64,000 nt of DNA from Oscillospiraceae bacterium. GTDB taxonomy: Bacteria > Bacillota > Clostridia > Oscillospirales > Acutalibacteraceae. Positions 1 to 64,000 of the stretch are shown here, piece by piece. The notes beneath the pieces are model-generated. The model did no database searches. It had not been told where the DNA came from and saw nothing but the letters and a program-made list of their open reading frames with translations. Positions within the stretch are counted from its first letter, which is position 1; the number at the start of each line of letters is the position of its first letter. The stretch spans positions 1-64,000 of the forward strand of contig JAFLUM010000005.1 of NCBI GenBank assembly GCA_022508805.1, given 5' to 3'. A program made the position numbers and the translations under genes.

Positions 1-3000
1 CAAAGCTTGCTACCGTAAGTGTTGTTGTTACCGAAAGTCCGTTGTTCGCAGTTACCGTTACCGTGTATGTGCCGTTCTCCGTTACTTTGAACGCGCTTTC
101 TGCGGTGATATCTATTCCGTTGACAGTTATGCTCTGAATGCCCGAGATACCTGCCGAAGCTATGACCGTAGCCGAGCGCTCGGAGTTGGTAAAGTCGGTG
201 CTGTCAATATATACGGATGCCGCAGGTGCTACCGTGTCTATCTTCACGGTGTATTCGGCGCTCTCAAGGCTCTCACGTTCCTTTGAATCGGTTGAATCAA
301 CTGCCTTGAACTTATAAGTCGCTGTGCCGTCGTTCTTCACGGTGAGCGTATCGCCTGCAATTGCGATCCAATTCTCACCGTCGGTGGTGTAATAATACGT
401 TACATCTCCCTCAAGCTCGTCTGCGGAAAGCTTGAATGTAACGGGATTTGCTGTCCATGCGTCGGTCACGCCGCTGACTGCTACGTTCAAAATCGGCTTT
501 TTCTCAACAAGAATATAGCTCTTGTCGATAATTACCCTGTAATACGGGCTTTGGTAGCTCTCTACGCCTGCGCCGTTGACTGCTTTGAAGGTGTATGTGG
601 TATCGCAGTTCTCGTCTAACAGGAGAGTATTGCCGTCAAGCTCTATCCACTCGCTGCCATTGTTGTAATAATACTTTACGCCCGAAAGGGTGTTGGGTGA
701 AGAAAGGGTGAACTTTACGTCGTCGGAGGTTCTGTGTCCGATGTTACCGTCCACATCTACTGACAGCGCAGGTTTAGCGCCCTCATATTTTGCGCCGAGA
801 GTTGACGTCTCACTTTCAAGTCCCGCCTTTGAAACAGCCTTGAATTCATAAATATGTTCGCCGTCGTCGCTGAGAGTTACGGTGTTACCTGTGATCTTAA
901 TGAACTCGCCGCCGTCTACACTGTAATAATACTCTAAAATTCCCGAATATGCGGTGGAGCTGAGTGTTACAACGATATCCTTGCCCGTCCATTCGCCCGT
1001 ATATTCCTCGCCGTCTACGGTCGCCGTTACAACAGGCGCTGTGGGAGCCGTACCGTCAACGGTTATGCCCTCGCTTCTGATGGTCTCGGACATTCTGTTA
1101 CCGGATCTGTCAAAAGCGCGTGCCTCAACATAGCCCTTGAAATTCGGGTCTATTGTAGGCTTGCTTTCAGAGTCATAAACAAGCCAATCAGTGGTAGGCT
1201 CTGCGTTTTCGTTAAGAAGTCTGTATTGGATATCACCCAGCGCACCGTCCGTGCAGAATGCACCGATAGTGATTTCAACTGATTCGTTGAAATATTTGCC
1301 GAAGGGCTCGTCAATATAGTTTGCAAAGCCGCCTGAGGTCACGCCTGTAAGGGAGATGTTCGTAACCTCTATCTCATAGGAAATAATATTGTCTATTGTC
1401 AAAACCACGGTCGTGACAAGTCCGTTTTTGCCGGTTATCACGAATACGTATTTTCCGTTTTCCTCGATGGTTATCTTATTAAGATCAGTTACGTCCTCGC
1501 CGTTTACGGTGACAGATTCAAGACCTGCCTCGCCTACGGTCACGTTAAACGCAACGTCATAGGGGTTGGGAGTTTCCTCCGTCACTTCGGGAGTAAATAC
1601 GATTGAAGGCGCAACGTTATCTATCATAACGTGATAGCTGTCAGATGTGGCACTTTCCACTCCTGCGCCGTTGACTGCTTTGAAGATATAATAGGCATTG
1701 ATGTTCTCGTTAAGAACGATCTCATCACCTGTGGCGATCTCCGTCCAATCCGCACCGTTGTTGGTGCTGTAATAATAGGTAACGCCGGAGATGACTTTTT
1801 CATTTTCTCTCAATTGAGAATAGGAGAGATTAAAGACAACATTACCCGCGGTCCAACGACCAAACGTGCCTTCGAAATCAACGCGGATCACCGGTACGCT
1901 CTTATCGATCTTCACGATGAACGATACAATTTCGCTCTCACGTCCGGCGTATGATTCAGCCTTAAACTCATAATTCGTTATACCGTGAGTTGAAGCGACA
2001 AGGGTATCGCCTTCCATCTCGATCCATTCGCCGTCGGTCTCGGTTCTGTAATAGTATTTATAGATATCCGAGAACGCCCATGACGAAAGCTTCAGCGTAA
2101 CGTCGGTCGAAGTCCATGTGTCTTCTACGTACAGTCCGCCAGCGTCGGTAGCTTCAATCTTAATATCTGTGGGATTTGTGCCGTCTATTACGTAGCCCTC
2201 GGAATACAGGCTCTCTGAAACGTTGGTGGCTTTGTCGATAGCGCGCGCTTCGATATAGCCTTTGAAATCTGGATCCTGCTGGGGTTTATTGTTGTCGTTG
2301 TAAACCTCCCAGTCACCTATCGGGTCGCCGTTTTCGTCAAGGAAGCGATACTCGATGCGGTCGATTCCCGCAACGCCGACATCCACAGCGGTTATGGTGA
2401 TCTCAACGGTTTCCTTAAAGAACAGACCAAAGGTCAGGGTGTTGAAAAACCTTGCGGCATCGCTTGTGTTTTTATGCTTAAGGTCGATAGAGAGCACCGT
2501 CGGTGCGTCCTTGTCTATGTTTTTGATTTCAATTGTCTGCTCGCTCTCAAGTCCGCTGACAGTTGTGATCTTTACGGTATAAGTGCCGTTCTGGTGAACG
2601 GTAAACGATCTGTTTTCCTCAAGATCCTCGCCGTCAAGCGTTATGGAGGCAATACCCGAATCACCGATGCCGCTGACGTTAATAGTTACGTTATACGACT
2701 GATTTGTAAGATCGGTCACTTCGGGAATCAGTTCAAATACAGGTACTACCTTGTCGATTTTTACTTCGTAGCCTATGGTTTCGTCGCTTTCGATTCCGAC
2801 ACCGTTGACAGCCTTGAAATAATATGTTTCTTCAATATTTGTGCTTACGGTAAGAGCGTTACCTGTGAGCACCTTCCACTCTGTATCTGACGCCGTTCTG
2901 TAATAATACGTGATACCCTCAACCTGATTCGTTGCATCAAGGGTAAATGTGACGTCCTTACTTGTCCAGCCGCCCTCATAATCACCTACTGAAACCGTCA

Positions 3001-5683
3001 CAACGGGTTTGCCGTAAATAATAACAGGGAATGTGGTCGTTGCACTTCTGCCAGCATGTGAATATATTACACGGATATCCTGATCCACATTGAAAAGAGT
3101 CGGATCAAAGTCATTTGTAACAACGGTATAGTCTGTTATCTCCTCACTGGGGATTTGAACGACCGTATTGTTGATCGTCATTTCGCTGTAATGCGCCATG
3201 ACCTTAAGTCCTGCAAGATCAAGCTCAGTCTCGCCCTCCACATACTTATATCTCGGAGGTGTAACTACTTCGATCGACTCGACTTGCTTGGAATGTACAA
3301 GGATCGGGAAAATACCGCGCATATCCTTGCCCGCTCTTGTGACAGTCACCACGATGTACTGCTCATTGTCCAAAAGCGTGGGATTGATTTCACCGACAGT
3401 ATAGTCAGTGACCTCGACAGTAAACTTATCCTCCGACCAATCCTTAGCCTCGGGATAATACTGAGCCAGCTCGTCGCGGTCATAAGTAAGTTTAACAACA
3501 AGACCTTCCAGATCGAGCTCAGTCTCGCCCTCTATATAATCGTATTTTTTTGGCGCAGTAATCGCAATACTCTTCGGCGTCAGCTCTACAATGTTGATAT
3601 CTCTTGAGAAGTCTTGCCAGCTGGTGCCGGTCAGATTGTTCTTCATATACGTCCACAGCGTCGTTGATCCCGCTTGTTTACCGGATACAAGACCCGATGA
3701 ATTATCTACAGAAGCAAAGCTGTTTTCCGTATTGCCGCTGCCGCCAAACAGTGCGCCGGGGCTCGATGCCCACGGCTTGCCGCCGTTGTCATCCACGATG
3801 CCCCAATACTGGCGATACACGTCCATTCGCTCGGGGGTATGTGTAGCCGTATAGGTATACGGGAAGTCTACAACAACTGCGTCAGGGCCGATGATCTCGC
3901 CGCCCGTATAGCGGTTTAGACCTGTTCTTCTGCTTACGGTTATCGTAAACTCTTTGGTAATACCGCCGATGGTTGCGGTAATAACCGTGGTTTTTGTGCT
4001 GCCGATGAGCGCATTACCGCCGTCAAGACCAGTTACAACACCGTTTTGGTCGACCGACGCGATCGTCGGATCTTGGGACTGCCATACAACTGTATCTAAA
4101 AGCACTTGGTCAAAATCCTCAGGTTGGATATTTACAATGGACAACTGCACAGTGTCGCCCTCTCTTACCGTGTTTGTACCTGAGATCGAAAAATCCGTTA
4201 TGGCATTGCCGACATGCACTTCATATTGGTCTGTAACGGTCGTACCGTTGTAGGTCGCGTCCACATAGATCGTAGCGATACCGCTGGAAAGACCCGTCAG
4301 CACGCCGTTGTTGTTGATTTTTGCAATAGCCGTAGAAGCCTCACCTGTGGCGGAGGCATATAATTTTTCATTGGAAACAGGGTCAATAATACCCCAAGCT
4401 TTTACAACGTCGCGGTTTGAATCCAAACGCACAGGAGATACGGTCGCCGTGTACTGCGCCGTATTACCGATACCCACGGCCGTCAAGCCGCTGATTTCAA
4501 CGCCCGCGATGGCATTGATCACATTTCGTTTTACGGTGATCGTTGCTGTGCGCGTCACATCGCCGATAGTCGCGCGGACAGTAACTGTCTTGGAATATGT
4601 AAGTCCGCTGCCGCCGTCAAGACCGGTGACAACGCCGTTCTGGTCAATTGTTGCAATAGAAGGATCGTCTGATTCCCATTTCAAGTCGCCTGTGTATGCA
4701 CCGGCCGGATTCAGATTGTCAATGGTAAGTTGTGTTGTTGAGCCTTCCGTCACCGTCGTTTCACCCGAGATGGTAAAGTCTGTAACGGGAAGCGCAGACG
4801 GATCGACGATCGTAAAGGTGATCGTATCTGAAAAAGCAGCATACAGTGTGCTTTCGGGGTTTACACGAACCGTCGCCTTACCGGGAGCGGTAAACGTAAC
4901 CAAACCGTCTGAGGAAACATTCGCATAGTTTGCAGAGGTACGGTCAAGCGCAGAGCTGCCCATTGCCCATTTGATACCCTGCTTTAAACGCACGGGCGTA
5001 ACCGCGCCGTGCAACTGAACGGTCGTACCTACTGCCACAGTGGTGGGCACGGACTTTTTGTTGGTAATGAACACACCGGTCGGTGCAATCGTACCCAAAA
5101 GGCTCTGCTTTACTTGAACCTCGACCGTATCCGAGCCGAGTACGTTTCCGCTTGCATCGTACAGCGTCGCGGTGATCTCAACGTTCATATTCTCAAGGAT
5201 TTTTCGAAGAGCCTCGCCGAGCGTGGGATTGATACCCGACACGATTGCCACGATGACATCCGTATTTGCTGTTTCAAGGTCGATGCCGCTAAGCGCGCTT
5301 TCGATCGCTTTTGCCGTTGCTTCACCGACAAGCGGCATGGAGCGCACGTCGTTATCCAGCCAATACTGAATGACCGCAGCTTTGGAGTAGTCAAGACCTT
5401 TTACCTTGCCGGTGTCATCTACACTGGCAAGCAGCGGCAAATTACTCTCCCAGACTACATACGAGCCTGCGGGAGCTGTCTCAGACAGCGTGTAGTCCAG
5501 TTGGATCGTTCGATCCTCCTGCACCTCAAGCCGTTCGGTGACAATTTCACCGTCTTTCGTGATCTCCAAGGTGATGTTCGCCGAGAACGATGAAAGTCCC
5601 GGAAGAAGCATCGTACCTACAAGTAGCAAGCAAAGCACTACGCTTGCAGCTCTCTTTGAATGGAGCTTCAAAAATCTTTTCAC
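1..5683 (-). CDS. Giant secreted surface protein with Ig-like repeat modules (C-terminus beyond left edge)
   Basis: The reading frame is open from a GTG at 5683 to position 1 (about 1894 residues) with no stop, so the C-terminus and any cell-wall anchor lie outside the window. The GTG follows an AGGAG site 9 nt away. The N-terminus is a signal peptide: VKRFLKLHSKR, a hydrophobic stretch, then a probable cut near SSFSA. The first third carries Big_2-like modules (pattern ATIDQNGVVTGLDGG) and MBG-like stretches (YxEGETELDL). The rest repeats modules with YYYxxxDGxxW, YxFKAVxxAGxES and IDxxxP, similar to OmpL47-type or Ig-like domains of gut Firmicutes adhesins. The role in adhesion or glycan binding is inferred. 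It has its own upstream region and no operon partner in view. Confidence 0.9.
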   Translation of the reverse strand, partial: MKRFLKLHSKRAASVVLCLLLVGTMLLPGLSSFSANITLEITKDGEIVTERLEVQEDRTIQLDYTLSETAPAGSYVVWESNLPLLASVDDTGKVKGLDYSKAAVIQYWLDNDVRSMPLVGEATAKAIESALSGIDLETANTDVIVAIVSGINPTLGEALRKILENMNVEITATLYDASGNVLGSDTVEVQVKQSLLGTIAPTGVFITNKKSVPTTVAVGTTVQLHGAVTPVRLKQGIKWAMGSSALDRTSANYANVSSDGLVTFTAPGKATVRVNPESTLYAAFSDTITFTIVDPSALPVTDFTISGETTVTEGSTTQLTIDNLNPAGAYTGDLKWESDDPSIATIDQNGVVTGLDGGSGLTYSKTVTVRATIGDVTRTATITVKRNVINAIAGVEISGLTAVGIGNTAQYTATVSPVRLDSNRDVVKAWGIIDPVSNEKLYASATGEASTAIAKINNNGVLTGLSSGIATIYVDATYNGTTVTDQYEVHVGNAITDFSISGTNTVREGDTVQLSIVNIQPEDFDQVLLDTVVWQSQDPTIASVDQNGVVTGLDGGNALIGSTKTTVITATIGGITKEFTITVSRRTGLNRYTGGEIIGPDAVVVDFPYTYTATHTPERMDVYRQYWGIVDDNGGKPWASSPGALFGGSGNTENSFASVDNSSGLVSGKQAGSTTLWTYMKNNLTGTSWQDFSRDINIVELTPKSIAITAPKKYDYIEGETELDLEGLVVKLTYDRDELAQYYPEAKDWSEDKFTVEVTDYTVGEINPTLLDNEQYIVVTVTRAGKDMRGIFPILVHSKQVESIEVVTPPRYKYVEGETELDLAGLKVMAHYSEMTINNTVVQIPSEEITDYTVVTNDFDPTLFNVDQDIRVIYSHAGRSATTTFPVIIYGKPVVTVSVGDYEGGWTSKDVTFTLDATNQVEGITYYYRTASDTEWKVLTGNALTVSTNIEETYYFKAVNGVGIESDETIGYEVKIDKVVPVFELIPEVTDLTNQSYNVTINVSGIGDSGIASITLDGEDLEENRSFTVHQNGTYTVKITTVSGLESEQTIEIKNIDKDAPTVLSIDLKHKNTSDAARFFNTLTFGLFFKETVEITITAVDVGVAGIDRIEYRFLDENGDPIGDWEVYNDNNKPQQDPDFKGYIEARAIDKATNVSESLYSEGYVIDGTNPTDIKIEATDAGGLYVEDTWTSTDVTLKLSSWAFSDIYKYYYRTETDGEWIEMEGDTLVASTHGITNYEFKAESYAGRESEIVSFIVKIDKSVPVIRVDFEGTFGRWTAGNVVFNLSYSQLRENEKVISGVTYYYSTNNGADWTEIATGDEIVLNENINAYYIFKAVNGAGVESATSDSYHVMIDNVAPSIVFTPEVTEETPNPYDVAFNVTVGEAGLESVTVNGEDVTDLNKITIEENGKYVFVITGKNGLVTTVVLTIDNIISYEIEVTNISLTGVTSGGFANYIDEPFGKYFNESVEITIGAFCTDGALGDIQYRLLNENAEPTTDWLVYDSESKPTIDPNFKGYVEARAFDRSGNRMSETIRSEGITVDGTAPTAPVVTATVDGEEYTGEWTGKDIVVTLSSTAYSGILEYYYSVDGGEFIKITGNTVTLSDDGEHIYEFKAVSKAGLESETSTLGAKYEGAKPALSVDVDGNIGHRTSDDVKFTLSSPNTLSGVKYYYNNGSEWIELDGNTLLLDENCDTTYTFKAVNGAGVESYQSPYYRVIIDKSYILVEKKPILNVAVSGVTDAWTANPVTFKLSADELEGDVTYYYTTDGENWIAIAGDTLTVKNDGTATYKFKAVDSTDSKERESLESAEYTVKIDTVAPAASVYIDSTDFTNSERSATVIASAGISGIQSITVNGIDITAESAFKVTENGTYTVTVTANNGLSVTTTLTVASF
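60..2760 (-). repeat. Tandem ~1.1-kb super-repeat inside the surface protein gene
   Basis: Two related segments encode a DP-x-FKGY-x-EARA-x-D block at about 1095-1153 and 2226-2283, roughly 1.13 kb apart. The preceding IDxxxPxxxxxPEVT block recurs at about 1380-1620 and 2520-2750, with a third relative near 100-240. The period is therefore about 375 residues made of several Ig-like modules. The copies are clearly diverged at DNA level, so this is an old duplication rather than a recent expansion. Confidence 0.7.
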
Positions 5684-5869
5684 AATTATCAACTCCTGAA
5701 AATTGTTCATTTTTGAGGTAGCATATAAAACGCCACATCATTGTTATGAAAATTCTATCACTATTTCACAAAAAAATCAACATCGCGGTCTATTTTTGTG
5801 AACTTTTTGTAAACTTTATTAAAAAATTTTATGGACTTTGCCCATTTCTGCGTTTTTTTTCGGCATATC

Positions 5870-5897
5870 TTGTAAATATTTTATTATTTGATATACT
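5870..5897 (+). promoter_or_regulatory. Candidate sigma-A promoter for the acyltransferase gene
   Basis: TTGTAA (5870-5875) and TATACT (5892-5897) are separated by 16 nt in a very AT-rich stretch about 40 nt upstream of the start codon. Assigned by match to consensus only. Confidence 0.5.
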
Positions 5898-5936
5898 ATA
5901 ATAAATATCTAAAATCTAACTATGGAGTTATTATTT

Positions 5937-6692
5937 ATGAAGAAAAAAATCAACAGTTGGTGGTTTTTACTGCGATTTTATCTTTATACACTTGCCGTTA
6001 TGATACCTAAGGTGGCATATTTTGAGCGGCTTACAAAAAAGGGTGAAATTGAAAAGCGGAATAAAAAGGCGTTTGAAGTCATCCAAAAATGGGCGGATTA
6101 CACCGTAAAAATCGGTGGCTCTGATGTAAAAGTGTACGGCATCGAAAAGATACCCACCGACCGTCCCGTACTTTTTATCGCCAATCACGAAAGCTATGGG
6201 GACGTGCCTATGCTCATATATGCCCTGCGGGACTTCAATTTCGGCTTTATGATGAAAAGCACCATGGGCAAAATTCCGTTTATAAAGAACTATTTGGAAT
6301 ATATGGGTAGCGTGATGGTAAACCAATCTGATATGCGTCAGGCGCTCTCTGCCATAAATGAAGCGGCGGACGTCATAAACCAAGGACATTCGATAGTGAT
6401 CTTTCCCGAGGGTAAGCGCAGCTTTTCGAATACCCCTGCGACCTTTAAAAACGGTGCGTTTAAGGTCGTCCGCAAAACCTGCGTAACCGTCGTCCCCATT
6501 TATCTGCACAATGTACATCTTACATATGAGGCCAACGAGCGCTGTGTGTGCGGTGCAGACGTGACTGTAACCGTACTTGACCCAATCGAGACAAAGGATA
6601 TGTCCCGCGCTGACGTGCAAATGCTCAATGAAACCGTGTATAACGTGATTTCGGACTACGCAAAAAACTTTGACAATATATCTCATAAATAA
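5937..6692 (+). CDS. plsC: 1-acyl-sn-glycerol-3-phosphate acyltransferase (PlsC family)
   Basis: Expected to transfer a fatty acyl chain to position 2 of lysophosphatidic acid at the membrane, making phosphatidic acid for phospholipid synthesis. The family signature NHxxxxD is present as NHESYGD about 80 residues in, and the phosphate-binding block as FPEGKRS (EGTRS in many homologues). A hydrophobic N-terminal segment probably anchors it. The frame opens at 5922, but that ATG has no ribosome site, whereas GGAG at 5924-5927 lies 9 nt before the ATG at 5937; the protein is then 251 aa, normal for the family. Monocistronic, with a hairpin terminator shared with the convergent NUDIX gene. Confidence 0.88.
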   Translation: MKKKINSWWFLLRFYLYTLAVMIPKVAYFERLTKKGEIEKRNKKAFEVIQKWADYTVKIGGSDVKVYGIEKIPTDRPVLFIANHESYGDVPMLIYALRDFNFGFMMKSTMGKIPFIKNYLEYMGSVMVNQSDMRQALSAINEAADVINQGHSIVIFPEGKRSFSNTPATFKNGAFKVVRKTCVTVVPIYLHNVHLTYEANERCVCGADVTVTVLDPIETKDMSRADVQMLNETVYNVISDYAKNFDNISHK

Positions 6693-6730
6693 AAATCAAC
6701 CTATTTTATAAATACATAATATAAAATCAA

Positions 6731-6757
6731 GCCGAAAAGGAAAATATCCTTTTCGGC
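6731..6757. terminator. Bidirectional hairpin terminator
   Basis: GCCGAAAAGGA and its inverse flank a short AT loop between two convergent genes. It can serve the acyltransferase (+) and the NUDIX operon (-). Confidence 0.75.
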
Positions 6758-6775
6758 TTGTTAGTTATGCAAATC

Positions 6776-7207
6776 TTATTTCTCTAAATCACTCATACAA
6801 ACATCCAGTGCCCAGTTTTGAAGGTCGGCAAAGAGCTTTCCTTTGATCTCTTTATATGTGACCCACTCCAAAATATGATCCTGTTCGCAAGGCTCTGTTA
6901 TTTGCTCAGACAATTCACCCAAATAGTAATTTTGTATAGGGTGAAAAGCTCCTATTTTAAAATGCTCTGTATAGCTTTCGGCAGAGCAAACGAATTTGCC
7001 TACTGTCGCTTTGCAACCCGTCTCCTCCAAACATTCGCGGAGAATACACTCCTCGTCTGTTTCGCCGAATTCAATACCGCCGCCTAAAAGAAAATAGCCT
7101 TTTTCGGTTTTTATTACAGCTATTTTATTCTCTTTGACAGGGATAAGATATGCTCCCTTTCGGTCGGTATATTCAACGTCTTTTTTAATACCGAATATCT
7201 TATGCAT
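6776..7207 (-). CDS. NUDIX hydrolase
   Basis: Hydrolyses a nucleoside diphosphate linked to another group; the substrate cannot be told from sequence. The Nudix box GX5EX7REUXEEXGU is intact, running from GGIEFGETDEE to RECLEETGC at about residues 43-65. At 143 aa it is a single-domain member. The ATG at 7207 follows GGAG by 7 nt. It is last in a leftward series, 23 nt after the membrane-protein gene, so it may be co-transcribed with the PadR operon, although its function need not be related. Confidence 0.85.
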   Translation of the reverse strand: MHKIFGIKKDVEYTDRKGAYLIPVKENKIAVIKTEKGYFLLGGGIEFGETDEECILRECLEETGCKATVGKFVCSAESYTEHFKIGAFHPIQNYYLGELSEQITEPCEQDHILEWVTYKEIKGKLFADLQNWALDVCMSDLEK

Positions 7208-7230
7208 AATATAACTCCATTGTTTCTGTT

Positions 7231-7968
7231 TCAGCCTTCATATATCCGCTCAGCAAACAGAGTGTCTGTTTTTCTGTTTGGGTTTTTATAGTATGAAAGT
7301 ATGTAATCCGGAGTACAGTAAATCTCGAGATAATTCAGTCCTTCCCAATCGTACTCACTCTTTTTTCTGCGCATACGGCTGCGGCGAACTCCCTTGCCCA
7401 ATGCTTCTCTTATGATTTCAACTAAAAAAGCAAAAACAAAAACGACTGCGTAAGTCACAAAAAATCCTATTACCCCCGTGCGGAAGTTAAAGCTTAGCCA
7501 AAGACATAAAAATATCAATGCACTTAACCCCGCACCGCTTACCAGCGGTTCAAACAGCATATTAAACATCCTGTCATCTTTTCTGTCAGCTTTCTTTTCT
7601 TGATCTCTGAGATGAAAAAGTATTTCGGGCGATGAGGCCGAATGGAATTCAGTCATATCTGCTCCGCGCTGCACGAACAAAAAGAATCTTTCGTATTGCG
7701 CCGATGCCTTAAAATATGATATCTCGTGCGCAAGACAAAGCTCTTGACCGTCCTGTAAGTCCTTGATAACATATGTGGAGTTTACCACTACGCGATAAGC
7801 TTTGTATTCAGTGCAGTAGCTACCGTATAGATGTGAAACGGATATTACGGTTTTTTCGGTGTTCTCCGTTTCAACTTCAACGGTTTGCTTAGGCTCCGAA
7901 ACAAGACTTTTGCCGTTTATTTCAAGCTGTGCGCGGTGAAAGCTCTTGTTATTTATAATGATTTTCAT
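7231..7968 (-). CDS. Membrane protein of unknown function
   Basis: A 245-aa protein that I do not recognise. About 145 soluble, mostly polar residues come first, followed by two hydrophobic segments around residues 145-190 (AGLSALIFLCLW and FFVTYAVVFVFAFLV), a basic cluster GVRRSRMRRKK, and a C-terminal soluble tail. The ATG at 7968 lies just after the stop of the PspC gene, so the two are translationally close. A GTG at 7971 is also possible. Its position in a PadR/DUF1700/PspC operon suggests an envelope-stress context (inference). Confidence 0.6.
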   Translation of the reverse strand: MKIIINNKSFHRAQLEINGKSLVSEPKQTVEVETENTEKTVISVSHLYGSYCTEYKAYRVVVNSTYVIKDLQDGQELCLAHEISYFKASAQYERFFLFVQRGADMTEFHSASSPEILFHLRDQEKKADRKDDRMFNMLFEPLVSGAGLSALIFLCLWLSFNFRTGVIGFFVTYAVVFVFAFLVEIIREALGKGVRRSRMRRKKSEYDWEGLNYLEIYCTPDYILSYYKNPNRKTDTLFAERIYEG

Positions 7969-7971
7969 CAC

Positions 7972-8214
7972 TTACTCTTTATGCCCGTCACGAAACTCGT
8001 TGTACTGATAATCAGTGGGGAACGGACGGCGGGGCATAATAAGTGAAAGAACGGCATACAGCACTGCTCCGCCTACAATGCCGGTAAACAGCGATACCAC
8101 TGCATATATTACGCGCACTATGGTGGGGTCTATATCAAAAAACTCCGCAATTCCTGCGCATACTCCGTCAATTTTTCTGTCAGTGCTTTTGTAAAGCTTT
8201 TTTTCTTTAAACAT
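7972..8214 (-). CDS. PspC domain protein
   Basis: An 80-aa protein matching the PspC domain: basic N-terminus KKLYKSTDRKIDGVCAGIAEFF, then IDPTIVRVIYAVVS and a hydrophobic membrane segment with GGAVLYAVLSLIMP. Stand-alone PspC proteins of this length are common in Firmicutes and are associated with envelope stress. The start codon follows GAGGA, which overlaps the TAG stop of the preceding short gene. It sits inside the padR operon. Confidence 0.85.
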   Translation of the reverse strand: MFKEKKLYKSTDRKIDGVCAGIAEFFDIDPTIVRVIYAVVSLFTGIVGGAVLYAVLSLIMPRRPFPTDYQYNEFRDGHKE

Positions 8215-8225
8215 AAATATTCCTC

Positions 8226-8450
8226 CTAATAATTATTGATTATATTTATCTGCAAGTCATTAAAACTCGCAGGTATTTCTATTTTCTCGCTGATATCGTT
8301 GACCGTACCCGCACGGTATTCTCTGTATTCGCTTATGCCGTATTTTACGGCGGAGGTTATAAGCTCGCCGCCGCACACCGCAAAGCTTATAACGGCAGTA
8401 AATACTGATATTATAAATAAAATTGCCAATGCAAGCATTGCCTTTTTCAT
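8226..8450 (-). pseudogene. Short membrane-anchored protein, possible truncated DUF4097-type gene
   Basis: A 74-aa reading frame with ATG at 8450 after a GGGGGG stretch. It has one N-terminal membrane segment (AMLALAILFIISVFTAVISF), then a short extracytoplasmic part ending IEIPASFNDLQINIINNY and a TAG stop. In many Firmicutes the third gene of a padR-DUF1700 operon encodes a DUF4097 beta-strand-repeat protein of several hundred residues, and this ending resembles the first strand of such a repeat. I infer that the repeat region was lost. It may instead be an intact small protein. Confidence 0.45.
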
Positions 8451-8493
8451 AATTATTCCCCCCAATATAAGCTAATTAGCACTTTTCTTAATA

Positions 8494-8973
8494 TTATCCG
8501 TTTATCTTTTTGATCGCGCTGCGCAGTCCGTCGATCGCAGCCAACAGCATAAAGACTGCCGCAATCAGCACCGCCAAGGTGGAGGATACCGCAAACACTA
8601 TAAACGCTGTCGAGTGGACTGCGGAGATTATAAATGCAAAAATTACGCACATCAAGCCTGCTGCAAGAAAAAGTCCTACGCTTAAAGGAAGAGCTATAAG
8701 CACCTGTACCAAATTAAAAATCGCTATATCTGTCCAAAAGCCCTTACGCCTTTGCCTCTCCTGTACTCTGCCCTCGACGATAGCGTCGCCCACATACTGC
8801 TTTGCACATTCGAACGGTGAGCCGAGCTCCGCGCATATCTGCTCTTCGCTTTTTCCTGCCGCCGCACCCTCACGAAAATGTTCGCGAAAGTCGTTTAATA
8901 TCTCTTTGCGCTCATTTGACGGCAACGGTGAAAGATGGGCATAAAGCTCGTTTAAAAAATCTGCTTTTTTCAT
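8494..8973 (-). CDS. DUF1700 (HAAS-domain) membrane protein
   Basis: A 159-aa protein. The N-terminal helical domain (KKADFLNELYAHL, then ERKEILNDFREHF) is typical of DUF1700/HAAS proteins, which are usually encoded after a PadR regulator. Two to three hydrophobic segments follow from about residue 80. The frame extends upstream, but AGGAGG just before the ATG at 8973 fixes the start, which overlaps the padR stop by 4 nt (ATGA). It probably transmits or senses envelope status together with PadR (family-level inference). Confidence 0.85.
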   Translation of the reverse strand: MKKADFLNELYAHLSPLPSNERKEILNDFREHFREGAAAGKSEEQICAELGSPFECAKQYVGDAIVEGRVQERQRRKGFWTDIAIFNLVQVLIALPLSVGLFLAAGLMCVIFAFIISAVHSTAFIVFAVSSTLAVLIAAVFMLLAAIDGLRSAIKKING

Positions 8974-9287
8974 TTTTCTGCCTCCTGAAACAAGGAATCT
9001 ACCTGTTGTAAAAAGATGTCCCACTGCTCCCGCAGCACTTTTTGTCTTTCGCGTCCTTTTTGAGTGATTCTGTAATATTTTCGCGCGGGACCGTTGGTGG
9101 ATTCTCTTAAATAAGATTCAAAATACCCGTCGTTCTGGAGCCGTTTGAGCATTGGATATATCGTTCCCTCTGCGACGGTCATTTTTTTGCCGAGCATATC
9201 GGCAAGCTCATATCCGTACCTGTCGCCCGACAAAAGCAGCGTCAGCGCACAAAGCTCCAAAACGCCTTTTTTAAACTGAGTATTCAT
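8970..9287 (-). CDS. PadR-family transcriptional regulator
   Basis: A 105-aa winged-helix regulator. Family features are LELCALTLLLSGDRYGYELADML, then EGTIYPMLKRLQNDGYFES and GPARKYYRITQKGRE. PadR proteins are ligand- or stress-responsive repressors, often autoregulated. It is the first gene of a leftward operon followed by DUF1700 with a 4-nt overlap. A strong GGGAGG site precedes the ATG. The operator was not identified, although the upstream 9300-9350 stretch is AT-rich with several possible -10 boxes. Confidence 0.9.
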   Translation of the reverse strand: MNTQFKKGVLELCALTLLLSGDRYGYELADMLGKKMTVAEGTIYPMLKRLQNDGYFESYLRESTNGPARKYYRITQKGRERQKVLREQWDIFLQQVDSLFQEAEK

Positions 9288-9642
9288 CCTCCCGCCTCCT
9301 TTATAAATAGTTAATATTGAGTTTACGACATTATATTATCACATATTACTGTGTAATGCAAGATAGTTTGTTAAATTTAATAAATATTTTTTCATCCGTA
9401 ATACAAATTGATAAATGATTCTTTTGAAAAAAGTGTGAAAAAGCGGTGAAAAATTGCACAATTTTTTTGATTTATGATTTTCCGAATTAAAGCCTTAAAA
9501 AAATTTTTTCGTGCTTTTTTGTACAGAATTCATAAAAATATCTTTAGAGTTAAAAAACAACTAAGCAATCTGACAACTGTTTTTTTATACAATATTTGTG
9601 CATTTTGCACATATATGCTCTTTGTTTATTGTGCAAAAATAC
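9288..9642. other. Intergenic AT-rich region with a TGTGCA/TGCACA palindrome
   Basis: No convincing gene. It holds the padR leader on its left side. On its right is a 15-bp palindrome, TGTGCA-TTT-TGCACA (9597-9611), about 30 nt upstream of the -35 box of the small ORF that follows. The palindrome could be an activator or repressor site. Confidence 0.4.
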
Positions 9643-9671
9643 TTGACAAAAGGTTCTTTCGGTGATATTCT
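9643..9671 (+). promoter_or_regulatory. Strong sigma-A-type promoter
   Basis: A perfect TTGACA (9643-9648) lies 17 nt before TATTCT (9666-9671), about 30 nt upstream of a small ORF with its own ribosome site. Confidence 0.65.
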
Positions 9672-9702
9672 ATAGTCACAACAGAACAGGGAGGCGACAA
9701 AT

Positions 9703-9816
9703 ATGTTCGACGCCGTATATGGGCTTAAGATGAAGCTCATCGGAGAGCTTGAAAACGAAAAGTTTTCTGCTAAGGCTTTTCTCAAAGCAGTCGAGTTCTT
9801 GGCTCTCACCAAATAA
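9703..9816 (+). CDS. Small ORF (37 aa), unknown
   Basis: Starts at ATG 9703, 9 nt after GGGAGG, downstream of the TTGACA-17-TATTCT promoter. It encodes a 37-residue peptide beginning MFDAVYGLKMKLIGELENEK and ending EFLALTK; it is amphipathic and charged with no membrane segment. I do not recognise it. A good promoter, a good ribosome site and an in-frame stop favour a real small protein or leader peptide. The inverted repeat 35 nt downstream may act as its terminator or as part of a structured RNA. Confidence 0.5.
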   Translation: MFDAVYGLKMKLIGELENEKFSAKAFLKAVEFLALTK

Positions 9817-9850
9817 CTCTGACTGTGCCTTTTCCTGTTGCTTATAATTT

Positions 9851-9939
9851 CTGTGCAGAGGGTTTTTCCAATCCCCAACAATTTTCCCTTTCCTTTTTCA
9901 TAAAGTATAACACCAATCCCTATTTTTCCCTCTGCACAG
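9851..9939 (+). repeat. Long inverted repeat (12-bp arms, 65-nt loop)
   Basis: CTGTGCAGAGGG (9851-9862) pairs perfectly with CCCTCTGCACAG (9928-9939). The loop is pyrimidine-rich. It lies just after the small ORF and before the MITE-like element. Possible structured RNA 3' end; function unknown. Confidence 0.5.
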
Positions 9940-9954
9940 GAATTTTAATATATA

Positions 9955-10113
9955 GTAACCGCCGATTAAATGTGCTTGCGGTGCTTTGCGGATCTTTTCC
10001 GCCGAAAATGCGTTGCAAAATTTTGCAATACACAAAGTATTTCTTCAATTTTGTGCCTTTTTTCGACGAAAAATCTCTCGCAAATCACACTTGTCAATTC
10101 AATCATCGATTAC
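9955..10113 (+). mobile_element. MITE-like element, copy 1 (159 bp)
   Basis: The ends are imperfect terminal inverted repeats: GTAACCGCCGATTAAATGTG at the left, and GTAATCGATGATTGAATTGA read inward from the right. The element is flanked by TA on both sides. The interior (TTTTGCAATACACAAAGTA and TTTCGACGAAAAA) recurs at 28978-29137 in opposite orientation, and the ends alone recur at 17504-17570. There is no coding capacity, so it is a non-autonomous element. TA flanks suggest an IS630/mariner-type mobiliser (inference). Confidence 0.7.
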
Positions 10114-10114
10114 T

Positions 10115-10137
10115 AACGACTTAAACTTCAAGTCGTT
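10115..10137. terminator. Hairpin, possible terminator
   Basis: AACGACTT and AAGTCGTT flank a 7-nt loop directly after the MITE-like element. The T-run is weak. Confidence 0.35.
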
Positions 10138-10170
10138 GATTTGCTTTCCCTTTCTATTAAATTTTTATAC

Positions 10171-10208
10171 AGCAAAAGCCCCGCGGAACCTTCTGCGGGG
10201 CTTTTGCT
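10171..10208. terminator. Terminator of the rnf operon
   Basis: AGCAAAAGCCCCGC and its near-perfect inverse form a strong GC hairpin 20 nt beyond the rnfB stop codon. A-rich and T-rich flanks allow function in both directions. Confidence 0.8.
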
Positions 10209-10228
10209 GTGTTAGATGATTTTATTAT

Positions 10229-11035
10229 TTAAACTATTTTCATATCAACCAAATCAATTGCATTAACCGGGCACGCCTCGTTGCATTTTCCGCAGCCTAC
10301 GCATTTTTCGTAATCCACGTGTGCAGCAAAATTTGTCACCGTGACCGCATTATATTCGCACGCCTTGACGCATTTCATACAGCCGATACAGCCTGCTGAA
10401 CACGCCTTACGCGTGACAGCGCCCTTATCGTGATTTTTACAGAGCACCGCCGCAGTAACACGGTGAAGAGGCATCATCTCAATAAGATTTTTCGGGCAGG
10501 TGTTCACACACATTTTACAAGCCCTGCACTGAACGGGATTTATCCTCGCTACGCCGTCACAGATGTGTATGGCCTCATAAGGGCACGCCTTTACGCAGTC
10601 GCCAAGACCCATACAGCCGTAAACACATTCTTTCGGTCCGCCGAAAAGCTGTGATGCCATACGGCAACTGTCAACGCCTCTGTAGTCATATTTTCTCGCC
10701 GCGCTGCCGTTGTGACCCTTGCAGAGCACTACAGCCGCCTCGGGCATAACCTCTCCCGCCTGTACGCCTAAAATTTCGGCAACCTGAGCCGAAACGGCGT
10801 TTCCGCCGGGGGAACAGAGAGCTGTATTATCCGTCTCGCCCTTTGAAAGTGCCGAAGCGTAACCGTCACAGCCGGAAAATCCGCACGCTCCGCAATTGGC
10901 ACCGGGTAAACACTCACGTATTTTCTCCGCCTTTTCGTCCTTAGGAACAGCCATAACTATGGAAGCAACGGCAAGTCCCAGCCCTAAAACGAGTCCTATT
11001 ACGGCAACTGTTGCAACAGCCGTTAAAATACTCAT
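10229..11035 (-). CDS. rnfB: Rnf complex subunit B (ferredoxin-like)
   Basis: Iron-sulfur subunit of the ferredoxin:NAD+ oxidoreductase that couples electron transfer to H+ or Na+ export. The 268-aa protein starts with a membrane segment (VIGLVLGLGLAVASIVM), then the characteristic NCGACGFSGC cluster-binding motif, then several ferredoxin-type motifs such as CRACKMCVNTCPK, CIGCMKCVKAC and CVGCGKCNEACPV. This is the usual clostridial RnfB layout. It is last in the C-D-G-E-A-B order, 14 nt after rnfA, and followed by a strong terminator. Confidence 0.95.
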   Translation of the reverse strand: MSILTAVATVAVIGLVLGLGLAVASIVMAVPKDEKAEKIRECLPGANCGACGFSGCDGYASALSKGETDNTALCSPGGNAVSAQVAEILGVQAGEVMPEAAVVLCKGHNGSAARKYDYRGVDSCRMASQLFGGPKECVYGCMGLGDCVKACPYEAIHICDGVARINPVQCRACKMCVNTCPKNLIEMMPLHRVTAAVLCKNHDKGAVTRKACSAGCIGCMKCVKACEYNAVTVTNFAAHVDYEKCVGCGKCNEACPVNAIDLVDMKIV

Positions 11036-11049
11036 AACCGTTACCTCCT

Positions 11050-11637
11050 TTATGAAAACATTCCCTCAACAAGTCCCGTGAAACCTAAAAAGGACATTGA
11101 GGTAAGCGACGCCGCGACGAGAGTGATGGGAAGTCCCTCCAAAAATTTGGGGATATCGCTGCTCTCTAACTTTTCGCGAACTCCCGCGAACATAACCATA
11201 GCCACCATAAAGCCTAAACCTGCTCCGAGCGATGACACCATTGACTGAGCAAAATTATATCCCTCGTCAATGTTGAGCAGCACAACGCCCAGCACCGCAC
11301 AGTTGGTGGTGATAAGCGGAAGATAAATTCCCAATGAGTTATAAAGGGAGACCATATATTTTTTAAGAACGATCTCCACAAGCTGAACCAGCGCCGCTAT
11401 AACGAGAATGAACACGACAGTCTGCAAATATTCCATATCGTTTTTCATAAGCAGCGTGTTTATGGGATAAGTTACTGCAGTCGCAAGCACCATAACAAAA
11501 ATTACGGCGGCACTCATTCCTGCGGCGGTGTTGAGCTTTTTAGAAACTCCGAGGAAGGGACAGATACCTAAAAATTTAGAAAGTATGTAGTTATTTGTAA
11601 GAATTCCCGTAAGGAGTATTGCTAAAAATATCTTCAT
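11050..11637 (-). CDS. rnfA: Rnf complex membrane subunit A
   Basis: A 195-aa integral membrane subunit with about six hydrophobic segments. The family block NYILSKFLGICPFLGVSKK is at the N-terminus, and ITTNCAVLGVVLL lies in the middle, with the conserved Cys residues proposed to hold the intramembrane iron-sulfur centre between RnfA and RnfE. It overlaps rnfE by 4 nt, so translation is probably coupled. It forms the paralogous membrane pair with RnfE. Confidence 0.95.
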   Translation of the reverse strand: MKIFLAILLTGILTNNYILSKFLGICPFLGVSKKLNTAAGMSAAVIFVMVLATAVTYPINTLLMKNDMEYLQTVVFILVIAALVQLVEIVLKKYMVSLYNSLGIYLPLITTNCAVLGVVLLNIDEGYNFAQSMVSSLGAGLGFMVAMVMFAGVREKLESSDIPKFLEGLPITLVAASLTSMSFLGFTGLVEGMFS

Positions 11638-12335
11638 TTTGTCTCCTCCTTACAGGCATCGTTTGAACCCACCAGCGAGCAGGTAGCCGCCATGGGGCAC
11701 GCCGAACAGCCTTTAAGCTCCGCCTTCGGTTTTCCGCCCCGTTCGGCAAGCTTATTGGTGAGCGCTATGAGCATTCCGAACACGAAAAATCCGCCGGGGG
11801 CAAGAATGAATATTGTCATAGGCGGAATACTTTCGGGCAACACGGTAAAGCCGTAAAGTGAGCCTGAGCCGAGAAGCTCGCGTATACCGCTCATCAAAAG
11901 CAGCGCACAGGTAAAGCCCACGCCCATTCCGATGCCGTCCACAGCCGAAAGCAGAACAGGATTTTTACCCGCAAACGCCTCTGCTCTGCCGAGGATTATG
12001 CAGTTAACCACGATAAGCGGAAGATACACACCAAGCATTTCGTCTATCTGCGGCAAAAATGCACGGACAAGCATCTGAACTATGGTAACAAAGCCTGCGA
12101 TAATGACTATGTACGCAGGGATCCTCACCTTTTGGGGGATTATTTTTCTGAGTGCCGAAATAACGATGTTTGAGCATATTAGAACTGCCGATGCGGCGAG
12201 TCCCATTCCCACGGCGCTTTCCATTGAGGTGGTGACTGCCAACGTGGGGCAAGTGCCCAGCACAAGCCTGAGTACCGGATTTTCTTTAATTATGCCCTTT
12301 GAAAACTCTTGATATAAGGATTTTTTCTCAGCCAT
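11634..12335 (-). CDS. rnfE: Rnf complex membrane subunit E
   Basis: A 233-aa paralogue of RnfA with the corresponding blocks NPVLRLVLGTCPTLAVTTS and IVVNCIILGRAEAFA. About six membrane segments are visible. The C-terminal tail is unusual: after the last helix comes KGCSACPMAATC followed by another Cys, a small cysteine cluster that could bind metal or take part in redox chemistry. It overlaps rnfG by 1 nt and rnfA by 4 nt. Confidence 0.94.
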   Translation of the reverse strand: MAEKKSLYQEFSKGIIKENPVLRLVLGTCPTLAVTTSMESAVGMGLAASAVLICSNIVISALRKIIPQKVRIPAYIVIIAGFVTIVQMLVRAFLPQIDEMLGVYLPLIVVNCIILGRAEAFAGKNPVLLSAVDGIGMGVGFTCALLLMSGIRELLGSGSLYGFTVLPESIPPMTIFILAPGGFFVFGMLIALTNKLAERGGKPKAELKGCSACPMAATCSLVGSNDACKEETK

Positions 12336-12901
12336 TACCCGTGCACCTCCTCAAAAACCCTGAGTGCTTCATTGACCGCCGAGGTGACCGCTTTTGACGT
12401 GATGGTAGCACCCGTAAGTGCCTGAATTTCCGTCTCGGACGGTGAATTTTTTGATACGCCTATCTGACCGCTCTTACCTACATACTGCTCACGAAATTCG
12501 TCCTTTTGAGCGTTCATTCCAAGACCTGCCGTCTCGGAAATTGAGAGAAAATCAATACCTGCAACAGTGCCGTCAGCGTTAACTCCGACCATTACGGAAA
12601 GATCTCCGCCGTAGCCCTTTGTTACGGCAGTGATAACGTAGCCTGCGAGGGCACCGTCAGAGCAGTAGCCCTCATAATATGTATATTCCGTTCCGTCTAA
12701 CGAAACGGTCATCGCATCTGAAAAGCTGTCAGCCGTTGAGAGCACAGCCGTTTTCGTTCTGTTTTCCGTTTCGATTTGAAGCTCCTCTATTTTAGGCTTT
12801 GTTACGGAGTTGGTAACTGCCAGCAAGAGCGTAACCACAGCGGAAATCAAAAAGAGAGAAATTGTGGGAATAAGTATATCCCGAGCATTAAACTTTTTCA
12901 T
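12335..12901 (-). CDS. rnfG: Rnf complex subunit G (FMN-binding)
   Basis: A 188-aa protein with one N-terminal membrane anchor (IPTISLFLISAVVTLLLAV) and an extracytoplasmic FMN-binding domain. The covalent flavin attachment motif (S/T)GAT-x-T is present as TGATITS near the C-terminus; the FMN is carried by the final Thr. The upstream motif GYGGDLSVMVG is also typical. It overlaps rnfD by 4 nt and rnfE by 1 nt. Confidence 0.95.
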   Translation of the reverse strand: MKKFNARDILIPTISLFLISAVVTLLLAVTNSVTKPKIEELQIETENRTKTAVLSTADSFSDAMTVSLDGTEYTYYEGYCSDGALAGYVITAVTKGYGGDLSVMVGVNADGTVAGIDFLSISETAGLGMNAQKDEFREQYVGKSGQIGVSKNSPSETEIQALTGATITSKAVTSAVNEALRVFEEVHG

Positions 12902-13911
12902 TCTACCGCCTCCCTTTTCTTTTCCTTGACCGTGCCGAAGGGCTTGGGAGTAGTGAAATGCTCAATATGCGGAACGAGGATATTCATAATGATTATTGAG
13001 AACGAAACGCCCTCGGGCAGTGAGCCGAAAATGCGAATAAGCGAGGTAATTATGCCGCAGCCGAGAGCATAGATTATCTTGCCCTTGAGAGATATGGGGG
13101 AGGTTGTGTAATCGGTCGCCATAAACACAGCGCCCAGCACCAGTCCGCCCGACATAAGCTGATATGCCGTAAATGTAAGGCTTCCTTTGCCTGCGATAAG
13201 CATTATCACCGCTACCGTACCCATAAAGGTCAGCGGAATTGCGGGAGAAATCACTTTCCGAATAAGCAAATACACAAAGCCGATAAGCAGCGCCGCTATG
13301 CAGACCTCTCCAAGGCAGCCCGCTCTTACACCTAAGAACATATTTATAAGCGAGGGCAGCTCTGCTCCGTCAACGGCAGCACCGATGTTGTCCTGCGAAT
13401 AGACGGATGCCATCTGTGCAAGAGGAGTGGCGGTGGTGACTGCGTCAACGGTGTCTCTGTATGCAAAGGGAGCAATAAAATTGCCTATCTGCGAGGGGAA
13501 GGACGACATAAGTACTATTCGACCTATAAGCGCAGGATTGACAAAGTTCTGACCGATGCCGCCGAAGAACTGCTTTGCGATAACGATAGCCGTAAAAGCG
13601 CCTATAACTACCATCCAGTAAGGCATTGTAGACGGCAGATTGAATGCCAAGAGCATTCCCGTGACTACGGCACTCAAATCACCGACAGTGTTATTCCTTT
13701 TCATAACCTTGCGCGCTAAAAATTCAAACACCACACAGGATATGACCGAAACTGCGGTAATTATAAGTGTGCGGTAGCCGAAAATCACTGCTGAGGCGAT
13801 GAGGGCGGGCACCATTGCGATTATCACGTCACGCATTATACCTGCCGTGGTATCCTTCGAGCGGAAATGCGGTGACGCACTGACCACAAGCTTTTCTTTT
13901 ATCTCACTCAT
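12898..13911 (-). CDS. rnfD: Rnf complex membrane subunit D (FMN-binding)
   Basis: A 337-aa integral membrane subunit with eight to ten hydrophobic segments. The N-terminal SASPHFRSKDTT and the covalent FMN motif TTATPLA are both typical of RnfD/NqrB. The frame stays open further upstream, but the ATG at 13911 overlaps the rnfC stop in an ATGA arrangement and gives the standard start MSEIKEKLVVS. With RnfG it forms the flavin relay through the membrane. Confidence 0.95.
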   Translation of the reverse strand: MSEIKEKLVVSASPHFRSKDTTAGIMRDVIIAMVPALIASAVIFGYRTLIITAVSVISCVVFEFLARKVMKRNNTVGDLSAVVTGMLLAFNLPSTMPYWMVVIGAFTAIVIAKQFFGGIGQNFVNPALIGRIVLMSSFPSQIGNFIAPFAYRDTVDAVTTATPLAQMASVYSQDNIGAAVDGAELPSLINMFLGVRAGCLGEVCIAALLIGFVYLLIRKVISPAIPLTFMGTVAVIMLIAGKGSLTFTAYQLMSGGLVLGAVFMATDYTTSPISLKGKIIYALGCGIITSLIRIFGSLPEGVSFSIIIMNILVPHIEHFTTPKPFGTVKEKKREAVE

Positions 13912-15242
13912 TTTTTCGCCTCCGCTTCCCTGATAATTGATTTTGCCAGACGCATATGCTGAACCAGCGGCTTGCCTGCTGGGCAGCTGTATGCACAGGA
14001 GCCGCACTCCATACAAACCATCGCCCCTGAATGTTTAAGCTTTGAAACATCACCGATTTTTGCAAATCTTTCAATATTGGTGGGGATAAGTGATAAGGGA
14101 CACGCCGCCGCACATCTGCCGCAACGGATGCAGTCCGTCTCTTTTTTCTGAGCCAAATCCCCCTTTTTGAATGCCAGTATTGCGTTGTAGCCCTTTACCA
14201 CGGGGTAGTTTATGCCCGTTATCGCCATACCCATCATGGGACCGCCGCAAACTATCTTTTCGGGCTCTTCGGTAAAGCCGCCGCAATAATCAATGATATA
14301 ATCCATCATGGTGCCGATGGGAACACGGACGTTCATTGGATTTTTTATTGCCGAGCCGTCAATGGTCATACTGCGGCTGATAAGAGGCTTGCCTGTTGCA
14401 AGGTATCTGCCGACAAAGGCAATGCTCGCCACGTTCATAACCACACATCCCACGTCTGAGGGCAGCTTTCCGGGCGGGATTTTTCTGCCTGTGGCAGATT
14501 GTATTATCATTTTCTCCGCACCTTGCGGATAACGTGATTTCAGCTTCATTATCTTGACCTTGTCACCGCGGTCGTTATCCCTGTCGGCAATATCGGCAAG
14601 CACCTTTATAGCCTTCGGTTTATTATTTTCGACGGCGATTATAACGTCTTTAGTGTTAAGATATTTGCTGACAGCCTCAACTCCCAGCAAAATATTCTCG
14701 CTGTTTTCAAGACATTCACGGTAATCGACGGTTATGTACGGCTCACATTCCGCCGCGTTGATTATCAGCATATCTATTTTCGCTGTCTGCGGCAAATTGA
14801 GCTTGACGTGAGCAGGGAACCCTGCACCGCCGAGGCCCACAAGTCCCGATGCACGAACCGCTTTAATAAACGATTCGGTATCGGTCACCACGGGCGGAGT
14901 GAATTCCGCCTCCTCCATAAGACCGTCGCTGTCAATAATTACCGTCTTTGAAAGGATTCCCGATGCTAACTTAACGTCCTTTATTTCCCGAACCGTTCCC
15001 GAAACGGAGGAATAAATGGGCGCACTCACATATGCCTCGCTGTCGCCGATAAGCTGACCCACAAGCACTCGGTCACCCGCCTTGACAATAGGTGTACAGG
15101 GCGCTCCGATATTCTGATGCATAGGGATCTGCACGAACGGTGGAGCAGGTATTCTGACCACGCTCATTTCGGCAGTGTTTTTACGGTGGGCAATATCCAC
15201 ACCGCCGCGGCCCTTTTTGACCGCTTTCAATACTCCTGTCAA
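13908..15242 (-). CDS. rnfC: Rnf complex subunit C (NADH-binding side)
   Basis: A 444-aa peripheral subunit that exchanges electrons with NAD(H). The glycine-rich nucleotide/FMN region GLGGAGFPAHVKLN is at about residue 135. Two [4Fe-4S] motifs are near the C-terminus: CIRCGRCAAACP and CMECGSCAYSCP. The start is a TTG preceded by AGGAGAGG. It is the first rnf gene and lies 27 nt after the Gx-transporter gene, so transcription may begin upstream of that gene. Confidence 0.95.
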   Translation of the reverse strand: MTGVLKAVKKGRGGVDIAHRKNTAEMSVVRIPAPPFVQIPMHQNIGAPCTPIVKAGDRVLVGQLIGDSEAYVSAPIYSSVSGTVREIKDVKLASGILSKTVIIDSDGLMEEAEFTPPVVTDTESFIKAVRASGLVGLGGAGFPAHVKLNLPQTAKIDMLIINAAECEPYITVDYRECLENSENILLGVEAVSKYLNTKDVIIAVENNKPKAIKVLADIADRDNDRGDKVKIMKLKSRYPQGAEKMIIQSATGRKIPPGKLPSDVGCVVMNVASIAFVGRYLATGKPLISRSMTIDGSAIKNPMNVRVPIGTMMDYIIDYCGGFTEEPEKIVCGGPMMGMAITGINYPVVKGYNAILAFKKGDLAQKKETDCIRCGRCAAACPLSLIPTNIERFAKIGDVSKLKHSGAMVCMECGSCAYSCPAGKPLVQHMRLAKSIIREAEAKK

Positions 15243-15269
15243 AGCTGTCCTCTCCTTTATATAACAAAA

Positions 15270-15791
15270 CTAATCATAATACTTTTTTAATCTTGAGAAA
15301 TACGGCATAGCCGCTTTCAAAATTGCCCCTGTGAGTATCCCCGTACCCACAGATGCCAATATCAGCACAGGGGCGTATCCTAACACGGCAGCGCTTTTTA
15401 TAAGCATAAACGAAACGGCAAGCTGACCTGCGTTATGGCACAGTGCTGAGGCAATACCCGTTACGATAAAGCTGAGATCCCCTACCCTGCGGAAAACAAT
15501 CAGCATACACACGGCACTTAAAATTCCACCGCAAAGGCTCATAAGAAATGCCGTAAAGCCTCTTGTTATCAATGCGAAAACGGCTTTTGCAATAACTGTC
15601 AACAGTGTTTCGGCTATTCCTAAAGACGACGCCGCAAACATTACCGCCACGTTTGAAAGTCCTAATTTTGTCCCCGGCGGCATAAACGGTGCGGTAGGCA
15701 AAGCATCTTCTACAAGCGACAGCACCAGTGCCGAGGCGGTCAAAAGTGCTGTGAGGGTGATTTTTACGGTTTTTCGGTTTTTCACAGCCAC
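15270..15791 (-). CDS. Gx transporter family protein (HepPP synthase component I-like)
   Basis: A 173-aa, highly hydrophobic protein with about five membrane segments, matching the Gx transporter family (PF07456, once named heptaprenyl diphosphate synthase component I). Diagnostic pieces are LPTAPFMPPGTKLGLSNVAV and CGGILSAVCM. In Rnf-containing Firmicutes this family commonly lies beside rnf genes or ApbE; the substrate is unclear. The GTG start at 15791 is tentative because no good ribosome site is visible. Confidence 0.8.
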   Translation of the reverse strand: MAVKNRKTVKITLTALLTASALVLSLVEDALPTAPFMPPGTKLGLSNVAVMFAASSLGIAETLLTVIAKAVFALITRGFTAFLMSLCGGILSAVCMLIVFRRVGDLSFIVTGIASALCHNAGQLAVSFMLIKSAAVLGYAPVLILASVGTGILTGAILKAAMPYFSRLKKYYD

Positions 15792-15817
15792 ACCACGCTT
15801 TTAAAATGCTACCGATC

Positions 15818-15938
15818 TCCGCTCCATCTTTGAGGGAGCTGTCACGGAGTAACTGAGGGAGTTTTTATATGCTTTCTGCCTTTTTTACTCCCTCCGTCAA
15901 AGCTATCGCTTTGCCACCTCCCTCGGAGAGAGAGGTGA
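15818..15938. repeat. Extragenic hairpin repeat, copy A (~120 bp)
   Basis: Composed of CTCCATCTTTGAGGGAGCTG, a short spacer, CTGAGGGAGTTTTTATA, then TTTTTTACTCCCTCCGTCA and GCCACCTCCCTCGGAGAG. Outer and inner arms are complementary, so the whole unit can fold into a long hairpin. Near-identical units lie at 29266-29386 and 33776-33889, with fragments at 36763-36786, 39893-39911 and 40044-40090. Confidence 0.85.
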
Positions 15939-15971
15939 TTTAACCTTATTCCTGACTTTTTAGCAGTTTCG

Positions 15972-16042
15972 TTGCAGTTCTTTATATATACAATTTATAA
16001 TACAACAATTTTCGATTTTATTCAATAGAAAATTCTGTTGAA
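15972..16042 (+). promoter_or_regulatory. Promoter and operator-like palindrome before the Fe-alcohol dehydrogenase
   Basis: TTGCAG (15972-15977) and TATAAT (15996-16001) are spaced by 18 nt. Downstream, TTCAATAGAA-AATTCTGTTGAA (16021-16042) is a nearly perfect 22-bp inverted repeat, well placed for a repressor or for a stable mRNA start. Confidence 0.5.
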
Positions 16043-16083
16043 ATAGGGTCTTCGTAATGTTAAAATATCTTCGGTGATAAATT

Positions 16084-17208
16084 GTGAAAAAAACTCTTGA
16101 TTTTAACTTCTATATGCCTGTAAATATTATAAGCGGAAACGGCTGTTTAGAGAACAATAAGTCTGTATTTTTAAGCTTAGGAAAGACCTGTCTTATCGTC
16201 TGCGGACATTCCTCTGCTAAAAAATCGGGCGCTTTAGGTGATGTAAAGAAAATTCTCGACGAGTTAAATATAAAATATACGGTATTTGACAAAATAACGG
16301 AAAATCCCTTGACCGCTACCTGCTGTGAGGGCGGCAAAACGGCAAGGGAAATCGGTGCAGATTTTGTAATAGGCATCGGCGGCGGTTCTCCCCTTGATGC
16401 GTCCAAAGCAGTTTGTGTATATGCCGCTAACGAACATATCACTGACGACGGTATTTATACGGAAAAGATTATTCGTGAACCGCTTCCGCTGGTAGTCATC
16501 GGCACGACGGCAGGAACGGGCAGCGAGGTTTCGGGCGTTTCTGTCCTCACCCGTAAAGACGGCAGAAAGCAGAGTGTCAGCGGACCGAACTACTACGCCA
16601 AATACGCTTTTGCCGATCCGAAATACACTTACACCGTGCCCCGCTCAGTCACGGTTTCCACCGCTCTCGATGCGTTGGCACACGCAGCGGAATCAATGTT
16701 TTCCCCGAGGAGCGACTTTTTATCTTCCCGCTTTTCGCTGATGGCGGCGGAAAATATTTTCCCTATACTTAAAAAGTTTGAAGATGAGGGCTATATGCCG
16801 TCAAACCATGAACGTGATATTTTGTATTATTCTTCCCTTTACGCGGGATTTGCGCTGAATAAAGGCGGAACAGGCTTTCCTCACGGAATGGGTTATGCTT
16901 TGACTGAGGATCATGCTATCCCCCACGGTACGGCTTGTGCCGTTTTCTTGCCTGCTTTTATGGAAGAGGCAGAAAAAGCCGATCCCGAGGGCTGTAAAGA
17001 ATTTTTTGCAGCCTGCAAAACTGATAAATGGCATTTTTGCGACCTTATCCGTAAATTCAGTAATCTGAACATCGTTATATCGGAAGAAAAAATCAGCGAG
17101 TACGAGTGCCGTTGGGAAACGCTTAAAAACTTTAAAAATTCGCCCACATCATTTGACAATCACGGTGCAGCGAGACTTATGCGAACTCTCTTCTTGGAAG
17201 ATAGATGA
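16084..17208 (+). CDS. Iron-containing alcohol dehydrogenase
   Basis: NAD(P)-dependent, metal-dependent dehydrogenase of 374 aa, typical length. The NAD-binding GIGGGSPLDASKA and the GTTAGTGSEVS motif are present, as are the metal-ligand regions: DALAHAAES (Asp/His), HGMGYALTE and DHAIPHG. The substrate cannot be assigned; family members act on butanol, 1,3-propanediol, lactaldehyde and others. The start is a GTG with a modest GGTGA site. Upstream promoter and palindrome suggest specific regulation. It is the first of a set of catabolic genes reading rightward. Confidence 0.87.
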   Translation: MKKTLDFNFYMPVNIISGNGCLENNKSVFLSLGKTCLIVCGHSSAKKSGALGDVKKILDELNIKYTVFDKITENPLTATCCEGGKTAREIGADFVIGIGGGSPLDASKAVCVYAANEHITDDGIYTEKIIREPLPLVVIGTTAGTGSEVSGVSVLTRKDGRKQSVSGPNYYAKYAFADPKYTYTVPRSVTVSTALDALAHAAESMFSPRSDFLSSRFSLMAAENIFPILKKFEDEGYMPSNHERDILYYSSLYAGFALNKGGTGFPHGMGYALTEDHAIPHGTACAVFLPAFMEEAEKADPEGCKEFFAACKTDKWHFCDLIRKFSNLNIVISEEKISEYECRWETLKNFKNSPTSFDNHGAARLMRTLFLEDR

Positions 17209-17445
17209 TTTTTGACTAAAATTACGGAATGTTTTTTCAAAAATTCAAATTTCTATGTTTTGAATACAAAACCCCTTGTCCCATTGTGTATATTTTACAA
17301 AAGGAACTGTCGAAAATTACGATAACAAAGCTCCTAAAAGCAGCAGATAGATGAAAATTGTCTATTTTCCGCTTTTTCGCATTTCTGTTTTATTGTGTTT
17401 TAGATGAAAATCATCTAACCACACTTTGCCCTTATTATTAAACGA

Positions 17446-17495
17446 TTGACAACGCCGAAAAAAGTGATATAATTGCGGTGAACGGTAATTCACCG
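17446..17495 (+). promoter_or_regulatory. Strong promoter with hairpin at the transcription start
   Basis: TTGACA (17446-17451) and TATAAT (17468-17473) are 16 nt apart. Immediately after, CGGTGAA-CGGTAA-TTCACCG (17476-17495) is a perfect 7-bp inverted repeat at the expected start of transcription. It may be an operator or a 5' stabilising hairpin for the aminotransferase mRNA. Confidence 0.65.
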
Positions 17496-17503
17496 AATGC
17501 TAT

Positions 17504-17570
17504 GTAATCGATGATTAAATTGACAAAAGGGATTTGCAAAACACCGCAGGCACATTTAATCAGCGGTTAC
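17504..17570 (-). mobile_element. MITE-like element, copy 2, internally deleted (67 bp)
   Basis: Begins GTAATCGATGATTAAATTGA and ends CACATTTAATCAGCGGTTAC, matching both ends of the elements at 9955 and 28978 with about 90 bp of interior missing. It lies between the strong promoter and the ribosome site of the aminotransferase gene, so it is transcribed as part of the 5' leader. Confidence 0.65.
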
Positions 17571-17596
17571 ACATATTTAATACGGAGGGAAAAATT

Positions 17597-19084
17597 ATGG
17601 CAGACACAAGATTTGCAATAGCACATTATCATGATGCTGATGCTATCAACAAACAGCTTGATGAGCTTATCAAGAAACCCATTTACTCAATCAAGCCCGA
17701 CACTCTTCAGATGTATGAAGAAGAGTATTACGGCAAAAAGTGCACAAAGTCAAAGGAAATGATCGACGAAGCAAGAGCTATCATTCCCGGCGGCGTTCAG
17801 CACAACCTTGCATTCAACTATCCCTTCCCCCTTGTTTTCACAAAGGCAGAGGGCGCTTATCTCTACGACGTTGACGGAAATAAATATTTCGACTTCCTGC
17901 AGGCAGGCGGACCTACTGTCCTCGGCTCAAATCCCAAGATAGTTCGCGATCAGGTTATTGATCTTCTTAACACTTGCGGACCCTCAACAGGTCTTTTCCA
18001 CGAGTTTGAGTACAAGCTTGCAAAGAAGATTTCAGATTCAGTTGAAACCGTTGATATGTTCCGTATGCAGGGCTCAGGTACTGAGGCTTGTATGACAGCA
18101 GTTCGTGTTGCACGTCTTGCAACCGGCAAAAAGAACATTCTTAAAATGGGCGGCGCTTACCACGGCTGGTCAGATCAGCTTGGTTACGGTATCCGTGTTC
18201 CCGGCTCCAAATTCACACAGGCAAGCGGTGTTCCGCTTTATCTCTTCAAGCACACTCAGGAATTCTTCCCCGGCGACCTTGAAGACCTTGAAAGAAAGCT
18301 TTGGCTCAACCAGTTCCGCGGCGGCACAGCAGCAGTATTCATTGAGCCGGTCGGTCCCGAAAGCGGTACTACTCCCGTTACTTACGATTTCAATAAGGGC
18401 GTTGAAAGACTTTGCCGTAAATACGGCGCTCTGCTCGTATTCGATGAGGTTGTTACAGGCTTTAGAATCGGTATGGCAGGTGCTCAGGGCTTCTTCGGCG
18501 TATCTCCTGACCTTACGATCTTCGGTAAGGTTATCGCAGGCGGATATCCCGGAGCAGGCGGCTTAGGCGGTAAGAAAGAATATATGAAATACCTCGGTGC
18601 AGGTCTTGACGCAACAGGCGAAAAAATCAAGAAGGCATTTACCGGCGGTACAATGACTGCTAACCCGCTTTCATGCTGCGCAGGTTACTTCACTCTTGAA
18701 GAAATCGACAAGCAGAACGCATGCCAGAAGGCAGGCGAGATGGGCGACCGTCTTACCGCAGGACTTCAGGATCTCGTTGCCAAGCACGGTCTTCCCTTCG
18801 TTGTTTGGAACGAGGGCTCAATCTGCCACCTTGAAACAGTCGGTACAATGCACTATTCAATCGACTGGGCAAAACCGTGGACTATCCCCGGCGTTCTCAA
18901 CGCTACATCTGTTCGTAAAAAAGAGATGCAGTATATGGGTGCTGCTTACATGGCAGAAGGTCTTGTTACTCTTGCAGGTTCACGTCTTTACACATCGGCT
19001 GCTTACACTCCCAAGATGATTGATCAGGCACTCCAGTGCTTCGATAAGGTCTTTGAGAATGTTGCAGTTAAACCTGCCGAATAA
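17597..19084 (+). CDS. Class III pyridoxal-phosphate aminotransferase (GSAM-like)
   Basis: A 495-aa PLP enzyme resembling glutamate-1-semialdehyde 2,1-aminomutase and related class III aminotransferases. Visible blocks: GSGTEACMTAVRVAR (phosphate-binding region), YHGWSDQ, LLVFDEVVTGFR with the conserved Asp, and the lysine in TIFGKVIAGGYP that would form the Schiff base. The frame opens at 17534, but GGAGGG before the ATG at 17597 fixes the start. Codon choice is very biased, consistent with high expression. It shares its region with the class II aldolase gene; a joint catabolic role is inferred. It is unlikely to be a haem gene, since no other tetrapyrrole genes are nearby. Confidence 0.83.
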   Translation: MADTRFAIAHYHDADAINKQLDELIKKPIYSIKPDTLQMYEEEYYGKKCTKSKEMIDEARAIIPGGVQHNLAFNYPFPLVFTKAEGAYLYDVDGNKYFDFLQAGGPTVLGSNPKIVRDQVIDLLNTCGPSTGLFHEFEYKLAKKISDSVETVDMFRMQGSGTEACMTAVRVARLATGKKNILKMGGAYHGWSDQLGYGIRVPGSKFTQASGVPLYLFKHTQEFFPGDLEDLERKLWLNQFRGGTAAVFIEPVGPESGTTPVTYDFNKGVERLCRKYGALLVFDEVVTGFRIGMAGAQGFFGVSPDLTIFGKVIAGGYPGAGGLGGKKEYMKYLGAGLDATGEKIKKAFTGGTMTANPLSCCAGYFTLEEIDKQNACQKAGEMGDRLTAGLQDLVAKHGLPFVVWNEGSICHLETVGTMHYSIDWAKPWTIPGVLNATSVRKKEMQYMGAAYMAEGLVTLAGSRLYTSAAYTPKMIDQALQCFDKVFENVAVKPAE

Positions 19085-19103
19085 TCAACAGAACTCTCTT
19101 TCG

Positions 19104-19134
19104 GGCGGACGGACGCGTTTTCGTCCGCCTGTTT
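19104..19134 (+). terminator. Hairpin between aminotransferase and aldolase genes
   Basis: GGCGGAC and GTCCGCC pair around a short loop, followed by TGTTTT. It probably terminates part of the transcripts, lowering aldolase expression relative to the aminotransferase. Confidence 0.6.
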
Positions 19135-19168
19135 TAAACATTACAACATCAAATACGAGGTGACTGAT

Positions 19169-20389
19169 ATGGAAATAATGCAGGCAAAAGAGCTTGTTAT
19201 CAAAGCAGGTAAAGAGCTTGTAGAATCAGGTCTTATCGCCCGTACATGGGGCAATATCTCCTGCCGTATAAGCGATACACAGTTTGTTATCACCCCCAGC
19301 GGACGTGCTTATGAAACGCTCACTCCCGAGGAGATAGTCCTCGTCAACATTGAAGATCTCACCTATGACGGCGAGATCAAGCCCTCAAGCGAAAAGGGTA
19401 TTCACGCGGCGGCATATAAGCTTCGTCCCGAGTGCAATTTCGTTATCCACACGCATCAGATAAACGCTTCCATAATCTCCGCTCTCGGAATGGATATCAA
19501 TAACATTCAGGGTGAGAACGCACAGGTTATCGGCAACAACGTACCGATAGCATCTTACGGACTTCCCGGAACGGGCAAGCTTCGTCAGGGCGTTATTGAT
19601 GCCATAACCCGCTCGGATTCCAAAGCGGCTATTATGGCTCACCACGGTGCTCTTTGCATGGGCGCTGACTATGACGACGCATTCAGCGTGGCAAGCCGCC
19701 TTGAAGAGGTCTGCGAAGAGACTGTCAAGGGCAAGTACGAGATGCTCACAGGCAAGGTTGCCGACAGCCTTTCGGTCGTTAACGATTACGTTACCGAAAA
19801 GCTTATCAAAAAGCCTCTCGATGCAAAGGAATTTGATGCTTGCAAGAGCGAGCGTGACGGCACGGTATTCAACATCTCTCTTGTAGACGGTGACGGTTCC
19901 GTTACGAGAATCGACATTGCGACAGGTGACATTATCGCAGGCGAAGGCTGTGAGGACTCTATAGAGCTTCACCGCGCCGTATACAAAAAGCGCGATGACG
20001 TAAATTATATCTATCATACAAAGGATCCTTACACTGTCGTTTGCTCCCGCCTTGGCAAGACAATGCGTCCGCTTATCGACGACTTTGCACAGATAGTCGG
20101 CGCAACCGTAAAGCACGCGGCATACAATCCCGACGACTCGCTTAAAACCTCAAAGAAAGTCGTCAGAAAGCTCAGAGGCAGAAACGCTGTTTTGCTTGAC
20201 AACAACGGTGCTCTTTGCGTTTCAGGTAACGAGTATGACGGCGGCGCTATTGAGTTCATTATGAATAAGGGTGCGAAGATACACGTTACTGCTAAAATGT
20301 ATAACAAGTTCAGCCCCATAAATCCCATTGAGACAAGACTTATGAGATTTATCTACCTGACCAAATACTCCAAAAAAGCGGGTAAATAA
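19169..20389 (+). CDS. Class II aldolase/adducin-family protein, two tandem domains
   Basis: A 406-aa protein with two aldolase-like halves. The N-terminal half (1-215) has the canonical features: TWGNISCR, ITPSGRAYE, zinc ligands HTHQ, and later IMAHHGAL. The C-terminal half (230-400) looks like a second, degenerate copy with YHTKDPYTVVCSR and LLDNNGALCVSG. Single-domain members are fuculose- or rhamnulose-phosphate aldolases or epimerases of about 215-230 aa, so this is a fusion or duplication. Start at ATG 19169 after GAGGTG. Substrate not assignable; probably works with the neighbouring aminotransferase and symporter. Confidence 0.8.
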   Translation: MEIMQAKELVIKAGKELVESGLIARTWGNISCRISDTQFVITPSGRAYETLTPEEIVLVNIEDLTYDGEIKPSSEKGIHAAAYKLRPECNFVIHTHQINASIISALGMDINNIQGENAQVIGNNVPIASYGLPGTGKLRQGVIDAITRSDSKAAIMAHHGALCMGADYDDAFSVASRLEEVCEETVKGKYEMLTGKVADSLSVVNDYVTEKLIKKPLDAKEFDACKSERDGTVFNISLVDGDGSVTRIDIATGDIIAGEGCEDSIELHRAVYKKRDDVNYIYHTKDPYTVVCSRLGKTMRPLIDDFAQIVGATVKHAAYNPDDSLKTSKKVVRKLRGRNAVLLDNNGALCVSGNEYDGGAIEFIMNKGAKIHVTAKMYNKFSPINPIETRLMRFIYLTKYSKKAGK

Positions 20390-20403
20390 CTAATTACACA
20401 TAG

Positions 20404-20434
20404 AAAAAGAGGACGGTATTCCGTCCTCTTTTTT
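20404..20434. terminator. Terminator between convergent genes
   Basis: AAAAAGAGGACGG-TATT-CCGTCCTCTTTTTT, a classic bidirectional hairpin with A- and T-tracts. Confidence 0.9.
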
Positions 20435-20452
20435 GTTACGTAATTTTAATAG

Positions 20453-21946
20453 TTAAGCCTCGTTCGCTTGATCCTGAGCTTCTTTAAGCTTTTCCGTCTG
20501 CGCTGCTCTCTTTGCATCAAGCTCCTCGTGCAGCTTTGCAAGATTTTTCTTGTTGAGCGGATAAATAATGAACATTATAAAGGTGATCGTGTAAGCAACC
20601 GCCATTCCGCGTGTGACCATTTTGTATATACGGTCGCCAACGCCCGGAATATAACCGACAGCCGACTTTCTCTCGGGATCATATCCTGCGTATCTGTATA
20701 GCAGTTGAAGCCCGCCAACGTCGGCAATGGTTTGACCGAGCTTTCTCGCGAATGTATAAACAGCGTAAATGGCGCTTTCGTTCTTGTTGCCCGTGACGTT
20801 CTCCTGATAGTCGATAACGTCCGTCACAAGCGCCCACGTTAAGATTGCAAGGAACGAATAACCTGCACCGACTGCAAAATTGATTATAAAATACGGCGCG
20901 GGATGCGTTCTGAGATGCTCGTTGGGTCCCATTATGCTGAGAATTATGCTTGATATAGTCGCAAGACCGAGTCCCATTACGGAAAGCTCCTTTTTGCCGA
21001 AACGAGCCGCCAGCTTGGGCACGAAGAGTATCAAAAGTACCGTCGGCAAATAGGTGGAAAGCGTGATGAAAATCGACAGATCGGCGTTTGCAAAATAGTT
21101 CTTTGTAAGATACTGGTTAAAGGTGTTGTATTGTAAGAGTCCGCTGATGAGCAGTCCCGATACGGTAACGGTGAGGAACGGCTTGCTTTTAAGCAGCGTT
21201 CCGTATGTAAGCTTTAAGTCCACCTTTTTCTTTTCGGGGGCGTAAACAACTCTTTCTCTCGTCGTCTTGTAGCAGGTCATATATGCACAGACCGAAAGTC
21301 CCGAAAGAACGCATACCGCTATAAAAGTCTTTTGCGGATTAAGCTGTGTGCCGTCGTCGTAAATAAGCTTTTGAGCCACAAGCGTAACAGCCGCTCCGCC
21401 TACGCCAGAGCCGATCGAACGGAAAGTGGAAAGAAGTGTTCTGCCCTTGGGATCGTCCGTAATTGCGGATGCCAGCGCACCGTAGGGAATGTTCATCGCC
21501 GTGTACATCATTCCGAAAAGGCAGTATGAAATATAGGCGAAAATAAGCAGAGCCGTGTAGGAAGAAACGTAATCCTGTATGTTCAAAAAGCACAGAACTG
21601 CGGAAAGTCCCAACGGTATGGAAACACTTTTAAGATACGGGCGGAATTTGCCGTTTTTAGTGGGTTTTCTCGTATCAACGAATATTCCCCACAACGGGTC
21701 GTTGATGGCATCCCACAATCTTGTAACGAGGAAAAGCACCGTCAAATCAGTGCTTATCTGCGTAGCCGACACACCGTGACCGGGAAGAAGGTTGTCAGTA
21801 TAAAACACCTTAAGATATGTCGACACGAACGTCAACACAAAAAGATTGCCCATATCGCCGAAGAGATAGCCAAATCCTTCGCTTATCGATATGGCATTTG
21901 GATGCTTCTTTATTTCTGGAGCATCATTTTTCTTATTCAACTTCAT
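20453..21946 (-). CDS. GPH-family (MelB-like) sugar:cation symporter
   Basis: A 497-aa major-facilitator protein with about twelve hydrophobic segments. The glycoside-pentoside-hexuronide family is recognised by GDMGNLFVLTFVSTYL near the N-terminus, RLWDAINDPLWGIFVD (the MelB cation-site region), and KFRPYL. It imports an oligosaccharide, glycoside or uronide with Na+ or H+. A good GGGGAGG site precedes the ATG, and a TTGACA-17-TAAAAT promoter lies upstream. Together with the dehydrogenase, aminotransferase and aldolase it suggests a carbohydrate or sugar-acid catabolic locus. Confidence 0.88.
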   Translation of the reverse strand: MKLNKKNDAPEIKKHPNAISISEGFGYLFGDMGNLFVLTFVSTYLKVFYTDNLLPGHGVSATQISTDLTVLFLVTRLWDAINDPLWGIFVDTRKPTKNGKFRPYLKSVSIPLGLSAVLCFLNIQDYVSSYTALLIFAYISYCLFGMMYTAMNIPYGALASAITDDPKGRTLLSTFRSIGSGVGGAAVTLVAQKLIYDDGTQLNPQKTFIAVCVLSGLSVCAYMTCYKTTRERVVYAPEKKKVDLKLTYGTLLKSKPFLTVTVSGLLISGLLQYNTFNQYLTKNYFANADLSIFITLSTYLPTVLLILFVPKLAARFGKKELSVMGLGLATISSIILSIMGPNEHLRTHPAPYFIINFAVGAGYSFLAILTWALVTDVIDYQENVTGNKNESAIYAVYTFARKLGQTIADVGGLQLLYRYAGYDPERKSAVGYIPGVGDRIYKMVTRGMAVAYTITFIMFIIYPLNKKNLAKLHEELDAKRAAQTEKLKEAQDQANEA

Positions 21947-21998
21947 AAAAGCCTCCCCTTAAGGTTGAGAGAGTCGAACCCTAAACACCCTTTTTATG

Positions 21999-22027
21999 AT
22001 TTTATCGTGTTTTTGCGTTTATGTCAA
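21999..22027 (-). promoter_or_regulatory. Promoter of the GPH symporter gene
   Basis: On the minus strand TTGACA (22027-22022) and TAAAAT (22004-21999) are 17 nt apart, about 55 nt before the start codon. Confidence 0.65.
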
Positions 22028-22070
22028 TAAAAGAATATTCAGCATTACTTTTCTGCTAAGGATTTTCTGT

Positions 22071-22322
22071 TTATTCGCCGTCCGTTTTAAATAATTCGTC
22101 TGTACTCACATCAAGTATTTTTGCCGCAAAATACACCTCTTTATCAGAAGCCAAGCGGATTTGTCCCTCTAATTTTGAATAGCTTGTCGGATTTATATCA
22201 AGCCCCATCGTCTGCATTTTTGATATAAAATCCTTTTGCTTTATTCCTTTTTCTTTGCGCAGTTTTTCAATATTTTTGCCGACCATATTGCAGTCGCCGT
22301 ATTCTCTTTTTCTCGTTTTCAT
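22071..22322 (-). CDS. XRE-family helix-turn-helix regulator
   Basis: An 83-aa DNA-binding protein consisting only of an HTH domain: NIEKLRKEKGIKQKDFISKM, then a recognition region NPTSYSKLEG and a C-terminal helix. It diverges from the small membrane-protein gene at 22497, whose promoter carries two copies of a palindrome. I infer that this protein binds there. The start is uncertain: ATG 22322 gives 83 aa; an internal ATG gives MVGKNIEKL and 71 aa. Neither has a good ribosome site. Confidence 0.78.
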   Translation of the reverse strand: MKTRKREYGDCNMVGKNIEKLRKEKGIKQKDFISKMQTMGLDINPTSYSKLEGQIRLASDKEVYFAAKILDVSTDELFKTDGE

Positions 22323-22412
22323 AATTTTTACGGAGTGAAACTCATTTCACACCCCGCTGTTCCCCTCCCATAATCATTTTAACCTATATGGGAATTATAT
22401 TTCTCAATCCTC

Positions 22413-22464
22413 TTGACAAAATTCCGTTACGGAATTATAATCAAAATAATTCTATAACGGAATT
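22413..22464 (+). promoter_or_regulatory. Promoter with two repressor-operator palindromes
   Basis: TTGACA (22413-22418) and TATAAT (22436-22441) are 17 nt apart. The spacer is filled by AATTCCGTTACGGAATT (22420-22436), a perfect palindrome around one base. A second, slightly degenerate copy AATTCTATAACGGAATT (22448-22464) follows the -10 box, 28 bp centre to centre. This geometry is typical of a repressed promoter. Confidence 0.75.
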
Positions 22465-22496
22465 TAAATGTACATCAAAATGTCGAGAGGGGTATT

Positions 22497-22751
22497 ATGA
22501 AAACTTTTCAAAAGAAACCGCCTGAAAATAAAAAATCCAACAAAAAAAATACAACGTATAAATCGTCAAACCGCGGGTGCTCTTACGCAGTCATTGCGGG
22601 AGTTATCGGCGCGGTATTGTTGGACATAATTATTATGATTATCGGAATACGCGGAGACAGTCCTGCGCTCAACATTCCCTTTTTCCCGGGATTTTTGATT
22701 TTTCTTGCGGTCTCTGCTACTGTATTTCTCATTGATCATTTCAGACGGTAA
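22497..22751 (+). CDS. Small two-helix membrane protein, unknown
   Basis: An 84-aa protein with a strongly basic, Lys/Asn-rich N-terminus of about 30 residues followed by two hydrophobic segments (YAVIAGVIGAVLLDIIIMIIG and FFPGFLIFLAVSATVFLI). No family recognised. GAGAGGGG precedes the ATG. It is the apparent target of the divergent XRE regulator through the two operators at 22420 and 22448. A stress-induced or toxin-like small membrane protein is possible, but that is speculation. Confidence 0.7.
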   Translation: MKTFQKKPPENKKSNKKNTTYKSSNRGCSYAVIAGVIGAVLLDIIIMIIGIRGDSPALNIPFFPGFLIFLAVSATVFLIDHFRR

Positions 22752-22776
22752 CATTATTTTTTATATAAAAGCATAA

Positions 22777-22801
22777 CCCCGCACACAGCTTATGTGCGGG
22801 G
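22777..22801. terminator. GC-rich terminator hairpin
   Basis: CCCCGCACA and TGTGCGGGG flank a 7-nt loop between the small membrane protein (+) and the GNAT gene (-). Confidence 0.8.
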
Positions 22802-22851
22802 TATATTATTATACTCTCTATTTACAAAAGTGTCCTACGATAAACCGGAAT

Positions 22852-23340
22852 TTATACTTCTAATTCGTACAATGCCATAGAATTGCCATTATCATAGTCG
22901 ATAATATTGACAATCTTAAACCCTGCGTCCAAATATATTTTCCTTACTACCTTTTCATCTAATCGTGTATCCAGTCTAATATATTTTATGTTCCTATCCC
23001 TACATATTTTTTTAATCGCTTCAACAACACTTTTTGTCATTTCTCTGTGCGCAAATTCACGCCTTACACAAAACTTATGTAGATATACAGCTTCATATTT
23101 AGGTGAGTTTTTCCAATATTCTGAATCACTCCATTGGAGAATAAATGCGCATACGCACTGCCCATCTAAAACACCAATACAGAAGTTTTCTGGTTGCGCC
23201 TCTGCTGTGATTAGTTCCTCTCTTGTTAACCACTCATCGCGCCATACACGTAATCCCTTAGTGCGCCCCCAGTCAGCAACCTCTTTCATAATTAAAATTG
23301 CTTCATCAACTTTATTGAACAAAATTCTAATATTGTCCAC
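22852..23340 (-). CDS. GNAT-family N-acetyltransferase
   Basis: A 162-aa single-domain acetyltransferase. The fold is recognised from the central strand and acetyl-CoA loop region (VYLHKFCVRREFAHREM; the usual Q/RxxGxG/A loop is degenerate here as RREFAHRE), followed by AIKKICRDRNIKYIRLDTR and FKIVNIIDY. Substrate unknown. The start is a GTG after GAGGCG. The gene is more AT-rich than its neighbours and stands alone. Confidence 0.75.
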   Translation of the reverse strand: MDNIRILFNKVDEAILIMKEVADWGRTKGLRVWRDEWLTREELITAEAQPENFCIGVLDGQCVCAFILQWSDSEYWKNSPKYEAVYLHKFCVRREFAHREMTKSVVEAIKKICRDRNIKYIRLDTRLDEKVVRKIYLDAGFKIVNIIDYDNGNSMALYELEV

Positions 23341-23416
23341 ATCAAACGCCTCGTCAAATTCCGATTTATCTTACTGCCAAAACAAATGTTAAAAGGGATT
23401 TATTTTATAATATTTA

Positions 23417-24511
23417 TCATTTTTTCTCATTGATAAACACTCTGAACAGCGGCAGGCAGGCGGAGAAGAATTTTTTATATGCTTCGCAGTAATCTCTGTC
23501 CTCGCGGGTGCGTTTGCATCCACCGCCGCGGCAAACGGGATAAAATTTACACTTTTTGCACTTTTCCTCTACCTTTAAGCTCTCACGCAGAAACTCGATT
23601 GCCCTGTCACAGTGAGCCATAGTGTCAAAATTCTCGTTTTCATCGTTTATATTGCCCAAGAGCCACTCGTCCGTGCAGTAAAAGTCGCAGGGATAAATAT
23701 TTCCGTTGCCCTCCGCCACGAATTGGTGCATACAGTGACCGCAAATACCGCACTGCTCCGTGGGATTGCCCAAATACAGATGCACAATGTTGTCAAAATA
23801 CCTAACGCTGGTATACTGACCGCGAACGTAGTCCTTGACGTAATAGTTAAAGCATTTTATAAGAAAATCGGCGTACTGACTGTCGGTCATATAAAGCTCG
23901 CTCTCGCTTTTGTCGCCGAACGGGCGCAGACAGGGTATAAACTGCAAATACCGAAAGCCCTTGTTTCTGAAAAACCTGTAAATATCGTCAATATTATCGG
24001 CACAGTTTCCCGTGAGAACGGTCAGGATATTGAATTCCACCTTAAATCGTTTCAGCTTTTCGGCGGCGTTCAGTATTTTATAAAAAGCGTTCTCCCGCTT
24101 TTCGTCCACACGGAAACGGTTATTTTTAAAGTCGCCGTCAAGACTTAATCCCACAAGAAAGTTATAATCGTGGAAAAACTTTGCCCATTCGTCAGTCAGC
24201 AGTGTACCGTTTGTCTGAATACTCAAATAAATCTGACTGCCACGCACGTTTTCTTCTCTTACCTTTTGCACGAAATGGCGGAAATAATCGATCCCCGCAA
24301 TAAGCGGCTCACCGCCCTGAAAGGCAAACGCCACGCTTTCGCCGCCTGCAAAATCAAGGGCTTTTTTTATTATGTTGTCAGCGGTATCCTCGGTCATTAC
24401 GCCGAAGCTTGAAACCTCACGTATCTCCGAAACGTCGTGGTAAAAGCAGTATCGGCAGCGCAGGTTGCAAAGGCTTGACGCGGGCTTTATCATTATTGAA
24501 AGCGGCGGCAT
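23417..24511 (-). CDS. Anaerobic sulfatase-maturating enzyme (radical SAM, SPASM)
   Basis: Oxidises the active-site Cys (or Ser) of a sulfatase to formylglycine without oxygen. The radical-SAM motif CNLRCRYCFY (CX3CX2C) is at about residue 12-20, and AFQGGEPLIAG follows. The C-terminal SPASM-type cysteines are seen in CGICGHCMHQF, YPCDFYC and CKKCKFYPVCRGGGCKR, which would bind two auxiliary [4Fe-4S] clusters. The length of 364 aa is normal. It directly follows the sulfatase gene in the same orientation, with a hairpin between them, so they form a maturation pair. Confidence 0.93.
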   Translation of the reverse strand: MPPLSIMIKPASSLCNLRCRYCFYHDVSEIREVSSFGVMTEDTADNIIKKALDFAGGESVAFAFQGGEPLIAGIDYFRHFVQKVREENVRGSQIYLSIQTNGTLLTDEWAKFFHDYNFLVGLSLDGDFKNNRFRVDEKRENAFYKILNAAEKLKRFKVEFNILTVLTGNCADNIDDIYRFFRNKGFRYLQFIPCLRPFGDKSESELYMTDSQYADFLIKCFNYYVKDYVRGQYTSVRYFDNIVHLYLGNPTEQCGICGHCMHQFVAEGNGNIYPCDFYCTDEWLLGNINDENENFDTMAHCDRAIEFLRESLKVEEKCKKCKFYPVCRGGGCKRTREDRDYCEAYKKFFSACLPLFRVFINEKK

Positions 24512-24529
24512 GGTAAACTCCTTTTTAAT

Positions 24530-24557
24530 AACCCCACAGCAAGCTTACTGTGGGGTT
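24530..24557 (-). terminator. Intercistronic hairpin between sulfatase and maturase genes
   Basis: AACCCCACAG and CTGTGGGGTT flank a 7-nt loop, with an ATTAAAAA tract on the minus strand just before the maturase ribosome site. It may partially terminate transcription so that the catalytic maturase is made in lower amounts than its substrate. Confidence 0.65.
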
Positions 24558-24576
24558 GCGGTTTTAATAATATTGA

Positions 24577-26628
24577 TTACAGATTATCGTAATACTCTTG
24601 GTTGATTCCTCTGCGGTTGCCCTTAAAGTCCTTAACGATCTCGTCCATTTTTTCTCTCATTTCTTCCGAAATGGTCGGATATGTGGGTGTACGGTTGTAG
24701 TTTTCACCGATGTCGTCGCTGAGGATATGCAACCAATTCTTACGGTATTTGTCGAAGAACGCTGAGTTATCGTTCTGAATTCTCTTGTAATACTTAAAGG
24801 TGATATATTCGTTATCCGTGAGCACGGGATATGTGTAATCGGCATATTCCGGACGAGCAAGCACGCTCTCAGTGGATACGGTATACTGAATCGCCCTTAA
24901 GTTCTCTCGCTTCATATGAAGGATCGGATGCTCGGGAGTATGTATAACGCTGTCGTCCGTTAAGAGCGGAAGCATTGAAACGCCGTCTATGGTACGGTCA
25001 GAGGGAAGATAATTTTTCGTTCCGCCGTTGCCCGTTATGCCGCAAAGCTCAATGAGGGTCGGGAATACGTCAACAAGTGTGGCGGTCTGCGTACGCGTTG
25101 TGCCCTCTCCCCAAAGTCCGTTGTTATTGCCCCAACGGATCATGCACGGTACCTTCTGTCCGCCGTCATACGCAAGATATTTACCGCCGCGAAGCTCGCT
25201 GACGGAGCCCTCCAGCGCAGGACCGTTGTCGCTGGTGAACATAATGATGGTGTCGTCCATAACGCCAAGCTCCTCAAGGGTGTTGAAAAGCTCGCCGAGA
25301 TAGTAGTCCACCTCTGTAATGCAGTCAACATATGTGCCCATACCGCTTGCGCCGTCCCAATCATCACCCGCAAAAACAGGTGCGTGAGGCCACGGAGTCG
25401 CGTAGTAAACGAAGAACGGATCGTCGGTATTTGTTACCTGATCGGTGATCCAATCTGTCATTTCTTTATGTATCCACTCTGTAAGCATGCTTTGGTCTTT
25501 CTTGCCGTCACGGAACATCTCGTCAGTACCGTGAACGATCTCATACTCGCCGTTCTCCTCGCGAACATGATAGAACGGGTTCATATCGTTAACGTGGTGA
25601 CTGCCGTAGAAATAGTCAAAGCCCTGATTTGTGGGAAGATACTCGCCGTAATCGCCTAAATGCCATTTACCGAAGGCGCCGGTATTGTAACCTGCGTTCT
25701 GGAACACCTCGGCGATGGTGATCTCGTCACCCAGCATACCGTCAGCGTTTGCACCCATCTCAATGGAATTGAAAATTCTTGTTGATGCAAAGGGCGAAAG
25801 CGTGTCGATAGTGGGATACATTACGTTGTCAGCATATCCGCGGAAGGGATAACGCCCCGTCATAAGCGTGAAGCGAGCGGGAGAGCATACGGAATAGCTC
25901 GAATAGAAATTTTCAAAGTTTATTCCCTCTTCGCCTATTCTGTCCATATTGGGCGTGTTAAAAATTGAACCGTTAAGCGATGTATCACCCCAACCCATAT
26001 CGTCCATAAGTATGAAAAGGACGTTAGGGCTGTTTGACGCAGCTTTATCCACACCGTCAAGATAATCGTTATGACCCTCCCAAAGTCTTTCGGTATTAGG
26101 CTTGGCACGCAGGTTCATAGTAAGAACATAGAACACGCTCGTTCCCGCAAGTACGACACTTAATATTGCCGTCAGGCTGAAATGAAGCGTTTTATTCTGA
26201 AAATGCTTTTTGCCCACAAAAAACAGCGCCAAAGCCGCTATTACACACGGAGCGATAAGCAACAGATTGCCCGCAATACGCGTAAACACGTTGCCTGCGC
26301 CTGCAAAAAGCGTGTTTTCGGTGGTCGCCCAGCCTGCAAGACCCGACGAAAATGCACCAAAGCCCGCATCCGCACCCCATATTATGTAATAGAGAACGAT
26401 TCCCAGTCCGGGAGCACCGTAGCCGATAAAATTCCAAACATAAAGCTTTTTAAAAATAAGAACTCCGAGGATTATAAGCGCCGACACAACGCACATATAT
26501 GCAACGCTGACGACTGCCACAATGTTGAGCCGCACGATAAGCAGTGAGAGAGCGAGCAAAATGCCGATCGCCATTATAATCATCGGGAATACCTTTTTCG
26601 ATTTGTCAAAAACAATTCCCTTTTTCAT
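24577..26628 (-). CDS. Membrane-anchored arylsulfatase (S1 family, Cys type)
   Basis: A 683-aa protein. The first ~170 residues hold about five membrane segments; the catalytic domain follows, outside the cell. It has NVLFILMDDMGWGDTS (metal-binding Asp pair) and the formylglycine motif C248-S-P-A-R252 in the context YSVCSPARFTLMTGRYP, then GKWHLG and TSDNGP. The Cys-type motif matches the adjacent anaerobic maturase. The multi-helix N-terminus is unusual for a type I sulfatase and resembles LtaS-like topology, although the CxPxR site shows it is a sulfatase. Likely substrates are sulfated host or dietary glycans (inference). Confidence 0.93.
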   Translation of the reverse strand: MKKGIVFDKSKKVFPMIIMAIGILLALSLLIVRLNIVAVVSVAYMCVVSALIILGVLIFKKLYVWNFIGYGAPGLGIVLYYIIWGADAGFGAFSSGLAGWATTENTLFAGAGNVFTRIAGNLLLIAPCVIAALALFFVGKKHFQNKTLHFSLTAILSVVLAGTSVFYVLTMNLRAKPNTERLWEGHNDYLDGVDKAASNSPNVLFILMDDMGWGDTSLNGSIFNTPNMDRIGEEGINFENFYSSYSVCSPARFTLMTGRYPFRGYADNVMYPTIDTLSPFASTRIFNSIEMGANADGMLGDEITIAEVFQNAGYNTGAFGKWHLGDYGEYLPTNQGFDYFYGSHHVNDMNPFYHVREENGEYEIVHGTDEMFRDGKKDQSMLTEWIHKEMTDWITDQVTNTDDPFFVYYATPWPHAPVFAGDDWDGASGMGTYVDCITEVDYYLGELFNTLEELGVMDDTIIMFTSDNGPALEGSVSELRGGKYLAYDGGQKVPCMIRWGNNNGLWGEGTTRTQTATLVDVFPTLIELCGITGNGGTKNYLPSDRTIDGVSMLPLLTDDSVIHTPEHPILHMKRENLRAIQYTVSTESVLARPEYADYTYPVLTDNEYITFKYYKRIQNDNSAFFDKYRKNWLHILSDDIGENYNRTPTYPTISEEMREKMDEIVKDFKGNRRGINQEYYDNL

Positions 26629-26664
26629 AAAATATCCTCCTTTGGAGTATTTTTTAACTCATTT

Positions 26665-26693
26665 ATTGTACAACATTTCGCTCTTATATTCAA
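26665..26693 (-). promoter_or_regulatory. Promoter of the sulfatase-maturase unit
   Basis: On the minus strand TTGAAT (26693-26688) and TACAAT (26670-26665) are 17 nt apart, about 37 nt before the sulfatase start codon, which follows GGAGGA. Confidence 0.65.
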
Positions 26694-26709
26694 TACGCCA
26701 AAATCAATA

Positions 26710-26745
26710 AAAAACGGCGGTCTTTTTTGACAGACTGCCGTTTTT
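26710..26745 (-). terminator. Terminator of the patatin-hydrolase-lipoprotein operon
   Basis: AAAACGGCAGTCTG and its inverse, followed by TTTTTTATT on the minus strand. Confidence 0.8.
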
Positions 26746-26761
26746 GTAATGTTATTTATGT

Positions 26762-27217
26762 TTATTCGCCGTAAAAATCATCATTCGTCGGTGTTTCAGG
26801 TCCCGGTTCGGACGGTTCGGCAGCTTCCGTCACGTTGGTTGTCGATACTGTGGCAGGCACAGGATCGGAAGGTACTGTCGGTCGCATATCGGCAGTGGGC
26901 ACTTCGGGTGTCTGAGCACGCGTAGTAGACGGATTATTGCCGCCGACCGGAGCTTGATGGCGCGTAGGCGTAGGCGAGCTCGGCTGTCTGCCTGCCGTGC
27001 TGCGCCCTGTAGTGGCAGTCGCGCTTTCCGTTTCACTTTCGGTCTCTGTTTCCGTCTCGCTTTCCGGCTCGGTGGTAGCTTCCTCCTCCGTTACGCTTTC
27101 CGTCTCCGTAACGTCAAACGGCGTAATATCCACTTTTTTATAGACACGTTTTTCGCCGCAAGCCGCCAAGGTAAAAAGCAACGATATTATCAGCAATGCC
27201 GCCGCAACTTTTTTCAT
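26762..27217 (-). CDS. Lipoprotein with Glu/Thr-rich and Pro-rich low-complexity tail
   Basis: A 151-aa protein with a signal peptide ending in the lipobox LAAC, so it should be lipidated on Cys20 and held at the outer face of the membrane. The mature chain has a short folded-looking start and then low-complexity sequence: runs of ETETES, then PTPTRHQAP and PEPGPETP-like stretches. No domain recognised. It may be a spacer or wall-spanning tether. It is third in an operon, 2 nt after the NlpC/P60-like gene. Confidence 0.75.
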   Translation of the reverse strand: MKKVAAALLIISLLFTLAACGEKRVYKKVDITPFDVTETESVTEEEATTEPESETETETESETESATATTGRSTAGRQPSSPTPTRHQAPVGGNNPSTTRAQTPEVPTADMRPTVPSDPVPATVSTTNVTEAAEPSEPGPETPTNDDFYGE

Positions 27218-27219
27218 AG

Positions 27220-28083
27220 CTACATCTCCTTAATATTTCCGTATATCTGCACTGTTTCTAAATTTTCGCTTTCGAGTATGTCCTTTGGGGTGATAACTGT
27301 TCCCCCGTCGGAATCTATATCTATGCCCGCGTTCTTATAAACGAACCACACAAAGTGAGCACACTGGGTGGTCACGGGAATATTTTCCGTATTTCTTCCC
27401 CAAATTACGCCTGCAAGCAGTCCGTAATAAATACCGATCATATTTTCGTCGGTAAATTGTGCGATTTCATTCCGAATGCTTTCGTCCGCGTCTTTTAATC
27501 TTAAAACTGCCACAAGCGGATAATTTTTCCAGTCTTTCACTTTGCCGTAAGAAGACTTTTTGCCGAACATAACCGCCTCGGCAGTTATTCCACGCTGAGC
27601 ATCCACAACAACGGCCGCGTGACCGTGCCGCCAGCCCAGCGAATGAATGCTGAGCGTTATAAGTATATCGCCGTTTTGTATGTCGGCAAAATCGGGATTT
27701 GTTATCCGTTCGCCGTTTTCATCGGTTATCGCTTCGTGACAGGCAAAAACGCCCTCGCGGTAGCAGACATAATCCTTATCCATTAAATAAAACTCTCTGT
27801 ATTCTTCTATCCTGCCGACATTTCCCTCGGTTATCAGCTTGTCAACGGCAGGCTTTCCCAGCCCCGTCTGTGAAAGTATAAGCTCATAATCAGAGTCGGT
27901 GAGAGTTTCATTATAGGCAACTTTCCCGAATACCCCGTTCCATTCCTCTTCGGAAACGGACACGGCATCGCGGTAAGCCTTTTTATCCGTCAGCTCACTT
28001 AGTGCAAAGTCGACGGTTTTGAACACCGTCAAGACTACCAGCAGTATCATAATGACCCGTAAAAATCTGTTGCGCTTTTTCAT
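27220..28083 (-). CDS. YiiX-like permuted NlpC/P60 (papain-like) hydrolase
   Basis: A 287-aa protein with one N-terminal membrane segment (FLRVIMILLVVLTVFKTVDFAL) and an extracytoplasmic domain. The order of catalytic residues fits the circularly permuted NlpC/P60 group: a His in WRHGHAAVVVD precedes the Cys in TTQCAHFVWFVYK. Such proteins cleave amide or ester bonds in cell-wall peptides or lipids. It lies 2 nt after the patatin gene, and both would act on acyl or peptide bonds at the envelope. Substrate unknown. Confidence 0.78.
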   Translation of the reverse strand: MKKRNRFLRVIMILLVVLTVFKTVDFALSELTDKKAYRDAVSVSEEEWNGVFGKVAYNETLTDSDYELILSQTGLGKPAVDKLITEGNVGRIEEYREFYLMDKDYVCYREGVFACHEAITDENGERITNPDFADIQNGDILITLSIHSLGWRHGHAAVVVDAQRGITAEAVMFGKKSSYGKVKDWKNYPLVAVLRLKDADESIRNEIAQFTDENMIGIYYGLLAGVIWGRNTENIPVTTQCAHFVWFVYKNAGIDIDSDGGTVITPKDILESENLETVQIYGNIKEM

Positions 28084-28085
28084 TT

Positions 28086-28928
28086 TTACTTATCCGTCAA
28101 AAAGCTCTTGATTTTCTCGGCGTCCCTATAACCCTTTTCATAGAGCCGTCTCAGGGCATCCTTATTTCGGCTGAGGGTATCCACACCGCAGCAGTCGTCG
28201 GGAGCAACTATCAGCACCCGACCCTCTTTTTCAAGTTCACAGGCGTATTTAATATCCTCATTATATTTATCTATTGAGGTCACAAGCAGCTTTGCCGTTT
28301 CGGGATACTCCTTCATAGCTCTGTTGAATACGGCAGGGCTTACCCGGTGACGCTTAACGTAGCTTTTAGGGCGAGTGAGCACCAAAACCACCTTGTCACA
28401 GCCGTCCTCCAGTGCCCGTCTTATGGGAACAGGGTCTGAAAGTCCCCCGTCGTAGTAAAATCCTCCGTCTTTTTCATAAGCGCGGCACACCATTGGAATA
28501 CAGCACGATGCCTTAAATGCAGAATATTCATTCCTTTTTATATTCTTAAAGTCGAAATATTCGGGTCGACCTGTAACTGCATCAGTGGCAATTATCTCAA
28601 AACGGCATTTTTTGCTTATGAATTTGTCGTAATCAATGGGATCCTCTCCGCCTTCGTCCGACAGTGCGGAGTAAATATAGTCAAGGTCAATGTACGAACG
28701 GTTTTTCACAAAATTGTGAAGGCTCATATACTCTCTGCGGAAGGCGTAATCGCTGTAAAAGCGCATACACCGCCCGTGCTGGTCGGCAAGGAAGGATACA
28801 ATATTGGCACTGCCTGCCGAAACGCCGAGATAATATGAAAAACCCATATTCTCATCAAGGCAGCGGTCAAGCACGCCCGCTCCGTAGACCGCACGCATAC
28901 CTCCGCCCACGTCAATGTACCCTGTCAC
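28086..28928 (-). CDS. Patatin-like phospholipase
   Basis: Serine acyl hydrolase with the patatin catalytic dyad. The oxyanion loop GGGMRAVYGAG, the nucleophile elbow GVSAGS and the aspartate motif DGGLSDPVP are all present. At 280 aa it matches the bacterial YjjU-type subgroup. The frame extends to 28973, but the GTG at 28928 has GGAG 8 nt upstream and puts the protein start directly before the conserved GYIDVGGGMR. First gene of a three-gene leftward operon. Confidence 0.9.
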   Translation of the reverse strand: MTGYIDVGGGMRAVYGAGVLDRCLDENMGFSYYLGVSAGSANIVSFLADQHGRCMRFYSDYAFRREYMSLHNFVKNRSYIDLDYIYSALSDEGGEDPIDYDKFISKKCRFEIIATDAVTGRPEYFDFKNIKRNEYSAFKASCCIPMVCRAYEKDGGFYYDGGLSDPVPIRRALEDGCDKVVLVLTRPKSYVKRHRVSPAVFNRAMKEYPETAKLLVTSIDKYNEDIKYACELEKEGRVLIVAPDDCCGVDTLSRNKDALRRLYEKGYRDAEKIKSFLTDK

Positions 28929-28977
28929 GCTGTTCACTCCGTTAAGTAATCGCTTATTACATAAAAATATCAAATAG

Positions 28978-29137
28978 GTAAGTAATGATTAAATTGGTAA
29001 GAGCGATTTGCGAAAAATTTTTCGTCGTAAAAAGGCACAAAATTGCAGTAATTCTTTGTGTATTGCAAGATTTTGTAACGCATTTACGGCGGAAAAGATT
29101 TGCAAAGCGCCGCAGCCACATTTAATCAGCGCTTGTC
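28978..29137 (-). mobile_element. MITE-like element, copy 3 (~160 bp)
   Basis: Reverse complement of the element at 9955-10113 with many substitutions. Ends are GTAAGTAATGATTAAATTG and, from the other side, AGCGCTGATTAAATGTG. The interior keeps GCAATACACAAAGAATTA and TTTACGACGAAAAATTT. It lies directly upstream of the patatin operon and may influence its transcription. Confidence 0.68.
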
Positions 29138-29265
29138 TTAATTTTACCATATATTTCATATTATTGCAAACATATTAACCCTTTAAACAGGAATTATTTA
29201 TTTTTGGCTGGGAAAAATATGAACACGGCAAAATGTTACGACAAGAAAATCACGCACTAAAACAT

Positions 29266-29386
29266 CCGCTCCCTCTTTGAGGGAGCTGTCGCAAAGCGAC
29301 TGAGGGAGTTATCGGATTTTATATAGGCTTGCTTTTTACTCCCTCAGTCACGGCTATGCCGTGCCACCTCCCTCGATGAGGGAGGG
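29266..29386. repeat. Extragenic hairpin repeat, copy B
   Basis: CCGCTCCCTCTTTGAGGGAG, GCGACTGAGGGAGTTAT, TTTTTACTCCCTCAGTCA and GCCACCTCCCTCGATGAGGG, same order and complementarity as at 15818. It ends about 27 nt before the spoVAC start. The 28929-29412 gap is thus almost entirely a MITE-like element plus this repeat. Confidence 0.85.
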
Positions 29387-29412
29387 TAAATTTTATAAGG
29401 GAAGTGATGTTT

Positions 29413-29856
29413 ATGTCAACAACCGGCAAGGAATATGACGGAATGACAAAAAAGGCCTCGCCGCCGTCGCCGAAGGTGATCAACTGCGTAAAAGCCTTTT
29501 TAATAGGCGGACTTATCTGTACCGTCGGTCAGCTTTTGAATTACGGCTTCGAGCGCTTAGGGTTTTCAGAGGATTACGTTAAAGCCCTGACGCCCTCGGT
29601 GCTGATAATTCTGACAGCCATACTGACGGGCATAGGCGTGTTTGACAAGATCGCAAAGCACGCGGGAGCGGGTACGATAGTTCCCATAACCGGCTTTGCC
29701 AATTCGGTGGTGTCACCTGCAATAGAATTCAAGGCAGAGGGCATTGTAATGGGAACGGGAGCAAAAATTTTCACGATAGCAGGTCCCGTTATCGCCTACG
29801 GCACATTAGCCGCCGTTATTTACGGTGCAATAGCGTATATTTTTAATTTGTATTAA
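29413..29856 (+). CDS. spoVAC: Stage V sporulation protein AC
   Basis: A 147-aa membrane protein matching SpoVAC: cytosolic N-terminus, VINCVKAFLIGGLICTVGQLL, the long GVFDKIAKHAGAGTIVPITGF block and SVVSPAIEFKAEGIVMGTG. SpoVAC belongs to the SpoVA channel that moves dipicolinic acid into the forespore and out at germination. spoVAC is normally followed by spoVAD and spoVAE; here it stands alone with its own terminator. The ATG at 29413 is preferred over the overlapping GTG/ATG at 29404-29407 because of GGGAAG spacing. Confidence 0.92.
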   Translation: MSTTGKEYDGMTKKASPPSPKVINCVKAFLIGGLICTVGQLLNYGFERLGFSEDYVKALTPSVLIILTAILTGIGVFDKIAKHAGAGTIVPITGFANSVVSPAIEFKAEGIVMGTGAKIFTIAGPVIAYGTLAAVIYGAIAYIFNLY

Positions 29857-29870
29857 AAGGCGAACAAAAA

Positions 29871-29909
29871 ACAGGTGGTACCTTTTTTCGGTACCGCCTG
29901 TTTTTATTT
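29871..29909. terminator. Bidirectional terminator between spoVAC and htrA-like gene
   Basis: ACAGGTGGTACC and GGTACCGCCTGT pair (one mismatch), with an A-tract before and TTTTTATTT after. Confidence 0.9.
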
Positions 29910-31389
29910 AAGCAATATTATCAAACGGGAACGGGAAATACGGGTCAGTTTCTGTCTCTTCCACCTCGGAAACACTTGCATCCTCAACAAGCTTTACGCT
30001 TATGTCAAAGGTAGATGTTTGATAATTCGTATCTATACGGCAAATGGTCAGTGTCAGCGTATCCCCAACTTTTCCTTTTTCGATCGCCTCTAAAAGTGTT
30101 CCGAAAGTCTCAAGAGGTGTTCCGTTAACAGCGATTATCAGATCTCCCTCTCTAACGTCTTTATTTAAAAGATCGCTGCCGTTCTTTATATCGGCAATGA
30201 TTATTGAGCCGGCGGGGAGATTGTTGGTTTTTACGATTATCGAATACACCTGACTTTCAGCCACCTGCATAAAATTAATGCCTAATACAGGTCTGTTAAT
30301 GACATGACCGTCCCTTATCAGCATATCGACAATTTCCTTAACGGTCGCCGACGGTACGGCAAATCCCATTCCCTCATAGTCGGTGGAGGCTATTTTTGAA
30401 GAGTTTATTCCCACAACGCGTCCGTTCTCATCAACAAGTGCGCCGCCCGAGTTGCCGGGATTTATTGCCGCAGTGTGCTGAATGCACGCGACCTGATATC
30501 CGACAGGGCTGTTGACGGGTCTTGCTATTGCCGAGACCATTCCGTTGGTAAATGAGCCGAAGAACTGAGTACCGCCGGGATTGCCGATTGCATAAACGGT
30601 ATCGCCCACCTCAAGAAAACCGGAATCGGCAAATTCAGCCGCCTTTAAATTGGTTGCGGAAATACGAAGAAGTCCTATATCGGTTTTCGTATCCACGCCC
30701 ACTATGGTCGCATCGTACTGAGTGCCGTCGTGAGTCTGTACCACTATACTTATGTTTGAGCCCTCTATAACGTGGGCGCAGGTGATTATATATGTGGCAG
30801 TAGAGTCACCGTTAAGTCCCATCACTACACCGGTTCCCTCGCCTGAGAGCTGCTGTTGATTTCTCGTATAGACGAGAATTCCAACAGAGCTTTCATATAT
30901 CTTTTGATATACTCCTTTTGCAGAAAGCTTACCGTCAGCGCTCAATTCGTCACCGGACGCAGAACCTCCGACAAGCTCCATCTGCGTGTTATCCTGCGGC
31001 GCTTCGTTGCGGGGCGTCTCATCCTTGAAGGCTCTTACGGCAAACATTGCAGCTATACTGACTGTCGCTGCTAAAAAAGCGGCGCAGATAATAACGATTG
31101 CTATGATAAGACCCTTTTTCTTGCCCTGAGAAGGCTTCTTTTCCGCGGGAGCCTGAACGTTTTGGTAGATGCCGTAAGGCATATACTGACTGCTTTTGAC
31201 ATACTGACCGTTACCGTAGGCTGGTGGAGTATAAGGCTGTGACGGATTTGTAACGGGGGGCGTGTAAACCGGTTCACTTTCAGTAACCGGCTGTTCCCCT
31301 ACCGTTGCGTCCTCATTCTCTATCGCTATATCATCACCGGTAATTTCTTCCAATACGTTTTCAGTATCTTTGCTGAATTCTTCATCCAT
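29908..31389 (-). CDS. HtrA/DegP-type membrane serine protease with PDZ domain
   Basis: A 493-aa envelope quality-control protease. It has an acidic and Pro/Tyr-rich cytosolic N-terminus, one membrane segment (GLIIAIVIICAAFLAATVSIAA), a trypsin-like domain with the triad His in TCAHVIEG, Asp in TKTDIGLL and Ser in NPGNSGGALV, and a C-terminal PDZ domain (DIKNGSDLLNKDVREGDLI, AVNGTPLET). It lies immediately downstream of a two-component system, 41 nt after the kinase gene, as in CssRS/HtrA-type stress regulons, so it is a plausible target or partner (inference). Confidence 0.93.
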   Translation of the reverse strand: MDEEFSKDTENVLEEITGDDIAIENEDATVGEQPVTESEPVYTPPVTNPSQPYTPPAYGNGQYVKSSQYMPYGIYQNVQAPAEKKPSQGKKKGLIIAIVIICAAFLAATVSIAAMFAVRAFKDETPRNEAPQDNTQMELVGGSASGDELSADGKLSAKGVYQKIYESSVGILVYTRNQQQLSGEGTGVVMGLNGDSTATYIITCAHVIEGSNISIVVQTHDGTQYDATIVGVDTKTDIGLLRISATNLKAAEFADSGFLEVGDTVYAIGNPGGTQFFGSFTNGMVSAIARPVNSPVGYQVACIQHTAAINPGNSGGALVDENGRVVGINSSKIASTDYEGMGFAVPSATVKEIVDMLIRDGHVINRPVLGINFMQVAESQVYSIIVKTNNLPAGSIIIADIKNGSDLLNKDVREGDLIIAVNGTPLETFGTLLEAIEKGKVGDTLTLTICRIDTNYQTSTFDISVKLVEDASVSEVEETETDPYFPFPFDNIA

Positions 31390-31430
31390 ATATGTCGCCT
31401 CCGTAAAGAGCTTTATTTTTCTTTATTTAT

Positions 31431-32957
31431 TTAATCAGCGGTTTTACCCAGCACAAAGGTAAAGCGTGTATAACTGCCCTGTACGCTCTCAGCGTAAATT
31501 TCTCCTCCGTGCATTTCCACAATGGTTTTTGCTAAGAAAAGTCCCAAGCCCGCGCTTTTTGTGTCATAGCTTCTCGACTTATCCAGCTTGTAGAACCGTT
31601 CGAATATTCTGCCTATTTCCTCGGAGGATATGCCCTCGCCCGTGTTTTGAATAGACACACTGACCGCTCCGTTATCATTTTCACCGACCGAAATGGTTAT
31701 CACACCGTTTTCGTCCGTAAATTTTACCGCGTTGTCCACAAGATTGTATATGACTTGATGAATCATATCGCGGTCGGCGTGTATATATACGGCACCTATA
31801 TTTTCAAGTCCTTCAACGGTTATATTCTTTTGCTCAATGATCTGCTCAAAGGTGAGCATACAGTTTATTATAACCGATGATATGTCAAAATCCCTGTATT
31901 TGAGTTTAAGCTCTCCCGCCTCGATTTTTGAGAGATTGAGCATTGATGTCACAAGCCGTGAGAGGCGCTTCGATTCATCCGAAACGATTTGCAGACATTC
32001 CCCATGCCGCTCGGGCGGGATAGTTCCGTCCAACATACCGTCGATAAAACCGCCTATGGTGGTCATCGGCGTTTTCAGCTCATGCGAAACGTTGGCAACA
32101 AAGCTTCTTCTTGAGTTTTCAAGCATCGACAGTCTCGTCGCCATTCTGTTAAATGATTGGCATAGCTCCGCAAGCTCGTCGGAGCCCCGTACATTAACCC
32201 GCTTGCTGAAATCTCCCTTAGCGTATGCCTTTGTTGCGTTTGACATTTGTCTGAGAGGATTTGTCAGCTTTGCCGTGTAAATGTAAACGACCACAAACGT
32301 GAGTGCCAGCGCGAAAAAAGCAGAAGAAAGATACATTTCCAAAATGTTGCCGGCGTAATTTTTGAAGCTGTTCCGAGCGTGGTCAGCGGCAAATACCGCA
32401 CCTATAACTTTTCCGTTTGCGATGATCGGCGCTCCTGCCAAAAACGTTCTGTCACTGAAAAGTCCCTCTACGGTGCCATCACCGTAATAGTTCCCTTCTT
32501 CGACCTGCTCCATAACGTCCTGAGGAACGGTGAATCCTTTGTGAAGTAAACAGACGTCTTCGCTTGTATCTTCACTGTACATGGACATTTCCTTACAGAA
32601 CACGATCTTGCCCTCAACATTGCATACGAACATATCCGAGTCGGTAGCGTTTGAAGTGATGGCTATATAGTTACAAATAATACGCTTGACAATTTTACGC
32701 TGCTCCTCACTTGAATACTCTTCAATTATCCGTTGGCAGTATTCGGCGTTCTCGCTGGCGTTTCCCACAAGCGTATCCTTTTTTCCCTTCAACCAGTCGT
32801 TCGAGATAAACAGGAACAACGCCGTAGAAAGCACGATATAGCTTACGAGTATAAGCGAGGTCATTATTGTGAGGTATTTGAAAAACAGCGGAACGTGCGC
32901 AAAAAAATCCTTGACGCGGTGATATGACCGCTTAAAAAAATTACTGTTTTTTTCCAT
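31431..32957 (-). CDS. Sensor histidine kinase
   Basis: A 508-aa membrane kinase: a first membrane segment near residue 25-50, an extracytoplasmic sensor region of ~150 aa, a second segment, HAMP (TNPLRQMSNATKAYAKGDFS), HisKA with phospho-acceptor His in FVANVSHELKTPM, and HATPase with the N box NLVDNAVKF and the SAGLGLFLAK lid. The frame can start at a TTG at 32966, but the ATG at 32957 is better placed. It overlaps the response-regulator gene by 17 nt, so the pair is translated together. Confidence 0.93.
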   Translation of the reverse strand: MEKNSNFFKRSYHRVKDFFAHVPLFFKYLTIMTSLILVSYIVLSTALFLFISNDWLKGKKDTLVGNASENAEYCQRIIEEYSSEEQRKIVKRIICNYIAITSNATDSDMFVCNVEGKIVFCKEMSMYSEDTSEDVCLLHKGFTVPQDVMEQVEEGNYYGDGTVEGLFSDRTFLAGAPIIANGKVIGAVFAADHARNSFKNYAGNILEMYLSSAFFALALTFVVVYIYTAKLTNPLRQMSNATKAYAKGDFSKRVNVRGSDELAELCQSFNRMATRLSMLENSRRSFVANVSHELKTPMTTIGGFIDGMLDGTIPPERHGECLQIVSDESKRLSRLVTSMLNLSKIEAGELKLKYRDFDISSVIINCMLTFEQIIEQKNITVEGLENIGAVYIHADRDMIHQVIYNLVDNAVKFTDENGVITISVGENDNGAVSVSIQNTGEGISSEEIGRIFERFYKLDKSRSYDTKSAGLGLFLAKTIVEMHGGEIYAESVQGSYTRFTFVLGKTAD

Positions 32958-33639
32958 GTGTCTCAAACTTATATCCTACGCTCCAAATAGTGCGGAGTTC
33001 CCATTCGTCGGAAACATCCTTGAGCTTGTCGCGTAATCTTTTAATATGAACGTCCACTGTGCGGCTGTCGCCGTAATAATCAAAGCCCCAAACGTCATCG
33101 AGAAGCTGATCGCGCGTAAAAACTCGGTCGGGATTGCTTGCAAGATGGTAAATAAGCTCCAGCTCTTTCGGCGGAGTATCAATAATCTCGCCGTTCACGC
33201 GCATCTCATAATTTGAAAGATTTATCGTCAGCCCGTCGTAACGTACCTCTTTTGTCTCTTCCGTCTTAATGGCGGATGTGCGGCGCAAAACGGCCTTTAT
33301 TCTTGCGATTACCTCTTTCGTGTCAAAAGGCTTCGTAACGTAATCGTCCGCTCCCAGCTCAAGGCCCAAAACCTTATCAAAGGTTTCGTCCTTTGCGGTA
33401 AGCATTATTATGGGCGTTTCCGAGATCTTGCGTATCTCCCTGCAGACCTGCCAGCCGTCAAGCTGAGGCAGCATTATGTCAAGCAGCACCAAATCGGGAT
33501 TTTCCGCACCGAAGATTTTCACCGCGTCCGCACCGTTATAGGCAATCACGACGGTATACTCATTTTTTTCGAGATACATTCTCAAAAGATCGCAGATATT
33601 TTTATCGTCGTCAACTACAAGGATTTTTTCCTTCGACAT
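32941..33639 (-). CDS. OmpR/PhoB-family response regulator
   Basis: A 232-aa DNA-binding regulator. The receiver domain (1-120) has the acidic pocket LVVDDDKNI, phospho-acceptor Asp in LVLLDIMLPQLDG and the conserved Lys in YVTKPFD. The C-terminal winged helix shows LTPxE-type features (PPKELELIYHLA) and SRTVDVHIKRLRDKL. Cognate to the overlapping kinase. A GGGGGA site lies before the ATG. Probably regulates the downstream HtrA-type protease and envelope genes. Confidence 0.95.
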   Translation of the reverse strand: MSKEKILVVDDDKNICDLLRMYLEKNEYTVVIAYNGADAVKIFGAENPDLVLLDIMLPQLDGWQVCREIRKISETPIIMLTAKDETFDKVLGLELGADDYVTKPFDTKEVIARIKAVLRRTSAIKTEETKEVRYDGLTINLSNYEMRVNGEIIDTPPKELELIYHLASNPDRVFTRDQLLDDVWGFDYYGDSRTVDVHIKRLRDKLKDVSDEWELRTIWSVGYKFETHGKKQ

Positions 33640-33775
33640 ATTACAATCCCCCTGTTATTCACAGTAATAATATAAACTAAATTTGAACAAAATAAAAACA
33701 AACTATATATATTCTTTTAATTATTGCTTTTTTGGTCGATGGAGAGTAACTTAATTTAACGTCTTACTCCATTAC

Positions 33776-33889
33776 GCTCCCTCTTTGAGGGAACTGTCGG
33801 CGTTGCCGACTGAGGGAGTTTCCTATACCATCAACTTTTTTACTCCCTCCGTCTCGCTTGCGCGAGCCACCTCCCTCGGTGAGGGAGGG
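33776..33889. repeat. Extragenic hairpin repeat, copy C
   Basis: GCTCCCTCTTTGAGGGAACT, CCGACTGAGGGAGTTTCC, TTTTTTACTCCCTCCGTC and GCCACCTCCCTCGGTGAGGG. Lies between the response-regulator leader and the 3' end of rlmH, where it may act as a terminator. Confidence 0.85.
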
Positions 33890-33892
33890 ATT

Positions 33893-34372
33893 TTATTTAT
33901 GATATTTTGCGTTATTGGATATAGAAAATCCGCGGTAGATCTGCTCGGTGAGCATTATTCTCGCCAGCTTATGCGGAAAAGTCATTTTCGACATTGAAAG
34001 GCGGAAATCCGCCTGCTCCTTTATCTCATCTGAGAGTCCGAAGGAGCTTCCGATTATAAAAACTGCGGCACTTTTTCCGCCCAGAGCAATATCATCAAGC
34101 TTTTTAGACAGTTCGGTCGAAGATATCTCCTTACCCTCAACGCACATGGCGAAAACATACGCGTTTTTCGGTATTTTTTCTTTAATCAGCCGCGCTTCCT
34201 TTGAAAGAGCGTTCAAAAATTCCTGCTGTGAGGGGTTATCGGAGAGCTTTACGGGGTCTATTTCAACAACATTTAAACGGCAATAACCCGAAAGGCGTTT
34301 TTCGTACTCCGCGGCGAGCTCTTTCATATGTTTTTCGCGAAGTCCGCCCAATACAATTAAGCTTACGTTCAT
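33893..34372 (-). CDS. rlmH: 23S rRNA pseudouridine-1915 N3-methyltransferase
   Basis: A 159-aa SPOUT methyltransferase acting on helix 69 of 23S rRNA. Diagnostic blocks are FIIGSSFGLSDE, FRLSMSKMTFPHKLARIMLTEQIYRG and the C-terminal YHK. The open frame reaches 34399, but the start should be one of the ATGs at 34375 or 34372 that overlap the stop codon of the preceding MBL-fold gene, giving MNVSLIVLG. Translational coupling with that gene is likely; the same pairing occurs in many Firmicutes. Confidence 0.93.
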   Translation of the reverse strand: MNVSLIVLGGLREKHMKELAAEYEKRLSGYCRLNVVEIDPVKLSDNPSQQEFLNALSKEARLIKEKIPKNAYVFAMCVEGKEISSTELSKKLDDIALGGKSAAVFIIGSSFGLSDEIKEQADFRLSMSKMTFPHKLARIMLTEQIYRGFSISNNAKYHK

Positions 34373-35163
34373 CATAGTATCATCGCCTTTTCGTCCCACA
34401 CAGGCTTTGCAACGCGCATCAGATAGTCCTCGCCCTCCTGAGCACCCGCTATCGTCAGCGCAGAAACACTCGTCTGCAAGGCGAGCTGCGGCACGTTGTT
34501 TTCACGGCTCAGATGCCCTAAGAAAAAGCGTGTTGTTCCGCTTTTTATAAGCTTTGTGACGGTTTCGGCGCAGGCATCGTTTGAAAGATGCCCTTTAACT
34601 CCGAGGATACGTCTTTTGAGCATATACGGATATCCTCCGCATTGGAGCATATTTACGTCGTGGTTTGATTCTATCATAACAAGGTCTGCGCCCGAAAGCG
34701 CATCAAACACCCCGTCGGTCATAATTCCCAAATCGGTGGCGACGGCAATTTTGCGCCCGTTTGCAAGCTCGACCGTGTACCCGCAGCTTTCGGCGGCATC
34801 GTGTGAGGTGTGAAAACGTTTTATGTGCATACAGCCGATATCCGTGCCGCTGTCGTCCATTATCAGGCACTCTGCCGCATTGTCCAGCGCATCGGTCTTT
34901 GAAAGCGCCTCAAATGTCCCTGCGGTCATATGCAGTCTCGCCTTATGCTTTTTTGTAAAAACCCTAATCCCTTGAATGTGGTCTTTATGCTCATGAGTTA
35001 TGAAAATATCGCGGACAGAATCTGCATCGGCGCCGATACGCCACAGCGCCTGCTCCACCTGCTTGGCGCTCATTCCCACGTCTATAAGTATACTGTCGTT
35101 ACCTCCGCCTATGTAAATGCAGTTGCCTGCAGAGGATGAAAAAAGAGGACAAAATTTTGCCAT
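34372..35163 (-). CDS. MBL-fold metallo-hydrolase (WalJ/YycJ-like)
   Basis: A 263-aa metallo-beta-lactamase-fold hydrolase. The metal-binding motif HxHxDH is present as THEHKDHIQG at about residue 55-64, with further ligands in HTSHDAAES, ATDLG and LGHLS. The N-terminal SSSAGNCIYIG is typical of the WalJ/YycJ group linked to cell-wall and DNA-repair phenotypes in Bacillus and Streptococcus. It overlaps rlmH and follows murA after a terminator. Confidence 0.85.
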   Translation of the reverse strand: MAKFCPLFSSSAGNCIYIGGGNDSILIDVGMSAKQVEQALWRIGADADSVRDIFITHEHKDHIQGIRVFTKKHKARLHMTAGTFEALSKTDALDNAAECLIMDDSGTDIGCMHIKRFHTSHDAAESCGYTVELANGRKIAVATDLGIMTDGVFDALSGADLVMIESNHDVNMLQCGGYPYMLKRRILGVKGHLSNDACAETVTKLIKSGTTRFFLGHLSRENNVPQLALQTSVSALTIAGAQEGEDYLMRVAKPVWDEKAMIL

Positions 35164-35194
35164 TTTGATTTCCTTTTCTTGTATGTATTAAAAA

Positions 35195-35216
35195 TGGGAC
35201 GGCTTGATCCGTCCCA
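35195..35216 (-). terminator. Terminator of murA
   Basis: TGGGACGG-ATCAAG-CCGTCCCA with ATTTTTAA following on the minus strand. Confidence 0.75.
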
Positions 35217-35248
35217 AAACTGTCGGTTTGCATCCCAGGTCAGACAAC

Positions 35249-36541
35249 TTATCCCACGCTCAGGACGGTGTTTTTCTCATCAGGTACCGTGCAAAGCTCA
35301 ATGTCCGCGCCAAGGCTTCTGAATTTTTCGATTATATTGTCATATCCGCGCTGAATATGATGGATCTCTTCAATTTCCGTAGTGCCGCGGGCAATAAGTC
35401 CTGCAATAACCATTGCCGCACCTGCTCTGAGGTCGTCAGCTTTAACGGGAGCTGCACGCAGCTCTTCAACGCCCTCAATAAAAGACGATTTGCCGTCAAC
35501 CGTTATTTTAGCGCCCATTCTGTGGAGCTGAGCAACGTATCTGAAGCGGTTGTCCCAAACACTTTCCGAGACCATACTGTTGCCCCTCGCAACAGCCAAA
35601 AGAACAGAGAACTGCGGCTGCATATCGGTGGGGAAGCCCGGATGCGGCATAGTTTTTATTCCGCAGTGGTTAGGGCGTTCGTCCGTCCAGACCCTGATGG
35701 AATCGTCAAATTCCTCAACATTTACGCCGCACTCAACAAGCTTTGCGGAAATGGATTCAAGGTGCTTGGGGATCACGTTTTTAATAAGCACGTCGCCCTT
35801 AGTAGCCGCCGCGGCGACCATATAAGTGCCCGCCTCGATCTGATCGGGAATTATGGCGTATTCACAGCCGTGAAGCTCTTCAACACCGCGAATTTTTATA
35901 ACGTCCGTACCTGCACCGCGAACATCAGCACCCATTGAATTCAAAAAGTTTGCAAGATCAACGATATGGGGCTCTTTTGCCGCGTTCTCGATAACAGTAA
36001 GACCCTTTGCTCTTACGGATGCGAGCATCACGTTTATTGTCGCACCTACGGATACCACGTCAAAGTAAACGGACGTGCCCAAAAGCCTTTCTGCGCGAAC
36101 GTCCACCATAGCGTTTTCTTCCATAGTTACGGTAGCGCCGATAGCCTCAAAGCCCTTTATATGCTGGTCGATGGGGCGAACTCCTAAACAGCATCCGCCG
36201 GGCATCGCGACCGTAGCACGGTTAAATCTGCCCAAGAGCGAGCCGATAAAGTAATAAGACGCACGAAGTAACTTTGACATATCGTGCTCAACAACAGTTG
36301 AACGTATGTGGGTCGTGTCTATTTCAAGAGTGCTTTTGTTTATCATTTTAATTTCCGCGCCTAAACGGTGCAGAATTTTTATCATAGCGTCAACATCGCT
36401 GATATTCGGGATATTTTCGATCCTGCACACGCCGCGTGCAAGTATCGTCGCCGGAATTATCGCAACGACAGCATTTTTAGCGCCGCTTATCTCGACCTCG
36501 CCGGTAAGCCGCCTGCCGCCGTTTATTATGATTTTTTCCAA
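35249..36541 (-). CDS. murA: UDP-N-acetylglucosamine 1-carboxyvinyltransferase
   Basis: First committed enzyme of peptidoglycan synthesis, adding enolpyruvate from PEP to UDP-GlcNAc. The 430-aa protein has the substrate-binding start GGRRLTGEVEISGAKNA and the catalytic loop MPGGCCLGVRPID; Cys117 aligns with the PEP-reactive Cys115 of E. coli MurA (fosfomycin target), and a second Cys118 follows it. The start is a TTG preceded by GGGGG. Firmicutes often carry two MurA paralogues; which one this is cannot be told here. Confidence 0.94.
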   Translation of the reverse strand: MEKIIINGGRRLTGEVEISGAKNAVVAIIPATILARGVCRIENIPNISDVDAMIKILHRLGAEIKMINKSTLEIDTTHIRSTVVEHDMSKLLRASYYFIGSLLGRFNRATVAMPGGCCLGVRPIDQHIKGFEAIGATVTMEENAMVDVRAERLLGTSVYFDVVSVGATINVMLASVRAKGLTVIENAAKEPHIVDLANFLNSMGADVRGAGTDVIKIRGVEELHGCEYAIIPDQIEAGTYMVAAAATKGDVLIKNVIPKHLESISAKLVECGVNVEEFDDSIRVWTDERPNHCGIKTMPHPGFPTDMQPQFSVLLAVARGNSMVSESVWDNRFRYVAQLHRMGAKITVDGKSSFIEGVEELRAAPVKADDLRAGAAMVIAGLIARGTTEIEEIHHIQRGYDNIIEKFRSLGADIELCTVPDEKNTVLSVG

Positions 36542-36720
36542 GGACGTTTCCCCCTAAAATCGAATAAAATCGGTATAATATTAAACGAATACAAAAAGTA
36601 GTGTTTCTTAGTCGAAACTCACACATAGGTAGTATAACACATATGTTCCTGAATTAAAAGTGTTTTTTGATAATTTTTAATTTTTAGTCAAACTTACTGA
36701 AACAAATGTTTGCAAAAGAG

Positions 36721-36749
36721 TTGAATCGAAGATGAGAATATTGTATAAT
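36721..36749 (+). promoter_or_regulatory. Promoter for the HAD-RarA-dCMP deaminase operon
   Basis: TTGAAT (36721-36726) and TATAAT (36744-36749) are 17 nt apart, about 100 nt before the HAD start codon. The 36542-36851 gap otherwise holds the murA leader and a repeat fragment at 36763. Confidence 0.6.
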
Positions 36750-36762
36750 GAATCTACGGAAT

Positions 36763-36786
36763 TCCCTCCTTCTCCGAGGGAGCGGA
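36763..36786. repeat. Fragment of the extragenic hairpin repeat
   Basis: TCCCTCCTTCTCCGAGGGAG retains only the terminal arm hairpin of the repeat seen at 15818, 29266 and 33776. It lies in the leader of the HAD gene. Confidence 0.6.
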
Positions 36787-36851
36787 AGTCAGTTCATCTC
36801 TTCAGTATTATTATGCAGTTAGAGTCAGTTATTTAAAAGGACAGCGCATAT

Positions 36852-37520
36852 ATGGAAAATAAGTTTAAATATATTTTATTCGATTTTGACGGAACGCTTA
36901 CCGATTCCTCCGAGGGCATTTTCAAAAGCCTTACATACGCCTTTGAGTTTTACGGGCACGGCACACCTACAAAAGAGCTTTTGCGCAAATTCATAGGTCC
37001 GCCGCTCCATTACAGCTTCAGTAATTTCTGCGGTTTTTCGGACGGACACTGCCTTGAAATGACGGAAAAATACCGTGAAAGATACCGTAAAATAGGGTAT
37101 CTTGAGAACCGTATATACGACGGTGTCCGTGAAATGCTCCGGGCTCTTTACGAAAACGGCTTTGTGCTTGCAACGGCATCCTCAAAGCCGCTAAAATTCG
37201 TAAATGACATTTGCGAAAATCTCGATATAAAAAAATATTTCACGTTTCTCGGTGCCACCGCCTTTGACAACATAAAAGAAAGCAAAGCTTTTGTCATTGA
37301 AGATGCTATGAAAAATTTAGGAGCATCAAAGAACAACACACTTATGGTGGGTGACCGCCTTTTTGATATTGAAGGTGCTCACACTGTGGGTATACCCTGT
37401 TGCGCCGTCCTTTACGGCTTCGGCAGCCGAGAGGAATTCGAGGAACATCACGCTGAATACATAGTTGAAAAACCTGCGGATATTCTCGATATAGTTTCAA
37501 AAAGTAAGGAAGTGAAATAA
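36852..37520 (+). CDS. HAD-superfamily phosphatase (phosphoglycolate phosphatase-like)
   Basis: A 222-aa hydrolase with the four HAD motifs: DFDGTLTDS (nucleophile and acid Asp), TASSKP, a Lys around ESKAFVIEDAM, and MVGDRLFDIEGA. The cap domain lies between residues 17 and 85, as in phosphoglycolate phosphatases and PpaX-like enzymes. The stop codon abuts the ATG of the next gene, so it is first in a four-gene operon. Substrate unproven; nucleotide housekeeping is plausible from the neighbours. Confidence 0.87.
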   Translation: MENKFKYILFDFDGTLTDSSEGIFKSLTYAFEFYGHGTPTKELLRKFIGPPLHYSFSNFCGFSDGHCLEMTEKYRERYRKIGYLENRIYDGVREMLRALYENGFVLATASSKPLKFVNDICENLDIKKYFTFLGATAFDNIKESKAFVIEDAMKNLGASKNNTLMVGDRLFDIEGAHTVGIPCCAVLYGFGSREEFEEHHAEYIVEKPADILDIVSKSKEVK

Positions 37521-38786
37521 ATGTCCGCACCGCTGGCAGACAGATTAAGACCGCAGACCGTTGACGAGATGGTCGGGCAAAGACATCTGCTTGGGGAAAA
37601 TATGCCCCTTAGAAATATTATAGAGTCGGGATATCTGCCTAACCTGATTTTTTACGGTCCGTCAGGTACGGGCAAAACGACACTTGCACGAATAATCGCG
37701 AAAAACACCAACCGCAAGCTGCACCATATAAACGGCACGAATGCGTCAACGGCGGATATCAAAGCCATCGTCGGTGAGCTTGACACCTTCGCCGCACCCA
37801 ACGGCATACTCCTTTATCTTGACGAGATACAGTATTTCAACAAAAAACAGCAGCAGTCCCTGCTTGAATACATTGAAAGCGGACAGATAACCCTTATCGC
37901 TTCCACTACGGAAAATCCCTATTTTTATATTTACAGTGCCGTTCTTTCACGCTGTACGGTGTTTGAGTTTAAATCGGTAACGCCCGAGGACGTTGTTCCC
38001 GCCGTGAAAAGAGCCTTCCGCTTTCTTGAAAAAGAAACGGGAACTCCCCTTAAAATCGAGGACGGCGTTGAGGAGCACATCTCCGTTGCCTGCGGCGGCG
38101 ATGTTAGAAAATCCCTGAATTTTGCCGAGCTTTGCGTGCTATCCTCCCCCGTTATTGACGGCGAGAAGACGATAACCCTTGAGAGCACAGGCAGTCTTAC
38201 GCAGAAAAATACCTTTAGATATGACAAATTCGGTGATGAGCATTACGACATACTTTCGGCTTATCAAAAATCCATGCGCGGCTCCGACCCGGACGCGGCT
38301 CTTCACTATCTTGCAAGGCTTTTGGAGGCAGGTGATATGCTGTCCGCCATACGCCGTCTGCTCATCTGTGCCGCCGAGGATGTGGGACTTGCCTATCCTA
38401 TGATCTTGCCCATAGTAAAATCCGCCTGTGACATTGCTTTGCAGGTAGGAATGCCCGAGGCATCTATTCCGTTGGGTGATGCGGTGGTATTGGTGGCGAC
38501 AAGCCCCAAATCAAATACAGGCTGTATCGGAATTGAATCCGCCCTTGCCGACGTAAAACGCGGCAACTACGGCAAAATACCGCGGCAGCTCCAAAACAAG
38601 CATTATGACGGTGAGGATGCCGCAGAAAGGGGTCAGCATTATCTTTACCCCCACAGCTACCCTAACCGCTGGGTCAAGCAGCAGTATTTGCCCGATGCCA
38701 TAAAGGATAAAAAATATTACACCTACGGCAACAACAAAACGGAGCAAGCCGCATACGAATACTGGAAAAAAATTAAAGGAGAATAG
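37521..38786 (+). CDS. rarA: Replication-associated recombination ATPase RarA/MgsA
   Basis: A 421-aa AAA+ clamp-loader-like ATPase acting at stalled replication forks. LADRLRPQTVDEMVGQRHLLG is the family N-terminus; Walker A GPSGTGKTT is at 46-54, Walker B LYLDEIQYFNKKQQ, sensor 1 STTENPYF. The C-terminal half has the MgsA tetramerisation features SALADVKRG and YDGEDAAERGQHYLYPHSYP. It starts on the base after the HAD stop; GGAAGTG serves as ribosome site. Confidence 0.92.
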   Translation: MSAPLADRLRPQTVDEMVGQRHLLGENMPLRNIIESGYLPNLIFYGPSGTGKTTLARIIAKNTNRKLHHINGTNASTADIKAIVGELDTFAAPNGILLYLDEIQYFNKKQQQSLLEYIESGQITLIASTTENPYFYIYSAVLSRCTVFEFKSVTPEDVVPAVKRAFRFLEKETGTPLKIEDGVEEHISVACGGDVRKSLNFAELCVLSSPVIDGEKTITLESTGSLTQKNTFRYDKFGDEHYDILSAYQKSMRGSDPDAALHYLARLLEAGDMLSAIRRLLICAAEDVGLAYPMILPIVKSACDIALQVGMPEASIPLGDAVVLVATSPKSNTGCIGIESALADVKRGNYGKIPRQLQNKHYDGEDAAERGQHYLYPHSYPNRWVKQQYLPDAIKDKKYYTYGNNKTEQAAYEYWKKIKGE

Positions 38787-38788
38787 AT

Positions 38789-39289
38789 ATGGGAAAAAGA
38801 GAAGATTTTATCACTTGGGACGAATATTTTATGGGCATTGCCCTCTTGTCCTCTTACCGCAGTAAAGACCCCAGCACACAGGTGGGCGCGTGCATTGTGG
38901 ACAGTAACAATAAAATTATGTCTGTCGGCTACAACGGCTTCCCCATAGGCTGTGACGACGACAGCTTTCCGTGGGACAGAAGCGCCGACAGCGACTACGA
39001 CACAAAATATCCTTATGTTTGCCACGCAGAACTTAACGCCATACTTAACAGCGGCGGCAGAAATTTACAGGGCTGCAAAATTTATGTTGCGCTGTTCCCC
39101 TGCAACGAATGCGCTAAGGCGATAATTCAAAGCGGCATTAAAGAGGTCATTTATATTTCCGATAAATATGCGGACTCCGTGGGCGTGCGTGCGTCAAAAA
39201 GAATGATGGATGCGGCGGGCGTGCAGTACAAAAAAATTACGCTCAAGCACGATGAGCTGAAAATCAGCTTCAGAGAAGAGGACATCTGA
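38789..39289 (+). CDS. Deoxycytidylate (dCMP) deaminase
   Basis: Converts dCMP to dUMP for thymidylate synthesis. The 166-aa protein has the zinc-site motifs CHAELNAI and PCNECAKAI. The N-terminal DEYFMGIALLSSYRSKDPSTQVGA and the ICxxNDVIVA-like substrate region are typical, with a CDDDSFPWDR insertion as in many dCMP deaminases. It starts 2 nt after rarA and overlaps the HD-domain gene by 1 nt. Confidence 0.92.
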   Translation: MGKREDFITWDEYFMGIALLSSYRSKDPSTQVGACIVDSNNKIMSVGYNGFPIGCDDDSFPWDRSADSDYDTKYPYVCHAELNAILNSGGRNLQGCKIYVALFPCNECAKAIIQSGIKEVIYISDKYADSVGVRASKRMMDAAGVQYKKITLKHDELKISFREEDI

Positions 39290-39876
39290 TGGGGAAAAAC
39301 GACTTTTTTGCATTTGCCTCTCGCACAAAATACATAAACCGCTGGGCGCTTATGCGAAACACACGGTACGAGACGTTGAGCGAGCACTCCGCTGAGGTGG
39401 CCCAGCTCTCCTTTGCACTGGCGGCAATAGGCAATGAGCGTTTAGGTAAAGCCTATAACTATGAACGTGCCGCTCTTTTGGGGCTTTTCCACGACGTGCC
39501 TGAAATCATAACCGGCGATCTGCCCACTCCCGTGAAATATTACAGTAAAGAGACAAAATCCGCCTATAAAACAGTTGAAAAGGATGCAGTCAACCAACTG
39601 CTTTCAATGCTGCCGAAGGATATTCTTCCCGAATATGAGCCGCTTTTTAAAAAGAGGGATGAAGATAACGCTCTTTGGCTGCTTGTCAAGGCGGCAGACA
39701 AGATAAGCGCATATATAAAGTGTATTGAGGAGCGCAAGGCGGGTAACGGCGAATTTTCGGAGGCGGAAAAATCTCTGCACGCTGCGATAAATGAGCTTAA
39801 CTGCGACGAAGCGGCGATTTTTATGACCGACTTTATCCCCTCCTATGAAAAAACGCTGGATCAGCTGAAAAATTAG
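39289..39876 (+). CDS. HD-domain 5'-deoxynucleotidase (YfbR-like)
   Basis: A 195-aa phosphohydrolase of the YfbR group that dephosphorylates deoxyribonucleoside 5'-monophosphates. The start FFAFASRTKYINRWALMRNTR, the metal-binding His in SEHSAEVAQLS and HD in GLFHDVPEIITGDLPTPVK match the family. Directly coupled to dCMP deaminase (TGATG overlap), so the two enzymes handle the same dCMP/dUMP pool. Confidence 0.9.
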   Translation: MGKNDFFAFASRTKYINRWALMRNTRYETLSEHSAEVAQLSFALAAIGNERLGKAYNYERAALLGLFHDVPEIITGDLPTPVKYYSKETKSAYKTVEKDAVNQLLSMLPKDILPEYEPLFKKRDEDNALWLLVKAADKISAYIKCIEERKAGNGEFSEAEKSLHAAINELNCDEAAIFMTDFIPSYEKTLDQLKN

Positions 39877-39892
39877 CGGTAAAACTAAGTTT

Positions 39893-39911
39893 CCTCCCTC
39901 CACGAGGGAGG
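39893..39911. repeat. Small hairpin, repeat fragment
   Basis: CCTCCCTCCACGAGGGAGG, a fragment of the extragenic repeat family; it lies 17 nt after the end of the deoxynucleotidase gene and may terminate that operon. Confidence 0.55.
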
Positions 39912-39924
39912 AATTTGGTTATCT

Positions 39925-39952
39925 TGTAGGGGCAGGTGTCCACACCTGCCCG
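39925..39952. repeat. TGTAGGGG hairpin element 1
   Basis: TGTAGGGGCAGGTGTC-CACACCTGCCCG forms a tight hairpin. Elements starting TGTAGGGG with a variable stem are widespread in gut Clostridia intergenic regions (general knowledge). Confidence 0.65.
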
Positions 39953-39976
39953 TTAGTTACTGATAGAATTTTATTT

Positions 39977-40008
39977 TGTAGGGGACGATGTGGGCATCGT
40001 CCCCTACA
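39977..40008. repeat. TGTAGGGG hairpin element 2 (perfect 14-bp stem)
   Basis: TGTAGGGGACGATG-TGGG-CATCGTCCCCTACA. Same outer bases as element 1 but a different stem, showing that pairing rather than sequence is conserved. Confidence 0.75.
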
Positions 40009-40043
40009 AAATTGTTTCTTAAAATTATGTCGAATGAAAAAAC

Positions 40044-40090
40044 GAACTCCCTTAGTCGACTACGCCCCAGCTCCATCAAAGATGGAGCGG
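40044..40090. repeat. Partial extragenic hairpin repeat
   Basis: ACTCCCTTAGTCGACTAC then CAGCTCCATCAAAGATGGAG: one half of the repeat, inverted relative to copy A. The 39877-40180 gap is therefore repeats plus the GH28 promoter. Confidence 0.6.
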
Positions 40091-40119
40091 AATTTTGAAA
40101 ACCTGATTATATATTTTTA

Positions 40120-40162
40120 TTGCCCTTCTACGGTAATTATGGTATACTTTATACAGTAATTA
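40120..40162 (+). promoter_or_regulatory. GH28 promoter overlapped by a 29-bp palindrome
   Basis: TTGCCC (40120-40125) and TATACT (40143-40148) are 17 nt apart. TAATTA-N2-GTATA-N3-TATAC-N2-TAATTA (40134-40162) is centred on the end of the -10 box and is a likely repressor site; the TetR regulator encoded downstream is a candidate (inference). Confidence 0.6.
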
Positions 40163-40180
40163 CTTTTGGAGGGCATTTTT

Positions 40181-41512
40181 ATGCTGTATTTTTATCCTGA
40201 GGATTTCGGCGCTGTAGGCGACGGCATACATAACGACTGTGCGGCTATTCAGTCCGCCATCGACAAAGCGTGTGAAAACGGCGGCGGAACGGTAGTTCTC
40301 ACGTCGGGCAAAACTTATTATTCCGATTCGATAAAATTGGGTAAAAACGTGGAGCTACACCTGCAAAAGGGCTCTCGCCTTAAGGCAACAGATAACATAA
40401 ACGGCTATATCCGCCCCTGCAATATGATAAACGACCCCAAAACTGCACTCATCGGCAATCCCGTAACGGGCAAGCCGTCCTTCGTGTTTATATACGGCTT
40501 TGAGGCGGACGGCTGTTCAATTACGGGCGAAGGTGTTATCGATGCCAACGGACACGCCTTTGTGGAGCGCAAGGACAAATATTATGTCACAGGTAATTTT
40601 TATCCCCGCCCCACGGTAATATATATTGAAAAGAGCAATAATATTTCTTTTAAAGATATCACGATCGTCGATGCTCCCTTTTGGACGCTTCACCCTGCCG
40701 GGTGTGACGATGTGCTTATCTCACAGATAAGAATTCTCAACGACCTTGACGTGGCAAATTCCGACGGAATTGACCCCGACCACTGCTCAAACGTCCGTAT
40801 TTGGGGCTGTCATATCGAGTGTGCCGACGACTGCATATGCCTGAAAACCTCAAAGGGCAATGCGGAATACGGTCCCTGTGAAAATATAATAATCAGCAAC
40901 TGTACGCTTATCTCTACCTCGGCGGCAATAAAAATCGGCACCGAGGGCGTAGGCGATTTCAGAAATATTATAGTAGACGGTTGTGTTATTTCCCGCAGTA
41001 ACCGCGGACTTTCAATTCAAATCCGCGACGGCGGCAACGTTGAAAACGTCACATATTCCAACTGTATAATCGAGACCCGCCGCTTCTGCCCCGACTGGTG
41101 GGGAACTGCCGAGCCTATCGTCATCACCACCTTTGACCGCGATGAAAACACAAAATCAGGGCATATTAAAAACGTTCGTTTTTTCAATATCACCTGTAAG
41201 GGCGAAAACGGAGTGCTCATTCACGGCACGGAAGAAAATATGATTGAAAACGTCTCCTTTGAGCGGGTCAGCGTGACGGTAACAAAGACCTCAAAATGGG
41301 ATTGCGGTCTGTATGACCTGCGCCCGTGCCTTAAATACGGTGTGGAAAAATCGAAAAACTCCGGTTTTTATCTTAGGCACGCTAAGAATGTGACGATTGA
41401 GAAATCCTCAGTCGGTTGGGGAAATGTCTGTGACGATTACGCTTATGCCATTGACGCTCAGGACTGCCCAAGTCTTGAACTCATACGTTTTAACGGCATA
41501 GACGCACATTAA
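40181..41512 (+). CDS. Glycoside hydrolase family 28 (polygalacturonase-like)
   Basis: A 443-aa right-handed beta-helix enzyme. DFGAVGDGIHNDCAAIQSAI is the usual N-terminus of GH28/pectate-lyase-superfold proteins. Active-site motifs are NSDGIDPDHC (NTDG), ADDCICLKT (QDD/GDD) and repeated NIIV/ENV beta-helix rungs. No signal peptide is visible, so it probably cleaves imported oligogalacturonides or related uronide glycosides in the cytoplasm. GGAGGG precedes the ATG at 40181. The adjacent TetR and FGGY kinase suggest a small sugar-use locus. Confidence 0.87.
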   Translation: MLYFYPEDFGAVGDGIHNDCAAIQSAIDKACENGGGTVVLTSGKTYYSDSIKLGKNVELHLQKGSRLKATDNINGYIRPCNMINDPKTALIGNPVTGKPSFVFIYGFEADGCSITGEGVIDANGHAFVERKDKYYVTGNFYPRPTVIYIEKSNNISFKDITIVDAPFWTLHPAGCDDVLISQIRILNDLDVANSDGIDPDHCSNVRIWGCHIECADDCICLKTSKGNAEYGPCENIIISNCTLISTSAAIKIGTEGVGDFRNIIVDGCVISRSNRGLSIQIRDGGNVENVTYSNCIIETRRFCPDWWGTAEPIVITTFDRDENTKSGHIKNVRFFNITCKGENGVLIHGTEENMIENVSFERVSVTVTKTSKWDCGLYDLRPCLKYGVEKSKNSGFYLRHAKNVTIEKSSVGWGNVCDDYAYAIDAQDCPSLELIRFNGIDAH

Positions 41513-41576
41513 AAACTGTACAAAACCGATTTGCTGTGATAAACTGTTAATATATTGTTTGCAGGATGATTTTGAG

Positions 41577-42266
41577 ATGGATTTAAAAGCGCATCACAAA
41601 CCGACTTTTGATAATATTGCTCCCGAAAAGCGCCGCAGAATAATTGAAACGGCAACAAAAGAGTTTGCCAAAAAAGGGTATCACGACGCCAGTATTAACA
41701 ACATTGCCTCAAAGGCGGGAATCAGCGTCGGTTCAATATACAAGTATTTTGACAATAAAAAAGATTTGTTCTTAACCATAGTCGACCACAGCATCAACCG
41801 TATGGAAACGCTTTTAACACACCTTGCCGAAACCGACGAGGATGTTATAATTAAAGTTGAAAAAATTCTGCGCGAAATAATCTCCAGCTCCCGCGAGGAC
41901 TCGGTGCTTGTAAATCTTTATAACAGTATGACCGCCATAAACGACAAAAAATTAGCTAAGCAGTTTGCCGATGAAATGGAGTCAATGACGGCACGTATCT
42001 ATACCGAGGCTATCCGTGAGGGACAGAAAAACGGCGAGGTTCGTGACGATATTGACCCGGGAGTTGCAGCTTTTTTGATTGATGACCTTTTTATGACTCT
42101 GCAATTTTCTTATGCGGGTGATTATTACGGGGAACGGTTTAAAATTTTCTGCGGTGATGACGCTCACCAAAGAGATGAATTTATAATTGAGCAGATCTTA
42201 AAGTTTATAAAATCTGCTCTCACGAAGAAAAAGGCCATATCGGAGGGAAAGACGAATGGGAAATGA
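41577..42266 (+). CDS. TetR-family transcriptional regulator
   Basis: A 229-aa regulator. The N-terminal HTH is clear (IIETATKEFAKKGYHDASINNIASKAGISVGSIYKYFDNKKDLF). The C-terminal ligand domain (80-215) is not recognisable. The frame opens with a TTG at 41559; the ATG at 41577 gives MDLKAHH. It overlaps the kinase gene by 11 nt, so the two are co-translated. It may control the palindrome-bearing GH28 promoter (inference). Confidence 0.88.
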   Translation: MDLKAHHKPTFDNIAPEKRRRIIETATKEFAKKGYHDASINNIASKAGISVGSIYKYFDNKKDLFLTIVDHSINRMETLLTHLAETDEDVIIKVEKILREIISSSREDSVLVNLYNSMTAINDKKLAKQFADEMESMTARIYTEAIREGQKNGEVRDDIDPGVAAFLIDDLFMTLQFSYAGDYYGERFKIFCGDDAHQRDEFIIEQILKFIKSALTKKKAISEGKTNGK

Positions 42267-43875
42267 AATTTATGCTCTTGCGTTTGACATCGGAACGACC
42301 GGAGTAAAAACCTGCCTGTTTAAAATCAGCGACCGCATCGAGCTTATCAGTGCTGCCAGCGAAGGCTACAAGCTCTATGTTATGCCGGGCGGCGGAGCAG
42401 AGCAGGAACCTGATGAATGGTGGGCAGCTATGTGCTCCACCTCAAAGACAGTCATTAAAAAAGCGAAGATCGACCCCGCTGAAATTTACGGAATTTCTTT
42501 CTGTTCTCAGATGCAGGGTCTTGTTCTTGTGGATAAGGACGGTAACGCTGTTCGCCGTGCGTTCAGCTATATGGACCAGCGTGCCACCGAGGAGTTAAAA
42601 AAGGGTATCGCCTACGGTCCGCAGATAGCGGGTGCAAATATCCCGAAACTGCTTCGCTCATTGCAGATAACGGGTGCTGTTGCGGCAAGTGTCAAGGACC
42701 CCGTATGGAAATACAAATGGGTGGAGGCAAACGAGCCTGAAAACTTTGCAAAGGTACATAAATGGCTCGATGTTAAAGAGTATCTCATCTGCCGTATGAC
42801 AGGCGAATTCATAATGACAAGGGATTCAGCCTTTTCAACTATGCTTTACGACATCAGAAACGGCAAACACTGCTGGAGTCCTGAAATATGCAAAATGCTG
42901 GGTGTAAATACCGAGCACCTTGCAAAGATAATCGACTGCACCGACAAGGCAGGTACGCTTCGCGAAAAGCAGGCCGAGGAGCTTGGTCTTGTCCCCGGAA
43001 TCCCCGTATTCGGCGGCGGCGGTGATGCAACGCTTATCGGCGTAGGTGCCGGTGCGGTTGCCAAAGGTGACACTCACGTTTATCAAGGCACATCAGGCTG
43101 GGTATCCACGGTTGTTGACAAGAGCATCGTTGATGCAAACGCAATGATAGCTGCCATCGTTGGCGCCGAGGACGGCAGATACAACTATTTCGCCGAGCTT
43201 GAAACGGCAGGCAAATGCGTTGAGTGGGTCAAGGATCACTTAGCCCTTGACGAGATCGACGTTTATCTTAATAAACAGCACGACTTTAAGCACAAAAAGG
43301 CGGATATGGAGGTCGTATATACCAACCTCTACGACTATATGATGGCTGTCGTTGATTCTATCCCTGCGGGAAGCGGCGGAGTAATTTTCACTCCGTGGCT
43401 CCACGGCAACCGCTGCCCCTTTGAGGACTCCAACGCGAGAGGCATGTTCTTTAACATAAGCCTTGAAACGGGCAAGACAGAGCTTATCAGAGCGGTGGTC
43501 GAGGGCGTGTGCTTCCATCTTCGCTGGATGCTTGAGGCGCAGGACAAAAAGGTTCCCACCTCAAAGACTATTCGCTTTGTAGGCGGCGGAGCGCTGTCCG
43601 ATGTGACCAGCCAGATACTCGCCGACTGCACGGGCAAGGTAGTCGAAACGGTTGAAAGTCCGCAGAACGTGGGCTCTGTGGGCGCGGCAGTGCTTATTGC
43701 GGTAAGCGCAGGTCTTATAAGCGATATCAATGATGCAAAAAGGCTTATACCCGCATCAAAAACCTTTACGCCGAATATGAAAAACAAATCGGTGTACGAT
43801 AAGAATTACGCCGTATTCAAAGAGCTTTACAGATCAAACAAAAACAACTTTGAGCTGCTCAACAAGCTTAAATAA
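42256..43875 (+). CDS. FGGY-family carbohydrate kinase (xylulokinase-like)
   Basis: A 539-aa sugar kinase of the ribulokinase/xylulokinase/glycerol kinase group. ATP-binding start ALAFDIGTTGVKTCLF, substrate motif SFCSQMQGLVL, the YMDQRA block, and the C-terminal FVGGGALSDVTSQILADCTGK FGGY signature are seen. Sugar specificity is uncertain; D-xylulose or a related ketose fits best. A strong hairpin terminator follows. Confidence 0.87.
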   Translation: MGNEIYALAFDIGTTGVKTCLFKISDRIELISAASEGYKLYVMPGGGAEQEPDEWWAAMCSTSKTVIKKAKIDPAEIYGISFCSQMQGLVLVDKDGNAVRRAFSYMDQRATEELKKGIAYGPQIAGANIPKLLRSLQITGAVAASVKDPVWKYKWVEANEPENFAKVHKWLDVKEYLICRMTGEFIMTRDSAFSTMLYDIRNGKHCWSPEICKMLGVNTEHLAKIIDCTDKAGTLREKQAEELGLVPGIPVFGGGGDATLIGVGAGAVAKGDTHVYQGTSGWVSTVVDKSIVDANAMIAAIVGAEDGRYNYFAELETAGKCVEWVKDHLALDEIDVYLNKQHDFKHKKADMEVVYTNLYDYMMAVVDSIPAGSGGVIFTPWLHGNRCPFEDSNARGMFFNISLETGKTELIRAVVEGVCFHLRWMLEAQDKKVPTSKTIRFVGGGALSDVTSQILADCTGKVVETVESPQNVGSVGAAVLIAVSAGLISDINDAKRLIPASKTFTPNMKNKSVYDKNYAVFKELYRSNKNNFELLNKLK

Positions 43876-43886
43876 AATACAAATTT

Positions 43887-43925
43887 TGACCCGCAGAACG
43901 ATTTCTCATTCTGCGGGTCAGTTTT
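43887..43925 (+). terminator. Terminator of the TetR-kinase unit
   Basis: TGACCCGCAGAA and TTCTGCGGGTCA, 12-bp perfect arms, followed by GTTTTC. Confidence 0.9.
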
Positions 43926-44084
43926 CGCTCCCTTTTTGAGAAAACTGCGAAATTCTGACTAATAAACTCATATAAAATCGAGAAAATCATATTAAAAATT
44001 AAGAAAAATTGTGAAAAAACGAGATTTTAGTATGCTGTATGCAAAAAACGGGCGAAATTGGCCAAAAAAGTCAAAAAACTATAT

Positions 44085-44113
44085 TTGCAGTTCATATGAA
44101 CTTATGATATAAT
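44085..44113 (+). promoter_or_regulatory. Promoter of the DUF1836-NfeD-SPFH operon
   Basis: TTGCAG (44085-44090) and TATAAT (44108-44113) are 17 nt apart. A TTCATATGAA palindrome (44091-44100) lies in the spacer. Confidence 0.65.
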
Positions 44114-44145
44114 CAAGACACGATAAAAAAAGGAGGTGAGACCAT

Positions 44146-44706
44146 ATGCTTGAATGTATTCCGGGAACGGTGCTTAAATTTAACAGTTCTGCGTCCGAGG
44201 ACTGCTATTCTGTGATCTCGCCGCTTTTGACGGTAACAAAAGGTCTGACATTATCGCAGGTTAGGGCGCTTACGGGTCTGGAGGCTTCCACCATACAGAA
44301 CTGGGTAAAACGCGGCTGGGTAAAAAATCCCGAAGGCAAAAGATACTGCGAAGACCAAGTCGTACGCATTATCCTTATAAATATGATGCGCGGTTCAATG
44401 CAGATGGAGCAAATAGCCTTTCTTATGAGCTACATCAACGGATCGGTTGAGGACAGGTCGGACGACATTTTGCCTGACAGTGAGCTTTTTAACATCCTGT
44501 GCAGCATAATATATTTGTGCGAGGAAACCTCTGTCACGGATACGGAATATCTTGACTCGGTTATAAAAAAGCAGGTCGAGCGCGTAAATATTACGGATGA
44601 ACGATCTCGCAAAAAGCTTGAAACGGCGCTTAGAGCAATGGTGCTTGCTATTCTTTCTACACAGATAAAAGCAATGGCACAGGAGGCATTTGCATTGCTT
44701 GAATAA
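44146..44706 (+). CDS. DUF1836 protein (MerR-like HTH)
   Basis: A 186-aa protein with an N-terminal MerR-like DNA-binding region (GLTLSQVRALTGLEASTIQNWVKRGWVKNPEGKRY) followed by a helical domain typical of DUF1836. AAAGGAGGTGA sits before the ATG. It opens a rightward operon with the DUF6054-like, NfeD and SPFH genes and may autoregulate it. Family function is not established. Confidence 0.82.
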   Translation: MLECIPGTVLKFNSSASEDCYSVISPLLTVTKGLTLSQVRALTGLEASTIQNWVKRGWVKNPEGKRYCEDQVVRIILINMMRGSMQMEQIAFLMSYINGSVEDRSDDILPDSELFNILCSIIYLCEETSVTDTEYLDSVIKKQVERVNITDERSRKKLETALRAMVLAILSTQIKAMAQEAFALLE

Positions 44707-44721
44707 AATGGAGGTTTGGAT

Positions 44722-45054
44722 ATGACTGATTTTTATGTTACGGTTTCGCTTAATGATGCATTAAGGCTTATTGACAACGAAATACACAATTCAATAACCG
44801 GTGAAACGCTTGACAGATATACGGCATTTAATGACAGCGGCAGAGCCGTGACAGTCTCCGTATATGAAAAGCATTATTACAGAGCGGGTAACCGCCTGAC
44901 ACTCACGGTGACGGCAGATAATTGTTCAGGGCGCACGCATATCCACACAGTCGGCGGCGGAGGAGGTCAAGGTCTTTTCAGATTTGACTGGGGAGCAGGA
45001 AACAGCTTTGAGGACTGTGTAACAGTCGCTTTAAGTAAATATATTATAAGATAA
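44722..45054 (+). CDS. DUF6054-like small protein
   Basis: A 110-aa protein. The pattern of an N-terminal amphipathic helix, VSVYEKHYYRAGNRLTLTVTA, a Gly-rich turn (VGGGGGQGLFRFDWGAGNSFE) and a terminal helix fits DUF6054 proteins, from memory. Function unknown. GGAGG precedes the ATG at 44722. It lies between DUF1836 and NfeD genes with short gaps. Confidence 0.6.
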   Translation: MTDFYVTVSLNDALRLIDNEIHNSITGETLDRYTAFNDSGRAVTVSVYEKHYYRAGNRLTLTVTADNCSGRTHIHTVGGGGGQGLFRFDWGAGNSFEDCVTVALSKYIIR

Positions 45055-45069
45055 AAGGAGGGGAAGGCT

Positions 45070-45513
45070 GTGGAATTTTTGATACAAAATCAATGGGCTT
45101 TGTGGCTTGCCGTGGGAATATTCTTCCTCATAATCGAGCTTGTCACAACGGCGCTGGTGTCGATATGGTTCGTCCCCGCCGCGGTGATAACCTGTCTGGT
45201 ATCGCTTGTGATGGACTCGATTTTATGGCAGATACTTATATTCATAGCTTTAAGCGCAGTATTTATGGTCGTGTTCCGAAGGATATACAGGAAATATATC
45301 AAAAAGGATCGTGACGAAGTACGCGCCGAAGAAAAGCTCATCGGAAAAAGCGCCGTTACCGTTGAAAAAACGGATTCACACGGCGGAAAGGTTCTTGTAG
45401 GTGACGTTTACTGGAGGGCGGTAAGCGCAGACGGAGAGCCCATAGAAAAAGACACAACCGTAATTATAAGGGACGTAAACGGTACGACTCTTATTACGGA
45501 AAAAGAAAACTAA
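45070..45513 (+). CDS. NfeD-family membrane protein
   Basis: A 147-aa short NfeD: two to three membrane segments (ALWLAVGIFFLIIELVTTALVSIWF, and ILWQILIFIALSAVFMVVF) followed by a cytosolic OB-fold (GKSAVTVEKTDSHGGKVLVGDVYWRAVS). NfeD proteins pair with SPFH proteins in membrane microdomain organisation, as here, where the SPFH gene is next. GTG start after GGAGGGG. Confidence 0.9.
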   Translation: MEFLIQNQWALWLAVGIFFLIIELVTTALVSIWFVPAAVITCLVSLVMDSILWQILIFIALSAVFMVVFRRIYRKYIKKDRDEVRAEEKLIGKSAVTVEKTDSHGGKVLVGDVYWRAVSADGEPIEKDTTVIIRDVNGTTLITEKEN

Positions 45514-45534
45514 TTATAAAAAGGAGAAATCATT

Positions 45535-46431
45535 ATGCCAGCAATTTTATTCATCGTTGCAATCATTGCGGTAATCGTAATCGGAATCATCGTAGCAAAC
45601 GTACGCATCGTACCTCAGGCGAACGCCTTTGTCATTGAGCGTCTCGGTTCATATTATGACACCTGGGACACGGGTCTTCATGTGAAAATCCCGATCATCG
45701 ACCGAGTTGCCAAGAGAGTAAGCCTTAAAGAGGCTGTTGTGGACTTCCCGCCCCAGCCCGTTATCACAAAGGATAACGTCACAATGCAGATAGACACGGT
45801 AGTTTTCTATCGCATAGTTGACCCCAAGCTTTTCACATACGGTGTTGAGCGCCCCATGATGGCTATTGAAAACCTGACTGCTACCACACTTCGTAACATC
45901 ATCGGCGATATGGAGCTTGACTCAACGCTGACCTCGAGAGATACTATTAACTCACAGATCACCAACGTGCTTGACGTGGCGACGGACGCGTGGGGAATTA
46001 AAATCAACCGCGTGGAGCTTAAAAACATTATGCCGCCCAAGGAGATTCAGGACTCCATGGAGAAGCAGATGAAGGCTGAGCGTGAGCGCCGCGAAAAGAT
46101 CCTTCAGGCAGAAGGTGAAAAGAAATCGGCTGTCCTTGTTGCCGAGGGCGAAAAGGAATCGGCTATTCTTCGTGCCGAGGCTGTAAAAGAGGCTAAGATC
46201 CGTGAGGCCGAGGGTGAGGCTGAGGCCATACTCAAGATCCAGCAGGCTACCGCCGAGGGTATTGAGATGATCAACAGAGCTGCTCCCGGCAAAGAAGTCA
46301 TCAGCATAAAGGCTCTTGAGGCTTTTGCAAAGGCTGCCGACGGTAAGGCGACAAAGATAATCATTCCGTCAGAGATCCAGGGTCTTGCAGGACTTGCATC
46401 CTCCATCACCGAGCTTGCTTCTAAGGACTGA
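45535..46431 (+). CDS. SPFH/stomatin-family protein (QmcA/paraslipin type)
   Basis: A 298-aa protein: one N-terminal membrane segment (ILFIVAIIAVIVIGIIVANV), the band-7/SPFH domain (VPQANAFVIERLGSYYDTWDTG to GIKINRVELKNI), and a long coiled-coil of AEGEKESAxxRAEAxKEAxxREAEGEAEA repeats. It oligomerises at membranes as a scaffold, with NfeD as partner. AAGGAGA precedes the ATG. Confidence 0.93.
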   Translation: MPAILFIVAIIAVIVIGIIVANVRIVPQANAFVIERLGSYYDTWDTGLHVKIPIIDRVAKRVSLKEAVVDFPPQPVITKDNVTMQIDTVVFYRIVDPKLFTYGVERPMMAIENLTATTLRNIIGDMELDSTLTSRDTINSQITNVLDVATDAWGIKINRVELKNIMPPKEIQDSMEKQMKAERERREKILQAEGEKKSAVLVAEGEKESAILRAEAVKEAKIREAEGEAEAILKIQQATAEGIEMINRAAPGKEVISIKALEAFAKAADGKATKIIIPSEIQGLAGLASSITELASKD

Positions 46432-46485
46432 TTTTAAATCTGATATTTTGGCAGCAAGACAAATCAAAATTTAGGGGCAAAAGTG

Positions 46486-46635
46486 ATGTATGAGTATAAA
46501 GTTCTGGTGTTGAAGGTAAAAGAATGCGAGGAACCCCTTAACGGTCTTGCAAAAGAAGGCTGGAGATTAGTTGCGATGGTTCCAACAGTTAATCTAATGG
46601 TATATGGTGTTGTCGCAACATTAGAAAAAAGATAG
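46486..46635 (+). CDS. Small DUF4177-like protein
   Basis: A 49-aa protein beginning MYEYKVLVLKV and containing LNGLAKEGWRLVAM and a terminal VVATLEKR, the pattern of DUF4177 (YEYKxV...LNxLGxEGWELV...ATLKR). GGGG lies 8 nt before the ATG. It follows the SPFH gene by 54 nt in the same orientation and is followed by a terminator. Confidence 0.72.
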   Translation: MYEYKVLVLKVKECEEPLNGLAKEGWRLVAMVPTVNLMVYGVVATLEKR

Positions 46636-46714
46636 AGAATTAAATTTCGGCTTATCGTAAGAACACTTTTGTAAGCAGAGAGTAAAATGATATAACCCGT
46701 ACATCCTAAAACGA

Positions 46715-46750
46715 AACGGTAAGGCATAAAAACCTTACCGTTTTTTCTTT
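46715..46750 (+). terminator. Terminator after the SPFH/DUF4177 genes
   Basis: AAACGGTAAGG-CATAAAAA-CCTTACCGTTTTTTCT. Confidence 0.9.
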
Positions 46751-46840
46751 AAGCATCTGTAGCACATATCGAATATTTAAGAATAAGCAGTGTTCTATTC
46801 GTGACAAACAAGCCTAAAAGTCTTGCTTTTTAGTCCTCAA

Positions 46841-47809
46841 TCACTGTATTTTTTCAAATAATAGCCGATGCACTTGCAAACTTTGATCTTGATTGGCTTC
46901 GCGTGTTAGACACGCATGATGGAAATCAGTAAACACCCCAGTATAATGGGCAACCAATCGGGGCAGTGAGTCATCCTGATATAAGATTTCCTCTTTGTCT
47001 CCTTGCATCCATATCACGCACTGATTAGAATGATTCAAAAGCAATCTTCCGTTAGAATTTGAAAATTTTAAACTCGTTGATTTATAGTTGCGCCCTAAAT
47101 CCCAACCTGTGCGAATCAATATAGTACAATCTCGGCTTTGATATTGATGCTCAGCATGATAAATTGTAGTACCATCCGTTTGATCATCCTGCTTTACCAA
47201 TGTAAAATCAGAAAGCGTTGTTAATCTGGAGCACACGCTCAATGCATTAACACCGCTATCTAAAAAGCTCCCTCCTAAAGCGCGTTTTTGCTCTATTACA
47301 TTTCTGTTTTCCATATAGGGATCATAAAAGCCGCATTCTACCCGACACAACTCATCGAGACCAAAATTTTGTCTTAACAAATCCTTATTTTTAAGAAACC
47401 ATTCCACATCTCTCGCAAATGCTGCATGATAGGCAATATGAAGAATTACATTATGCAGTTTTGCTTCTTGATATAGCGTTTCCAATTCTCCAAAAGACAT
47501 TGTTGCTGGTTTTTCCAATAAAATATTCTTTTTTTGCTTAATTCCAGTACAAGCCAACGCAAAATGCGTAGCAGGTGGAGTTGCAATCAACACAGCATCA
47601 ATATTTGGATCTTGAAATAATTCTTCGCTATTCTGATAGATGTTAATCCTGTTTTTTTGCTCTGGTAAGAGTTCGGCGAGAAATTTTCCCCGCTTGTTTA
47701 TATCGGTATCACATACAGCCAATAACTGGTAAATCTCTTGTGTTTGCTTCAACGCTTGAAGCTGAGTAGGGAAAATGGATCCCAGACCAATCACGCCAAG
47801 TCGTATCAT
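46841..47809 (-). CDS. Gfo/Idh/MocA-family oxidoreductase
   Basis: A 322-aa NAD(P)-dependent sugar or polyol dehydrogenase fold. The Rossmann motif GVIGLGSIFPTQL is at the start, DAVLIATPPATHF and LLEKPATMSFGELE follow, and the C-terminal domain contains FLDSGVNAL. The usual EKP catalytic lysine is present. It overlaps the STAND NTPase gene by 4 nt, so the two proteins are made together. The gene is AT-rich compared with the rest of the window, suggesting horizontal acquisition. A metabolic substrate is not evident; linkage to an NTPase sensor suggests a regulatory or defence-related role (inference). Confidence 0.85.
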   Translation of the reverse strand: MIRLGVIGLGSIFPTQLQALKQTQEIYQLLAVCDTDINKRGKFLAELLPEQKNRINIYQNSEELFQDPNIDAVLIATPPATHFALACTGIKQKKNILLEKPATMSFGELETLYQEAKLHNVILHIAYHAAFARDVEWFLKNKDLLRQNFGLDELCRVECGFYDPYMENRNVIEQKRALGGSFLDSGVNALSVCSRLTTLSDFTLVKQDDQTDGTTIYHAEHQYQSRDCTILIRTGWDLGRNYKSTSLKFSNSNGRLLLNHSNQCVIWMQGDKEEILYQDDSLPRLVAHYTGVFTDFHHACLTREANQDQSLQVHRLLFEKIQ

Positions 47810-50169
47810 TTTTTACCCTCCAAAATGTATTTATAAACACCAATCGTTTGAATCTGACGCTCCAATTCTTGTTTTATCTGTTTGGCATCGTTTTCATAAC
47901 CCGCCCGATCAAGTGCATACTGTAACGCGGCCAGCCCAAAAGCACGACCTGACTGATAGCCTGTCTTTTCAACAATCAGAATGGCCTGCTTGGCCAGTGT
48001 GATGCCTTGACGGGTATCTCCTAAAGTAGTATAGGCCGCAGAGGCGGCAGCTAAGGCTTTTCCTAATTCAATATCATTATTACTGTCCTCATTCTGTTGT
48101 TTCGCTTTATTAAACCACTCTAATGCTTGTCCCGGATCAACAATACAAGTTGCCTCCGTCATATTGGTGAATAATTTTCCCATATAGGCTCGAAGTTCAT
48201 GCTCTTCTGCAATATGTAAAGCAGAGCGGTATATAATTTGAGCCTCGGAATACTGTTTTTGAAAGCGATAAATATGTCCTTTTATGCGAAAAAGTTCAAT
48301 CTGATCATACAAAGTAAGTTTGTCAGAACATAACAGCTGCTCCACAATTGATAAAGCTTCTTCGAATTCACCTTTTAAAAAAAGTAAGTCAGAATACTTC
48401 ATAAAGACAGTGTTATATATATGATCCGGTATCGTAGTTCTAATCAGAGCCATCTCATCTGTAAGATCTTTATATGCCTGAATGCATTCATCATAATGGC
48501 CCAGAAGATGTCTAACTTGGATTTTGAGATAGCGATACATATAGAACCATACGCCTAGATATTCCTGTTTCAAAGGATACTGTTCAATCAAAATTTCTGC
48601 TTGCTGCAACTGCCCAATCCTGCGCAAGCGAATCAATTCTGCAAAGACCGCCAGTGCCTGAATTGGCGTATTATGATTGAAAAATGTCGGATTCAAAATG
48701 CTGTGTATTTCATTCCAAAATCCCATATTAGCGTAACACTCAACAGCTTGTACGCATTTCTCTTGAATGCTCTCCATACATTTTGGTTCCGTATATATGG
48801 CATCTAGAACAGCAACTAAATATGGATAATTACCACCCGCCGGTTGCTGAATAATATAGTCTAATATACTCTCCAATATACTGTTCTTTCTATTTTGTTC
48901 CATGTGATCTTTGAGATGCAGCCGAACGCTTTCGTCCACCTTCCAAAGACTTTTTTGTCCCTCTACAGGCAAAAAAATTGATTTTTCAAATAGAATCTGA
49001 AGCTGTTCTACACTATAAATAAGCGATTGACGTTTTAAAAGCTCCATAGCGAAGGCTTCATTAAAACACTTAGGAATAGAAAGTATTTTAATTGCACATT
49101 TGTCTTTATCAGATAGATGGCGTATATAGCGATCTATCACCTTTTCTCCTTTTTTTAAGGAATTTAAATCAAAATTTTCACCGTCATTTATACTTGATTC
49201 ATAAATATCCACACACATATCCAGATATAACGGAACTCCTCCGGCTCGTTGTGCAATCGTTTCTACAATCTCAGTGTCTGTTATTGGCACTTGATTTAGA
49301 AACCATCTGCAATCTTCAATGGATAAGTTATCTAAAAGGTGCTGATTCAAATAATCATTCCATTCACGATCTTCTTTATCCCAACGTAACCGATCTCTAG
49401 AAGCAATTACAATTCGCAAAATGTCTGATGACAGAAACAGTTCTCTTAGCCATTCCTCTCGCTCAACAGATGGTGTTCCGCGTTCTGTTCGCGCCAATAA
49501 ACTTTCGTATGAATCCAAAAACAGCACATGTATATGCCCTTTGGTCGCTGCATAGGAAATACACAAACCTAGATAATATGGTAACCGTTCAAAAATTTCA
49601 AACTCATTCAAATTTATCAGTTCAGCGATTTCTTCCTTATATTTAGTGCGGAATCTTAAATCTTTTATTAGAGAGATACATTTATTCAGTGCAGCCGTGG
49701 GTATGCAGGCAGAAGCAGTCCCCAAACTAATTATCTCATTCAAAACATCCACTATAGGAGAAGACAGCATTTGATTTTTACTTAAAATTTCATCGACTGT
49801 CATTTTTGCTTTTGCACAATATTGTAATAATGCATAATCAAACAAACCGCAGTCCCCATGAATACCGTTCCGAATTGCCATCAGGATATTAACCGGATTT
49901 GCATAGTCGTAAGCATCCAGGCTGATAAATATGTTGTGGAACACATACGGCTTTACAGATGAATAGACCTCCGAGGATTCAAATAAGAGCCCTTTAAGCA
50001 ATCTTGATTTTCCGATTCCGCCCTTGCCGTAATACACTACAATTTCTTGAGGAATTACGTCCATTTTCTGCACGCTATTAAGAAATACAGCCCTAGGCTC
50101 TACACGGTCGGTAAAGATTCTCTGTGCTTTAAATCTTTCTTTTTTCTTTGAAAATTTACTCTGCAACAT
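47806..50169 (-). CDS. STAND-type NTPase with C-terminal helical (TPR-like) repeats
   Basis: A 787-aa putative signalling NTPase. Walker A GKGGIGKS is at residues 48-55; the Walker-B-like strand HVLFLDSYESLL and a sensor RIVIASRDR follow, as in AAA_16/NACHT-like STAND proteins. Residues 450-780 form helical hairpins: LLFLKGEFEEALSIVEQLL, IYRFQKQYSEAQIIYRSAL and AAYTTLGDTRQGITLAKQAI read as TPRs. There is no obvious N-terminal effector domain, so the co-translated oxidoreductase may be the output. AAGGAGA precedes the ATG. Codon use is AT-rich, unlike the genes to the left. Confidence 0.82.
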   Translation of the reverse strand: MLQSKFSKKKERFKAQRIFTDRVEPRAVFLNSVQKMDVIPQEIVVYYGKGGIGKSRLLKGLLFESSEVYSSVKPYVFHNIFISLDAYDYANPVNILMAIRNGIHGDCGLFDYALLQYCAKAKMTVDEILSKNQMLSSPIVDVLNEIISLGTASACIPTAALNKCISLIKDLRFRTKYKEEIAELINLNEFEIFERLPYYLGLCISYAATKGHIHVLFLDSYESLLARTERGTPSVEREEWLRELFLSSDILRIVIASRDRLRWDKEDREWNDYLNQHLLDNLSIEDCRWFLNQVPITDTEIVETIAQRAGGVPLYLDMCVDIYESSINDGENFDLNSLKKGEKVIDRYIRHLSDKDKCAIKILSIPKCFNEAFAMELLKRQSLIYSVEQLQILFEKSIFLPVEGQKSLWKVDESVRLHLKDHMEQNRKNSILESILDYIIQQPAGGNYPYLVAVLDAIYTEPKCMESIQEKCVQAVECYANMGFWNEIHSILNPTFFNHNTPIQALAVFAELIRLRRIGQLQQAEILIEQYPLKQEYLGVWFYMYRYLKIQVRHLLGHYDECIQAYKDLTDEMALIRTTIPDHIYNTVFMKYSDLLFLKGEFEEALSIVEQLLCSDKLTLYDQIELFRIKGHIYRFQKQYSEAQIIYRSALHIAEEHELRAYMGKLFTNMTEATCIVDPGQALEWFNKAKQQNEDSNNDIELGKALAAASAAYTTLGDTRQGITLAKQAILIVEKTGYQSGRAFGLAALQYALDRAGYENDAKQIKQELERQIQTIGVYKYILEGKK

Positions 50170-50371
50170 TTGCTTATCTCCTTAAAATAAAATGAAAAAC
50201 TATTGTAAATTAAATATCTTCCTTCGAGATACTGACTCATATTCTTCTCTAGATATCTCAATAAACATTTTATTCATTTATATTGCACTTCGAAATGTCA
50301 GGGCAGTCGGAACACTCGTTTTACTCTTTTCCATACTTTAGGATGGACAGACAATATGTCTTTTTTAACTA

Positions 50372-51022
50372 TCATTTCCTGCTTTTATGATCATCGTCAA
50401 TGTCTTTTGCCCAAGCGTCGCTGATTGGCACATTAGCACGCATGGCGCATACATTTTGAGAAACAGTATCAAATACTACCCGTGTGCCCTGACTGTCCGC
50501 AGTATAGTCAACAGCGCGGTTTCGGTCTATTCCGAAGCGCTTAGCCGTTTGCACCGCATCGATATTTGCTCCGATGAACAGAAATTCCCAGCCATATCTT
50601 TCCTTTTGGCGCTCGATCATCCTTTTCACTTCATCGCTGCTGTAGCGGTGACTTGCGTTCTCCATTCCGTCTGTTGTAATGACAAACATAATATGCGCAG
50701 GCACATCCTCGGGACGGGCATATTTATGGATGTTTCCGATGTGGTGTATTGCACCGCCGATGGCATCAATAAGTGCAGTACAGCCGCGAACGGTATAATC
50801 GCGGTCAGTCATCTTTGGAATATCAGTGAGCTTTAGGCGGTCGTGAAGCACCTCGCTGACATTGTCAAACAGTATGGTTGATACGTAGCACTCACCGTCC
50901 TGTTTTCTCTGCTTTTCGATCAGTGAATTGAATCCGCCGATGGTATCGCTCTCTAATCCTGCCATAGAGCCGCTGCGATCGAGAATAAATACCAATTCAG
51001 TTATGTTGTTTGTGTTTTTCAT
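50372..51022 (-). CDS. Von Willebrand factor A domain protein (TerY-like)
   Basis: A 216-aa protein that is essentially one VWA domain. The MIDAS metal site is intact: DRSGSMAG near residue 15, a Thr in GCTALIDAIG, and TTDGMENAS. It resembles TerY-type VWA proteins encoded in bacterial stress and conflict gene clusters. The start is the ATG at 51022 behind GGAGG. It is last in the leftward island operon, 82 nt after the macro-domain gene. Likely a metal-dependent adaptor for the other proteins (inference). Confidence 0.85.
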   Translation of the reverse strand: MKNTNNITELVFILDRSGSMAGLESDTIGGFNSLIEKQRKQDGECYVSTILFDNVSEVLHDRLKLTDIPKMTDRDYTVRGCTALIDAIGGAIHHIGNIHKYARPEDVPAHIMFVITTDGMENASHRYSSDEVKRMIERQKERYGWEFLFIGANIDAVQTAKRFGIDRNRAVDYTADSQGTRVVFDTVSQNVCAMRANVPISDAWAKDIDDDHKSRK

Positions 51023-51104
51023 TTGTGTTACCTCCGATAAATTCATTTTGTGAGTTTATTATAATAAATTTACCGAAGTCTTTGGTCGCATAAAAAGCGA
51101 CAAA

Positions 51105-52118
51105 TCAGGCGCCCAGCAGACTTTGATCAAAGGCGAACAGAGCCTCATTTATCTCAAAGACATTATAATTACTGTTCGTGATGAAATACTCGATTATAAT
51201 ATCGAATTTATTGCTATGAGAAAGGGCAAAGCCCGCCTTCATCAGCATATCCTTGGTTTCCTCCAAGCTTAGCTCTAAAGCAATAGCAAACGCTATCGCC
51301 GTTGTTTTGCTTGGATGATAGTGAACATCACTGCGTATCTTGGAAAACAGCTTTCTGTCCACATTCGCCTTTTTATAACACTGACTGTCTGTCATACCCT
51401 TTTCGTCGATTTTACGAAGTAACATTTCAGAAAAGCTCTCGTCGATAGTACCCAGCGCGCTCTCCAAATCGAGGGGCTTTTGTGCGGCAGTCGGCAAAGA
51501 AGCAGCCTGCGGATGTACTCTTTCCATCCCGTAAAGCGGCTGACTCATCTGCACTGCCCGCATTCTTTCAAGACGGGCATCCCTGTGCCGATCAACATAA
51601 CGGTCGTCTATGTACGATTTGATCTCCGAAAACAGTTTTTCGCTTATTTGATACGCCGCTTTATCGAAAATCACCATATACACCAGCATATCGTTCTCCA
51701 AAAGAAACGAACTGATAACGTCCATAGCCACCTTCAGCGCCGGCGCCTTCGGATAGCCGTATACGCCTGAGGATATAAGCGGAAATGCAACGGACCCACA
51801 GTTATATTCTTTAGCAAGCTTCAAGGATTCCCGATAGCAGGATTCCAGCAGCTCCTTTTCGCCGTTATGACCGCCCTTCCATTTAGGTCCGACTGTATGG
51901 ATCACATATTTGCAGGGCAAATTGTATCCGCCTGTTATCTTTGCCTGCCCTGTTCTGCATCCGCCCAACCTCATACATTCAAGCAGAAGTCCTCCGCCTG
52001 CCGCTTTGTGAATGGCTCCGTCAACGCCGCCTCCACCAAGTAAAGTTGAGTTAGCCGCATTGACAATGGCGTCACATTCTATTTTTGTTATATCGTTCCG
52101 TACGATCTGCAGGGGCAT
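51105..52118 (-). CDS. Macro-domain (ADP-ribose-binding) protein with C-terminal HTH-like domain
   Basis: A 337-aa protein. Residues 1-165 are a macro domain: NDITKIECDAIVNAANSTLLGGGGVDGAIH, GYNLPCKYVIHTVGP and PLISSGVYGYP, all in the ADP-ribose pocket. It is closest to the O-acetyl-ADP-ribose deacetylase type. Residues 240-337 (SQCYKKANVDRKLFSKIRSD, SKTTAIAFAIALELSLEET) look like an XRE-like helical domain found after macro domains in Firmicutes. It follows the TIR gene by 17 nt. A macro protein beside a TIR NADase suggests sensing or removal of an ADP-ribose product. Confidence 0.88.
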   Translation of the reverse strand: MPLQIVRNDITKIECDAIVNAANSTLLGGGGVDGAIHKAAGGGLLLECMRLGGCRTGQAKITGGYNLPCKYVIHTVGPKWKGGHNGEKELLESCYRESLKLAKEYNCGSVAFPLISSGVYGYPKAPALKVAMDVISSFLLENDMLVYMVIFDKAAYQISEKLFSEIKSYIDDRYVDRHRDARLERMRAVQMSQPLYGMERVHPQAASLPTAAQKPLDLESALGTIDESFSEMLLRKIDEKGMTDSQCYKKANVDRKLFSKIRSDVHYHPSKTTAIAFAIALELSLEETKDMLMKAGFALSHSNKFDIIIEYFITNSNYNVFEINEALFAFDQSLLGA

Positions 52119-52135
52119 TCAGTATCCCTCTCTCT

Positions 52136-54124
52136 TTAATAATACTCGACCACGCCTTTGATTCCCTCCGGAACATATTGCTCCGTTAAGTTCACTATAT
52201 CGGATGATGCGACAAATTCCGTGCGATATTCCCCAAGCTTGCCTTTTACTTCCACCTGCTTATCCAACGGACAGTCAACGATCTTAACAGCGCTGTATTC
52301 ACAGTCGGAAAGGGCGGTAAAATCGATACCGTCACTGTAATCCAAAATCAAACCGTATCCGTTAGCGGCATATAACACGTCATAATTATCAATGATAGCG
52401 CCGTGCAGGTTCAAATACTTATACCCCGATGCGGTTTTTAGATTTATACCCCTTATATCGGTTTCCGACAGATCAACAGTTGCTTTTTCCGACTCGTCGA
52501 ATGATATTGTCCCGTCTTTGGATGTTTCTCTCAAAGGGTTTGCTGCAAGATCAAGATAAGTCAGATTGTCCTTTCCCTCCATACCGGATATTGATCCGAT
52601 AAGATTATTCTCTGCCGACAGCCCTTTAAGCTGTGTGCATCCCGACAGAGGCTGCAATGACTCAACAAGATTGTTATCTATGTTCAGATACGTCAAAGTC
52701 GCACAGCCTGACAGTGCGCCGATGTCACTTACAAGATTGTTTTTCAAATACAGATTTCTAAGATTTTCAGACGACTTTGCAAGAACCGAAATATTGTCTA
52801 TTTGATTATCGTTTAAAAACACGAAACGTAAAAGGGTCGTATTTTTTAAAGCATCAATAGTTGTAATACCGTTGCTTCCGGCCTGTATTTCTTCGAGTTC
52901 AATACAATTCTCAAGTCCCTCTAATGAGCTGAGCTTATTACCGTTTACGCACAGCGTTTTAAGCCTTGTGCAAGCTGACAGCGGCATTAAATCGTCAATG
53001 CCGTTGCCGTTCAGGCTTACGATTGAGAGCGCAGGGCACGATGCCAAGCTGTCAATGCTTTTTATTGAATTATTGTCGGCATACAGCTCGGTCAGTTGAC
53101 TGAACTCCGAGAGCATATCAACATCCGAAACGGACGTGTTGCTTATATTTAGCTTTTGCAGCGTATCAGCCACCTCGGACAATTCGTCCAAAGAGTTCAG
53201 CGCCTTGTTCCCGCTCAAATCAAGATTGTACAGTCGAGTCAAAGCGGCATAATCTATGCTTTTTAACTGTTTTTCAGACAATTCGCAGTCCGACAGTCTG
53301 AGAATTCCCAGCTCGGGAAATGAAAGGAAGTCCATATCAACGTCGGGTAACGTACAATTTTTTAATTCGATCCAGTCAGGATTTTTAAGCTTTGAAAAAT
53401 TATTTATGTCCTTTTCGGTCAATTCGACATTCTCAATACGAATGCTGTACGCACTTTTTTTGATTTTTTCTCCTGCAATATTGACATAGGACATTTTTAT
53501 TATCAGCGTGACGGCGCAAATCAGGAATATTACCGCGGCCGCAACAATGCCTAATATGCACGTACGCTTGCCTTTTTTGCTGCTATCGTGCTTTTTAACG
53601 GGTTTTTGTGACTTTTTATGAGATTTTTCTCTTTTTGCCGTCGCAGCCTCGGTTTTGATTTTTTCTTCGCCGTTTTCGGGAGCTTCTTCAGCATTCGGAA
53701 CAGGTTCTGTATTATTGATTCCGATAATTGCCTTGATCTCGCGAATCATTTTCTCCATCGCTGCCGATTTATTTTCATACGCGGCATAACGCTGAACGTT
53801 CGATAGATAGAAATTAAAATCGTCCTTTAAAGCACAGTTTTCCAGCATAAACGGCATTACGATCTTATTCCCGTTGATAGCCTGATCCAATTCCCGAGGC
53901 ACCCATTTGGATAATTGTGCTTTTTCAGACAAAATCAAAACAAAAGCCTTGCATCCGCGAATAGCCTGCGGGATCTCGGCAGCATAGCTTGAACCTCCCG
54001 TGATGGACATCGGTGCCATCCAACAGGAAATTCCGTTCGCTTCCAATATGGATTTGACCCAATTGGCATCGTCGAATTCTTCTGCTTTATAACTGATAAA
54101 AACATCCTTAGTTTCCACAGGCAT
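52136..54124 (-). CDS. TIR - transmembrane - leucine-rich-repeat protein
   Basis: A 662-aa protein. Residues 1-140 are a TIR domain (DVFISYKAEE, CWMAPMSITGGSSY, and LSKWVPREL, where Glu78 corresponds to the NADase catalytic glutamate). A Lys/Ser-rich linker leads to one membrane segment (ILGIVAAAVIFLICAVTLIIK, about 190-211). Beyond it lie about a dozen leucine-rich repeats of the LTYLNIDNNLVESLQPLSGC type (250-560). The topology places the TIR inside and the LRRs outside, like a receptor. AGAGGG precedes the ATG; it is 8 nt from the channel gene. Predicted activity: NAD+ cleavage on ligand sensing. Confidence 0.92.
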   Translation of the reverse strand: MPVETKDVFISYKAEEFDDANWVKSILEANGISCWMAPMSITGGSSYAAEIPQAIRGCKAFVLILSEKAQLSKWVPRELDQAINGNKIVMPFMLENCALKDDFNFYLSNVQRYAAYENKSAAMEKMIREIKAIIGINNTEPVPNAEEAPENGEEKIKTEAATAKREKSHKKSQKPVKKHDSSKKGKRTCILGIVAAAVIFLICAVTLIIKMSYVNIAGEKIKKSAYSIRIENVELTEKDINNFSKLKNPDWIELKNCTLPDVDMDFLSFPELGILRLSDCELSEKQLKSIDYAALTRLYNLDLSGNKALNSLDELSEVADTLQKLNISNTSVSDVDMLSEFSQLTELYADNNSIKSIDSLASCPALSIVSLNGNGIDDLMPLSACTRLKTLCVNGNKLSSLEGLENCIELEEIQAGSNGITTIDALKNTTLLRFVFLNDNQIDNISVLAKSSENLRNLYLKNNLVSDIGALSGCATLTYLNIDNNLVESLQPLSGCTQLKGLSAENNLIGSISGMEGKDNLTYLDLAANPLRETSKDGTISFDESEKATVDLSETDIRGINLKTASGYKYLNLHGAIIDNYDVLYAANGYGLILDYSDGIDFTALSDCEYSAVKIVDCPLDKQVEVKGKLGEYRTEFVASSDIVNLTEQYVPEGIKGVVEYY

Positions 54125-54132
54125 ACCCTCTT

Positions 54133-56277
54133 TTAATGATTACTGAATACTATCAATTTATCCTTTTCATCAAGCTCCACGGTGATTTGCGACTGATCTC
54201 CGCTGAACAGGAACATACGGCCGCCCGGCTTTACATATCCCAACGCCACCGTGGGATTATACACACCTGTTTTAAGCGATACATCTATAGACTCCTTGTA
54301 CACAGCGCGTATAAATTCTTCCGCGGTGCACTTTTTCGGTATTTCATCAAACAGACGGTTCACTTTCTTAGTATATATTTCCTTGCTGTTATAGCCGTCA
54401 GAGTCATCCTCATCATATGTCAATATATCCGTATAGAAATCAAACAAAGCGTCTTTTTCGCCTATTTGTGTGATCATTTTACTAATGTATCTGTTGCTGA
54501 TAACAACATTATTGACACTGTAGCTGTTGACAATATCGTGGTGCTTAGGATCAATTATCTCAACGATAACGTCTATGCTTTCGGGGTCAAACTCAGATTC
54601 GTTATCCTCTTTTTCTTTGATAATATCCTGTACATAAATGAGATTTGCCAAAGCGTTGGCGTCTATATCCTCATTCAGCGCCATATCATCGGAAAGGATC
54701 AAAATACTGGTATCCTCATTATTAGCTTCAACGAACTGTTTTATTGTATCACATATTTTTTCCCTATCATATATGCTTGCGGGAACCGTGTCGACCACAA
54801 ACGGATATTCCTTATAGAAATCCATTTTTTCAAGATTTTTCTGATCGTCGATTACGACTATCCGAAGTACCTCGTCATCGCCGTTTTTATATTGCCATTC
54901 ATTACAGAAAGCGGCAAAGCCCTGCATAATATCGCGGCATTTGCTGTTATGTCCTAAAATTATAACGTTTTTGTTTTCGATCCAATAATTTTCATTCAGC
55001 TTTACGGCATAATCCGATTTTGAAATACGGCTGACGGTATGTATGTCATTCTCTGACTCCGCAGAAAAATAGTGATACGCCTTATCGCCGTATGTCATAT
55101 ATGTCAGCGGAATTGCATGTTTATGGTCACGCATATATTCGGGGATAAAATCCTTATCCGCCATAACTTCATGCTGTTCCGTAAAGAACGCAGCTCCCTT
55201 ATTTGAAAACAGCTCCTTATAAACAAGATTGAGTTCGGGCATAAGAGAGAATTGTGAAAGTATCTGTCCCAGTATCTGATTGACTCTGACAGGGATAATA
55301 TTGCATTTTCCCTTTTCTTCGTCGCTGCGAACCTTTCTTTGAATGATTTTGTCAACCAACCCATAGGTCCAATCATCAGTTATTTCAACAATTATTCTTT
55401 GATTATCGTTTGAGTCCGCTGCGGCGGTTATGTCGGCAACCTGCATAAGCGTTTTAACCGTTTGGGAATTTCCGCGTTCATGCTCCTCCATACGCTCTCT
55501 GGTTTCAAATTTACAGACAGTGTTGTTAAAGTCACTGCCTAAGATTATAACGGTTTTTGCCTGCTTTAAGGAAATATCATTCAACTGCTTTGATGAAAAA
55601 ACATCTCCTTCTCTGACTATAACGGTAATTCTGTTGCGCAAGCGTTCCTTTCTGACCGTTAAAAGTCTTTTTATAAGCGGCAGCTTCTTACAGCGCTTTT
55701 GAAGCTTGTCGTTTTCACGGGCAACCGTGTCGGAAAGACGTTCCGCGATCTCTTTTTCAACTTCATTTTTCCTTCTGTTGACCAAAACTACGACATTTTG
55801 CTTTTCATTGCAGTACAGCAGATCATTGACGATCTCAGACGCACGGGTATTCCAGTTAAGAATAACCACATGATCGGACATATGCAGCTTTCTTGCGCCC
55901 GCATTTGAATTCTCGATGAAATTTGAGATGTAATTGGTTAAATAACCGATAACTGCGCCGGTAAATGAGATCATTCCGATAAAGATGATAACCAAGCACA
56001 CAACAACAAGTGCAACCTTCGCCTCACCGATATCCGCTACAACGAATTGTATGCAGCCGGCATCCAAAATCATTGTTACCGTACAAAATGCCGCCTCTAA
56101 AAAACTCATTTGCTCGGTTCCCGAGAGAGCCATATTGCTGATCACGACTGCGGCAATAAAAAAGAAAAATACGTTAAAAAGTAAAATGGCGGCCAAAACT
56201 ATCTTTGCCGGATTTTTAGCGATTTGAACGCTGAGCCACTCTTTTATCCGTTTTACAAAAGCAATATTACTGAACAT
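54133..56277 (-). CDS. CASTOR/POLLUX (DMI1)-like ion channel with NAD-binding-fold domains
   Basis: A 714-aa membrane protein. Two membrane segments (KIVLAAILLFNVFFFFIAAVV and ALVVVCLVIIFIGMISFTGAV) bracket a pore-like loop with TMILDAGCIQF, whose DAG matches the ADAGNHA-type filter of plant CASTOR/POLLUX channels. Then SDHVVILNWNTRASEIVNDL begins a first RCK-like Rossmann domain, and ENKNVIILGHNSKCRDIMQGF begins a second. The family consists of cation channels gated through cytosolic RCK rings. AAGGATA lies before the ATG. It is immediately upstream of the TIR-LRR gene, and the nucleotide-binding fold makes gating by an NAD-derived molecule plausible (inference). Confidence 0.85.
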   Translation of the reverse strand: MFSNIAFVKRIKEWLSVQIAKNPAKIVLAAILLFNVFFFFIAAVVISNMALSGTEQMSFLEAAFCTVTMILDAGCIQFVVADIGEAKVALVVVCLVIIFIGMISFTGAVIGYLTNYISNFIENSNAGARKLHMSDHVVILNWNTRASEIVNDLLYCNEKQNVVVLVNRRKNEVEKEIAERLSDTVARENDKLQKRCKKLPLIKRLLTVRKERLRNRITVIVREGDVFSSKQLNDISLKQAKTVIILGSDFNNTVCKFETRERMEEHERGNSQTVKTLMQVADITAAADSNDNQRIIVEITDDWTYGLVDKIIQRKVRSDEEKGKCNIIPVRVNQILGQILSQFSLMPELNLVYKELFSNKGAAFFTEQHEVMADKDFIPEYMRDHKHAIPLTYMTYGDKAYHYFSAESENDIHTVSRISKSDYAVKLNENYWIENKNVIILGHNSKCRDIMQGFAAFCNEWQYKNGDDEVLRIVVIDDQKNLEKMDFYKEYPFVVDTVPASIYDREKICDTIKQFVEANNEDTSILILSDDMALNEDIDANALANLIYVQDIIKEKEDNESEFDPESIDVIVEIIDPKHHDIVNSYSVNNVVISNRYISKMITQIGEKDALFDFYTDILTYDEDDSDGYNSKEIYTKKVNRLFDEIPKKCTAEEFIRAVYKESIDVSLKTGVYNPTVALGYVKPGGRMFLFSGDQSQITVELDEKDKLIVFSNH

Positions 56278-56320
56278 TAATATCCTTCTATCATTAAATT
56301 ATTTGCACTGTCATAATGAA

Positions 56321-56356
56321 CAAACAGCGGCATATTGTCCGCTGTTTGTTTTTTTT
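56321..56356 (+). terminator. Hairpin with T-tract on the plus strand
   Basis: CAAACAGCGG-CATATTGT-CCGCTGTTTG followed by TTTTTTTT on the plus strand. No plus-strand gene lies upstream. On the minus strand it falls between the small zinc-finger gene and the channel gene, where it may modulate read-through. Confidence 0.5.
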
Positions 56357-56365
56357 AAAGTCTTA

Positions 56366-56617
56366 TTAGAATATATCTCTTTTAAACTCGTCAAGAGACT
56401 GACCAAAAGCAATGGCCAATGCGTGCTGCTTTTCCGCACAGTCCTTGCAAATGATCTGCTCATCATCGTTAAGAAGGTCAGATACAATATTGGGCTCATA
56501 ACCTGCACCGATAAAGAACTTTCCGCAATCGTCACAGGTGTGTGCAAGCTTGGGCACAAAGACTACGGCCAAAACTACTACAAGTACAACCGCAACTATA
56601 GGTGCAATTTTTTTCAT
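56366..56617 (-). CDS. Small membrane-anchored zinc-finger-like protein
   Basis: An 83-aa protein with an N-terminal membrane segment (IAPIVAVVLVVVLAVVFVP) and a soluble tail with two CxxC pairs, CDDCGKFF and CKDCAEKQH, about 25 residues apart, likely binding one zinc. No family recognised. The pairs resemble those in the finger of the neighbouring large protein. It lies between the DA1-like gene and the channel gene in the island operon. Confidence 0.7.
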   Translation of the reverse strand: MKKIAPIVAVVLVVVLAVVFVPKLAHTCDDCGKFFIGAGYEPNIVSDLLNDDEQIICKDCAEKQHALAIAFGQSLDEFKRDIF

Positions 56618-56688
56618 GTTGACTACCTCTCTTTTAACATAAATAAAATATTTTGTTATTTGACTGAATTAAATTCTTTCAGTCAATT

Positions 56689-59600
56689 TTAACCGTCATT
56701 CGGTTCACTGAGCGTGATGGTGCCGCAAAATTGCGGATCAAGCGGCGTTTCCGTATTCATAAACGGAGTCGGCTTTGTCAGAACGGTTCCCTGTGATAAC
56801 GGATAGTTTGCTACGTAACGCAGGAATCCGTGTCCGTATTCGTCATCACGGAATGCAGTTATGAGCTCTTCACGCTTTGCTGTTGCAGGCTCATTGATGA
56901 GATAGGCATATTGGATCTCGACCCATTTTGCCATACCCTCGTAAATCTCAAGACGCAGATCTTTACCGTACTTATCGGTAATTGCTTTATCGTTCCAATT
57001 TAAATACTGCCATATATGAGTAAGCTCATGCGCCATTGTAAGCATGGACGCTACACGCGGCGAGCCGTTTTCAACCATCAGCGTATATCCGTGTCTGTCA
57101 CTGATGGCTACACCGAGAACTCTGCCGTCGCTCTTGGGCGTGGGGATAAACGCCTTGCCCAAGCGCCTATGAAGCCTCTTGGAGTTAACCATTTCCACCT
57201 TAATACCGGTGTTGATCTTTATTCCGTAGAAGGTCTCCATATTTCTCTTGACGTCCTCAAAGATTTTACGGAACTCCTCGCCTGTTTTGATGGCGGTTTT
57301 TCCGCAATTGAGGCATCTGTCTCTGCCGTCCGACAACGTCTCATATTCAACGCCGAAAATTTCGGCTCCGCAGAAATCACAATAGCGGGAACCGGACTTG
57401 GCGGGCTCAAACGTCGCCCCCACAAGATCTGCAATTTTCTTGCCGTCTCTGGCCTGCTTTAATGAGTTGTGCGCCATCCCCATTCCGGACAAATAATCAA
57501 GCGTTCCGGGCAAATCAATAAACGGCATTACGCTTTCTTGACCGTAAAGCATATAAAAACGCTTGTGATACGGCTTGCGTTCAACGGTTTTTATTTTTTT
57601 GACCACCTGCTCGTCTTCGGTAACATACGTTATTCCGTCGTCCGTGGGCTCTTCCGTCGTTTCTTCTGTCGGCTCTTCCGTTGTCGGCTCAGGCTCACTT
57701 TCCTCAGCTTCGCCCCCGGGCGTTACATCTGCATGTACCTCAGAAGCATTCTTTTCCCCGTCGTCACCATCCTCAGGAGAGATTTTGGAACCGTCTGAGG
57801 GCTGTTCAGCATCCGTGTCAGGCTGATCTTGAGTCCCGCCCTCTTCGTCGGAAGGCTCCACCGATATTTCGGCTTCAGGAGTACCGTCAGTCTCACCGAT
57901 TTCACCTTCGGTAACGGCAGGTTCCTCAGCAGGTGCTTCTTCCGCGGTCGGTTCGTCCGCCTTTTTCGGCTTTTTCTTAAATAATTTCTTGAACAGGCTC
58001 TTGATTTTATCGATTATCTTTTTAAAGAAGTTCCGAATCGCTGAGATCACTTTTTTGATCCCTTTCTCCTTCGGTTTCTCTTCACCTTCTACAGGTTCGG
58101 TGAAGGTGATCGGCGATTTTGGCTCCGGTGGAGGATTAAGGCTTAACTCCAGAGCTTCCGCATTCCAATCCAGATAATCGTGTATGATTTCAAATATTCT
58201 TTGGAGATTTCTCTCTACCGCTACCGTCAAACCGAGATCAAGCTGGCTGTCCTCAATGATGTAAATCGAATTGCTTTTGATCTCATAGCCATCCCCGTTG
58301 ACGGAATATGTAAGAGGCTTGACCTCCCCGCTTTCATCTAAAAATGAATCATCAGTAACGGCGCAGATATACGCCTGATTTTCCGCAAAAATCGTTTTGA
58401 ATACTTCATTGAAAAGTACGGCAAGGGTATATCGGATATTGTCATTTACTTTTCCGTCAAGCTCCGGCAATTCAATGCGCAGGATCTCTTTATTACGGTA
58501 AATTCGCTTGGGTATACCGTTCTTTTCGCCCTCAAAGGAAATATGCTTAGCCGTAGTAAAATCGTTATACCGTCCCATACGGTAATAGCCCGAGGTCGCG
58601 ACGCTTATATCCGCAAACTCTTTTACCACCTTAAGTCCTGCAATATTCTGCTGTGCGCCAATCTTTTCGGATGACCTTACGCCGTGGATAGTATATTCAC
58701 GGGTCTGTCTGTAGGTCGGTCGACCGGAAATATGGTCTGCGGCTCTGCGTACAAGTACCTGTCCGTCTGAGGTAAGATGCTGCATTTCATAATACTTGCC
58801 TCCGAAGGTAAAGAACTGTCCCGGCAAATATTTTTGATATATATGTCCTCCCAGCTCCGAGCCCAAATAATATCTCTGCCCTTTTTCATCCTCGGCAACA
58901 TAGCCGGCGGATTTAAGCTCCGACACACACATTGACAAAAACGCAGGATCTGCAATGGAATATACTGTTTCGGTTTTCCCGAGCTTTAAATTAAAGGACT
59001 CTTCCACTTTAATGATATGGTGGCTTATCTGAATATCATTGAGTATTAAATTCCTTGAATATACTTCATTTACAGCCTGTTCATAAGCTTCCGGCAACTC
59101 TGCCAGCTCCGCAACAGGCGCATAGCAGTGATATAATTCATACCAAAGCTGCTTTTTTAAATCGAAGATGTTGATCCCGATCAGAGAAAGCTCTTTTTCT
59201 AAAACCTCGGCGCTCACTGCATAGGTGCTCATCATCAGCATGAGTTTTAAAACAGTATTGCGGTTGCTGCGTACATAGTCCGCAACAATATACGGGATCG
59301 CTTTGGCGTCTGCCTCAAAAATAGAAGCGTTTTCTGCCATATAATCCTTTAACAGATATTCGGAAGAAATAACATTTACAAAGCCCTGTTCCGTGGCTCT
59401 GGTGGAAAAATCACGAAGGATCTCGAACATATTATATGCTTCGTCCTCAACGGTAAAATATCCGTTCTCCTCCACTTCTGCGCTCCAGAAATTCGGAGAT
59501 GTCAGGAAGCGTTCATCCATAGCCTCCTGAGAAGTGGGAAGACTTGCATATTTAGTCAAATCATAATAATACTGTTTATCGATCCAACGAATATCCGTAA

Positions 59601-61242
59601 CCGGAAAAGCCTCGCCGCCATACCATTTGGTCTTTGAAACCTGATTTTTAAGCGCCGCAAAAGAGAGCTCGGTGCCCATTCCCAAATAACGGGAAATGTT
59701 AGGAACGATTCGGTGATGCAGATAATCCTCATCTGCCTCCCAGCACATATATGACGAAGTACCCAAGTGCTTTTTGGTAGCGGATACCTCAGTGATGCTC
59801 GTCATAAGAATATGGGACATGGCATCGACAAGACCGTCGCAGTTTTTATCGCACAGGCAATATACTATGCTTTTATCCTCATCCGCTCTGCATTTCTTGA
59901 CGATCAGATTAAGACCGATCTGAGCGGTAGAAATCAGCTTTGAGGGCTCAAGGATAACAACGTAGCCCACCTTCTCAAGGAATTCCGAGTTAGCATTGTG
60001 CAGTTCAATATCATGTACATCGGATCTTGTAATAATACCGATGTCCAGATCCTGAGCCTCGGAATTCAGCACGCCGATATTCCACATAAACGGAATATTA
60101 GTCACTGCCGCGATTCCTTTTTCCAGCCAATCCTTTATATCATCCTCAATGGAATGTCTGCCCAATATGACTAAGACCTTTTGGTGACTGAGCAGCGTCC
60201 GATTCATCGGATAAAATGCATACGGGATCAAATCGTTATAAAACGGATTATTAAAAAGTATGCTCTTACCGTTAAGCAGATCCAGTGAGGAGTGAAGATA
60301 GTTGTGATCTATCGTCACACCGGTTTTATTCAAAGCTTTGATATATGAGGCAAAGTTGATAATTTTTTGATCCTCACTTTTTTCAAGCTCACGTACGATT
60401 TCATCCGTTGTTACATCATAATCCAAATCGTTGTTAATGCTTGTGTTTTCAGCAAGAAGCTTATCCTTGAATAGCGAGCGCAAAAACTTTCTCAGCAAGG
60501 AATAGTTGACGGTTTTATAAGCGTCCTCGTCCTCGCCCAAAACCTTACTGGAGTATTCTCTTTTGGTCAAGCCGTCAAGATAAAAATACAGCTCGCTAAC
60601 TATGATAATGCCGAAAACGGGGTAAAAAACAGATTTCAACAGACCCTCAAAATAGAATTTGCGGCTTACCATCATAAGTAACGCCGAAAGAACGATAGCG
60701 CTTATGTAAAAAACCTTTAACAGACTTCTGACCTGTACATAGTTTTCTTTTATGCACCATTTATTCCTTTCGGAGAAAAACTCATAAAAGTTTCCTGCGA
60801 TCTTAGTATGCAGGCTGCTGTCCTGCTTAACCGTTTTGGACATAATTCCGATGCAGATTTTCTTAAATGTCAAATACACTAATATAATGAATGCATTTGA
60901 TATAAAGAAAATCCAAAAAGTCAGGTTAAGGCTCTGTAGGAAGGAATTTATGAAGCTGGCTATTTGTATAAAAAGCGCACCGAGCTTCTCGGGCATCCAG
61001 GAAAATCCCGCTAAAAGCGATATCCATCTCGGGATATTCTTGATAAGCTTAAGCAGCCATTCGTTGATAGAATTCATCATCAGCATTGCCATAAAATCAT
61101 AGATCAACGCAATGACCGGCATAAAATACTGCTTACTGCGGTCTGATTTGGTAAGATTCACCTCATACCCTGCAAGACAGAGAATAACAAAAGGAAGAAC
61201 TGCCAAAAGAAGCTTGGCAATATCGATAATTGTCTCAATCAT
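56689..61242 (-). CDS. 1517-aa membrane protein with C-terminal zinc finger and DA1-like metallopeptidase
   Basis: The first ~220 residues hold about five membrane segments. Residues 250-1060 are a large cytosolic region I cannot assign; one stretch (YLPGQFFTFGGKYYEMQHL, about 820) faintly recalls helicase-associated modules. A Lys-rich helix and a Glu/Pro/Thr-rich linker (about 1080-1260) follow. C1288xxC1291 and C1310xxC1313 form a treble-clef/LIM-like finger, then comes a peptidase site: H1405ELTH1409 and probable third ligand Glu1435 in YEGMAKWVE. The order finger, LSDGRDRCLNC, FYGI, SPRVASMLTMAHELTH, EG parallels plant LIM-DA1 proteins. It overlaps the upstream gene by 8 nt. Confidence 0.8.
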   Translation of the reverse strand: MIETIIDIAKLLLAVLPFVILCLAGYEVNLTKSDRSKQYFMPVIALIYDFMAMLMMNSINEWLLKLIKNIPRWISLLAGFSWMPEKLGALFIQIASFINSFLQSLNLTFWIFFISNAFIILVYLTFKKICIGIMSKTVKQDSSLHTKIAGNFYEFFSERNKWCIKENYVQVRSLLKVFYISAIVLSALLMMVSRKFYFEGLLKSVFYPVFGIIIVSELYFYLDGLTKREYSSKVLGEDEDAYKTVNYSLLRKFLRSLFKDKLLAENTSINNDLDYDVTTDEIVRELEKSEDQKIINFASYIKALNKTGVTIDHNYLHSSLDLLNGKSILFNNPFYNDLIPYAFYPMNRTLLSHQKVLVILGRHSIEDDIKDWLEKGIAAVTNIPFMWNIGVLNSEAQDLDIGIITRSDVHDIELHNANSEFLEKVGYVVILEPSKLISTAQIGLNLIVKKCRADEDKSIVYCLCDKNCDGLVDAMSHILMTSITEVSATKKHLGTSSYMCWEADEDYLHHRIVPNISRYLGMGTELSFAALKNQVSKTKWYGGEAFPVTDIRWIDKQYYYDLTKYASLPTSQEAMDERFLTSPNFWSAEVEENGYFTVEDEAYNMFEILRDFSTRATEQGFVNVISSEYLLKDYMAENASIFEADAKAIPYIVADYVRSNRNTVLKLMLMMSTYAVSAEVLEKELSLIGINIFDLKKQLWYELYHCYAPVAELAELPEAYEQAVNEVYSRNLILNDIQISHHIIKVEESFNLKLGKTETVYSIADPAFLSMCVSELKSAGYVAEDEKGQRYYLGSELGGHIYQKYLPGQFFTFGGKYYEMQHLTSDGQVLVRRAADHISGRPTYRQTREYTIHGVRSSEKIGAQQNIAGLKVVKEFADISVATSGYYRMGRYNDFTTAKHISFEGEKNGIPKRIYRNKEILRIELPELDGKVNDNIRYTLAVLFNEVFKTIFAENQAYICAVTDDSFLDESGEVKPLTYSVNGDGYEIKSNSIYIIEDSQLDLGLTVAVERNLQRIFEIIHDYLDWNAEALELSLNPPPEPKSPITFTEPVEGEEKPKEKGIKKVISAIRNFFKKIIDKIKSLFKKLFKKKPKKADEPTAEEAPAEEPAVTEGEIGETDGTPEAEISVEPSDEEGGTQDQPDTDAEQPSDGSKISPEDGDDGEKNASEVHADVTPGGEAEESEPEPTTEEPTEETTEEPTDDGITYVTEDEQVVKKIKTVERKPYHKRFYMLYGQESVMPFIDLPGTLDYLSGMGMAHNSLKQARDGKKIADLVGATFEPAKSGSRYCDFCGAEIFGVEYETLSDGRDRCLNCGKTAIKTGEEFRKIFEDVKRNMETFYGIKINTGIKVEMVNSKRLHRRLGKAFIPTPKSDGRVLGVAISDRHGYTLMVENGSPRVASMLTMAHELTHIWQYLNWNDKAITDKYGKDLRLEIYEGMAKWVEIQYAYLINEPATAKREELITAFRDDEYGHGFLRYVANYPLSQGTVLTKPTPFMNTETPLDPQFCGTITLSEPNDG

Positions 61243-63262
61243 ATAGTTCCTCCCGCGTTAATGTTATCGCTTCCACGTAATCCACCGGAATATTGACTAT
61301 ATTTCCGGTTTGCATAAATTCTACTTTATTCGGAAGTCCGGAGTAAGGCATATCGTAATCATAATGCTGTGCAACGGTAAAATCATAGTTGTACGGTTCT
61401 GCATCCGTAACGGTTCTGTAGTTAGCAGGAACGATCTCCGCAAACAGTTCATTCGTTTGGAGCATACATTTCTCTATATCGTTTTTATGTAACTCCAAAG
61501 TATTGTATTTTTGTTTTTTGCCTACTTTCATATAGTTAAGCAAAGAATACTTTCGCATCACGTTGCAGGCATGACTGAGATACTCTGAAAACTTATTCAG
61601 ACCGTGTTGAATATCTGCCAGTATGCCATGCATCTGGGCATTAAAAGACTTGAACAGCTTAATCAGCCGATGCCTTAAAACAAACAGATAAACCAATCCT
61701 ACAAGGCTGAAAAGTCCCAAAACGATCAACGTCATAGCAATAGAAAACAAAACGGACTCAGATGTATTTATATTTCCGAAAATCAGCGGTAAAAAGCCTA
61801 TTAAATACGCTGTGACGGCAAAGAGTCCCACAAACAGAGTCTTTTTCTTTGACATTCGCTGACCGATTGTGTTACGCAGCTCTTTATCGGCATTTTCAAG
61901 CTTTTTCATACAATTTGCAGTGTCAAAAAGCCGGGTCGTAACGGTCTCTACCATTTTTTGCTCTTCGTCCAGCAAGTTAATTTCAATATCCTCTGTCTGG
62001 AACTCGTTCATTCTTAATGCCCGTTCATCTTCTATAACGGAATTTCGATGAAAACTGTTTTGAACCGCGGATTTCACCGCACGTCTCGGTTCACGCAAAA
62101 AGCGTGTGAATTTTATCAAAATGTCATGGTACTGAGAATCCCAAAATACATCTTCTTGCGTCGGGCAATCTCCTGACAGACCGATACCGCCGTACTGTGC
62201 AAACAATTCCTCAGTGTTAAACTCCGAATTTGTTCGTACGGGAATTACCACATCCGTCTCAAGCTCTTCTCTGACCGTCTTATAATCGATGGGCTGCTCT
62301 AATCTTTTGTCCAAGCTTTTGGAGATATTGTCTATTCTTATAAGACTTGCAACCAGCTTTGAATTGTATTGACGGAATAACTCACCGACTTTTTGAGGAT
62401 CCATCTCAAGCTTTATGTTATAGACTCTGTTTGCACGCAGTGCTTCGCCCGGATAGGGAGTACCTGCCAACAGTAAAATTAAAACAATAAAGCTGAAATA
62501 TGCCTTTTCGCTTCTTACACCGTTTTTATACGGCATATCATACAGTATATACCTCAAACGGTCGGGATACAGATTGTCCTGATAAAATTTTGAATAATCA
62601 AACTCCGTGTGCTCTTTCCATACAGTTTCAAAAATCTCCTGTTCGGAATTTTTTGAGCGTTCCGCTACAGCGACAACTGATTTTGGATAATTAAACAGTT
62701 CTCCGTCCGGTAAAAAGCATTTAGACAGCAGTTCATATTTATAAGCGCGATAACGGTCGATTTCAACCTCGAGCGCCGATAAAGACCGTTCTTTTAAGTC
62801 GGCGAAATACTCTGCATCTGCAACGTCCGATAAATCCTCAAGATAATCCGTTTGAGGTTTATTTTTCATTTGGGAACCGCACAGCCAAGCGGAAAGACGC
62901 ATTAAAGGATTGCTCATCGCCTTTTCACATGATGCTTTTTTCCGTTCCCTGAAGCTGAGTACTTCATCCACAGAGCTTAATTCGGACGGCAGATGCTCTG
63001 CCCCCACATAATCAAAAGGATTAAGCCTGTATGTATGCTCCTCTTCCCAGGTGAAGCTGTCGTTGATGATCAGCGCCTGCCATTCGTCTTGCCTATTGAT
63101 CAGACTTTTAAGCGTCGGTAATGCCTTATCCAGTGAATCTGCTTCAGTATTCCATGCGCAGAAAGCAACATCCTTGCTTTTTAACAAGGGCTTAATATAC
63201 ATATTATATTTTTCTTTGCAATCTGATATTATATGCTCATCGCAGATTACGACTGTCAACAT
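61235..63262 (-). CDS. Large membrane protein of unknown function in the TIR/DA1 island
   Basis: A 675-aa protein I do not recognise. The N-terminal ~110 residues alternate strands and helices (LTVVICDEHIISDCKEKY, WQALIINDSFTW) and could be a Rossmann-like or receiver-like domain. A hydrophobic stretch is near 255-270 (AYFSFIVLILLLAGTPYPG). Two clear membrane segments lie near 470-520 (LFVGLFAVTAYLIGFLPLIFG and VLFSIAMTLIVLGLFSLVGLV). The C-terminal ~150 residues are helical, then strand-rich. Its stop overlaps the DA1-like gene start, so the two membrane proteins are probably partners. Confidence 0.7.
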   Translation of the reverse strand: MLTVVICDEHIISDCKEKYNMYIKPLLKSKDVAFCAWNTEADSLDKALPTLKSLINRQDEWQALIINDSFTWEEEHTYRLNPFDYVGAEHLPSELSSVDEVLSFRERKKASCEKAMSNPLMRLSAWLCGSQMKNKPQTDYLEDLSDVADAEYFADLKERSLSALEVEIDRYRAYKYELLSKCFLPDGELFNYPKSVVAVAERSKNSEQEIFETVWKEHTEFDYSKFYQDNLYPDRLRYILYDMPYKNGVRSEKAYFSFIVLILLLAGTPYPGEALRANRVYNIKLEMDPQKVGELFRQYNSKLVASLIRIDNISKSLDKRLEQPIDYKTVREELETDVVIPVRTNSEFNTEELFAQYGGIGLSGDCPTQEDVFWDSQYHDILIKFTRFLREPRRAVKSAVQNSFHRNSVIEDERALRMNEFQTEDIEINLLDEEQKMVETVTTRLFDTANCMKKLENADKELRNTIGQRMSKKKTLFVGLFAVTAYLIGFLPLIFGNINTSESVLFSIAMTLIVLGLFSLVGLVYLFVLRHRLIKLFKSFNAQMHGILADIQHGLNKFSEYLSHACNVMRKYSLLNYMKVGKKQKYNTLELHKNDIEKCMLQTNELFAEIVPANYRTVTDAEPYNYDFTVAQHYDYDMPYSGLPNKVEFMQTGNIVNIPVDYVEAITLTREELYD

Positions 63263-63277
63263 TTTTTCATCTCCCGG

Positions 63278-63309
63278 AACGCTTTATTGCCTTTCGGCAA
63301 TAAAGCGTT
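63278..63309 (-). terminator. Perfect 14-bp stem hairpin with GAAA tetraloop
   Basis: On the minus strand AACGCTTTATTGCC-GAAA-GGCAATAAAGCGTT lies between the partial upstream gene and the 675-aa protein gene. There is no clear T-tract after it, so processing, mRNA stability or attenuation is as likely as termination. Confidence 0.6.
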
Positions 63310-63331
63310 TGTTCATAATGTCGTTTATTAA

Positions 63332-64000
63332 TCAGTTTATCTCAAAATTTGCCAGCCTGTCTTTGTATTTGAGCAAGTCGTTCCTTTTCAGCAATTTTCC
63401 GATTGCACTGCGTGTTGTATCAATAACATCATCAGAGAAAATTCCCGATCTCAGGCGATCGTTATTCTTCTTGTAGTTTTCAACAAGAAGATTAAACTGA
63501 TCTATCAAATAGAGTGCCACCTTTGCTTTTACGGAATCTTCATTTGAAGTGCATATTCTCATTTCGCTGGTTACCATTTCAATAATGGCTTCGATCATCG
63601 TTTTCATCTCAGCGTCATCCTTGCTCTGAACAGGCAAAGAATTGCAGTACATGAGAACAATTTCAAACAGTGAGATCTTGTCGTTTGCAAATTCATCATT
63701 TTCAAGGTTAGCGATTTTTTTGCGTGAAAGGGACTCAACAGCTCTGAAGAAATCCGATTCCTCATAAGAGGTAAAGCCGTTCATACGGTTTTTAAGGCGG
63801 ATGTCAGCTATATAATCACGCAATACCGACACAGCGAGACGGTCGAAATACAGTGAATTCAAAACCTCGTAAAGGATATCACATTTAGTGCCGTTGGAAA
63901 CCTTCAAATCAACCTTGTACTCATCCTCGTTAAGATAACGGTATACCTTATCATTGCGATCCTCATCGGAAATCGGATAGAGCTTGATACGGTCATAAAT
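63332..64000 (-). CDS. Unknown helical protein, N-terminus beyond right edge
   Basis: The frame remains open through position 64000, so at least 222 aa are seen and the start lies outside. The visible part is rich in charged helices (FDRLAVSVLRDYIADIRLKNRM, MIEAIIEMVTSEMRICTSNED, KVALYLIDQFNLLVENYKKNND) without membrane segments or recognisable catalytic motifs. It is upstream of, and in line with, the 675-aa membrane-protein gene (69-nt gap with a hairpin), so it is probably part of the same operon. An apparent TTG start at 63907 is only an internal codon. Confidence 0.7.
   Translation of the reverse strand: MYDRIKLYPISDEDRNDKVYRYLNEDEYKVDLKVSNGTKCDILYEVLNSLYFDRLAVSVLRDYIADIRLKNRMNGFTSYEESDFFRAVESLSRKKIANLENDEFANDKISLFEIVLMYCNSLPVQSKDDAEMKTMIEAIIEMVTSEMRICTSNEDSVKAKVALYLIDQFNLLVENYKKNNDRLRSGIFSDDVIDTTRSAIGKLLKRNDLLKYKDRLANFEIN

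Follow-up and report, generated by a model that had tools for sequence, protein, structure and literature searches.

Do the genes for a TIR receptor-like protein, a macro-domain protein and an ion channel, which lie side by side in an Oscillospiraceae bacterium (Clostridia; GCA_022508805.1, contig JAFLUM010000005.1), work together, and with which partners? The DNA analysed, called the window in the following, comprises the first 64,000 bases (C26:1-64000) of this 134,644-base contig; the host is characterised as a gut-type Clostridium. An original prediction for the window had combined eight leftward genes into one candidate NAD/ADP-ribose signalling or immune system. All eight open reading frames were recovered where they had been placed; the start and end of the island were set wrongly, and it runs further on both sides. 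The right-hand gene (63332-64000), regarded as an unknown partner, is actually the tail of a 1251-aa FtsZ/tubulin-like protein, a central gene that had been overlooked because the window edge cuts it. Two further co-directional genes are located on the left, and a gene for a secreted/transmembrane VWA protein lies beyond the window on the right, followed by the gene of an ATPase that we take, from our own reading of its sequence, to be SpoIIAB-like, and then by gapA on the opposite strand. The genes of the island are, from right to left:

C26:67106-69250, outside the window: secreted/transmembrane VWA core gene, 714 aa (VWA E=6.2e-4, below cut-off)
C26:63332-67087, minus strand: FtsZl1 (Tubulin_2 E=1.8e-52), 1251 aa, of which the window holds the C-terminal 222 aa (63332..64000)
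61235..63262, minus strand: core membrane protein P675, 675 aa, two TM segments and a long helix
56689..61242, minus strand: core protein P1517, 1517 aa, about five TM segments, predicted helicase-like fold, zinc site and HELTH peptidase motif
56366..56617, minus strand: small TM protein with CxxC pairs and a possible zinc site, 83 aa
54133..56277, minus strand: CASTOR/DMI1-like channel (profile match to PDB CASTOR)
52136..54124, minus strand: TIR-TM-LRR protein (Pfam matches TIR_2 and LRR_4)
51105..52118, minus strand: macro-domain protein with C-terminal extension (Pfam Macro)
50372..51046, minus strand: cytosolic VWA protein, 224 aa (DxSxS motif; VWA_CoxE below cut-off)
47806..50169, minus strand: P-loop/TPR protein, 787 aa (TPR matches; ATPase_2 below cut-off)
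46841..47809, minus strand: Gfo/Idh/MocA oxidoreductase (PF01408 E=1.3e-23), last gene of the island

A genome of the same genus (G004) lacks the block that separates an SPFH gene from the SpoIIAB-like/gapA genes. SPFH and gapA are about 1.8 kb apart there, with the SpoIIAB-like gene and two small open reading frames between them, and about 23 kb are missing. The flanks are apart in the five other relatives compared, so that the empty site is one case in six.

Homologues of P1517 are rare, being found in 4 of 59 relatives and in 6 of 391 genomes of the class, one of these six probably by chance. A scan of named genomes gave 121 relatives, of which the best 80 were kept; these correspond to 79 loci and, together with the window and the locus of genome G024, make up the 81 loci compared here with our own gene calls and profiles. 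The order VWA - FtsZl1 - P675 - P1517 was found in 66 of the 81 loci. Since it recurs in 63 of the 65 loci with at least 7.5 kb upstream, the arrangement is not due to chance; in the two that deviate, P675 was not called (L097) or was the only one called (L122). FtsZl1 ranks among the most divergent branches within the tubulin superfamily. Both a Tubulin_2 domain with GTP-loop and an adjacent VWA gene were found, as expected for this family; 69 of the 70 family members that reach 900 aa have the GTP-loop GGTGSG, and each of the 73 loci in which FtsZl1 was found has one such gene. The VWA metal motif is present in 62 of 65 secreted VWA core proteins, and the one on the window contig has a signal segment, a VWA-like region and a C-terminal TM segment.

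P675 is predicted to have TM segments at 476-494 and 511-529 and a long helix (AlphaFold2, pLDDT 86.6). The sequence of P1517 contains HELTH, CxxC..CxxC and about five TM segments, and no Pfam family matched it above its cut-off. Residues 1-1060 were modelled with AlphaFold2 (pLDDT 86.6), and the model is similar to MrfA (6znp; Foldseek E=3.0e-21) over about aa 280-1035. At the position expected for Walker A, NPFYxD is invariant (44/44 rows); the expected ATP site has no P-loop, and the ATP-binding helicase motif of MrfA/DUF1998 was not found there. HExTHxW is present in 63 of 68 proteins. P1517 models as a membrane-anchored MrfA/SF2-like helicase fold without ATP loop, joined to an acidic linker, a zinc site that is LIM-like and a peptidase with the HExxH motif. 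It had been described as a DA1-like metallopeptidase, and the LIM-like and HExxH motifs are indeed present; no DA1 family matched, however (Pfam E<=1; best PDB match E=0.68), and the likeness to DA1, judged from the sequence, is one of motifs. The core comprises a secreted, membrane-anchored VWA protein, a cytosolic tubulin-like GTPase, a long-helix TM protein and a multi-TM protein, in whose cytosolic part the predicted helicase-like fold without ATP loop is combined with the zinc site and the metallopeptidase. PADLOC has no family matching the core, and in NCBIfam none matched P675 or P1517.

The cassette following this core in the window has the order Zn protein - CASTOR-like channel - TIR-TM-LRR - macro - VWA - NTPase/TPR - Gfo/Idh. 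The TIR-TM-LRR architecture was borne out (TIR_2 E=3.5e-19, LRR_4 E=2.9e-33, one hydrophobic segment between them at aa 190-208); the positive-inside rule predicts the TIR domain inside and the LRR outside. A glutamate at the catalytic position is conserved in 21 of 21 TIR domains, including that of the window, and close relatives of the whole protein were found in four other loci (L058, L061, L071 and L114). The best PADLOC ThsB match to the window TIR is partial (E=1.1e-05).

The assignment of the channel as CASTOR-like was likewise upheld: a 15-row profile of its family matched plant CASTOR/DMI1 PDB chains (E=4e-7 to 1.5e-6; best CASTOR 6o7c, E=4e-07), the match covering the second RCK region with weak pieces elsewhere. 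Pfam gave hints below threshold (Castor_Poll_mid E=0.052). The protein is laid out as a TM segment, a pore-like segment and a second TM segment, followed by tandem RCK-like domains. In the pore-like segment LDAGCI, present in 17 of 19 channel proteins, replaces TVGYG, and no GYG was found in the first 150 aa of any of the 19. A tandem RCK ring with a pore lacking TVGYG is what the sequence suggests, as in CASTOR/DMI1. A channel gene lies within 10 kb of the core in 19 of 81 loci (16 downstream, 3 upstream). Its occurrence is not associated with that of TIR genes across the 81 loci (4 with both, 15 with the channel only, 11 with TIR only; Fisher p=0.74).

Outside the window, relatives of the locus carry another membrane protein, designated c1. 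This protein combines three hydrophobic segments with domains of the Rossmann/TrkA_N-like type (E=0.0054, below cut-off) and has an RyR domain at its C-terminus (Pfam E=1.5e-05, just under its cut-off; profile against a PDB RyR repeat E=9.1e-12). Neither NCBIfam nor PADLOC has a family that matched it. It was found within 10 kb of the core in 19 of 81 loci, some of which also have the channel; 18 of these genes are downstream, 17 of them in the core's direction. According to the available part of a preprint (PMC13232231), residues H75, W78, H100 and D117 of the phage protein RyDEP contact 2'/3'cADPR, which was bound by six of eight RyDEP relatives tested. Set against the positions given there, the same residues occur in c1 with the same spacing (+3, +25, +42): H566, W569 and D608 in 14 of 14 rows and H591 in 13 of 14. 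Across the 81 loci, c1 and TIR genes are associated (9 with both, 10 with c1 only, 6 with TIR only, 56 with neither; p=7.8e-4); with the tree taken into account, this association keeps its sign and is not significant (about 4 the same way and 0.3 the other way among 9 pairs, median p 0.125). Among 17 core-free c1 loci from the c1 search, a TIR gene is adjacent or one gene away in four (L164, L171, L182 and, with a weak match of 2e-5, L181); eight of the 13 without neighbouring TIR belong to two genera within one family. A TIR search added one more core-free pair of neighbours, L169. The c1 of the window genome is encoded on contig C28 (L170), with no TIR gene beside it.

The macro-domain protein was readily identified (Pfam Macro E=3.9e-46). 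When 19 loci of other genomes were inspected, its gene adjoined a VWA gene in 15. The 224-aa VWA protein, found in 29 of 59 genomes including its own, has the expected DxSxS motif, its Pfam match to VWA_CoxE staying below cut-off. Macro and small VWA genes plainly form an independent, widespread module. For the small zinc-finger membrane protein, the TM segment (aa 4-22) and the CxxC pairs are present, whereas the Pfam zinc-finger matches stay below cut-off; relatives of this 83-aa protein occur in 5 of 81 loci. The 787-aa P-loop/TPR protein is presumably STAND-like, by our reading of the sequence; a related protein is encoded in a single further core locus (L103), where its gene likewise precedes a Gfo/Idh-like gene. 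The eight genes hence do not form one conserved set, as the original prediction had assumed: macro and small VWA are a separate module, and the channel also occurs without the core in 4 of 5 other close homologues (G384, G190, G160 and G014, while the copy in G024 has the core alongside).

Such a collection might be explained by an insertion hot spot: the core would remodel membranes for a purpose of its own, and the TIR, channel, macro-VWA and NTPase genes would have landed behind it as passengers without functional ties. Most cassette genes were encountered once, and the independence of the macro-VWA module, the solitary occurrence of both channel and RyR protein and the absence of the whole block in G004 also fit this explanation. 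The frequency of TIR genes counts against it. Our own profile detected 21 of them in 15 of 81 loci, 16 of the 21 in the core's direction, and TIR_2 is the commonest Pfam family among the variable cargo proteins (12 of 124). As control served the same 33 genomes, chosen solely on the length of their contigs, because they are richer in TIR than the window's relatives (40 TIR_2 matches in 59 genomes). They contain 138 TIR_2 matches in 82.1 Mb, from which 1.3 matches are expected for their 33 core loci (0.77 Mb); at least 16 were found, an approximately 12-fold enrichment, and 11 of the 33 loci hold one or more TIR_2 (1.3 expected). The shared direction of 16/21 TIR and 17/18 downstream RyR genes also argues against passengers, as does the channel, which is present in 19/81 core loci, yet with close full-length copies in only 4 of 391 class genomes, its own included. 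The hot spot is considered the strongest competing explanation, though a rather unlikely one.

On a 48-row P1517 tree, the minimum number of state changes was 12 for TIR, 10 for c1, 10 for the channel and 2 for an EccC-like ATPase, which indicates repeated gain or loss for all of these except the ATPase of the EccC clade. The genes behind P1517 vary: of the 50 loci with at least 5 kb downstream, 24 have a channel, c1 or TIR gene in a contiguous cassette, 26 have none of the three and 10 have no cassette at all. Cassette genes behind the core have been gained and lost many times, the commonest being those for TIR proteins and Rossmann/RCK-type membrane proteins. The four-gene membrane machine is conserved, and TIR receptor-like and ion-channel genes are exchangeable additions to it. 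The predicted gathering of TIR and channel genes at P1517 homologues was found (at least 16 TIR_2 against 1.3 expected; channel in 19/81 loci).

The reading we favour, with a probability of roughly 0.45, is that of an accessory island of a clostridial FtsZl1 system, in which an envelope core is combined with a TIR-to-membrane-protein signalling cassette. The core would be attached to the envelope as an assembly driven by GTP, and would monitor or remodel the membrane. With its LRR outside and TIR inside, the TIR-LRR protein would convert an event at the envelope into a cyclic ADP-ribose signal or the breakdown of NAD+. A membrane protein encoded nearby would read this signal, by its RyR domain in the relatives; in the window version, the RCK ring of the CASTOR-like channel might read the ionic consequence. 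The membrane protein would then open an ion path, leading to growth stop or cell death, and the peptidase could cut a partner once the assembly is triggered. A machine around a tubulin-like protein may in this way use an NAD-derived signal to open a channel; we infer the signalling and defence roles of the locus. That a TIR product acts on the neighbouring membrane protein, as originally proposed, is favoured by the RyR-domain relatives. For the window itself the last step, an effect on the RCK ring followed by growth arrest, is the weakest, since the channel and TIR genes show no association over the loci compared (p=0.74).

Several observations count against the favoured explanation. The window has a CASTOR-like channel and not an RyR protein; 26 of the 50 loci with at least 5 kb downstream lack channel, c1 and TIR, and 13 of 17 core-free c1 loci lack an adjacent TIR gene. 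Neither core nor channel nor RyR protein has a PADLOC match, and the c1-TIR link is not significant on the tree.

A bolder form of the accessory-island reading, which we regard as doubtful, is a TIR-to-ion-channel immune axis of Clostridia. A TIR-made signal of the ADP-ribose type would be read by a membrane RyR domain, as a bacterial counterpart of cADPR and the ryanodine receptor; the RyR unit, or the CASTOR variant of the window, would be plugged into the FtsZl1 machine, and the helicase-like peptidase, dead for ATP, would decide on firing.

An ESX/type VII-flavoured export machine, with the cassette proteins as substrates or regulators and the TIR branch as a side variant, appears improbable. 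It is suggested by an EssC/EccC-like ATPase gene after the core in 10 of 81 loci (T7SS_EccC E=4.7e-21, below curated cut-off), six of which have small WXG100-sized genes, and by an ADP-ribosyltransferase gene (E=3.8e-28) that follows in G024. The WXG100 matches are weak (E=0.025), however, the window has no such ATPase, and since the trait changes only twice on the tree, the ATPase is one clade's variant. Least probable is a Thoeris-like pair in the window, in which the TIR makes a signal and the macro protein senses or clears it: a TIR with catalytic Glu does adjoin a canonical macro domain, and Thoeris effectors containing a macro domain have reportedly been found (PMC11204291), but across genomes the macro gene accompanies the small VWA gene and not TIR, a complete macro gene of the window family is missing from all other core loci (one 69-aa fragment at an end of L108), and the macro protein has no PADLOC match.

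The preferred reading, the FtsZl1-associated accessory island, gives FtsZl1 a concrete partner set, made up of a fixed clostridial core and interchangeable TIR, RyR and CASTOR genes. If a bacterial membrane RyR domain does read a TIR-made cADPR, bacterial relatives of the animal cADPR-RyR link and of the plant-symbiosis Ca2+ channels would occur together in a single genetic context. A description of the clostridial core with these add-ons was not found in the open-access papers searched; the searched terms are absent from the available part of PMC9503650, and the clostridial architecture was not found in those of PMC9871819 and PMC7159879.

Compared with known systems, the channel resembles CASTOR/POLLUX/DMI1 in its tandem RCK-like domains, the pore without TVGYG and the profile match (E=4e-07); CASTOR is described in the accessible text of PMC6697748 as a Ca2+ channel with RCK ring and no TVGYG. 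In contrast to these plant proteins, the window channel is bacterial, has two TM segments around the pore segment and is encoded behind an FtsZl1 core. As in Thoeris (TIR to cADPR to effector), a TIR enzyme adjoins a possible signal-reading partner; here, however, the TIR proteins have LRR/TM parts and a weak ThsB match, the partner is an RyR- or RCK-type membrane protein, and no ThsA-type effector was found among the nine window proteins (no ThsA model at E<=1). P1517 shares with MrfA, a DUF1998 SF2 helicase, the predicted fold of aa about 280-1035 and differs in its membrane anchor, the NPFYxD in place of the Walker A loop and the fused peptidase.

Closest are two kinds of predicted operons. 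FtsZl1/vWA operons were predicted to form a membrane-associated machine (Makarova & Koonin 2010, PMC2875224, as far as its text was available) and likewise have TM proteins and, next to a VWA gene, a Tubulin_2-type FtsZl1 whose C-terminal part is long. The partners named in that part of the paper are GTPases, protein kinases and OmpA-like proteins, whereas in Clostridia the core includes the membrane protein with predicted helicase fold and metallopeptidase, and TIR, RyR or CASTOR genes are added to it; the unnamed families there may include the 675- and 1517-aa proteins. The GAP1-N2 tubulin-vWA conflict systems, predicted to act near the membrane (Kaur et al. 2020, PMC7159879, in the portion available), share the tubulin with C-terminal extension, the TM/extracellular VWA protein, the occurrence in Firmicutes and the variable partners. 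Their Firmicutes versions have two tubulin genes, in contrast to one per locus here (73 loci), and in place of a GAP1/P-loop GTPase the core appears to have the helicase-fold peptidase protein; a P-loop pattern occurs in 1 of 77 P675 and 8 of 86 P1517 proteins, two of the latter in the first 1060 aa and neither at the expected site. Both kinds, the FtsZl1/VWA operons and the tubulin-vWA conflict systems, have been published as predictions, and the clostridial locus is a variant, with no P-loop GTPase partner, a single tubulin gene, a helicase-fold peptidase and the add-ons.

The FtsZl1 core (genes for a VWA protein, the tubulin-like FtsZl1, P675 and the 1517-aa membrane protein P1517) is followed in several loci by an EssC/EccC-like ATPase gene and by pairs of WXG100-sized genes (L008 5026-20000; L037, from genome G024; L113, L115, L116, L117 and L130). 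G024 additionally encodes an ADP-ribosyltransferase-like protein behind the core and the ATPase. This arrangement is confined to a single clade and possibly represents a type VII secretion variant linked to FtsZl1.

Other cassettes behind the core encode ClpP-like, TraG-like, TIR-Sel1, NTPase/TPR and Gfo/Idh-like proteins (L103 14882-21705) or a microbial PARG-type domain (E=8.7e-29) fused to an ADP-ribosylglycohydrolase (E=2e-62; L108 20742-22928). A transglutaminase-like domain is a C-terminal addition on P1517 relatives (L071 10001-15835; L061 10001-15913), while in L105, L119 and L132 it is a separate gene product with a signal-like N-terminus, implying opposite membrane sides for the two forms.

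Features of the window are:
50372-51046, minus strand, small cytosolic VWA gene
51105-52118, minus strand, macro-domain gene
54133-56277, minus strand, CASTOR-like channel gene
56318-56351, perfect-looking 13-pair inverted repeat
56366-56617, minus strand, gene of an 83-aa TM protein with CxxC pairs

The inverted repeat lies between the channel gene and that of the 83-aa putative zinc protein; the genes occupy one strand and its T-run the other. The small VWA gene directly downstream of the macro-domain gene (50372-52118) is likewise found in L197, L200, L201, L206-L209, L212, L214 and L215; the pair is stand-alone and widespread within the window's genus and order.

A TIR gene lies beside the gene of an RyR-domain membrane protein without any FtsZl1 core in L171, L164, L181, L182 and L169. 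This pair, for which PADLOC-DB 2023 gave no match, is a candidate two-gene TIR system.
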